A stretch of 33,467 nucleotides of DNA from a virus. Shown here piece after piece: positions 1 through 33,467 of the stretch; position 1 is the stretch's first letter, and each line of letters opens with the position of its first letter. The notes beneath the pieces were generated by a model, which was not told the origin of the DNA, ran no database searches, and saw only the letters and a program-made list of their open reading frames with translations. A program made the position numbers and the translations under genes. Location: positions 1 through 33,467 of IMG/VR virus record IMGVR_UViG_3300024348_000147, one strand, 5' to 3'.

Positions 1-1160
1 GTACATAGTTCGTATGATTCCAATGGCTGCTCCGCACATGGGTTAAATCCCATCACACGATAATCCTTACCGTCTGGCGCATCCTTTAGTCGTCCATAAT
101 TACGAGCAACATCAAGCCAGATAAAACCTGGTTCTCCGTTTTCTGTAATTAAATCTACATAGTCTTCGTACTTTGTTCCTACTTCTGCTGAAATAGAATT
201 ATTAGACATCCAAGCCCAACCTGGATTCTCTGGATCAAATGAGTTACGCTCTGGGAACATCTCTGAGTTCTTTAAGTTCATAAATGTTTCATCCCCCGCA
301 TTACCCAAAGCAAGAGTTGCTGATCGTCTTACGTTACCTGATACCACGCAGGTACCAATAAGGTTTACAAGGTCTACGATAGCACGAGAGTCTAGTGTTT
401 CCCCGCCTCTGGAGCCGATCACACGGTCTATCTGGTCGTGCAACTTGATAAGAGGTGCAGGTCCTGATGCAACGCCTCCAAAGCCCTTAATAGGGGCTCC
501 AAGAGGTCTGATCAAATCGTAGTTAAACTTCTGGATACTCTGGTTTGCTCTTAAGTAAGAGTTGATGAGAAGGCGTACTGACTCTACCCATCCTTCACGA
601 GTGTCTGGAATTTCGAACACCTGTTCTGGTTCTGTTGGGGTATAGATTGAGAAATTCTTATCCTGTCCCACTGTATCAAACCCTACACCAATGCCAAGCA
701 TTAATGCATCCATAACCCAAGCAAACAAGGCTCCTGGATCATTCTTGTCAAGGTCCTTTGTTGAAACCATTGCACAGTTTTGTAGTGCTGCTGAGTTCTT
801 CTTCTCCATAGTCATAGGAGTTCCAAATGCCCACATGCCACGACCTGGTGGTGTCCACTTTAATTCAAACATTCTTTGGAATGCTTCTTGTGCTGACTTC
901 TGAGCCTTGTAATCATTCCATGGTAAACGGTTTTCTTTAGCATGATTCTTTTGAACTGAATACATACCCTCGATTACACGACGACAAACTTCATGCCATC
1001 TTTCCTTAGTTCCGTCTTCCTTCATTCGAGAATATGTACGAATAAAAGTAATTTCTCCAAGTGAATTTTCTGCTGCATCCTTAAACCCGAATGGGCTTTC
1101 TTGGCTCTTGTACTTTTCTACGAAGTCCTCTGGAAGTTTAAAACTAAAAAAATCTGACAT
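1..1160 (-). CDS. nrdJ: Adenosylcobalamin-dependent ribonucleotide reductase (class II), N-terminal part, cut by window edge
   Basis: The reading frame runs from ATG at 1160 to the window edge (386 codons, 3' end missing). It reduces ribonucleotides to deoxyribonucleotides for phage DNA synthesis. Seen: an LQNCAMVST segment with Cys129, GIGVGFD, VSGNVRRSA, and near the edge NPCAEQ with Cys375, Glu377 and Cys386. In the Lactobacillus leichmannii class II enzyme the active-site set is Cys119, Cys408, Glu410, Cys419; the 2- and 11-residue spacings match. The N-terminus is short with no visible ATP cone. SD GAAAGGA lies upstream and there is an extended -10 at 1195-1203. Assignment to class II rather than class I rests on the overall motif string; the C-terminal redox cysteines are outside the window. 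Confidence 0.88.
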   Translation of the reverse strand, partial: MSDFFSFKLPEDFVEKYKSQESPFGFKDAAENSLGEITFIRTYSRMKEDGTKERWHEVCRRVIEGMYSVQKNHAKENRLPWNDYKAQKSAQEAFQRMFELKWTPPGRGMWAFGTPMTMEKKNSAALQNCAMVSTKDLDKNDPGALFAWVMDALMLGIGVGFDTVGQDKNFSIYTPTEPEQVFEIPDTREGWVESVRLLINSYLRANQSIQKFNYDLIRPLGAPIKGFGGVASGPAPLIKLHDQIDRVIGSRGGETLDSRAIVDLVNLIGTCVVSGNVRRSATLALGNAGDETFMNLKNSEMFPERNSFDPENPGWAWMSNNSISAEVGTKYEDYVDLITENGEPGFIWLDVARNYGRLKDAPDGKDYRVMGFNPCAEQPLESYELC

Positions 1161-1194
1161 TTGTATCGTCCTTTCAAAAACGGATTAAGTGTTA

Positions 1195-1203
1195 AGTATA
1201 GCA
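1195..1203 (-). promoter_or_regulatory. Extended -10 promoter of the reductase gene
   Basis: Read on the minus strand: TGC-TATACT. It lies just downstream of the T-run of the upstream terminator and about 34 nt before the ATG. No good -35 was seen, as in the other TGN-TATAAT promoters of this strand. Confidence 0.55.
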
Positions 1204-1212
1204 GAGTTTTAT

Positions 1213-1252
1213 AAAAAGCAAAACTCTACACCTAAAGTCAATGTAGAGTTTT
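1213..1252 (-). terminator. Intrinsic terminator after the cargo operon
   Basis: Perfect 11-bp stem (AAAACTCTACA at 1220-1230 with its complement at 1242-1252), 11-nt loop, then GC and TTTTT on the minus strand. It ends the operon whose last gene is at 1265-1975 and isolates the reductase gene. Confidence 0.8.
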
Positions 1253-1264
1253 TAACTTTTAGAA

Positions 1265-1975
1265 TTACTTAAATGTTTTCTTTACCCAATGCTTGAGTTT
1301 GTATCCATTTTGGAATGTTGACCTTACGTCAACTCTTTGTTGCTGAATCAATGCTGGAGAATAATCTTTATCTATTTCCATTTCCCAGTCTTCTCTTTTA
1401 AATGGAAAGATCTGTGCAAGAGGGGTTCCTTGCTTTAAGATACCCTTAAAACCTTTTTTAACAAAAAAGGATAGATGACCATCAGATGTAAAAGAATCTG
1501 TGTCTATAATGGCTTCAACGGCTTTTAACGGGTATCCATCTGAATGCAGTGGAGACAAAAATAGAGTGCTATATCCAGGCTCAGTCTGAGCAAGCCATGT
1601 TGGGTGTATTCTTAGGATATTTGGCATGTATAAATCTTCGTCTATTGGTAGATGTGAGACCTGCTCTTTTGAATGCTGACTTAAAATCATTGCTCGCATT
1701 TTTTCTAGTTCTTTTGGAATTTGAACATCTAATGTTGGCCCAGTTGCATCTATATAAATGTCCACTGGCATTTTTAGCATGTATCCTAAAGCCATTGCAT
1801 CAAAAAAAGCCTGACACTTTTTTACAGTTAATTTTAATGTTCCATCTTCAAGTTTGTCATCTATCATAGATGGTTGCTCTTTATACCATGCTGGAACATT
1901 TTTTGTAGCGCTTTCTGGCAATGGTGCAATATCTTTTAATTCTGGAAAACCTGGAACAAATTTAATTTTAGGCAT
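1265..1975 (-). CDS. Conserved phage hypothetical protein (236 aa)
   Basis: Function unknown. The start FVPGFPELKDIAPLPESATKN..PAWY, a middle TVKKCQAFFDAMALGYMLKMPVDI and a late G-PLAQIFPFKREDWE are the visible conserved-looking segments. Its organisation (W-Y near the start, P-x-D segments, and a hydrophobic GTPLAQIFPF strand) loosely resembles the DUF6065-type protein encoded at 3840-4601 of the same operon; common ancestry is my inference. No signal peptide or membrane segment. SD AAGGAG precedes ATG at 1975, with TGA-TATAAT at 2002-2010 upstream. Last gene of the operon before a strong terminator. It is probably a soluble protein with cargo or host-takeover function rather than a virion part. 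Confidence 0.7.
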   Translation of the reverse strand: MPKIKFVPGFPELKDIAPLPESATKNVPAWYKEQPSMIDDKLEDGTLKLTVKKCQAFFDAMALGYMLKMPVDIYIDATGPTLDVQIPKELEKMRAMILSQHSKEQVSHLPIDEDLYMPNILRIHPTWLAQTEPGYSTLFLSPLHSDGYPLKAVEAIIDTDSFTSDGHLSFFVKKGFKGILKQGTPLAQIFPFKREDWEMEIDKDYSPALIQQQRVDVRSTFQNGYKLKHWVKKTFK

Positions 1976-2001
1976 ATGACTACTCCTTAGTGTCGTTATT
2001 A

Positions 2002-2010
2002 ATTATATCA
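2002..2010 (-). promoter_or_regulatory. Extended -10 before the last cargo gene
   Basis: TGA-TATAAT on the minus strand, overlapping the end of the upstream oxygenase gene, 26 nt before ATG 1975 and followed by SD AAGGAG. It would give this gene its own transcript. Confidence 0.45.
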
Positions 2011-2464
2011 CATCTTCATTTTTTGACAAAAAGAAGGATATAAACTTTCTGGTTCCAGAGGTAACTCTGAGAACCTCGTGCTCATAATCTTCTGATGCTG
2101 GGTGGCAAATTAGGCTATTTTCTTTTGGGCTGTGAGTGATACCTCTCTTTGTGTAATAAAGTTCTCCTCCAGAATAATCGCTGTTTAAGTATATAACAAC
2201 TCCATATAGTTTTTTTACATTTAAATTTAAAATACAATACCCGCAAGAACACTCAGGGCTATGCTGATCAGAGTGTGCTGGAGTTGATTCTCCAGATAGC
2301 AACTCTCTAACAACCCCTAACCCACTCACCTTATACTTTTGTGTAAATAAATCAGAAACCTTTATCTTTAACTCCTCCACATATTCTCCTGCAAGGAGTT
2401 GATCTTGTTCTTTTTTTGTTATAAAGTTTTCAATAACAAATATATTAGGGTCTAGATGTTTCAT
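2003..2464 (-). CDS. 2-oxoglutarate/Fe(II)-dependent oxygenase, prolyl-4-hydroxylase-like
   Basis: 153 aa. The double-stranded beta-helix core is visible: HSD (His64, Asp66) and His129 in YEHEV as iron ligands, then TSGTRKF (Arg139) as the 2OG-binding position, and the typical VIYLNSDYSGGELYY strand. Enzymes of this family hydroxylate a protein side chain or small molecule using O2 and 2OG; the substrate here is unknown. Odd: a CSCGYC insert (residues 72-77) between the HxD motif and the next strand, which may bind a metal. The start overlaps the end of the sulfotransferase gene by 20 nt, so translation is likely coupled. Such short P4H-like proteins are frequent in aquatic phages. Confidence 0.82.
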   Translation of the reverse strand: MKHLDPNIFVIENFITKKEQDQLLAGEYVEELKIKVSDLFTQKYKVSGLGVVRELLSGESTPAHSDQHSPECSCGYCILNLNVKKLYGVVIYLNSDYSGGELYYTKRGITHSPKENSLICHPASEDYEHEVLRVTSGTRKFISFFLSKNEDVI

Positions 2465-3236
2465 TTGACCTCACATAGTCATAGATATTGTAGTCTATAA
2501 AATTATTTATTTTAAATGAAGCAATTTCTGCTGGTGTCAAACATTCAATTGCTGTTCTTGTGTCATAAACAATTCCATCTTCAACTGGGTATTCTGTTTT
2601 ATTTACTTTGTTGTTTGTATCAAAATTAATGCTTATTTTATAATTATCATAAAACCAGTCATGCAGTTTGTCACAGAATTGCCCTATATTTTCTACAGTT
2701 CCTACAATGTCAAAAGAGTCTATCTGCTTTTTTACAAAATTTTCTTTTATTGCAATATCCTGAAGAAACCAACAAAACTGTGAGCCAAAGTAATTTGTTT
2801 CTATGCTTTCCCTAGAGGTTTTAGGATTAAATATATCAGGCTCTACTGGGTTACATATAAATTTTGACTGAACATTATCGAGTACTCTTGTATCTGGGTC
2901 ATTAAATAAATACTCCATTAGCCTTTCTTTATAAGTTTTTTTATCTTTATATTTTTTAGTATAAATATGATAAACGAAATTAAAGTAACTTATTGATCTT
3001 TCTAGTGGATCTCTTAAAATACAAGCAACATAGAAGTTAGGATTAAATGCCAGTGGTGACGCAGCAAAGTGACCACCCAAGAAGGATGTGTTGTCAAAAT
3101 CTATGTTATGTGGGAAATTAGATAAAACTTCATGAGAATAGTTTAAGATATTGTGCTTATTTAATTCTTCAGAAATTGAGTAATTTATAAAACTACCCGC
3201 AGTTTTAGGTATGTGTAAAAAATAAAGTTGATTCAA
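2445..3236 (-). CDS. Sulfotransferase family protein
   Basis: 263 aa. Carries both PAPS-binding signatures: LHIPKTAGS (residues 8-15, 5'-phosphosulfate loop) and CILRDPLERSISYF (72-85, 3'-phosphate motif). It should transfer sulfate from PAPS to a hydroxyl or amino group, probably on a sugar; the acceptor is not visible. It uses a TTG start (3236), with SD GAGGAAA placed correctly and a TTGA overlap with the stop of the upstream oxygenase. No ATG is better placed. It sits between two 2OG oxygenases, so the operon could hydroxylate and then sulfate one target, perhaps a surface glycan or virion protein (inference). Confidence 0.8.
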   Translation of the reverse strand: MNQLYFLHIPKTAGSFINYSISEELNKHNILNYSHEVLSNFPHNIDFDNTSFLGGHFAASPLAFNPNFYVACILRDPLERSISYFNFVYHIYTKKYKDKKTYKERLMEYLFNDPDTRVLDNVQSKFICNPVEPDIFNPKTSRESIETNYFGSQFCWFLQDIAIKENFVKKQIDSFDIVGTVENIGQFCDKLHDWFYDNYKISINFDTNNKVNKTEYPVEDGIVYDTRTAIECLTPAEIASFKINNFIDYNIYDYVRSNETSRP

Positions 3237-3847
3237 TTTATTTCCTCAAAATATTTATTTGGAAAGATATCTATTAAAAGGTGAACTCTTTCACTATCAG
3301 ACTCATTGACTGCCTCATGAATCTTGCTATTATTAATTTCCCAACACTCACCAGCAAGCATTATTTTTGATTCTTTTCCTACCTTAAAATAAACACTTTC
3401 ATTTGTTATAATTGGAATATGATGCCTTCTTACAGAGTTTGCATAGTCAAAACTATCACTATGTGGCAGGACATCTTCTCCTTTAGACAGTTTAATTAAT
3501 AAAACTTTTGCAACTCTGCCTTCATGTATTTTTTCTAGATCTGATATTATTGGAGAAATTGCATCAAGAAGTTCCTGGTTACCTGAAACACAAACTGTTT
3601 GATAACTATCTCCAACAATCCAATTGGTTGTATGGTCATAAATAAAGTAAGAGTGAGTATTTTTATGAACATCAAACATTTCTTGTCTTATTGTCTGTAT
3701 GTTCCATTCATCTGTAAAATTTTCTATAATTTCATAAATCTTGCTTACGTCATAATCTAAATGTTTTTTAAAGTTAAAGTCTTCGTTAATTTTTGTTTGA
3801 CTGTGTGGTGGCTTTTTTAACTGCTCTTCTAAAAAAATATTACTCAT
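3233..3847 (-). CDS. 2OG/Fe(II) oxygenase, aspartyl/asparaginyl beta-hydroxylase-like
   Basis: 204 aa. The C-terminal half has VLPHSDSFDYANSVRRHHIPI (His129, Asp131; Arg141 and His143 of the R-x-H-x-P motif), then KIHEAVNES (His177) and ERVHLLIDIFP (Arg187), the set expected for the Asp/Asn hydroxylase branch of cupin oxygenases. The N-terminal 100 residues are not recognised. It likely hydroxylates a protein side chain. SD GGAG lies upstream of ATG 3847, which overlaps the preceding gene by 8 nt. It differs in sequence from the P4H-like enzyme two genes downstream, so it is not a simple duplication. Confidence 0.78.
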   Translation of the reverse strand: MSNIFLEEQLKKPPHSQTKINEDFNFKKHLDYDVSKIYEIIENFTDEWNIQTIRQEMFDVHKNTHSYFIYDHTTNWIVGDSYQTVCVSGNQELLDAISPIISDLEKIHEGRVAKVLLIKLSKGEDVLPHSDSFDYANSVRRHHIPIITNESVYFKVGKESKIMLAGECWEINNSKIHEAVNESDSERVHLLIDIFPNKYFEEIN

Positions 3848-4601
3848 TTTTTGGCTCCATTAAAGAAGGTCTAAATGGTTTTTCTAAAAACTTTTCATCA
3901 TTGGGGCCAATTCCATGCTTATACAGTTGAGGGAATGCGTATGGGCCCCCTTCTTGAAAAAATTCTGCTCTTTTATTTATATATTTTTTAAAATTGTTAA
4001 AAAGTGCTGGGTTGTCTTGTATATTTTTAAATGAAATATTTGTGTCTTCGTGTAAATCTTTTGAGTGTATTGTCATAAAAGCAACGGGCATATCTTTTGG
4101 AAATACTATTTCTTTGTTCGGAGTAAGTATTTTCCAGGCAAGGGACAGACCTTCGTAATTAAAAAAATCTGATCTCCAAAGAACACTCAGTGGCTCTGCA
4201 TCTGGAAACATATAGTTTGGTGGTCCGTGAAGTTTTATATAGTGATCTGGATCAGTTTCTATCCAGCAATTAAATTGAAAACTTACCTGAGCAACTCCAG
4301 ACTCATTTGTTGCTATCTTTAAACCATGATACTGGGAACCAGAAATTAACTGAATATGTGATGGATCCTCACCATCTTGCCCTTCCCAAACTCCATCCCA
4401 TTTTACAACAATGTCTTGGGGAAGTCTAAATTCCCATCCGTGTAGGTTTGAGGTGGTCATTGGTGAACAGTAGTATGCTAGTTTGTTGAATGTTTTATCC
4501 ATCCAATCTCTTCTTACACTTCCTTGCTTTACTATTGGGTAGTCAACTTCATAACTTTGTTTCCATATAGTAATTTTTGGATCTCCATTATTAATCACCA
4601 T
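3840..4601 (-). CDS. DUF6065-like protein
   Basis: The string RRDWMDKTFNKLAYYCSPMTTSNLHGWEFRL with following VKWDGVW matches the pattern I know from DUF6065 (RxWMD-T..FAYRC-P...N-HGWE...P). Function unknown. An ATG at 4661 is in frame, but the ATG at 4601 is better: it has AGAGGG just upstream and overlaps the preceding stop by only 7 nt (ATGGTGA), whereas the longer form would overlap it by 67 nt. No membrane segment. Neighbouring oxygenases, a sulfotransferase and the Cys-rich protein suggest a shared modification role, which is inference. Confidence 0.72.
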   Translation of the reverse strand: MVINNGDPKITIWKQSYEVDYPIVKQGSVRRDWMDKTFNKLAYYCSPMTTSNLHGWEFRLPQDIVVKWDGVWEGQDGEDPSHIQLISGSQYHGLKIATNESGVAQVSFQFNCWIETDPDHYIKLHGPPNYMFPDAEPLSVLWRSDFFNYEGLSLAWKILTPNKEIVFPKDMPVAFMTIHSKDLHEDTNISFKNIQDNPALFNNFKKYINKRAEFFQEGGPYAFPQLYKHGIGPNDEKFLEKPFRPSLMEPKNE

Positions 4602-5251
4602 TTGCCCTCTGGACATTCTGCTTTTAATAGTTTTGTTTTTAACTTCATCATACACCCGCATTTTTTACATTGATTAGTTACTGGTATTAAAAATGGACAG
4701 GTCTTACATATATTAAATCTTTCGTTTGCCTGCTCTTCAGATACTTTTGGCTCAGATGGATTAATTAAATCCCAAGGCCTTGTTTCTCCTAGGTTTTTTT
4801 TCCATCGTTGCCAAGGTGAATCTCCGTTTACTGCATGCCCTCCTTTTTTAATAAAGTTATTGCCATCAAATAAATCGCCATTGTTTACATCTAGCCCAGT
4901 TATGTCTAAACCAGTTACTGAAGATTTAAAAGCATTTTCCCATCTTTGTGCATGCTCTAAAGAATTTTCTACACCAAACATTGCAAAAATCTTGTAGTCT
5001 GACATTAAGCAATAAATACGATAATTATTTTTATCAAATTCTGGACCGTGAACATCTTCTCCATTTTCAAAATAAACACCATTAAATACTGAATTTATTC
5101 CTACCCCTTCGTAAGAAGTTATATCTTTGCCTGTAACATTTTTAGAAAATCCATCGATATACTTAGATAGTCTTTGTTCTGGCATTCCAGTAGTATCGAT
5201 AACACTAAAAACTTCATTATCTACTAAAAGTGCATAAACTTTATCTTGCAT
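4595..5251 (-). CDS. Two-repeat protein with C-terminal Cys4 zinc module
   Basis: 218 aa, first gene of the cargo operon. Residues about 5-63 and 77-136 are a tandem duplication (YALLVDNEVFSVI...GKDIT paired with YCLMSDYKIFAMF...GLDIT, each ending near VYFENG or NFIKKG). Residues about 178-218 form a putative zinc-binding module, CKTCP-x8-CKKCGC-x15-CPEGKW. The same module is a stand-alone 66-aa protein at 24473-24673. The repeats resemble no family I can name. The start has SD AGGGGG, which is also the 3' arm of the upstream terminator hairpin. Role unknown; the zinc module probably binds a protein or nucleic acid partner. Confidence 0.75.
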   Translation of the reverse strand: MQDKVYALLVDNEVFSVIDTTGMPEQRLSKYIDGFSKNVTGKDITSYEGVGINSVFNGVYFENGEDVHGPEFDKNNYRIYCLMSDYKIFAMFGVENSLEHAQRWENAFKSSVTGLDITGLDVNNGDLFDGNNFIKKGGHAVNGDSPWQRWKKNLGETRPWDLINPSEPKVSEEQANERFNICKTCPFLIPVTNQCKKCGCMMKLKTKLLKAECPEGKW

Positions 5252-5253
5252 AT

Positions 5254-5288
5254 AAAAAATCCCCCTAATGCAATTATAGCATAGGGGG
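5254..5288 (-). terminator. Intrinsic terminator after the YSFTP protein gene
   Basis: Minus-strand stem CCCCCTA-TGC with GCA-TTAGGGGG (one bulge), loop TATAATT, then ATTTTTT. It ends the tail-gene transcript 17 nt past the stop at 5305. Its loop holds a TGC-TATAAT promoter element and its 3' arm is the Shine-Dalgarno of the next gene. Confidence 0.7.
5273..5281 (-). promoter_or_regulatory. Extended -10 inside the terminator loop
   Basis: TGC-TATAAT on the minus strand, 21 nt before ATG 5251, lying in the loop of the terminator. Initiation about 7 nt downstream would make an RNA that starts inside the 3' arm and so cannot re-form the hairpin. Confidence 0.5.
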
Positions 5289-5304
5289 AAATTTTATTTA
5301 TTTT

Positions 5305-6480
5305 TTAATAAATACAACTACCATTATAACAGAAGTATGGTGCAGAGCAAGGTGGTCTACATCCTGCTGCTGCTGGTGTAAATGAGTACGCTGGTGTAAA
5401 TGCATACATTGGTACGAATGAGTACACTGGTGTAAATGCATACATTGGTACGAATGTGTACACTGGTGTAAATGAATACATTGGTACGAATGTGTACACT
5501 GGTGTAAATGAATACACTGGTGTAAATGCATACATTGGTACAAATGAATATGGTGTAAATGCATACGGTGTAAATGAGTACACTGGTGTAAATGCATACG
5601 GGGTAAATGAATATGGTGTAAATGAATACGGCGTAAAGGAATACGGAGTAAATGAGTACACTGGTGTAAATGCATACGGTGTAAATGCATACGGTGTAAA
5701 TGAATATGGTGTAAATGCAAATGGTGTAAATGAATACGGCGTAAAGGAATACGGAGTAAATGAAAATGGTGTAAATGCAAATGGTGTAAATGAATACGGG
5801 GTAAAGGAATATGGTGTAAACGAATACGGTGTAAATGAATACGGTGTAAACGAGAATGTCGTTACATTTGAAGAAGAGGCCGATGCTGTTCCAGATCCGT
5901 TATCATTTGTTGCGTAGATTGTATAAGACTGAGTTCCTGATTGAGTAATGTTTACAGAAGTTGCTCCAGCACCTGCAGAAGCAGATGAACCGTCATTTCC
6001 TGTAATTACATAACCAGTAATTGCTTTTCCACCTGTCGATGTCTGTGGAGACCATGTAACTGTGTCATATTGTGCTCCCGCTACGTTTGCTGCTGCACCT
6101 GGATTTGGTGATGATACACCTGGTGCAGACATTGTTGCTGGAACTGTTGTAACGGTTACTGCAGCAGAGGCAGAGGAGGCTGCAGAGGTTCCTGCAGCGT
6201 TAGTTGCTGTTACTGTAAATGTTGGAGTTGCAGTTGAAGCAATTCCAGTTACAATAATAGGAGAAGATGCTCCAGTTGCTGTTTGACCAGTGCTTGCTGT
6301 TACCGTGTAGGATGTAGCAGCAGGAGAAAGTGCTGGTAAAGAAAATGCTACAGAAACTGCTCCATTATTGAACGCTCTTCCTGTTCCAACGTCTGTTCCA
6401 GTAACACCTGTTGGTGCTAATGGCTCCAAAAAGTCATTTGACGCTTGGGACTTCTTACCTATTCTCTTACCTGATGCCAT
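5305..6480 (-). CDS. Tail-associated protein: two Fn3-like domains plus about 30 YSFTP repeats
   Basis: 391 aa. Residues about 20-115 and 116-210 are Ala/Thr/Ser-rich beta domains with fibronectin-III character (SYTVTAST, PTFTVTATNAAGTSAAS; KAITGYVITG, QSYTIYATNDNGSGTAS). Then come about 30 copies of a five- to six-residue unit, Y(S/A)FTP or VYSFTP / MYAFTP, up to about residue 368. The end is a short Cys-rich cap, CRPPC-x5-CYNGSC. Such Fn3-plus-repeat architecture suits a virion surface fibre that binds host sugars weakly; this role is inferred from the neighbouring fibre genes. SD AGGAG precedes ATG 6480. Residue-periodic repeats make long open frames on the other strand, which are shadows. 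Confidence 0.75.
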   Translation of the reverse strand: MASGKRIGKKSQASNDFLEPLAPTGVTGTDVGTGRAFNNGAVSVAFSLPALSPAATSYTVTASTGQTATGASSPIIVTGIASTATPTFTVTATNAAGTSAASSASAAVTVTTVPATMSAPGVSSPNPGAAANVAGAQYDTVTWSPQTSTGGKAITGYVITGNDGSSASAGAGATSVNITQSGTQSYTIYATNDNGSGTASASSSNVTTFSFTPYSFTPYSFTPYSFTPYSFTPFAFTPFSFTPYSFTPYSFTPFAFTPYSFTPYAFTPYAFTPVYSFTPYSFTPYSFTPYSFTPYAFTPVYSFTPYAFTPYSFVPMYAFTPVYSFTPVYTFVPMYSFTPVYTFVPMYAFTPVYSFVPMYAFTPAYSFTPAAAGCRPPCSAPYFCYNGSCIY

Positions 6481-6513
6481 TGTTAATCTCCTAATTTCTT
6501 ATTGAATTTTGTA

Positions 6514-9111
6514 TTACGCTGTCAAGTCGCCAAAGACAACCCATGTATTTGCTGCTCTCTTAAAGAGAGTTGCAGATGACCAAGTTGTACGAAGTTTCAA
6601 GCCAGGTGTTGCGTTAACAGTTACAGTTCCATCTACTGGGGCAATTGTTACTTGTCCTGCTCCAGTTTGAAGAATATCAATAGATGTTCCTACTGGATAT
6701 GCTACTGCTGTATTTGTAGGGATTGTAATTGTTACTCCAGTTGCAGAAGAAACTTCAATTAACGAATCTCTTTCTGTAAGTGCTGAAAGTGTATAGGCTG
6801 CAGTCTTTTGAACAATTGGTGTCCGTGAGGCTACGCCTTCCTTTGTTTGTGTACCGTCTGTAAATGCTACTCCAGATGCTGCAACTGTTACTGTACCAGT
6901 AAATGTTGGTGAAGCAAGTGGTGCCTTTAAACCAAGGCTTGTTGTGACTGTTGATGCAAAGTTTGCGTCATCACCAAGTGCTGCAGCGAGTTCATCAAGT
7001 GTGTTAAGTGCTGCTGGAGCACCTGTTAGTAGTGCATTAACTTGTGATGTTGCATCTGCGATTGCTTCTGCCTTTGCAGTTGCGATTGCTGAAGCCTGTG
7101 CAGTTGAAACTGGCTTTGCTGTATCGGCTGTGTTATCAGCAGATCCTAGTCCAACCATAGTCTTTGTAATACCAGAAACAGTACCTGTAAATGTTGGTGA
7201 AGCAACTGGTGCTAATAGACCAAGAGCAGTGTCAAGTCCTGAAATCTTTGATGTTGCTATTGCTGCTGTTGCACTTATGTCTCCATTAACAATTGTTAAG
7301 TCTGCAATCTTAGCAGAAGTAACTGCTCCATCTGCAATCTTTAATGTTTCAACAGCATCTGTTGCAAGTTCAGATGATGCTACTGCGCCAGCAACAATCT
7401 TTGAAGAAGTTACTGCATTGTCTGCAATCTTTAATGTAGTTACTGAGCCTGTAGCAAGTTTTCCTTCTGTAACATTTGCATCAACAATGTGTGCTGTTTC
7501 AACTGAAGAATCTGCAATCTTGGCAGAAGTTACTGCATCATCATTAATCTTTGCTGATGTTATTGCTAGGTTTGCAACTTTAGCGGTAGTAACTGCATCT
7601 GCTGCGATCTTGGCATCTGTAATTGCAAGTGCTGCGATTTTAGCAGTTGTTACTGATAGACCAACAATTTCGGTTGTTCCAACTGAGTCATCAGTTAGGT
7701 GTGACTGAGAAATTGAATTATCTGCAATCTTAGAACCAGTTACAGCAGCGTCTGCAATCTTAGAAGATGTTACTGCATCTGCTGCAATCTTTGCATCTGT
7801 AACTGCAAGGGCTGCGATCTTGGCATCTGTAACTGCAAGGGCTGCGATTTTAGCAGTTGTTACTGCAAGATCATTAATTTTTAATGTTTCAACAGAATTA
7901 GTTGCAAGTTCTGATGCTCCAACGGCTGATGCAGCGATTTTGTCTGCAGTTACAGCGCTGTCTGCGATATTTGTTGTTTCAACTGCTCCTGTTGCAATCT
8001 TTCCAGAAGTAACTGCAAGGGCTGCGATCTTACCAGTTGTAACTGATAAACCACCAAGTTCGTTTGTTCCAACTGAGTCATCAGTTAGGTGTGACTGAGA
8101 AATTGAATTATCTGCAATCTTAGAACCAGTTACAGCAGCGTCTGCAATCTTAGAAGATGTTACTGCTGCTGCATCAATCTTTGCAGTTGTTACTGCAAGA
8201 TCGTTAATTTTTAATGTTTCAACAGAATTAGTTGCAAGTTCTGATGCTCCAACAGCAGATGATGCAATTTTGTCTGCAGTTACAGCGCTATCTGCAATAT
8301 TTGCTGTTTCAACTGCTAGTAATGCAATCTTTCCAGAAGTAACTGAAGAATTGTCAATTTTTGCAGTAGTTACTGCAAGATCATTAATTTTTAGTGTTTC
8401 TACTGCTGAAGTAGCAATTTGTGTTGCAGCAACGGCACTATCTGCAATCTTATCATTTGTTACTGCATCGTTTGCAATTTTAATTGTTGTAACAGAATCT
8501 GTAGCAAGTTTTCCTGCTGTAACATTTCCGTTATTTATTTTTGCAGTTGTTACTGCGCTATCTGCTATCTTTGATGTTTCGATTGCAAGGTCAGCAATTT
8601 TTGCAGTTGTTACTGCGCCTTCTGCTATTTTTGATGTTACTACAGAAAGATCTTCTGGTGTTCGTTCATCTGAGAATCTTTCATCAGTTACATATGCTAA
8701 ATCTCCTGTATCTGAAATTCCGTGTATGCCAGCAGATGCTGCTGCATGCTGGTTTAACTGATCAATTGCTGAACCAAGTTCTGCAAATGTATCTAGGTTT
8801 GCATTAGAGCCTTCAACCAACTTAGCCATATAAGCAAGAGGAATAAGTCCATCTGCGTTAAGTGGTGCAGTTCTAGTATAGTTTGCTGGATCAGAGGCAT
8901 CTCCAATTTCTGCATAAGTTACAAAATCATCAAGACCGCCAAGATCTTCTAAATTTTTAAAGTATGAAAGGCCTGACCAAACAGTGCTTCCGTCACCCAT
9001 CTTAAACTGATTAGTGTCTGTTTCGAAACCAATCTCACCTGCTGCTAATACTGGGTTTGCAGCCGTCCATTGTGCTGCAGTACCTCTGCGCTGTTGCATT
9101 CTTGTTGACAT
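6514..9111 (-). CDS. Long tail fibre with Mtd-type N-terminus and AVTTAKIAD repeats
   Basis: 865 aa. The N-terminus MQQRRGTAAQW...NPVLAAGEIGFETDTNQFKMGDG..W is the attachment domain found at the start of many phage receptor-binding proteins, including Bordetella phage Mtd. Residues about 150-600 are degenerate 10-11-residue repeats of the kind SAVTTAKIADL, likely a trimeric beta-helical or coiled shaft. Then PLASPTFTGTV modules and an ALNTLDELAAALGDD segment, and a C-terminal beta domain (about 760-865) ending TWVVFGDLTA. That domain is also seen in the 683-aa protein at 17393-19444. A perfect 102-bp direct repeat lies inside the shaft. The gene has its own hairpin plus SD leader. Function: host recognition. 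Confidence 0.85.
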   Translation of the reverse strand: MSTRMQQRRGTAAQWTAANPVLAAGEIGFETDTNQFKMGDGSTVWSGLSYFKNLEDLGGLDDFVTYAEIGDASDPANYTRTAPLNADGLIPLAYMAKLVEGSNANLDTFAELGSAIDQLNQHAAASAGIHGISDTGDLAYVTDERFSDERTPEDLSVVTSKIAEGAVTTAKIADLAIETSKIADSAVTTAKINNGNVTAGKLATDSVTTIKIANDAVTNDKIADSAVAATQIATSAVETLKINDLAVTTAKIDNSSVTSGKIALLAVETANIADSAVTADKIASSAVGASELATNSVETLKINDLAVTTAKIDAAAVTSSKIADAAVTGSKIADNSISQSHLTDDSVGTNELGGLSVTTGKIAALAVTSGKIATGAVETTNIADSAVTADKIAASAVGASELATNSVETLKINDLAVTTAKIAALAVTDAKIAALAVTDAKIAADAVTSSKIADAAVTGSKIADNSISQSHLTDDSVGTTEIVGLSVTTAKIAALAITDAKIAADAVTTAKVANLAITSAKINDDAVTSAKIADSSVETAHIVDANVTEGKLATGSVTTLKIADNAVTSSKIVAGAVASSELATDAVETLKIADGAVTSAKIADLTIVNGDISATAAIATSKISGLDTALGLLAPVASPTFTGTVSGITKTMVGLGSADNTADTAKPVSTAQASAIATAKAEAIADATSQVNALLTGAPAALNTLDELAAALGDDANFASTVTTSLGLKAPLASPTFTGTVTVAASGVAFTDGTQTKEGVASRTPIVQKTAAYTLSALTERDSLIEVSSATGVTITIPTNTAVAYPVGTSIDILQTGAGQVTIAPVDGTVTVNATPGLKLRTTWSSATLFKRAANTWVVFGDLTA
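7674..8165 (-). repeat. Perfect 102-bp direct repeat within the fibre shaft
   Basis: Positions 7674-7775 and 8064-8165 are identical and 390 bp (130 codons) apart, in frame. Flanking units also recur with few changes, so the shaft seems to have grown by recent block duplication and could change length by recombination. Confidence 0.85.
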
Positions 9112-9112
9112 A

Positions 9113-9162
9113 TTTAGTTCTCCTTAGTACGGGCTGCGTACGTATTCTTTGTAATTATACCA
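9113..9162 (-). promoter_or_regulatory. Extended -10, leader hairpin and SD of the long fibre gene
   Basis: Minus strand: TGG-TATAAT (9154-9162), then a hairpin GTACG-CAGCC-CGTAC just 5' of SD AAGGAGAA and the ATG at 9111. The same order (promoter, small GC hairpin, SD) stands before the next fibre gene at 10192. Confidence 0.55.
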
Positions 9163-9181
9163 TTGAGTAGTGAAGTTATTC

Positions 9182-10192
9182 TCATACCCCGCCACCATCA
9201 ATAATGTCTGCTGCATTTAACTTTAGATCAAGCGCTGCTTGAGTTGCTGTAGATACAGGCTTATTTGCGTCTGTAGTGTTATCCACTGAACCTAGTCCCA
9301 CCATTGACTTTGTAACACCAGAAACGGTGCCTGTAAATGTAGGTGAAGCAAGAGGAGCCTTTAAAGCAAGAGCACTTGTTATTGTTGACGCATAGTTTTC
9401 GTCATCTCCTAGTGCTGCTGCTAATTCATTAAGAGTGTTAAGGGCTGCGGGTGCTGTATCTATTACTGCTGCTACTGCTACTGAAGCAGCGTTATCTGCA
9501 TAAGCCTTTGTAGCAAGTAGTGCTGTATCAACAATTCCGTGAACATTTGTGGTGTCTTCTTCGTGTGAAGATAATGCAGAGGCTGCTGTGGCTTCTGCAC
9601 CTGACTTTGCATTGTTAGCCTTTGTAGTTGCATCTGCTGAAGCGGTGGCCTCTGCTGCTGCTTGTGCAGCGTTAGCCTTTGAAGTAGCATCTGCTGATGC
9701 TGTTGATACTGATGCTGCGTCACCAGAAACTCTAAGTGCTGCTTCTGCTGCTACCTTAGATGTAGCGTCTGCTGATGCTGTAGCCTCTGCTGCGGATTGA
9801 GCAGCATCTGCTTCTGCCTTAGCGAATGCTGTTGTAGCAATCTGAGTAGTATTAGTATCTGCTGCTGCGGTAGGTGCTGTAGGGGTACCAGTAAGTGCTG
9901 GTGATGCTAGGGGTGCCTTTGTTGCTAGTCCTGATGCAATTGTTGTAAAAAATGCTGGGTCATCGCCAATTGCTGCTGCGATTTCATCAAGAGAGTTTAG
10001 GAGTCCTGGTGCTCCTTCGATCATTGTATCAAGGTCAACGAAATAATTTAGGTCTGACCAACGGTTTGTTCCATCACCAATTTTAAACTTATTTGTATTG
10101 GTTTCATATCCTATTTCTGCTACTCCAAGGATTGGATTTGCATTGGTCCACATTGTTGCGGTACCTCTGCGTTGCTGCATTCTTGTTGCCAT
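9182..10192 (-). CDS. Tail fibre with Mtd-type N-terminus and Ala-rich coiled-coil shaft
   Basis: 336 aa. The N-terminus MQQRRGTATMW...AEIGYETNTNKFKIGDGTNRW is paralogous to the 865-aa fibre. Residues about 110-225 are an Ala/Ser/Asp-rich heptad stretch (ADATSKANAAQAAAEAT) predicted to be a helical coiled coil. It then has AALNTLNELAAALGDDENYASTI and the PLASPTFTGTVSGVTKSMVGLG module shared with the long fibre. It ends abruptly at DIIDGGGV without the C-terminal beta domain, so it may be an adaptor or a shortened duplicate whose tip is another protein. SD AAGGGGG is upstream. Confidence 0.8.
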   Translation of the reverse strand: MATRMQQRRGTATMWTNANPILGVAEIGYETNTNKFKIGDGTNRWSDLNYFVDLDTMIEGAPGLLNSLDEIAAAIGDDPAFFTTIASGLATKAPLASPALTGTPTAPTAAADTNTTQIATTAFAKAEADAAQSAAEATASADATSKVAAEAALRVSGDAASVSTASADATSKANAAQAAAEATASADATTKANNAKSGAEATAASALSSHEEDTTNVHGIVDTALLATKAYADNAASVAVAAVIDTAPAALNTLNELAAALGDDENYASTITSALALKAPLASPTFTGTVSGVTKSMVGLGSVDNTTDANKPVSTATQAALDLKLNAADIIDGGGV

Positions 10193-10244
10193 TTATATTT
10201 CCCCCTTATGCGTTCTACGCATGTATTACTGTCTTATTATAACA
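10193..10244 (-). promoter_or_regulatory. Extended -10, leader hairpin and SD of the second fibre gene
   Basis: Minus strand TGT-TATAAT (10236-10244), hairpin ATGCGT-AGA-ACGCAT (10208-10222), then AAGGGGG and ATG 10192. The hairpin touches the SD, which could modulate its access. Confidence 0.55.
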
Positions 10245-10250
10245 TCTGTT

Positions 10251-10700
10251 TTAGTTAAAATTGTCTACTGCTGTTCCACCATCAAAGATATCTTCAAAAA
10301 CTGTAGTGTCAGGATCTCCTGCTGCTGCAGATGTTCCCTGTGGATCTCCAGGAATTCCTGCATCCATAAATGTAGAAACCACTAAGCCATTTCCATCAAT
10401 TGCTGTATCGTGGATATGCTGATGAATAACTAATGCGTCATCCATTGTTGCTGAGGTATACCAAGTGCCACCATAGTAAAAGTTTACTCTGTTAACATTT
10501 GTATCTAACCATTGTGAACCATTAATTGGTGAAGAGGGAGCAGTATCTGAAACAGCGATTGCTCTTAAGTCAATATACTCCTTAGTCGCTGCATGTGAAG
10601 CAAGGGTTGGTGCCCCTACTGTTACTGCATCTCCAAATGTACCGCCGTTTGCTACGACTAATCCATTCTTGACCTTAAAGTCTTTATCGACTGTTGCCAT
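10251..10700 (-). CDS. Small fibre-associated structural protein
   Basis: 149 aa. The start VDKDFKVKNGLVVANGG is a close match to the start of the 740-aa fibre just upstream (VNKDFKIKSGLIVEG), so both share a virion-anchoring N-terminal segment. The middle holds ASHAATKEYID and QWLDTNVNRVNFYYGGTWY, a module common in phage tail proteins. Two His appear in HQHIHD near residues 92-97. The C-terminus is Asp/Gly-rich. Probably a short side fibre or attachment protein; exact place in the tail unknown. SD GGGAG lies upstream, with an AT-rich spacer after the previous stop. Confidence 0.68.
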   Translation of the reverse strand: MATVDKDFKVKNGLVVANGGTFGDAVTVGAPTLASHAATKEYIDLRAIAVSDTAPSSPINGSQWLDTNVNRVNFYYGGTWYTSATMDDALVIHQHIHDTAIDGNGLVVSTFMDAGIPGDPQGTSAAAGDPDTTVFEDIFDGGTAVDNFN

Positions 10701-10736
10701 TTACTACTCCCTCTTCCAACTATTTTTTATTTTTTA

Positions 10737-12959
10737 TTATGCTACTAATGTTCCGACAACAGTTACTGTTGAAGTATTGTTGGCAGTTGTTACTAGAAGT
10801 TGTACATCTGTTCCTGAGATACCTGCTGAAATTGATGACGCTGAGCCATTTGTTCCAACAATTCCGTATTCAGTAATTGCAATGTTATCTGAAGTGTCAA
10901 GTGTCAAAAGAACCTTTGAGACTTCAGTGTGTGTTGAGTAGGCAACCTTTACAAGGTATTCTGCTGAACGGTAGTCAGCCTTAGCAAAAGCGTGGGCTAC
11001 CTGGATTCCTGCTGTAGGTGCTGAAAGTGTTGCTGCAACTTGCTTAGCAACTGAGTTTAACTCAACTGCTGTGAAGTTTGGAACAACTGCTTCAAGAGCG
11101 TCTACTGCACGAACATCTGTGAAGTACTTGTTTGTTGTACCTTCTGCAAGGTCATCAGTATCAGAATCCGCTACACCGTTTTCTGCGGTAATAGTAAGTC
11201 CTGCGCCAGATCCTGTGATTGTAATGTTTGTAAGTGAAGCACCAGTCAAAAGATCTGCTGCTGAAGTCTTAGCACGACCATCTGTAAAGTAAAGGTTTGT
11301 TGCACCCTCTTCGATGTCGTCTGTGTCAATAAGATCAATCTGATCTTCAATTGTTCCACCAACAGCGTCAATTGCTCGCTGGTTTGTGAAGTAAAGGTTT
11401 GTGCCTTCTTCAATATCTGATGTTGAAATTGCATTTACTGCATTAGTAATGGCAGTGTTGCGGTTTGAAACTTCAGTTGAAATTGCTGAATCTGTGTAAG
11501 AGTTAGCATCTGTTTCTGCAGTGTTTGCATAACCTTGAGCAGTTGTAAGTGCTGTTGTAATTTCTCCATCTGTATAAGAGTTAGCAGTTGTTACTGCATC
11601 AGACTCTGCTGTGTTAGCATAGTTCTGGTAAGCAGTAGTAATCGCTGTCTCTCTACCATCTGTGTAAGAGTTTGCAGCAGTTTCAGCATCATCTGCATAA
11701 CCTTGTGCTGCTGTGTCAAGATCTGAAATCTCTGTATCTACATAACCCTTAGTTGCTGCATCTGTTGAAGATGTTGGTGCTCCAAGGCTTGTAACTTTAT
11801 TTGTTCCGCCGAAGTCAAGGTTTCCGCTCATGCTGTCGCCAGCCTTTGCTACCTTTTCACCAATTGATGTTGTAACTGTTGTAATAAAGTCTTCGTCATC
11901 ACCAATTGCTTGAGCCAACTCATTAAGAGTATCTAGCAGTTCTGGTGCTCCGTTAATTAAGTCTGCAACTGCTGTATCAACGTATGACTTTGTTGCTGCA
12001 TCTTGGTTTGCTGAAGGATTTAAAAGACCAGATACCTTGTAACCACCAGCAGCAAGATCACTACCAAGTGTCTTATTAGAAAGTGTCTGTGTATCTGTTG
12101 TACCAACAACATCACCAGTTACTCCGTGTGCTGAAGTGTCTGATTCGTGTGTTGAAAGATCTCCTGCTACTGTACCAACAATTCCATCAGCATAAGACTT
12201 TGCATCAGCCTCTGCTGTGTCTGCGTATGATTCGTAAGCAGTTGTGATTGCAGTTTCACGAGCATCAGTGTAAGCCTTTGCATCTGTCTCTGCCTGGTCT
12301 GCATATCCCTGAGTTGCAAGAACATTTGAACCCCACTTAACAGAAGAGCCTGCTGCTGGAGTAAGAACGATATGAGAATCAGAATTGATTGTCATTGCTC
12401 CTGCGCCAGTGAAGTTAAGTGTATCTCCAATAGTTTTGTTTGTTAATGTTTGTGTGTTGGTTGTTCCAACTACCGCACCAGTTGCACCGTGTGCTGCTGT
12501 TGCATTTTCGTGATCTGTAAGATCTTCTGCTACTGCATCTGCTTTATTTGTGGCATCTGTTGCTGCTGCGGACTGGGCTGCTGCTGCTGCACCTGCTACA
12601 TCGTATGCTAATGCTGTTGCATCAAGTGCTCTTTGGTTTGTGAAATACTTGTTAGTTGCATTTTCTGCAAGATCTGCAGTGTCATGGTTTGCAAGACTTG
12701 AAACTGTACCAGTAACATCACCAGTTAAGTCACCAGTTACATCTGCTGTGATTGTCCCTGCAGCAAAGTTGCCATTTGCATCACGCTTTACAACTGTGTT
12801 TGCTGTGTTAGCAGATGTTGCTGTACCACCAATAAGATCAATAATATAATTTTGATCTGCTGTTTTCTTTGTAAGAACGTCAAAACCGTTAACTGTCGCT
12901 GTTGTACCTTCAACGATTAAACCACTCTTAATTTTAAAATCTTTATTTACTGTTGCCAT
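10737..12959 (-). CDS. Large tail fibre protein (740 aa)
   Basis: The N-terminus MATVNKDFKIKSGLIVEG is the shared anchor. Then GGTATSANTANTVVKRDANGNFAAGTITADVTGDLTGDV, TLTNKTIGDTL / TLSNKTLGSDL modules, several ATKSYVD / ATKGYVD units, and a long run of TAxSYTDG and YANTAESDA repeats (about residues 410-520) that look like a trimeric coiled shaft. NLYFTNQRAID / KYFTDVRAVD repeats follow. The last 110 residues (AYSTHTEVSKVLLTLDTSDNIAITEYG...) match the C-terminus of the adjacent 148-aa protein. Role: host receptor binding or shaft of a long fibre. SD AAGGAG lies 8 nt before ATG 12959. Confidence 0.82.
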   Translation of the reverse strand: MATVNKDFKIKSGLIVEGTTATVNGFDVLTKKTADQNYIIDLIGGTATSANTANTVVKRDANGNFAAGTITADVTGDLTGDVTGTVSSLANHDTADLAENATNKYFTNQRALDATALAYDVAGAAAAAQSAAATDATNKADAVAEDLTDHENATAAHGATGAVVGTTNTQTLTNKTIGDTLNFTGAGAMTINSDSHIVLTPAAGSSVKWGSNVLATQGYADQAETDAKAYTDARETAITTAYESYADTAEADAKSYADGIVGTVAGDLSTHESDTSAHGVTGDVVGTTDTQTLSNKTLGSDLAAGGYKVSGLLNPSANQDAATKSYVDTAVADLINGAPELLDTLNELAQAIGDDEDFITTVTTSIGEKVAKAGDSMSGNLDFGGTNKVTSLGAPTSSTDAATKGYVDTEISDLDTAAQGYADDAETAANSYTDGRETAITTAYQNYANTAESDAVTTANSYTDGEITTALTTAQGYANTAETDANSYTDSAISTEVSNRNTAITNAVNAISTSDIEEGTNLYFTNQRAIDAVGGTIEDQIDLIDTDDIEEGATNLYFTDGRAKTSAADLLTGASLTNITITGSGAGLTITAENGVADSDTDDLAEGTTNKYFTDVRAVDALEAVVPNFTAVELNSVAKQVAATLSAPTAGIQVAHAFAKADYRSAEYLVKVAYSTHTEVSKVLLTLDTSDNIAITEYGIVGTNGSASSISAGISGTDVQLLVTTANNTSTVTVVGTLVA

Positions 12960-12977
12960 TTTTTATATCTCCTTTTA

Positions 12978-13424
12978 TTATGCCTTAAGTCCCATACGTG
13001 CGTAACGTACAGTGACTGGCTTGATCGCAGGATCTGGAGTGACTGTTAAGGCCACGGTATTTCCAGTGCGAGAGACATTAATGGTGCCAATATTCCCATC
13101 ATTGTCGATAGTGCCGTATTCGCTAACTGATACATCTGTACCGTCAGCGAGAATTGTTAGTTCGGTTGCATAGAATTTATTGTCTCCTGCAGAGGTCTTT
13201 GATATTGAAACAATATACTTGACCATACGCCAAACTGTTGCATCAAAGTTATCAATAACAGTTACATTCTCAATGCCAGTGATTGTATTTTCATTATTAC
13301 CGTAAGAACCCAGATCTGTTGCCTGAGCCGTTGCGGTATCAATTAAATCTTCATAATTTTCTTGAGTAGGTCTATCTCCTGTTTGAAATAGACTTTTAAC
13401 TCCTGTAATTGATATCTTTGCCAT
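12978..13424 (-). CDS. Fibre tip or attachment protein (148 aa)
   Basis: Residues 1-45 (ISITGVKSLFQTGDRPTQENYEDLIDT) are a common phage N-terminal segment. Residues about 50-148 are the same beta domain as the end of the 740-aa fibre: YATELTILADGTDVSVSEYGTIDNDG is paired there with VLLTLDTSDNIAITEYGIVGTNG. This protein may therefore be a stand-alone copy of the fibre's terminal domain. It has no SD; TGT-TATAAT at 13431-13439 with exactly 6 nt before ATG implies leaderless translation. Confidence 0.7.
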   Translation of the reverse strand: MAKISITGVKSLFQTGDRPTQENYEDLIDTATAQATDLGSYGNNENTITGIENVTVIDNFDATVWRMVKYIVSISKTSAGDNKFYATELTILADGTDVSVSEYGTIDNDGNIGTINVSRTGNTVALTVTPDPAIKPVTVRYARMGLKA

Positions 13425-13430
13425 GTTGAT

Positions 13431-13439
13431 ATTATAACA
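13431..13439 (-). promoter_or_regulatory. Leaderless promoter
   Basis: TGT-TATAAT on the minus strand; the hexamer ends 6 nt before ATG 13424, so transcription would begin at the start codon itself. Confidence 0.6.
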
Positions 13440-13456
13440 TGTGTTTAATAAGACTA

Positions 13457-13681
13457 TTAAAGGATATAGTTGCTGTAGCCAATTACTTGCAGTGGAATTG
13501 CTGGGGTATTTCCCAAACCAATAGCCTGAATCTGAATTGCTGTAAATCTAACCCTAAAAGGCAATATATCACTTACTATTACGTTTCTAGTTACTTCTTC
13601 TACTCTAACTAGGGGGTAGTCTATAGGAAAAATTTTTTTTGTTTTGCCGTTAAGTTCATCAAGTATTAATGCTGTGGCCAT
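13457..13681 (-). CDS. Small structural-region hypothetical protein (74 aa)
   Basis: Not recognised. Beta-rich, with hydrophobic strands (VRFTAIQIQAIGLGNTPAIPLQVIGYSNYIL) and no signal or membrane segment. Start and upstream stop overlap as TAATG (1 nt), so it is translationally coupled to the BppU-like gene before it. Its position among tail genes suggests a baseplate or fibre accessory protein. Confidence 0.6.
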   Translation of the reverse strand: MATALILDELNGKTKKIFPIDYPLVRVEEVTRNVIVSDILPFRVRFTAIQIQAIGLGNTPAIPLQVIGYSNYIL

Positions 13682-14091
13682 TAATCTGTTACATCTTCAA
13701 GAATCTTCATGCTACCCTGGCAAACTGTCCAGACTCTTGTTGGATCGCTAACCTGAATATCAAAGATGTCTCCTGTCTGCAAAACATTAGATTCTTCTGC
13801 TGTAAGCCAAACTGTAAACTCTCCAACTAGGTCATCTTCATCTGCAACTGGATGTAAGGCCATAACCGTTATAGCGTTATCTGTAATTACACCAGGAGTT
13901 GAGGTTGGTCTTTTAATCTTCATAGCAATGTCCCACTCAGATCCCTCGCCTTTTAGAATTAATGGGACTTTGGCATCATCTGTTACATAAACCTTAAAAC
14001 CAGAGGTGTCTCCACGAACAACAGTCCAAATAACTGTTGGTGGTGCATTTCCAATGTCATACGATGTTTGAGATCCTCTTAGAGTTGCCAT
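13681..14091 (-). CDS. BppU-like N-domain structural protein
   Basis: 136 aa from ATG 14091. The core IWTVVRGDTSGFKVYVTDDAKVPL...EGSEWDIAMKIKR and the end GDIFDIQVSDPTRVWTVCQGSMKILEDVTD follow the pattern of the immunoglobulin-like N-terminal domain of baseplate upper proteins. Two further copies of this pattern lie at 20584-20946 and 21795-22175. An upstream in-frame ATG at 14130 is rejected because TATAAT lies 6 nt before ATG 14091 and the longer form would run into the upstream gene. Likely a connector holding fibres on the tail. Confidence 0.65.
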   Translation of the reverse strand: MATLRGSQTSYDIGNAPPTVIWTVVRGDTSGFKVYVTDDAKVPLILKGEGSEWDIAMKIKRPTSTPGVITDNAITVMALHPVADEDDLVGEFTVWLTAEESNVLQTGDIFDIQVSDPTRVWTVCQGSMKILEDVTD

Positions 14092-14097
14092 TAAATT

Positions 14098-14106
14098 ATT
14101 ATACCA
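14098..14106 (-). promoter_or_regulatory. Leaderless promoter sharing bases with a stop codon
   Basis: TGG-TATAAT on the minus strand, 6 nt before ATG 14091. The TAA stop of the glycosyltransferase gene (14101-14099) is part of the hexamer. Confidence 0.6.
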
Positions 14107-15115
14107 TGAGTCTTGACTCTGGCCACTCAAACTCGATGCTTTTTACTGTTCCAGCATATATATCGTTCCATGAGTAAGGGGATCCAAATTCTGGTTTTTC
14201 CATTCCAATAAACTTAAAGTTTTGTGGAAGGTCATTTTGATTTCTAATTCTATGAATATACCCTGTAAAGGTGCTTCCAAATGTTCCAACAAAGTCTTTT
14301 GATTTTGCCATTATTAAAGCACAGACTGCGCCATAGGCAATTTCTGAATGAATTGGTAAAGACATAAACTCTTTACTAAAGTTGTCAACAATAATATCAT
14401 CAAGAAATTGAATATTTTTATTTTTAAACATCTTGTGATTGATGTCATCAGTTAATACAATTATTGGACTACTGTCAAATTTAGATATTTGATCTGAGAT
14501 CATCTCTTCTCTAGTTCTAAAAACTGGCTGATGGTCAGTAAGCCTTACGTGAACTCCATTAAACTCTCCTAAATAATTAGAAACTAAGTCTGCAAACTCT
14601 ATATACTCTTTTTTAAATTTAACTGTTGACAATTTTTCATCAAGTTCTTTTGTTCTACCAAAAAAGAACCTAGAGTAGTGAGATATGTTGTATCCGCTAA
14701 GATGAAAATCTTTTTCATCAAAAGTTAAAAGATATCTTCCATCTGCAAAAGAAGTTTCTTCTTCACCAGGAGTTACTGTATAGTAAAAATTTTGTAGTGC
14801 ATCTTCGAACAAAACCTCTGACTCTGAAAATTTAAAAATGTTGTTTAGATTTATAATTTCATATATTCCAGTTGAATCGTAATCAATTAAATCAAGCGGA
14901 CTAGTATCGTCACGAGTAATTATCGACTCTCTTCGTCCAACATTATCTTGCCCCCTAAGAGATGGGGTATCTATTGCACTTTTGTTGTGATCTTTTCCAT
15001 TATATAAAATTATTTCTTTACCTGTACAGTGAGCAAGACCTACTGCAATCTCAAGACTCATTATTCTATTAATTAGTCCAGCATGATGCCACTTATAAAA
15101 AATTTTACCTGTCAT
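14099..15115 (-). CDS. O-fucosyltransferase-like glycosyltransferase
   Basis: 338 aa. Segments GLINRIMSLEIAVGLAHCTGKEIILYN (residues 13-40), FNGVHVRLTDH (about 190), IVLTDDINHKMF and SEIAYGAVCALIMAKSKDFVGTFGSTFTGYIHRIRN (about 258-293) fit the GT-B O-FucT/fucosyltransferase pattern: an Asn-Arg near the N-terminus, an H-x-R motif, and an F-G-T-x-G-S-T-F nucleotide-binding loop. It should transfer a deoxy or L-sugar from a GDP donor. ATG 15115 overlaps the stop of the upstream GDP-mannose 3,5-epimerase by 11 nt, so the epimerase plausibly makes its donor, GDP-L-galactose or GDP-L-gulose. Acceptor unknown: fibre protein or host surface. Confidence 0.7.
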   Translation of the reverse strand: MTGKIFYKWHHAGLINRIMSLEIAVGLAHCTGKEIILYNGKDHNKSAIDTPSLRGQDNVGRRESIITRDDTSPLDLIDYDSTGIYEIINLNNIFKFSESEVLFEDALQNFYYTVTPGEEETSFADGRYLLTFDEKDFHLSGYNISHYSRFFFGRTKELDEKLSTVKFKKEYIEFADLVSNYLGEFNGVHVRLTDHQPVFRTREEMISDQISKFDSSPIIVLTDDINHKMFKNKNIQFLDDIIVDNFSKEFMSLPIHSEIAYGAVCALIMAKSKDFVGTFGSTFTGYIHRIRNQNDLPQNFKFIGMEKPEFGSPYSWNDIYAGTVKSIEFEWPESRLMV

Positions 15116-22273: not shown

Positions 22274-22333
22274 ACAAAACGGACATAACATTAAAGTTTA
22301 TCAAATTGTTATAATTGAGAATGTCCGATTTGT
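22274..22333. repeat. 13-bp inverted repeat in the non-coding region
   Basis: ACAAA-A-CGGACAT (22274-22286) and ATGTCCG-A-TTTGT (22321-22333) are complementary except for one central pair. They are 34 bp apart and flank an AT-rich stretch with a plus-strand TATAAT. May be an operator pair or structured RNA. Confidence 0.5.
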
Positions 22334-22372
22334 TACTTTTAGAATAATATGCCAGGATTGCGATAGTGTATA

Positions 22373-22430
22373 CTTATATATATATAAGAGAAAAGACTAT
22401 CCTATAGTTAGGTTTTTAAAAGATATCTTT
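22373..22430. repeat. AT-rich palindromes
   Basis: A perfect 16-bp palindrome CTTATATATATATAAG (22373-22388) and a perfect 12-bp palindrome AAAGATATCTTT (22419-22430) lie in an AT-rich gap without a gene. Easily melted DNA; function unknown. Confidence 0.5.
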
Positions 22431-22450
22431 ATATATAGTATATAGCAAAA

Positions 22451-22717
22451 TTATTTATTAAGTTTGTCAATGTGATCAAGTAACATTTTATACATATCGT
22501 CAAGTTTCTTTTCTTGGCGATCTCTAGATTTTATAGAGTCAATTCTCTGTTCGTCAAGAGCACTTTCTAATCTTGAAACTTGGTCCTTCATCGATGATCC
22601 AGAATTGGGCTTAAGTTCGCTGAGATAATGTTTTACCATCCACTTGATTGCGAAGGCGATTGATGATACAATTGTAAGTATCGCTACGATTAGGGAAGCC
22701 CAGTCTTGAATTGTCAT
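22451..22717 (-). CDS. Holin-like one-TM protein with coiled coil
   Basis: 88 aa. Residues about 7-28 (ASLIVAILTIVSSIAFAIKWMV) form one membrane helix with a short N-terminal tail. The rest is a charged coiled coil (DQVSRLESALDEQRIDSIKSRDRQEKKLDDMYKMLL). This layout is usual for small phage holins or membrane scaffolds in actinophages. It is the only good holin candidate seen and is separate from the endolysin by 5 kb. TGT-TATAAT lies 9 nt before ATG; leaderless. Confidence 0.55.
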   Translation of the reverse strand: MTIQDWASLIVAILTIVSSIAFAIKWMVKHYLSELKPNSGSSMKDQVSRLESALDEQRIDSIKSRDRQEKKLDDMYKMLLDHIDKLNK

Positions 22718-22725
22718 AACTAGAT

Positions 22726-22735
22726 TATTATAACA
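22726..22735. promoter_or_regulatory. Overlapping divergent promoters
   Basis: Only 32 bp separate the holin-like start (-) and the DHH-like start (+). The minus side has TGT-TATAAT (22727-22735); the plus side can use TATTAT/TATAAC in the same bases, followed by SD AGGAG. Confidence 0.45.
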
Positions 22736-22749
22736 GGAGTTTATTAAAA

Positions 22750-23520
22750 ATGAAAACTAACATACTTGCAACACTGGAGCATTCTAAGAATTTAATTATA
22801 TCTCCCGACATGGATGGCTTTATGACTGCAAAATTGTTGGAGCGTTTTAACGGTTCGAAAATAGTAGGATCTTACGATAAAAATCTTTTATGTCTCGCCG
22901 ACGGGATAAAGCCAGAAGAATGTTTGTTCGTCGATTGCGATATGAATCGAGAAGAGTTTGTATCTCTAGGCAATCATATGCGACTATTAGAAGACGGAAT
23001 GTCAAGTAAGTCGTTCAATCCGAATGTACACTTCGGCGTAACGACATATAGCGACAAGTTTCCATATGCAACTGCGTTTTTAATTTCGTTCGCAACAGAG
23101 GTTTCTCTGTCCGACTCTGACCTCATACGCATGGCTTTTGCTGACTCAACTCTCAAGAACATGGAGAAATACAGCGATAACATGCGAAACTGGTCAACAC
23201 GGATGGATCATCCTGCAGTAAAGTACATTACGGACAATTCGGACATTGCACGGGATAACGATAGACAAGCCAGATTTGATTATGTAGACCAATCATTTAC
23301 TAGTAAGAGATACGGTAAGACAAGGTATCTACAAACCCTCAATGAAGCCTTAGAAAGCCAGCACATGAGTTTTGAGCCACTTACCCAAGGTGTAAAGTAT
23401 CTTTGTGACAAAGTTGGCGCAAATACTCTTGTAAGGTATAATAGAGATATCATTTCATATGCGGAGATATTTACAGATGAGTATAGTATTACATATGACC
23501 AGGAGATTGAATGGAAATAG
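22750..23520 (+). CDS. DHH-phosphoesterase-like protein, divergent
   Basis: 256 aa. The start NLIISPDMDGFMTAKLL has the D-x-D-G signature of DHH phosphoesterases (Asp20, Asp22). CLFVDCDMNREEFVSLGNHM (about 59-77) would be motifs II and III, but the DHH triad reads GNH. HFGVTTYSDKFPYATAFLISF and later parts resemble the family only loosely. If a true member, it may act on single-stranded DNA, RNA or cyclic nucleotides, possibly with altered metal binding; it could equally be a different fold. First gene of a plus-strand operon; SD AGGAG. Its end overlaps the methyltransferase start by 10 nt. Confidence 0.42.
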   Translation: MKTNILATLEHSKNLIISPDMDGFMTAKLLERFNGSKIVGSYDKNLLCLADGIKPEECLFVDCDMNREEFVSLGNHMRLLEDGMSSKSFNPNVHFGVTTYSDKFPYATAFLISFATEVSLSDSDLIRMAFADSTLKNMEKYSDNMRNWSTRMDHPAVKYITDNSDIARDNDRQARFDYVDQSFTSKRYGKTRYLQTLNEALESQHMSFEPLTQGVKYLCDKVGANTLVRYNRDIISYAEIFTDEYSITYDQEIEWK

Positions 23521-24473
23521 AGTTTTTTAATAAGGATGCCAGAGAGGTTTTTCTTGCGCCACAAAGCGTAGACCTATTTTTAGTTCACCCGCCATTTTTT
23601 AATACAAATAATCAACATTATGGTGGAGATATCTCTATGCAACTTCAAAATACAGAAAATGTAGAAGAATTTTATGAATCAATGACTACCTGTATGAAAA
23701 ATATGGAAGAATCGCTAACAGAGGCTGGAAGCATACTTTTGCTTTTGCCAAATGAGCATATGTCATTTCGAGTTATTGCTGATATAGCAAATAATACAAA
23801 CCTTACAATCAATAGATCTTTATTTTGGAATTTTGAAAAAAGTTATTTTGTCAACTCAATAACAGGTGGCGAGACAAACCTTATTTTGCACATAACCAAA
23901 AATAAAAATTTTCAATATCCCATAGCAGGGCTAAATAGTTTTGTTATAAACCAGGATTGGGTTCCATCGGATATCGATGTTCCTCAGTATAACGATATTG
24001 CATTTGTGTATGATTCATTTCCACATGAATTGTCTGATTTACTTGTCCCGCTTTTTTCAAAAGAAGGAGATACGGTTGCAGACATATTTGGAGGAACAGG
24101 CACTGTGGCTATATCGACATTAAAAAATAAAAGAAAAGCAATATATAATGACGCTTCATCAGCACAAGCCGAAATAGCCAAAAAACGAGTTGGTGCTATA
24201 ATAGATAGTCTAGAGAAGGAGAAAGAAATGACAGTAGGTCAGTTTGCAGAAACAGATCCAATTTTTGAAACATTGGAACAAAAGACAGCACGTAGGGATA
24301 TAGTCGAAATTATGGCACTTACGGTTGAAGATTTAAATCGTGAGCAAGCCAGAAAGCAATCACCAGAAGCGTTAGCACAAATCGAAGACTGGATTAAGGA
24401 TCAGCGTCCAAACCTAGAAGTAATGCTTAATGCTATCTATGATTCTTTGAAAAAGGCTAACGTCACAATCTGA
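23511..24473 (+). CDS. DNA methyltransferase-like protein with HPPF in place of DPPY
   Basis: 320 aa. SAM motif I is DIFGGTGTVAIS (191-202) and comes after motif IV, as in beta-class amino-methyltransferases. YNDASSAQAEIAKKRV (212-227) resembles the following target-end helix. Motif IV at 26-29 is HPPF, where N6-adenine and N4-cytosine enzymes have (D/N/S)PP(Y/F/W); the first residue is normally Asp, Asn or Ser. It may be inactive, have another amino target, or have shifted chemistry. Residues 235-320 are a charged helical tail with no partner nuclease nearby. The TGATG junction with the following zinc gene shows coupling. Confidence 0.65.
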   Translation: MEIEFFNKDAREVFLAPQSVDLFLVHPPFFNTNNQHYGGDISMQLQNTENVEEFYESMTTCMKNMEESLTEAGSILLLLPNEHMSFRVIADIANNTNLTINRSLFWNFEKSYFVNSITGGETNLILHITKNKNFQYPIAGLNSFVINQDWVPSDIDVPQYNDIAFVYDSFPHELSDLLVPLFSKEGDTVADIFGGTGTVAISTLKNKRKAIYNDASSAQAEIAKKRVGAIIDSLEKEKEMTVGQFAETDPIFETLEQKTARRDIVEIMALTVEDLNREQARKQSPEALAQIEDWIKDQRPNLEVMLNAIYDSLKKANVTI

Positions 24474-24673
24474 TGTCTGATGATGTTCAGTTTAGTGATT
24501 TATTTGATCCAAGACAGCCTAGGTCAGACAAAGAACTAATTGAACAACGACTTGAGATATGCAATGCGTGTCCCTGGTTTAATAAAAGATTGGTAAAATG
24601 TAGGAAGTGTGGATGTTTTATGAAGTTAAAAACTACATTGAAACTTGCACAATGTCCTATAGGAAAATGGTGA
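24473..24673 (+). CDS. Small Cys4 zinc protein
   Basis: 66 aa. CNACPWFNKRLVKCRKCGCFMKLKTTLKLAQCPIGKW is the same module as the C-terminus of the 218-aa protein at 4595-5251 (CKTCP...CKKCGCMMKLKTKLLKAECPEGKW). It likely binds one zinc ion. The N-terminal 28 residues are acidic (SDDVQFSDLFDPR). Coupled by TGATG to the methyltransferase. Confidence 0.72.
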   Translation: MSDDVQFSDLFDPRQPRSDKELIEQRLEICNACPWFNKRLVKCRKCGCFMKLKTTLKLAQCPIGKW

Positions 24674-24676
24674 TGT

Positions 24677-25270
24677 ATGTATAATTATGAAGATATGATT
24701 CAGTATCAAGATAACTTTATTAACAAAGAAGATCTTGCAATACTTAATTCCTTTTTTACAAAGATCGAACACTTCTCACCAAAAGATGTTGCATTTGTAT
24801 CTCCGATTTATAATGAACAAACCTTAGAACATAAAACCGAAATTGATGATCCAGAAGTTATAAGAGTTATGCAAAAATATACTGAGTTAAGCCGTCAAGA
24901 AGCACAAAAAAGATTTATTGATGATCGTGGATACACGTTAAAAGAATATCATGGACATTCTGGAAATGAATTAATTCGTTGGTCAACAACTGGTAGTCTT
25001 GCACCACATGCAGATGGATATGATTTTCCCCCTCCATTTCCGTCATTAGATATTGCATGCCTTATGTATTTAAATGATGAGTATGAAGGTGGAGAAATTA
25101 ATTTTCCAGAAAACAATATTATGGTTAAGCCAAAACCAGGAACGATTGTGTTTTTCCCTTGTCACTATATTCACGAAGTAATGGAAGTAACAGAAAACCT
25201 TAATGGCCCAACACGTAGGCACACAATGCCTTTATTTCATTGGTTCCATGTTAATATGCCAACAGTATAA
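24677..25270 (+). CDS. 2OG/Fe(II) oxygenase, prolyl-4-hydroxylase-like
   Basis: 197 aa. LAPHADGYDFPPP (His111, Asp113), FPCHYIHEV (His166) and GPTRRHTM (Arg180 or Arg181) are the iron and 2OG positions; YLNDEYEGGEINFPENN and VKPKPGTIVFF are the flanking strands. It is closer to P4H enzymes than the one at 3233-3847. Substrate unknown. Last gene of the DHH/methyltransferase/zinc operon; pairing with a DNA-methyltransferase-like gene makes modified DNA or nucleic-acid-bound protein a possible target (inference). Confidence 0.82.
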   Translation: MYNYEDMIQYQDNFINKEDLAILNSFFTKIEHFSPKDVAFVSPIYNEQTLEHKTEIDDPEVIRVMQKYTELSRQEAQKRFIDDRGYTLKEYHGHSGNELIRWSTTGSLAPHADGYDFPPPFPSLDIACLMYLNDEYEGGEINFPENNIMVKPKPGTIVFFPCHYIHEVMEVTENLNGPTRRHTMPLFHWFHVNMPTV

Positions 25271-25276
25271 AACTTT

Positions 25277-25441
25277 TTAGTTTTCAGTTGCGTGATCAGA
25301 CTCTGCTTTACAAGAACATCCATCGCAGCAAGTTTCTGAAAATATTTTTACAGCAAGGCTATCCATCTCTGGCTTATATAATGAACTTTCAAAATTAAAT
25401 TCATCATCCCAGGCATTCTCCAAATTATCTAAAATTCCCAT
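25277..25441 (-). CDS. Small Cys-rich protein (54 aa)
   Basis: Reads MGILDNLENAWDDEF, then KIFSETCCDGCSCKAESDHA; the CC-x2-C-x-C cluster near residues 38-43 could bind a metal. No family recognised. TAGAAT (with TGA before it) lies exactly 6 nt before ATG 25441, as in the leaderless genes. Converges with the oxygenase (stop 25270). Confidence 0.55.
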   Translation of the reverse strand: MGILDNLENAWDDEFNFESSLYKPEMDSLAVKIFSETCCDGCSCKAESDHATEN

Positions 25442-25447
25442 AAATAT

Positions 25448-25480
25448 ATTCTATCACAAATCTGAATATTTTGTTCAGAT
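25448..25480 (-). promoter_or_regulatory. Leaderless promoter with upstream palindrome
   Basis: TGA-TAGAAT on the minus strand (25448-25456). Just upstream is the palindrome ATCTGAA-N7-TTCAGAT (25460-25480), where a -35 or an operator would sit. Confidence 0.5.
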
Positions 25481-25510
25481 GTATGATACATGATCTGTGA
25501 AAATAAAAGC

Positions 25511-25544
25511 AAAAAAGATAGTGAGCACATAATACCCACTATCT
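25511..25544 (-). terminator. Terminator of the 25558-26164 operon
   Basis: Stem AGATAGTG / CACTATCT (8 bp, 25516-25523 with 25537-25544) followed on the minus strand by TTTTTT. Confidence 0.78.
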
Positions 25545-25557
25545 CTTTGTTTTATAT

Positions 25558-25752
25558 CTACACTAGTGCCTGGTGTTTCTTTCCTTGCACCCACCCACTA
25601 TGAATTCCAACGAGTGGTGCGTCGATGTTGACCGCAATTCCAATTGGAAGTGATTGTGCAAGTTGCTCAATAAATGTTTCAAGATTTTCTTTGTTATCAA
25701 AATACATTCCTTTTGTTGAGCCTGTAGTTGTTGTTAGTGTTACTTTTATCAT
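25558..25752 (-). CDS. Small phage protein, paralogue of the 28612-28797 product (64 aa)
   Basis: IKVTLTTTTGSTKGMYFDNKENLETFIEQLAQSLPIGIAVNIDAPLVGI aligns with TYTITLETFSGSTKKISLASKGAVAQFISTYPTQLPVGVVVKMSCDALGV of the other copy. Fold and function unknown; small alpha-beta protein. ATG 25752 has SD AAAGAGG. An in-frame extension reaches ATG 25845 (31 more residues) and cannot be excluded, but the paralogue has no such extension. Confidence 0.65.
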   Translation of the reverse strand: MIKVTLTTTTGSTKGMYFDNKENLETFIEQLAQSLPIGIAVNIDAPLVGIHSGWVQGKKHQALV

Positions 25753-25850
25753 TGTATCCTCTTTCTTATAATGGCTTCTGTCATAGTTGTTTATTGTTCC
25801 CCCGCTTGCGAGGTGCGCTCTGCGTCTATCTACTTCGGCTGACATAGTGT

Positions 25851-25970
25851 CTATGCTCCGAAGATAAAGCATAGAGTGATTGCTATAGCAACACCAATGA
25901 ATGCTCCAATAGGTGCACCGAAGTCACCATTCTCATCTATCCAATCAATTACTGCTGTAAATGGGTTCAT
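25851..25970 (-). CDS. Small membrane protein (39 aa)
   Basis: Reads MNPFTAVIDWIDENGDFG then APIGAFIGVAIAITLCFIFGA: one C-terminal membrane helix. ATGA overlap with the gene upstream. Function unknown. Confidence 0.6.
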   Translation of the reverse strand: MNPFTAVIDWIDENGDFGAPIGAFIGVAIAITLCFIFGA

Positions 25971-26164
25971 TTGATTTGTCCTCTCTTGCGTAGAGTAGCC
26001 TCTACTTGTGCTAATTGCTCAGGTGTAGCATTGTTAAAAGCGTTAATGCTTTCTCTAATCCATGGATACTTAACCATGTTAGCCTCATGCTCTTTAGCAT
26101 AACGAGCCTGTTGTGCTAAGCGGTATTCCTCTAGTCGAGGTGATAATGTATTTAGTGTATTCAT
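25967..26164 (-). CDS. Small helical protein (65 aa)
   Basis: Not recognised. Charged helical sequence (RLEEYRLAQQARYAKEHEANMVKYPW, then NNATPEQLAQVEATLRKRGQIK). First gene of a three-gene minus operon with SD GAAAGG; a leader of about 140 nt separates it from its promoter. Confidence 0.62.
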   Translation of the reverse strand: MNTLNTLSPRLEEYRLAQQARYAKEHEANMVKYPWIRESINAFNNATPEQLAQVEATLRKRGQIK

Positions 26165-26306
26165 TGTGAATACCTTTCGTTAATTCGATAACCTTGTGTT
26201 ATCTTTTTGCTGACCTAGGTTATTTGCTCTTATTTGCTACGCTCACCCTATTGCTAGGTTTATTTGGTAGGCTCAGAGGCTCACTAGGATTTCTTATTTA
26301 ATTGTT
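26165..26306 (-). promoter_or_regulatory. Long structured 5' leader
   Basis: No gene here. The leader begins AACAATTAAATAAG as does the one at 28469 on the plus strand. It contains several TGAGCCTA.CAAATAA-like units (TGAGCCTACCAAATAA, TGAGCGTAGCAAATAA) and a perfect hairpin GATAAC-N5-GTTATC at 26187-26203. The same units form the direct repeat at 28494-28549. Confidence 0.5.
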
Positions 26307-26337
26307 ATAGTAGTAATACTATCATAGGGGACTGACA
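26307..26337 (-). promoter_or_regulatory. TGTCAG-type promoter with -10 dyad
   Basis: Minus strand TGTCAG (26337-26332), 10 bp, -10 TAGTAT (26321-26316). The dyad ATAGTA-TTAC-TACTAT spans 26307-26322. CRP-type box centre lies 52.5 bp upstream of the -10. Confidence 0.6.
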
Positions 26338-26365
26338 TTTTGACCCTTTTTAGGGGGTGTGTCTA

Positions 26366-26381
26366 TGTGATATGCACCACA
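26366..26381 (-). promoter_or_regulatory. CRP/GlxR-type box
   Basis: Minus strand TGTGG-TGCATA-TCACA, one mismatch to TGTGA-N6-TCACA, exact in the half nearer the promoter. Centre 26373.5, 52.5 bp from the -10 at 26321. Confidence 0.55.
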
Positions 26382-26406
26382 TATATTTGGCTACTATTTA
26401 ATTGTT

Positions 26407-26443
26407 ATAGGAGTATCCTATCACATACCCTGCCAAAAGTCAA
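26407..26443 (-). promoter_or_regulatory. Upstream tandem promoter with -10 dyad
   Basis: Minus strand -35 TTGACT (26443-26438), 17 bp, -10 TAGGAT (26420-26415). Dyad ATAGG-N5-CCTAT at 26407-26421. About 100 bp upstream of the other minus promoter. Confidence 0.65.
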
Positions 26444-26446
26444 GAC

Positions 26447-26554
26447 GACACGCCGTATATTGAATGTGATCTACACCACATTGGGACGTCGCCTGTGGAT
26501 AACCTGTGCATAAACTATGTGACCCTTATCACAAAAATACTTTCCAGACACGCC
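26447..26554. promoter_or_regulatory. Shared control region between divergent small-gene operons
   Basis: Contains GACACGCC (26447-26454), CRP-type box TGTGG-N6-TCACA read on minus (26465-26480; 52.5 bp from the -10 at 26420), GACGTC (26485-26490) and DnaA-box-like TGTGGATAA (26494-26502) and TGTGCATAA (26505-26513). These are followed by exact TGTGA-CCCTTA-TCACA (26518-26533; 62.5 bp from the -10 at 26588) and GACACGCC (26547-26554). No gene in this 480-bp gap. Confidence 0.6.
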
Positions 26555-26571
26555 CGAGAAACAGGCTAATT

Positions 26572-26603
26572 TGTCAGTGGTAGGTGTTATACTTCTAGTA
26601 TAA
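26572..26603 (+). promoter_or_regulatory. TGTCAG-type promoter with -10 dyad
   Basis: TGTCAG (26572-26577), 10 bp, TGT-TATACT (-10 at 26588-26593); dyad TTATACT-TCT-AGTATAA at 26587-26603. Drives the CxxC microprotein operon. Confidence 0.65.
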
Positions 26604-26644
26604 AGAAAGTTGAGAAAGGTTCTCAAACTTAGAAAGGTCAGAAA

Positions 26645-26818
26645 ATGACAAATAGAATATGGGAAAGTCGTAATGACTACCAAAATGAAAGTGACGCTAT
26701 GCGTCTTGGATATGTAGCCTGCTCAGCAGGTTGCGGTAGAGTAACCGCTTGGTCGCTCTGCACTATGTGTGGCGGTAACTACGCTACTCATAACCTAGTA
26801 GGAAAGGGGTCTAAATAA
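26645..26818 (+). CDS. Zinc-ribbon microprotein (57 aa)
   Basis: Reads MTNRIWESRNDYQNESDAM, then RLGYVACSAGCGRVTAWSL and CTMCGGNYATHNLVGKGSK. Cys at about 26, 30, 39 and 42 (C-x3-C...C-x2-C) suggests one zinc. TAATG with the next gene. Function unknown. Confidence 0.65.
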   Translation: MTNRIWESRNDYQNESDAMRLGYVACSAGCGRVTAWSLCTMCGGNYATHNLVGKGSK

Positions 26819-27006
26819 TGACTCAACTAACAATAACAAAATGCTCAGAGTTTTCAGAGCATAACCCTATGAAATCTGCTATCTCAGAAATTGGAGATGA
26901 GCAATTTACTTTCTGCCAAGATTGTGAAAATAACATTGAGCGTTGGTATGATGATACCGACCCTGAGCGTCTGCCTATGTGGTCAAGATGGAAGGTTACT
27001 AAATAA
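26818..27006 (+). CDS. Small Cys-containing protein (62 aa)
   Basis: Reads MTQLTITKCSEFSEHNP... with FTFCQDCENNIERWYDDTDPERLPMWSRWKVTK. One CxxC at about 33-36 plus an earlier Cys and His. TAATG junctions on both sides. No known family. Confidence 0.65.
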   Translation: MTQLTITKCSEFSEHNPMKSAISEIGDEQFTFCQDCENNIERWYDDTDPERLPMWSRWKVTK

Positions 27007-27143
27007 TGACTAAACTAATTTGTTGCTTTTGTGAAAAAGTCTATTCTAGCGAAACTAAGTTTTGCTTTTCTTGTAATGAATATAAAGGTCTAATGACCAT
27101 AAAAGAATTTGACGAATACTACGGAGAAAGGATTTATTCCTAA
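27006..27143 (+). CDS. Zinc-ribbon microprotein (45 aa)
   Basis: CCFCEKVYSSETKFCFSCNEY: two CxxC pairs (about residues 6-9 and 20-23), a minimal zinc ribbon, then an acidic tail. TAATG junctions on both sides. Confidence 0.65.
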   Translation: MTKLICCFCEKVYSSETKFCFSCNEYKGLMTIKEFDEYYGERIYS

Positions 27144-27241
27144 TGAGTTTTTATCAAACCTTTTTTGAAAGTGGTAATGCACTATTCTGGTTTTCTATGA
27201 TCTGTTTAATAAGTGGATTTTATTTATTTGTAAAAGAATAA
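27143..27241 (+). CDS. Membrane microprotein (32 aa)
   Basis: Reads MSFYQTFFESGNALFW then FSMICLISGFYLFVKE: a single membrane helix. TAATG with the preceding gene; last of the operon. Confidence 0.55.
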   Translation: MSFYQTFFESGNALFWFSMICLISGFYLFVKE

Positions 27242-27265
27242 ATTTAATTCCCTGCAAAAAAATGG

Positions 27266-27335
27266 GACGTCTCCTGTGGATAACTTGTGGATAACTTGTG
27301 TGATGTTTATCACAAAAATACTTTTCCGACACGCC
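27266..27335 (+). promoter_or_regulatory. Composite control cassette
   Basis: GACGTC (27266-27271), two exact TGTGGATAA boxes (27275-27283, 27286-27294), TGTGA-TGTTTA-TCACA (27299-27314; centre 62.5 bp from -10) and GACACGCC (27328-27335). Spacings between GACGTC, the CRP-type box, GACACGCC and the -10 equal those at 26485-26593. Confidence 0.62.
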
Positions 27336-27352
27336 CGAAAAACACCCTAAAA

Positions 27353-27384
27353 TGTCAGACCCCCCTGCTATACTTACTAGTATA
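27353..27384 (+). promoter_or_regulatory. TGTCAG-type promoter with -10 dyad
   Basis: TGTCAG (27353-27358), 10 bp, TATACT (27369-27374); dyad TATACT-TACT-AGTATA at 27369-27384. Confidence 0.62.
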
Positions 27385-27427
27385 AAGATTGAACAATAAG
27401 TAAATCTCTTAAAGAAAGGAATTCAAA

Positions 27428-27673
27428 ATGAATTCACTAAAAGAAAAAGGATTTAAATTATCCTACCGAGTGGAGTTAGATACTAACCCACGCTATCCTC
27501 TAATGAAAGAGTTTAGTACTTGCCTAGGAGTTATCTTTAACTCAGAAATTGAGGCTAACAATTACTTAGACCTCGTAGCCTTAAAAGGTACAATACTAGA
27601 AACTAATCTAGTAGAAATCGAATACACTCCACGCAATAGCGTAGTGTATGCTACCAACAGAAGTTGGGAGTAA
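27428..27673 (+). CDS. Small phage protein (81 aa)
   Basis: Not recognised. Alpha-beta pattern KGFKLSYRVELDTNPRYPLMKEFSTCLGVIFNSEIEANNYLDLVALKGTILETNLVEIEYTP; first gene of the second small-gene operon with SD GAAAGGA. Probably an early host-takeover protein, by position only. Confidence 0.65.
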   Translation: MNSLKEKGFKLSYRVELDTNPRYPLMKEFSTCLGVIFNSEIEANNYLDLVALKGTILETNLVEIEYTPRNSVVYATNRSWE

Positions 27674-27677
27674 TACT

Positions 27678-27801
27678 AATGAAAGATTTCGTAGAAAAAT
27701 TAGAATTAGAAACCTACTGGGAAAGTCCAGCATTAGGAATTCACCCTGATTTAGCAAAAATGCTAGATGAGGCAATCAAGAAAGGTAGTTATACTAAATG
27801 A
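27678..27801 (+). pseudogene. Small gene with a probable frameshift at GGGG
   Basis: ATG 27678 reads MKDFVEKLELETYW, then a run of four G (27718-27721) leads to an early stop at 27747-27749 (23 aa). With one G fewer, the frame continues ESPALGIHPDLAKMLDEAIK KGSYTK to a stop at 27799-27801 and gives a 40-aa protein that meets the next gene by an ATGA overlap. Either a sequencing/assembly homopolymer error, a real lesion, or a programmed shift. Confidence 0.5.
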
Positions 27802-27962
27802 GTACACTTGTACCAATTAAATCAGTATGTGGTGCGACAAGCACTAGCATAGACATCTATGACTTAGAGTTAAACCCTCACGGAGTTATCTGTTGCGATA
27901 ACTGTAAGTCAATCCTAGTCTGTCGCAAGGCTTGGGACTTTCTCTATAAGGTAGGTAAGTAA
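27798..27962 (+). CDS. Cys-rich microprotein (54 aa)
   Basis: GVICCDNCKSILVCRKAW: CC-x2-C-x5-C near residues 32-42, likely metal binding. ATGA overlap with the preceding frame. Function unknown. Confidence 0.62.
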   Translation: MSTLVPIKSVCGATSTSIDIYDLELNPHGVICCDNCKSILVCRKAWDFLYKVGK

Positions 27963-28109
27963 ATGAATACACACGATAAAAGAGAATTAGCATACGCATT
28001 AGCAAAAGAAAAATACGGAGATAACGCTTATGTTGCTCTATGGGGTAGTGCTGGCGTACTACTTACCGAACAAGATTTAGATACTGTAATTAAAGTAATG
28101 GAGAAATAA
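27963..28109 (+). CDS. Small protein (48 aa)
   Basis: Reads MNTHDKRELAYALAKEKYGD then NAYVALWGSAGVLLTEQDLD and TVIKVMEK. Helical, no cysteines, no known family. Starts directly after the previous stop. Confidence 0.58.
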   Translation: MNTHDKRELAYALAKEKYGDNAYVALWGSAGVLLTEQDLDTVIKVMEK

Positions 28110-28111
28110 AA

Positions 28112-28204
28112 ATGAAAACACTTCAAGAAAAATTAGACGAAAGCGCAAAAGCGTTAGAGCCAATTCTTTGGGAATTACTAGATGAGATTGAGGAGAATAA
28201 ATAA
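28112..28204 (+). CDS. Acidic helical microprotein (30 aa)
   Basis: Reads MKTLQEKLDESAKALEPI then LWELLDEIEENK. Strongly acidic amphipathic helix. Abuts the next ATG. Confidence 0.48.
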   Translation: MKTLQEKLDESAKALEPILWELLDEIEENK

Positions 28205-28348
28205 ATGAAGAAAAATGTTTTAATTAGTTTTGTAACTGAAGCAGATACAGATCTTCAAGCAGTTTTTAATTTAAATAAAGTTTTTGCTAAACTTAGCGAA
28301 AACGAATTAGAAAAATTTAATGCGTTTGAAGTTTTACCTGTTGAATAA
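28205..28348 (+). CDS. Small protein (47 aa)
   Basis: Reads MKKNVLISFVTEADTDL then QAVFNLNKVFAKLSENELEK and FNAFEVLPVE. Starts with a beta strand, then a helix. Unknown function. Last of the operon, followed by a strong terminator. Confidence 0.58.
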   Translation: MKKNVLISFVTEADTDLQAVFNLNKVFAKLSENELEKFNAFEVLPVE

Positions 28349-28358
28349 ATAAACCAAG

Positions 28359-28384
28359 ATCGCAGAATAAAATCTGCGATTTTT
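28359..28384 (+). terminator. Intrinsic terminator
   Basis: Perfect 8-bp stem ATCGCAGA / TCTGCGAT, loop ATAAAA, then TTTT. Ends the 27428-28348 operon. Confidence 0.82.
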
Positions 28385-28385
28385 G

Positions 28386-28421
28386 GACGTCCCGTGTGAC
28401 CGACATCACATGCGACACGCC
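28386..28421 (+). promoter_or_regulatory. Composite control cassette
   Basis: GACGTC (28386-28391), TGTGA-CCGACA-TCACA (28395-28410; centre 52.5 bp from the -10) and GACACGCC (28414-28421; 41 bp before the -10, the same as at the two earlier plus-strand cassettes). Confidence 0.6.
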
Positions 28422-28431
28422 GTGTTTGGAC

Positions 28432-28468
28432 TTGACTTTTTAACATTTTTCTGATACTATTCTAGTAT
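28432..28468 (+). promoter_or_regulatory. Sigma-A-type promoter with -10 dyad
   Basis: TTGACT (28432-28437), 17 bp, TACTAT (28455-28460). Dyad ATACTA-TTC-TAGTAT at 28454-28468. The transcript starts AACAATTAAATAA as in the minus-strand leader at 26300. Confidence 0.65.
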
Positions 28469-28493
28469 AACAATTAAATAAAGATAAATCAGG

Positions 28494-28549
28494 CAGTGAG
28501 CCTAGCAAATAAATGTGACCAGTATCACAGTGAGCCTAGCGAATAAATG
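28494..28549 (+). repeat. 22-bp direct repeat flanking a CRP-type box
   Basis: 28494-28515 and 28528-28549 differ at one base (CAGTGAGCCTAGC then AAATAAATG or GAATAAATG). Between them lies TGTGA-CCAGTA-TCACA (28514-28529), whose centre is 52.5 bp from the next -10 (28574). Confidence 0.65.
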
Positions 28550-28557
28550 CCCTAATT

Positions 28558-28590
28558 TGTCAGCCCCCCGTGATAGGATAGTCTTATCAC
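28558..28590 (+). promoter_or_regulatory. TGTCAG-type promoter
   Basis: TGTCAG (28558-28563), 10 bp, TAGGAT (28574-28579), with the palindrome GTGATA-N9-TATCAC at 28570-28590. Second promoter in tandem with the one at 28432. Confidence 0.58.
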
Positions 28591-28611
28591 TTAAAGAAAG
28601 GAAGTCTATAA

Positions 28612-28797
28612 ATGACTTACACTATAACACTAGAAACCTTTTCAGGTTCTACTAAAAAAATCAGCCTTGCCTCTAAAGGTGCGGTTGCTCAATTCATCTC
28701 AACTTATCCAACACAATTACCTGTTGGCGTTGTTGTAAAAATGTCGTGTGACGCTTTAGGCGTTAGCGGTGTTCTAAGAGGAAAGGCGGTTCTATAA
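28612..28797 (+). CDS. Small phage protein, paralogue of the 25558-25752 product (61 aa)
   Basis: TYTITLETFSGSTKKISLASKGAVAQFISTYPTQLPVGVVVKMSCDALGVSGV. Same pattern as its minus-strand paralogue (T-x-GSTK, xQLPVGxxV, LGxxSGxxxGK), with similar control DNA. Unknown function. SD GAAAGGAAG upstream. Confidence 0.65.
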   Translation: MTYTITLETFSGSTKKISLASKGAVAQFISTYPTQLPVGVVVKMSCDALGVSGVLRGKAVL

Positions 28798-28941
28798 ATG
28801 ATAAACTCCGTCTTAACAATTCCCTGCGAGGAATGTAATTCAACTGGTCTAATCTTTTTTGGAAACGATGAGGATTTTGATGTAGAAACTTGCGAATGCG
28901 ATTTTGGTATTGAGCAAGACCTAGAACAATTTAACAACTAA
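28798..28941 (+). CDS. Zinc-finger-like microprotein (47 aa)
   Basis: TIPCEECNSTGLIFFGNDEDFDVETCECDFGIEQ: a C-x2-C-x-x-x-G half finger of the DnaJ type and a CxC. Paralogous to the 29894-30046 product (CEKCYGQG...GEDFDTESCDC). Abuts the preceding stop. Confidence 0.62.
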   Translation: MINSVLTIPCEECNSTGLIFFGNDEDFDVETCECDFGIEQDLEQFNN

Positions 28942-28961
28942 AAGAATAGGAAATAAAATAA

Positions 28962-29168
28962 ATGAAAACAGTAGAACACTCTCTAAAATTCGTAACAGAA
29001 TTTGATGAAACTCACCCAATAGGAGCGCAAGCCCTTTCTATCCCCCACTCAGAATTAGTAAAACTTCTTGAAGGTATGCTAAAAGAATTACTAGTTCCTA
29101 AATTACAGCCTGCTCTTGATGAAATAAATGAGCGTGGCACTTACGCAATTCTAAAGGTGGCCGAATAA
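28962..29168 (+). CDS. Small helical protein (68 aa)
   Basis: Not recognised. HSLKFVTEFDETHPIGAQALSIPHSELVKLLEGMLKELLVPKLQPALDEINERGTYAILKV. Amphipathic helices, acidic. TAATG with the next gene; SD TAGGAAA. Confidence 0.6.
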   Translation: MKTVEHSLKFVTEFDETHPIGAQALSIPHSELVKLLEGMLKELLVPKLQPALDEINERGTYAILKVAE

Positions 29169-29260
29169 TGAGCGATTACTTAGAATACTTAGACGAAATC
29201 TACGAGGAATTAGTAGATGAATTTGGACACGAAATAGAAAGCGAGTGTGCTCACAAATGA
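29168..29260 (+). CDS. Acidic microprotein (30 aa)
   Basis: Reads MSDYLEYLDEIYEELVDE then FGHEIESECAHK. Highly acidic helix. TAATG at its start and ATGA at its end link it to both neighbours. Confidence 0.48.
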   Translation: MSDYLEYLDEIYEELVDEFGHEIESECAHK

Positions 29261-29454
29261 TGACACGAAAAGACTATGTCGCTACTGCTGAAATTCTTAG
29301 CAATTATTTTGCTACTTCTGTTTTTGATGAGCAAGGAGAAATTTTATTTTCTGATTTAGTAGATGAATTTTCTTTAATGTTTGAAACAGATAATCCAAGA
29401 TTTGACGCAAATAAATTTGCTCTTGCTTGCTATAAAGAAAGTGCGTTTGCGTAA
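29257..29454 (+). CDS. Small protein with MTRKDYV start (65 aa)
   Basis: MMTRKDYVATAEILSNYFATSVFDEQGEILFSDLVDEFSLMFETDNPRFDANKFALACYKESAFA. The TRKDYVxxAEIL...NPRFDxxKFxxAC pattern is widespread in actinophage and plasmid small proteins of unknown role. Start chosen by the ATGA overlap at 29257; ATG 29245 would overlap further. Confidence 0.65.
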   Translation: MMTRKDYVATAEILSNYFATSVFDEQGEILFSDLVDEFSLMFETDNPRFDANKFALACYKESAFA

Positions 29455-29474
29455 CTCATTAAGTAGCAAAAAAG

Positions 29475-29506
29475 ATTTTCCCATTTTGATCGGTGGGAAA
29501 ATTTTT
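29475..29506 (+). terminator. Intrinsic terminator
   Basis: Perfect 9-bp stem ATTTTCCCA / TGGGAAAAT, 10-nt loop, then TTTTT. Confidence 0.8.
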
Positions 29507-29508
29507 GC

Positions 29509-29573
29509 GACGTCGGGGTCGGGCGTGTCGTACACAAGTTATACACAGGGTTTAAGATGTGAGATTTATCACA
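29509..29573 (+). promoter_or_regulatory. Composite control cassette
   Basis: GACGTC within CGACGTCG (29509-29514), GGCGTGTC (29522-29529, inverted GACACGCC), DnaA-box-like TTATACACA (29539-29547), and TGTGA-GATTTA-TCACA (29558-29573; centre 73.5 bp from the -10). Confidence 0.58.
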
Positions 29574-29614
29574 TGACTTGAGCGTCTCAGTATTTGGAAT
29601 TACTCGCTAGTAGG

Positions 29615-29655
29615 TTGATAAATGTCAGTAGAAAATGATAGGATTACAGAGTAAT
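29615..29655 (+). promoter_or_regulatory. TGTCAG-type promoter with dyad
   Basis: TTGATA (29615-29620), TGTCAG (29623-29628), 10 bp, TAGGAT (29639-29644); dyad ATTAC-AGA-GTAAT at 29643-29655. Confidence 0.58.
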
Positions 29656-29688
29656 AAGTTAATTAAAGAAAAAGAAAGAGGTTGGCAA

Positions 29689-29892
29689 ATGTCAGCAAAT
29701 GTCTATACAATAGAACACCTACTAGTAGGAACACCTTATCGCTCACGCACTTTAACAGGCGAAATAATCTCAGCAGAGATACACCCTAAAGCAGTTTGGT
29801 ATCAAGGTTGCGAAAGTTATCTAGTGGAAGTGCGCCCTAGTAATTTTGGAAAAGTCGTATGTCGCACAGTAGCAGTAAAGGTAGAAAATTAA
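29689..29892 (+). CDS. Small beta protein (67 aa)
   Basis: SANVYTIEHLLVGTPYRSRTLTGEIISAEIHPKAVWYQGCESYLVEVRPSNFGKVVCRTVAVKVEN. Beta-barrel-like; function unknown. ATG 29689 has SD AAAGAGG; the in-frame ATG at 29635 lies upstream of the -10 and cannot be used from this promoter. Confidence 0.62.
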   Translation: MSANVYTIEHLLVGTPYRSRTLTGEIISAEIHPKAVWYQGCESYLVEVRPSNFGKVVCRTVAVKVEN

Positions 29893-29893
29893 A

Positions 29894-30046
29894 ATGGGAG
29901 TAATGAAAACACTATACACAGAAATAGAAAATTGCGAAAAATGCTATGGGCAAGGTTGGCAATTTTGGGCACAGGGTGAGGACTTTGATACAGAGTCTTG
30001 CGATTGTAATCCACACCAATTATTTATCACTAAGGAGAATAACTAA
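29894..30046 (+). CDS. Zinc-finger-like microprotein (50 aa)
   Basis: CEKCYGQGWQFWAQGEDFDTESCDCN, paralogous to the 28798-28941 product. CxxCxGxG is a half DnaJ zinc finger. An alternative start at 29903 (third Met codon onward) is possible. TAATG with the next gene. Confidence 0.62.
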   Translation: MGVMKTLYTEIENCEKCYGQGWQFWAQGEDFDTESCDCNPHQLFITKENN

Positions 30047-30267
30047 TGAATAACGAATACCTATACTCAATAACCGCAACCTATGATAGCGCAACCGCAG
30101 CGCATTGGGTTGGTCGCTACTCAGACGCAATTAGCGCAGTGACCGAATGGAATAAAATAACGGATTGGGGATTTGCTGATGAATACGCAACCTACAATTT
30201 CTCAGAGCCTTCAGGTAAAATGACTACTAAGATTTTTTATCGTGATGGAAAGGTCGGTGGAAAGTAA
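30046..30267 (+). CDS. Small phage protein (73 aa)
   Basis: MNNEYLYSITATYDSATAAHWVGRYSDAISAVTEWNKITDWGFADEYATYNFSEPSGKMTTKIFYRDGKVGGK. Aromatic-rich alpha-beta sequence common in actinophage accessory regions; no function known. TAATG junctions. Confidence 0.65.
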   Translation: MNNEYLYSITATYDSATAAHWVGRYSDAISAVTEWNKITDWGFADEYATYNFSEPSGKMTTKIFYRDGKVGGK

Positions 30268-30431
30268 TGGAAATTTTTGAGTTTAATACTTTCATAGATG
30301 TCGAGGCAGAGTCGTATGATGAAGCCATTGATGTCTTTCAATTCCAATTAAAGTATGGAATAAGTAAAGATAATGTCTATGTCGCAGACATAAAGCAATT
30401 AACTAACAACAACGAAAGTGTAGAGGTATAA
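30267..30431 (+). CDS. Small protein (54 aa)
   Basis: EIFEFNTFIDVEAESYDEAIDVFQFQLKYGISKDNVYVADIKQL. Alpha-beta, acidic. Coupled to the previous gene by TAATG. Unknown. Confidence 0.6.
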   Translation: MEIFEFNTFIDVEAESYDEAIDVFQFQLKYGISKDNVYVADIKQLTNNNESVEV

Positions 30432-30434
30432 ATA

Positions 30435-30722
30435 ATGGGAAGCGTAACAGCAATTGGATTAGCAGATAGCGTATTAGATTTAGAAACACAATTAGGTTAT
30501 CACTTGCAGGGTAATCACTATCCACCAGTACCGCTAAGCATGGTACAACCTTGCATTGAGGCTATTGATGCAGCCTATGATGAGGACTATGATAGAGAAA
30601 TTGCTATGCCACAAGGCATATTCTATAAAGGCAGTAATGTCGCACCAGCATGGGCAGTAATTGAACAACACCACCTATCATGGTTCATTGACCCAGTAGA
30701 TGAGTATGAAGATGAAGAATAA
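30435..30722 (+). CDS. Small protein (95 aa)
   Basis: Not recognised. GSVTAIGLADSVLDLETQLGYHLQGNHYPPVPLSMVQPCIEAIDAAYDEDYDREIAMPQGIFYKGSNVAPAWAVIEQHHLSWFIDPVDEYEDEE. A helical N-terminus and a PPVPL turn; the acidic tail overlaps the next frame's possible starts. Confidence 0.65.
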   Translation: MGSVTAIGLADSVLDLETQLGYHLQGNHYPPVPLSMVQPCIEAIDAAYDEDYDREIAMPQGIFYKGSNVAPAWAVIEQHHLSWFIDPVDEYEDEE

Positions 30723-30735
30723 AACACCTGATACA

Positions 30736-30966
30736 ATGAAAACTATGGAATTGATCCACGCAGATAACTTGGAACCTAATCAACTAATGATTGGCGATTT
30801 AATTAAAGTTAATGATGACATTGTTGAAGTTATTTTTATTGAAAGTGATTCAACAGGAGATAACTATGACATACAAACCGAAAATGAATTTGGTGAAAAG
30901 GAATTTATACAGTATGCTTATACTGATTTAATTCCGTTGTATGTTTTTATTGAAGAATCAGAATAG
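30736..30966 (+). CDS. Small protein with EPNQLMIGDLIKV motif (76 aa)
   Basis: MKTMELIHADNLEPNQLMIGDLIKVNDDIVEVIFIESDSTGDNYDIQTENEFGEKEFIQYAYTDLIPLYVF. Looks like a small beta-barrel (a turn at GD, then VEV-x-x-I), similar in type to the VGDLYT proteins further on. The start is uncertain: in-frame ATGs at 30700, 30706 and 30712 overlap the previous gene, and none has a clear SD. Confidence 0.55.
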   Translation: MKTMELIHADNLEPNQLMIGDLIKVNDDIVEVIFIESDSTGDNYDIQTENEFGEKEFIQYAYTDLIPLYVFIEESE

Positions 30967-30995
30967 TTTTTGTGCGCTTCCCCGCATAAAAATCT

Positions 30996-31022
30996 GACGT
31001 CCCGCCTGTGAGATTTATCACA
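30996..31022 (+). promoter_or_regulatory. Composite control cassette
   Basis: GACGTC (30996-31001) and TGTGA-GATTTA-TCACA (31007-31022), centre 41.5 bp from the -10. No GACACGCC here. Confidence 0.6.
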
Positions 31023-31031
31023 TTTTAAGAT

Positions 31032-31061
31032 TTGACATTTTTATGTAATGTGTGTTAGTAT
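31032..31061 (+). promoter_or_regulatory. Leaderless promoter
   Basis: TTGACA (31032-31037), 18 bp, TGT-TAGTAT (-10 at 31056-31061), then 6 nt to ATG 31068. The only plus-strand gene here with a clear leaderless layout. Confidence 0.65.
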
Positions 31062-31067
31062 TAGTTT

Positions 31068-31211
31068 ATGAAGAAAACACAAGAGGAATTACGTAGGCTT
31101 ATGGAATTACGCCGTAGCAATGCAGCCTCTGCCGTACCCTCTAAAAAGAAATATACTCGCAAGGGTAGAAAATGTCAGTCAGACATGCTACAATTAAAAG
31201 AAAACAATTAA
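31068..31211 (+). CDS. Basic microprotein (47 aa)
   Basis: Reads MKKTQEELRRLMELRRSN then AASAVPSKKKYTRKGRKC and QSDMLQLKENN. Very Arg/Lys-rich with a helical start; a possible DNA- or RNA-binding peptide. Leaderless start. Unknown family. Confidence 0.55.
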   Translation: MKKTQEELRRLMELRRSNAASAVPSKKKYTRKGRKCQSDMLQLKENN

Positions 31212-31227
31212 GAAAGGTCGCCCCACT

Positions 31228-31404
31228 ATGACATTCGAAAACGATGAAATACTAGATGAATACTATGCAACAACCTGCCCCTCTTGCCGTGAAAACTCAG
31301 TTGATGAGTATGAAGAAAAATGCACTCATTGTCTACTAGAAGAAATGTCCGCTACCTATAACGAAGACATTGCTCTAGAAATGAGTCTAGGTCTTGACTA
31401 CTGA
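31228..31404 (+). CDS. Acidic zinc-ribbon microprotein (58 aa)
   Basis: YYATTCPSCRENSVDEYEEKCTHCLLEEMSATYNEDIALEMSLGLDY. Two CxxC pairs form a compact zinc ribbon in an acidic chain. Its end overlaps the TTG start of the gp88-like gene by 11 nt. Confidence 0.65.
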   Translation: MTFENDEILDEYYATTCPSCRENSVDEYEEKCTHCLLEEMSATYNEDIALEMSLGLDY

Positions 31405-32134
31405 TACAATTACTCTTAAACTAAAACGCTCTAATGATAGAAAGGTGGCTAACCTTGTCACAAAAAATGGAAAACAAGCAGCAATCGCAAATACCTTCGG
31501 CCTACCTGCTGGAAAGGCTTTCTCGTGCCCTGGTGCCACTAGTGTTTGTGAAAGCGTATGCTACGCAGGAAAACTCGAAAAACTCTTTAAGGGTGTAAAG
31601 GCTAATCTCCTACACAATTGGGAACTGATTAAGGACGCTGATCAAAAAACCGCTGAAAGTTTATTAACTGAAATGATTAATGATTTTCGTGCAGACTGTG
31701 TAAAGAAAGACGCCCCTATGCTATTTCGCATTCACTGGGACGGAGATTTCTTTAATGACACTTACACGCTTGCATGGAAAAGTGTCATCCTAAATAATCC
31801 TGATATTCAATTCTGGGTGTACACTCGTGTTAAGTCTGCTGCTTTAATTCTTAAGGACATTGAAAACCTTTCTCTTTACTTTAGCACTGATAGCGAGAAT
31901 GTAAAAATTGGCGTTGACTTAAAAAATAATCAAGGCATTCGTCTTGCATACCTTGCTAAGAATTTTGCTATCGGTCAAGCAGATATGAAAGAAATGATTG
32001 GTAAGCCTGGTGCTAAGTGTCCTGAAAACAATAAACAAATTCCACTTATCTCAACCAATGGAAGCGCTTGCGTTTCTTGTTCACTTTGTGTATACTCTAA
32101 GAGTGATATTGTATTCTCTGCGAGTAAAAAATAA
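31394..32134 (+). CDS. gp88-family phage protein
   Basis: 246 aa. AFSCPGATSVCESVCYAGK (Cys45, 52, 56), LFRIHWDGDFFNDTYTLAWKSVI (about 110-132) and the end KCPEN...GSACVSCSLC (Cys209, 226, 229, 232) are the family features I know from gene product 88 of mycobacteriophages and related phages and plasmids. Cys spacing suggests two metal clusters, zinc or Fe-S. The molecular function is not established. It uses a TTG start overlapping the preceding gene; no ATG is available near the start. Confidence 0.75.
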   Translation: MTTDTITLKLKRSNDRKVANLVTKNGKQAAIANTFGLPAGKAFSCPGATSVCESVCYAGKLEKLFKGVKANLLHNWELIKDADQKTAESLLTEMINDFRADCVKKDAPMLFRIHWDGDFFNDTYTLAWKSVILNNPDIQFWVYTRVKSAALILKDIENLSLYFSTDSENVKIGVDLKNNQGIRLAYLAKNFAIGQADMKEMIGKPGAKCPENNKQIPLISTNGSACVSCSLCVYSKSDIVFSASKK

Positions 32135-32206
32135 ATGAAAGAACTATTATATATAGCGATGATGTTAATAATTGTAATGTCATTTCTTAGTAGTTCTGGG
32201 ACCTGA
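32135..32206 (+). CDS. Membrane microprotein (23 aa)
   Basis: Reads MKELLYIAMMLIIVMSFL then SSSGT: one membrane helix. Abuts the gp88 stop. Could be spurious, but its position suggests translation. Confidence 0.4.
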   Translation: MKELLYIAMMLIIVMSFLSSSGT

Positions 32207-32209
32207 TCC

Positions 32210-32286
32210 CCGCTTAAATGCGGGACGTCGCCCCCACCTGCATTTGTCAAGTTACGACACGCATAAAAAATGTGGGGTTTGTCACA
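32210..32286 (+). promoter_or_regulatory. Composite control cassette with hairpin
   Basis: Hairpin CCCGC-N6-GCGGG before GACGTC (32224-32229), GACACGC (32256-32262), and TGTGG-GGTTTG-TCACA (32271-32286, one mismatch). The hairpin has no U-run, so terminator function is doubtful. Confidence 0.5.
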
Positions 32287-32312
32287 CAAAGAAATGTCAT
32301 CTTGATTTGTAT

Positions 32313-32346
32313 TTATGACATTTTTATGTCATAATTGTATTATACC
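32313..32346 (+). promoter_or_regulatory. Promoter with perfect TGACAT palindrome
   Basis: Palindrome TTATGACAT-TTTT-ATGTCATAA (32313-32334, 9-bp arms), then TATTAT or TATACC as -10 (32338 or 32341). The -10 choice is ambiguous; TATACC puts the CRP-type box 62.5 bp away. Confidence 0.5.
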
Positions 32347-32368
32347 CAAACAGAAAGGCAAGACCCCT

Positions 32369-32539
32369 ATGACAATGAACGGATACACTTACCAAATCGG
32401 TGATTTATTCACAACAAGCAAGACAGGCGTTACAGGTCGTATCGCTAGTTTTTCTCCAATGTCTAATAAGGTTACTAGAGTTAGCCTAGTCTTAGCAAAT
32501 GGCTCACGCCGTTTGGCTATGGTTAAGACCTCTAAGTAA
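32369..32539 (+). CDS. Small beta protein, IGDLFT type (56 aa)
   Basis: MTMNGYTYQIGDLFTTSKTGVTGRIASFSPMSNKVTRVSLVLANGSRRLAMVKTSK, paralogous to the 32644-32811 product (TYKVGDLYTSQKSKVTGTI...). The shared pattern resembles small beta-barrel RNA/DNA-binding folds, without proof. Start ATG 32369 is behind SD GAAAGG; the longer in-frame frame at 32315 lies in the promoter. Confidence 0.65.
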   Translation: MTMNGYTYQIGDLFTTSKTGVTGRIASFSPMSNKVTRVSLVLANGSRRLAMVKTSK

Positions 32540-32547
32540 TCTCAAAA

Positions 32548-32610
32548 TGTGAGAAATGTCAGAAATAGATTTGACATTTTAATCTACAAAATGTTATACT
32601 TAGGTATAAC
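32548..32610 (+). promoter_or_regulatory. Promoter with two palindromes
   Basis: AAATGTCA-N10-TGACATTT (32554-32579) covers -35 TTGACA (32571-32576); after 18 bp, TGT-TATACT (32595-32600) lies in GTTATAC-TTAG-GTATAAC (32593-32610). A weak CRP-type TGTGA-N6-TCAGA is at 32548-32563 (39.5 bp away, off phase). Confidence 0.65.
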
Positions 32611-32643
32611 CAAATAACAACCCCTAACAGAAAAGGAAACAAA

Positions 32644-32811
32644 ATGACAGTAGCAACAAACACTTACAAGGTCGGCGACCTCTACACTTCACAGAAGTCA
32701 AAGGTCACAGGAACAATCACAGAAATCAAACCAAACACAGACGGAACAACAGTTCGTGTTAAGTTAGATGTAGATGGAAATGTTCGCTGGACAACTTGGA
32801 CAGCAAAGTAA
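32644..32811 (+). CDS. Small beta protein, VGDLYT type (55 aa)
   Basis: MTVATNTYKVGDLYTSQKSKVTGTITEIKPNTDGTTVRVKLDVDGNVRWTTWTAK. Paralogue of the gene before it. SD AAAAGGAAAC. Followed by the CTGAGTATG repeat. Confidence 0.65.
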   Translation: MTVATNTYKVGDLYTSQKSKVTGTITEIKPNTDGTTVRVKLDVDGNVRWTTWTAK

Positions 32812-32825
32812 TCTAATTACTAATT

Positions 32826-32853
32826 CCTGAGTATGAATACAAACTGCTCAACC
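32826..32853 (+). repeat. CCTGAGTATG-N5-AAACTGCTCA repeat, copy 1
   Basis: Same motif at 33321-33347, 495 bp further on, each directly after a small gene. The outer TGAG and CTCA can pair, forming a small stem. Confidence 0.55.
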
Positions 32854-32885
32854 AACCCCCACTAACAGAAAAGGAAACAGACCCA

Positions 32886-33308
32886 ATGGCAAGAGGAAAA
32901 GCAATTAGCGTAAAGATACCTACACAGAGAGTTATCAACGCACTAGAAACTAAGTTAGCAGAACTAGAGGCTAATTACAAAACACAAGACGAAAACGAAG
33001 CAAAGTATCAAGAGTCTTACAAGGCTTGGCAGAAAGAATTAGCAGACTTCGCTATCGCACACTTCTCAAATGCTGAGAACATCAGAACAAACTATCGCTC
33101 TTGGAACAAAACTCTCAATGTTGATTTCGACATTGTAGGTTCAGATAAGGATTTTCCTGCTGAGCCTGAGCGCAACTTTGAGCAAATCCATCAGCACAAC
33201 TATCGTGAGCAGAAAGAGGAAATGTCTAACGCAATTCGTATCCTCAAAATGACAGATGAGGAAGTTGTAAATACTTCCACATACAATGCGGTTGCTCGCT
33301 ATCTCTAA
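32886..33308 (+). CDS. Phage coiled-coil protein (140 aa)
   Basis: ARGKAISVKIPTQRVINALETKLAELEANYKTQDENEAKYQESYKAWQKELADFAIAHF...SNAIRILKMTDEEVVNTSTYNAVARYL. Long helical coiled coil. A family with ISVKIPTxRVIxALE starts is common in actinophages, function unknown. SD AAAAGGAAAC with a spacer of 9 nt. Probably from the read-through transcript of the 32571 promoter. Confidence 0.7.
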   Translation: MARGKAISVKIPTQRVINALETKLAELEANYKTQDENEAKYQESYKAWQKELADFAIAHFSNAENIRTNYRSWNKTLNVDFDIVGSDKDFPAEPERNFEQIHQHNYREQKEEMSNAIRILKMTDEEVVNTSTYNAVARYL

Positions 33309-33320
33309 TTAGATAGACAA

Positions 33321-33347
33321 CCTGAGTATGTTGCTAAACTGCTCACC
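33321..33347 (+). repeat. CCTGAGTATG-N5-AAACTGCTCA repeat, copy 2
   Basis: Second copy with the same 10-5-10 layout, followed by a C-rich stretch. No T-run, so not an intrinsic terminator. Confidence 0.55.
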
Positions 33348-33375
33348 TCCCCCTCCCCCACGATCACCAGGGCAC

Positions 33376-33405
33376 TTGACAAATGTCAGACCCACACAGT
33401 ATAAT
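33376..33405 (+). promoter_or_regulatory. TGTCAG-type promoter
   Basis: TTGACA (33376-33381), TGTCAG (33384-33389), 10 bp, TATAAT (33400-33405); 18 bp between -35 and -10. The strongest of the TGTCAG-type promoters; no CRP-type box seen. Confidence 0.68.
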
Positions 33406-33432
33406 TAATATAAACAACAAGAAGGAGCCCCA

Positions 33433-33467
33433 ATGGGATTAGATATGTATCTCAGTGCAAGAAAGCA
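33433..33467 (+). CDS. Start of a phage protein, cut by window edge
   Basis: MGLDMYLSARK, a start seen in many uncharacterised phage proteins (MGLDMYL-x-AR). SD AAGGAG upstream. The rest lies outside the window. Confidence 0.6.
   Translation, partial: MGLDMYLSARK

Follow-up and report, generated by a model that had tools for sequence, protein, structure and literature searches.

The window analysed here is a 33,467-nt stretch of viral DNA. A motif scan of the window revealed six exact copies of TGTGA-N6-TCACA, at positions 26518, 27299, 28395, 28514, 29558 and 31007, and four copies with a single mismatch, at 26366, 26465, 32271 and 32548. All but the tenth of these boxes, 32548, had been listed in a preliminary description of the locus, and all nine were found at the positions given there. 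The same description expected about 0.04 exact copies by chance, which agrees with the 0.038 recomputed from the base composition of the window. Shuffled versions of the window contained on average 2.04 boxes with at most one mismatch (highest value 7 in 100 shuffles), compared to the 10 observed. As described before, the boxes occupy non-coding gaps between closely packed + strand genes; some are overlapped by mechanically called open reading frames, which were dismissed as spurious on visual judgement. Ten small ORFs of the window gave nothing above the Pfam cut-off and only weak PHROGs matches to families of unknown function.

Promoters were assigned to the boxes by a scan for −10 elements, and distances are given from the box centre to the first base of the −10. 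Two boxes face leftward promoters. The box at 26366..26381 (− strand, one mismatch) is 52.5 bp from the −10 TAGTAT (26316..26321, −), with a TGTCAG element (26332..26337, −) located 10 bp from that −10; a weaker rightward alternative, TACCCT, was also found at 52.5 bp. The box at 26465..26480 (−, one mismatch) is likewise 52.5 bp from its −10 TAGGAT (26415..26420, −), accompanied by the −35 TTGACT (26438..26443, −) and a GACACGCC motif (26447..26454, +). The exact box at 26518..26533 (+) belongs to a rightward promoter with the −10 TATACT (26588..26593, +) at 62.5 bp and a weaker second −10 at 70.5 bp. Associated with it are the palindrome GACGTC (26485..26490; no strand is assigned to this element here or below), a DnaA box TTATCCACA (26494..26502, −), the same word as found near dnaA of the candidate host genome G045, a DnaA-like box TTATGCACA 11 bp from the latter (26505..26513, −), a GACACGCC motif (26547..26554, +) and a TGTCAG element (26572..26577, +). 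At the exact box 27299..27314 (+, 62.5 bp) we found GACGTC (27266..27271), two DnaA boxes TTATCCACA placed 11 bp apart (27275..27294, −), GACACGCC (27328..27335, +), TGTCAG (27353..27358, +) and the −10 TATACT (27369..27374, +).

Two exact boxes are located 52.5 bp from their −10 elements. The one at 28395..28410 (+) is accompanied by GACGTC (28386..28391), GACACGCC (28414..28421, +), the −35 TTGACT (28432..28437, +) and the −10 TACTAT (28455..28460, +), and the one at 28514..28529 (+) by TGTCAG (28558..28563, +) and the −10 TAGGAT (28574..28579, +), with a weaker second −10 at 57.5 bp. The largest distance, 73.5 bp, separates the exact box at 29558..29573 (+) from the −10 TAGGAT (29639..29644, +); this promoter contains GACGTC (29509..29514), a GACACGCC motif on the reverse strand (29522..29529, −), a DnaA-like box TTATACACA (29539..29547, +) and TGTCAG (29623..29628, +). 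The smallest, 41.5 bp, is found at the exact box 31007..31022 (+), together with GACGTC (30996..31001), the −35 TTGACA (31032..31037, +) and the −10 TAGTAT (31056..31061, +). The start codon at 31068 is only 6 nt past this −10, and the gene therefore looks leaderless. GACGTC (32224..32229) is also present near the one-mismatch box at 32271..32286 (+), for which the promoter scan gave no matching promoter; the further 62.5-bp case suggested previously for this box, using TATACC at 32341, is therefore a candidate only. The tenth box, at 32548, is 39.5 bp from a −10, overlaps an ATGTCAG and is probably a chance copy. Thus, the distances tallied previously (one of 41.5, four of 52.5, two of 62.5 and one of 73.5) were reproduced for eight of the nine boxes. 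That the promoter-proximal half of the box is always exact held for these nine but not for 32548, and in relatives of the phage it is only a tendency: among 102 in-phase boxes with one mismatch, 66 carry it in the distal half and 36 in the proximal half, and the corresponding counts for all 136 are 73 and 63.

A scan of related phages with this motif had been proposed earlier. In 80 related phage loci, which include near-duplicates and are not independent, exact TGTGA-N6-TCACA occurs 450 times and in every locus, while control spacings in the same loci gave 6 (N4), 1 (N5), 1 (N7) and 1 (N8) copies and the reversed word 3. A chance origin of the boxes is ruled out by these counts, together with the shuffles and the base-composition expectation. 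In the nine virus records, out of 12, for which positions were listed, the boxes are clustered in one genome region; the cluster of G004 spans the ends of the record, and single outlier boxes were seen in G009 and in G004. The core consensus in relatives, TGTGAT-N-T, fits the CRP/GlxR operator, and TGTGA-N6-TCACA with its fixed 6-bp spacer has the sequence of a putative operator of this type. An intergenic share of the relatives' boxes obtained by greedy ORF calling (175/456) was discarded, the calling being too crude, and little was gained from a 7-mer scan of each locus.

The phased distances are also kept in relatives, with peaks at 41.5–42.5, 52.5, 62.5 and 72.5–73.5 bp from the −10. With one value taken per ortholog group and distance, the phase at 10.5 bp was R=0.71 (n=66). 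The fair comparison is a control grouped in the same way, using other TAnnnT words in the same stretches. It was not flat (R=0.29, n=112, nominal p=8e-5), and none of 5000 subsamples of it attained the observed R; all other TAnnnT taken ungrouped, a non-independent set, gave R=0.30 (n=609). When orthologous promoters were compared, 10 of the 13 shifts in distance deviated by no more than 1.5 bp from a multiple of 10.5 (p=4e-4); the other three were non-helical, and a single ortholog group ranged from 64.5 to 78.5. A 57.5 class, considered as a counter-example to phasing, was explained for the most part by tandem boxes. Of the 61 boxes at 57.5/58.5, 55 directly adjoin another box (two mismatches or fewer) on their upstream side, located at 73.5 or 74.5. 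The preliminary view that distances step by about 10.5 bp along one face of the helix is thus borne out by the phase and by the mostly helical shifts between orthologs. With start sites deduced from the −10 elements, the boxes are predicted to precede the −35 at distances that differ by helical turns, as in class I CRP-dependent promoters, where activation would go through contact with the alpha CTD of RNA polymerase. A class II CRP site is centred near −41.5 and overlaps the −35. This layout was not found among our distance classes, the nearest of which, at 41.5 bp from the −10, corresponds to −53.5 from the deduced start.

The boxes are one component of what look like composite promoters. 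The earlier promoter picture overlooked the DnaA boxes, GACACGCC, the TGTCAG-N10-(−10) core and a palindrome that differs between clades and is GACGTC in the window. In the 80 related loci, the DnaA box TTATCCACA occurs 426 times, compared to 8 for the reversed word. At the start of a G045 contig it is found at −58, 55 and 1601 around genes named from sequence as dnaA and dnaN-like; TTATCCACA is thus the DnaA box word of the candidate host origin, and DnaA binding to it is predicted. Unlike the CRP-type boxes, the DnaA boxes have no helical phase with respect to the −10 (at 10.5 bp, R=0.13 and 0.17), and phage-encoded DnaA was found in none of 13 records. The GACACGCC motif, which contains GACAC and is often followed by G, occurs at set distances (37.5; 29.5–30.5; 84.5–87.5), and its phase R is 0.70 (n=22) in one orientation and 0.50 (n=25) in the other. 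The palindrome varies by phage clade between GACGTC, GGCGCC, CACGTG and CCCGGG. A TTGAY −35 at 17–18 bp was found in just 113 of 757 promoters with TGTCAG, which suggests activator dependence. The −10-linked TGTCAG elements of record G001 number 14, of which 12 lie between 55,330 and 66,712. TGTCAG was also considered as a host promoter feature. A 400-kb portion of G045 contains four matches with a spacer of 10, by eye chance or coding; the whole genome has 7, a slight excess compared to 2 and 4 at neighbouring spacers. The TGTCAG element at this spacing appears to be phage-specific.

A host regulator or a phage copy of it had both been suggested. The phage copy is unsupported: the cNMP-binding domain PF00027 was found in none of 12 relative virus records, which may be fragments, and 20 ORFs of the window record had no match to it. 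Conservation, phasing and the lack of PF00027 in these relatives favour a host CRP-family protein as the one that would act from one helix face. The hosts are probably freshwater actinobacteria, as assigned indirectly from genomic matches. The likely host family was delimited via one MAG; the tRNA-Asp match is only 81%. Relatives of the GP88 protein occur in MAGs of three phyla and in many Mycobacterium phages (270/378 records). PF00027 was detected in 47 of 61 host-family genomes; the frame is CRP-sized or lies at a contig end in 46, and is 618 residues long in the remaining one. The other 14 genomes gave no match. The recognition helix is identical in all 12 host-family CRP-type proteins read and is that of M. 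tuberculosis CRP, and the single protein compared, from G045, best matched M. tuberculosis CRP and C. glutamicum GlxR.

Host-family genomes avoid the operator word about threefold, with 472 copies of GTGA-N6-TCAC compared to 1475 at N9 and 1386 of the reversed word. The N6 count is below the N9 count in 60 of 61 genomes, and genomes with no PF00027 match (e.g. G023, G025) avoid the word as well. Only three perfect boxes were found in the 61 genomes, one of them on a phage-like contig. N6 sites with two mismatches are over-represented in the intergenic DNA of G045 (35 vs 16–24; Fisher p=1e-4). HTH_WhiA was found in 31 of 31 host-family genomes, and WhiB in 9 of 13 phage records.

We consider it likely that host CRP activates transcription from one helix face via boxes in composite promoters that also hold DnaA boxes, GACACGCC and TGTCAG. 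The boxes would be operators for a host GlxR/CRP-type cAMP receptor protein which, bound upstream of weak promoters, would contact RNA polymerase from one face in a class I-like manner and so activate a block of small-gene operons in a large actinophage family. Between the box centre and each −10 there would be four to seven turns of the helix, with leaderless genes making up the class at four turns, and the same promoters also contain DnaA boxes, a GACACGCC site and the phage-specific TGTCAG element. CRP binding, activation over repression, cAMP dependence and host identity are what we infer from DNA sequence. More tentatively, the accessory region of an abundant freshwater actinophage family may read several host master regulators simultaneously, namely CRP for carbon, DnaA for replication and perhaps WhiA with phage WhiB; consensus sites avoided by the host might outcompete the host's own, and the phage-type palindrome and TGTCAG core might add phage-specific control.

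Host CRP could also bind the boxes and mainly repress, or act as a switch by which lysogeny or a delay depends on metabolism. There is precedent in phage T1, where cAMP-CRP represses pir and the dam and recE promoters are inhibited also (PMC6737242, excerpted text). We regard this as unlikely, since the boxes precede the −35 position and do not cover the −10 or the start, distances phased over four to seven turns are a signature of activation, and the scarcity of TTGAY −35 elements in TGTCAG promoters (113/757) suggests activator dependence. An RNA hairpin formed by TGTGA and TCACA was judged unlikely as well, the box being upstream of the deduced start.

That a non-CRP regulator of host or phage reads the same word is quite improbable. 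The phages do hold WhiB and small proteins of unknown function, and the host family is nearly devoid of perfect sites, so that a preference of its CRP for them is presumptive; yet PF00027 is absent from all 12 relative records searched, the host-family CRP has the standard recognition helix (12/12 read), and it is precisely this word at this spacing that host-family genomes avoid. Finally, once phage DNA has multiplied, the boxes could act as a sponge for host CRP, and the DnaA boxes as one for host DnaA, each titrating its protein. The near-absence of perfect sites in the host family, which could let phage sites outcompete those of the host, and the density of DnaA boxes (426 vs 8 reversed) are compatible with a sponge, but it would not need phasing to the promoter, which is strong, and we hold it to be very unlikely. 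Activation by host CRP remains our preferred reading.

Such activation would tie infection to the metabolic state of the host in a concrete and testable way, in phages probably of abundant freshwater actinobacteria, whose control is almost unknown. With their four classes, the phased distances would make up a natural series of spacings for CRP activation in actinobacteria, and the data suggest that phage DNA may reveal the preferred operator of a host regulator even if that operator is avoided in the host's own genome. Two isolated Planktophila phages are 39 kb long and carry whiB (PMC10202952), and freshwater actinophages are also treated in PMC6802176 and PMC10914622; with the terms used, no report of phased CRP sites in actinophages was found in the open-access literature.

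Several known systems share features with this array. Phage T1 likewise uses host CRP to sense metabolic state, at pir, dam and recE, but there CRP represses, and a phased array of perfect sites is not described in the excerpted text (PMC6737242). Stoperators and operators of Cluster A mycobacteriophages are repeated short sites whose sequence differs among phage types (PMC6550527), similar to the clade-specific GACGTC/GGCGCC/CACGTG/CCCGGG palindromes, but the sites here are mostly at promoters and are 6-bp palindromes. The stoperator system consists of 20–30 sites genome-wide in one orientation with a cognate repressor; −10-linked TGTCAG is mostly found in one region. Promoters co-regulated by WhiA and WhiB have a GACAC motif (PMC3781837), also present inside GACACGCC; the conserved word here is longer, and WhiA is a candidate for binding it.

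With deduced starts, the boxes of our leaderless cases would be centred at −53.5/−54.5, which fits neither the class I nor the class II spacing of E. coli, and those of the 52.5 class at about −64.5. Published actinobacterial site centres, as excerpted, include −65.5 and −93.5 (PMC7739888) and −81.5 (PMC4218801). The first is one of two Crp sites of the Crp-induced M. smegmatis cydAB promoter (PMC7739888) and is close to 52.5+12 here. Changing a GlxR site to the perfect consensus increased both binding and promoter activity (PMC7999487). The M. smegmatis cydAB and ahpC and C. glutamicum ldhA promoters share with ours the operator word, its spacing and the upstream site, but the sites described here are phage-borne, are perfect palindromes in a serial array, and share their promoters with DnaA boxes, GACACGCC and a TGTCAG element that is separated from the −10 by 10 bp.

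A motif scan of the window found all nine CRP/GlxR-type boxes (TGTGA-N6-TCACA; six exact and three with one mismatch, and exact hereafter unless mismatches are stated) in place, and a promoter scan gave, for eight of them, exactly the distances from box centre to first base of the -10 claimed in the preliminary description. Its chance expectation of 0.04 exact copies agrees with the composition of the whole window, which gives 0.038. The 33,467 bases make up a complete virus record and are probably a fragment of a larger phage genome. Positions 31394-32134 encode a GP88 protein (Pfam PF17338), a family present in 378 named phage records; Mycobacterium phages account for 270 of these and Streptomyces phages for 101. 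Elsewhere in the window, two proteins (5305-6480 and 17393-19444 (-)) contain extended tracts of the repeat Y-[ST]-F-[TV]-P, and the one at 17393-19444 also has a PASTA domain. A tail-fibre-like protein (6514-9111 (-)) combines an N-terminal Mtd_N (major tropism determinant) with numerous copies of an AVTTAKIA-type repeat, and 4595-5251 (-) and 24473-24673 (+) share a similar cysteine-rich C-terminal tail, CxxCxxF/W...CxxCGCxMKLKT.

Relatives were collected by scanning IMG/VR for the GP88 protein; of at least 592 matches the best 80 loci, 1.355 Mb in total, were used. The exact box was found 450 times, in 80/80 loci, while other spacings (N4, six; N5, N7 and N8, one each) and the reversed control (three) were rare. 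These box counts are not independent because near-duplicates occur among the loci; dereplicating the box surroundings by ungapped comparison left 86 of 451 boxes. Boxes were present in all 12 virus records of 66-115 kb. In the nine whose positions were read they were confined to one region, apart from a single outlier each in records G009 and G004; the region spans the record's ends in G004, and in record G001 seven boxes lie from 55,937 to 66,494 of 109,057 bases. A further scan for a DnaA box (TTATCCACA) followed 5-35 bases on by an exact box gave at least 120 stretches; 101 of the 120 listed code for a protein related to one of eight from the window, and of the remaining 19, 15 also have TGTCAG promoters or the word GACACGCC. 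A phage tRNA-Asp (gtc) occurs downstream of the region in 20 of the 23 relative loci scanned; one of these also has tRNA-Arg, and the tRNA-Asp of locus L205 is poorly alike.

Distances in the relatives peaked at 41.5-42.5, 52.5, 62.5 and 72.5-73.5 bp on the rightward strand and at 52.5 and 62.5 bp leftward. With common descent limited by taking one value per orthologous downstream-gene group and distance, the strength of helical phase at 10.5 bp was R = 0.71 (n = 66), against R = 0.29 (n = 112) for the remaining TAnnnT words of those stretches. Two of the checks suggested in the preliminary description, a motif scan and a distance plot in relatives, came out in its favour. The control is itself not flat (nominal p = 8e-5); 0 of 5000 control subsamples reached the observed phase value. 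Without second members of tandems the phase was R = 0.845 (n = 61), and with a single modal value per ortholog group R = 0.79 (n = 42). A distance class at 57.5/58.5 bp lies half a turn out of phase and counts against phasing; 55 of its 61 boxes adjoin an in-phase upstream box (at most two mismatches) at 73.5 or 74.5, and six have no abutting upstream box. In tandems such as those at L005:4860, L009:4319 and L011:4799 of relative loci, abutting boxes stand exactly 16 bp apart, one centred 73.5 bp and the other 57.5 bp from the -10. With the second members of tandems excluded, the 42 ortholog groups show thirteen internal distance shifts: ten differ from a multiple of 10.5 by no more than 1.5 bp (p = 4e-4), and three deviate further (6, 7 and 15).

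The promoters are composite, further words sharing the gaps in which the boxes lie. The 80 loci hold 426 DnaA boxes (reversed, 8) and 332 copies of GACACGCC (reversed, 0); with the window included, a perfect DnaA box lies within 60 bp of 101 of 456 boxes and GACACGCC within 60 bp of 144. Same-orientation DnaA-type words less than 40 bp apart are separated by 11 or 12 bp in 104 of 138 pairs. Where one of the seven common -10 words follows TGTCAG within 6-16 bp in relatives and window, a spacer of precisely 10 bp accounts for 524 of 559 cases, and a TTGAY -35 at 17-18 bp accompanies only 113 of 757 TGTCAG-N10-TAnnnT promoters. The window has this 10-bp arrangement at 26572, 27353, 28558, 29623 and 33384 (+) and at 26332 (-). 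A 107-bp promoter module occurs twice (26471-26577 and 27252-27358, 80% identical), both copies sharing the order GACGTC, DnaA boxes, CRP box, GACACGCC. In relatives, ATGTCCG stands upstream of TGTCAG; its distance to the -10 is 37, 45-47 or 53-54 bp, in steps of about 8 bp that are not helical.

All six copies of GACGTC in the window (26485-32229) are confined to gaps with these promoters. Across the 81 loci (relatives and window) a palindrome was recognized in 32: GACGTC in 10, GGCGCC in 9, CACGTG in 9 and CCCGGG in 4, with L011, L027, L055 and L066 among the loci having their own at promoters. GCTAGC occurs in two loci, away from promoters, 47 have no clear palindrome, and the median count is zero for GACGTC, GGCGCC and CCCGGG. 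In one pair of similar promoters, compared by eye, GACGTC at window 28386 takes the position of GGCGCC in L011 (just before 6514). The 6-bp palindrome looks like a type-specific operator, as in immunity groups.

PF00027 had no match in the 12 relative virus records, and the DnaA C-terminal domain none in 13 records; WhiB, present in 9 of the 13, points to an actinobacterial host. One GP88 contig falls in an Actinomycetota MAG, G014; binning is weak evidence, since others fall in MAGs labelled cyanobacterium and Phycisphaerae. Over its full length the L005 phage tRNA-Asp is matched best (81%) in nine genomes with sizes of 1.3-2.0 Mb, of which four are known to belong to the family of G014; a higher score came from one large genome, across 62 bases only. 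From size and composition we infer that this family is Nanopelagicaceae. PF00027 matched in 47 of 61 family genomes (in one only in a 618-residue frame), the recognition helix was identical in all 12 proteins read, and the protein of candidate host G045 best matches, among solved structures, M. tuberculosis CRP and C. glutamicum GlxR.

Perfect boxes number only three across the 61 genomes, against 14 for the reversed control; one of the three is on a G014 contig that also has a phage-like tRNA. GTGA-N6-TCAC has 472 occurrences, compared with 1475 for the N9 spacing and 1386 for the reversed word, and is rarer than N9 in 60 genomes and equal in one. G045 has two, against 11-25 at nine other spacings, and its N6 sites with two mismatches are over-represented in intergenic DNA (35 versus 16-24, p = 1e-4). 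Family genomes without a PF00027 match, perhaps incomplete, also avoid the word (e.g. G023, 1 versus 17). The large MAG G013 does not (12 versus 5); four of its 12 copies are on contig C31, taken to be a phage contig. The simplest reading is that host CRP would read this exact word, the genome purging strong accidental sites and using weak ones while the phage has strong ones. Binding and promoter activity both rose in C. glutamicum when a GlxR site was altered to match the consensus perfectly (PMC7999487).

Most likely, host CRP-cAMP would occupy the near-ideal phage sites even at low levels and, once bound, assist RNA polymerase where the -35 region is poor. The DnaA boxes may let the promoters respond to replication state as well, since the same word stands at a G045 contig start beside DnaA-like and DnaN-like frames. 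GACACGCC contains GACAC, the WhiA word (PMC3781837), and HTH_WhiA was found in all 31 family genomes searched; a link with WhiA, and with phage WhiB, is a lead and no more.

The start codon lies 4-9 nt past the -10 at all 67 promoters with distances of 40.5-42.5, versus 8 of 431 at other distances, so genes of this four-turn class, which includes window 31007-31068, appear to be leaderless. Were transcription to begin at the start codon, four-turn boxes would be at -53.5/-54.5 and, on the same assumed scale, the other classes at about -64.5, -74.5 and -85. None of the literature searched describes perfect CRP sites in a phased array together with DnaA boxes in a phage; for T1, control of phage genes by host CRP has already been published (PMC6737242). 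Crp sites described in M. smegmatis lie at -65.5 and -93.5 (PMC7739888) and at -81.5 (PMC4218801).
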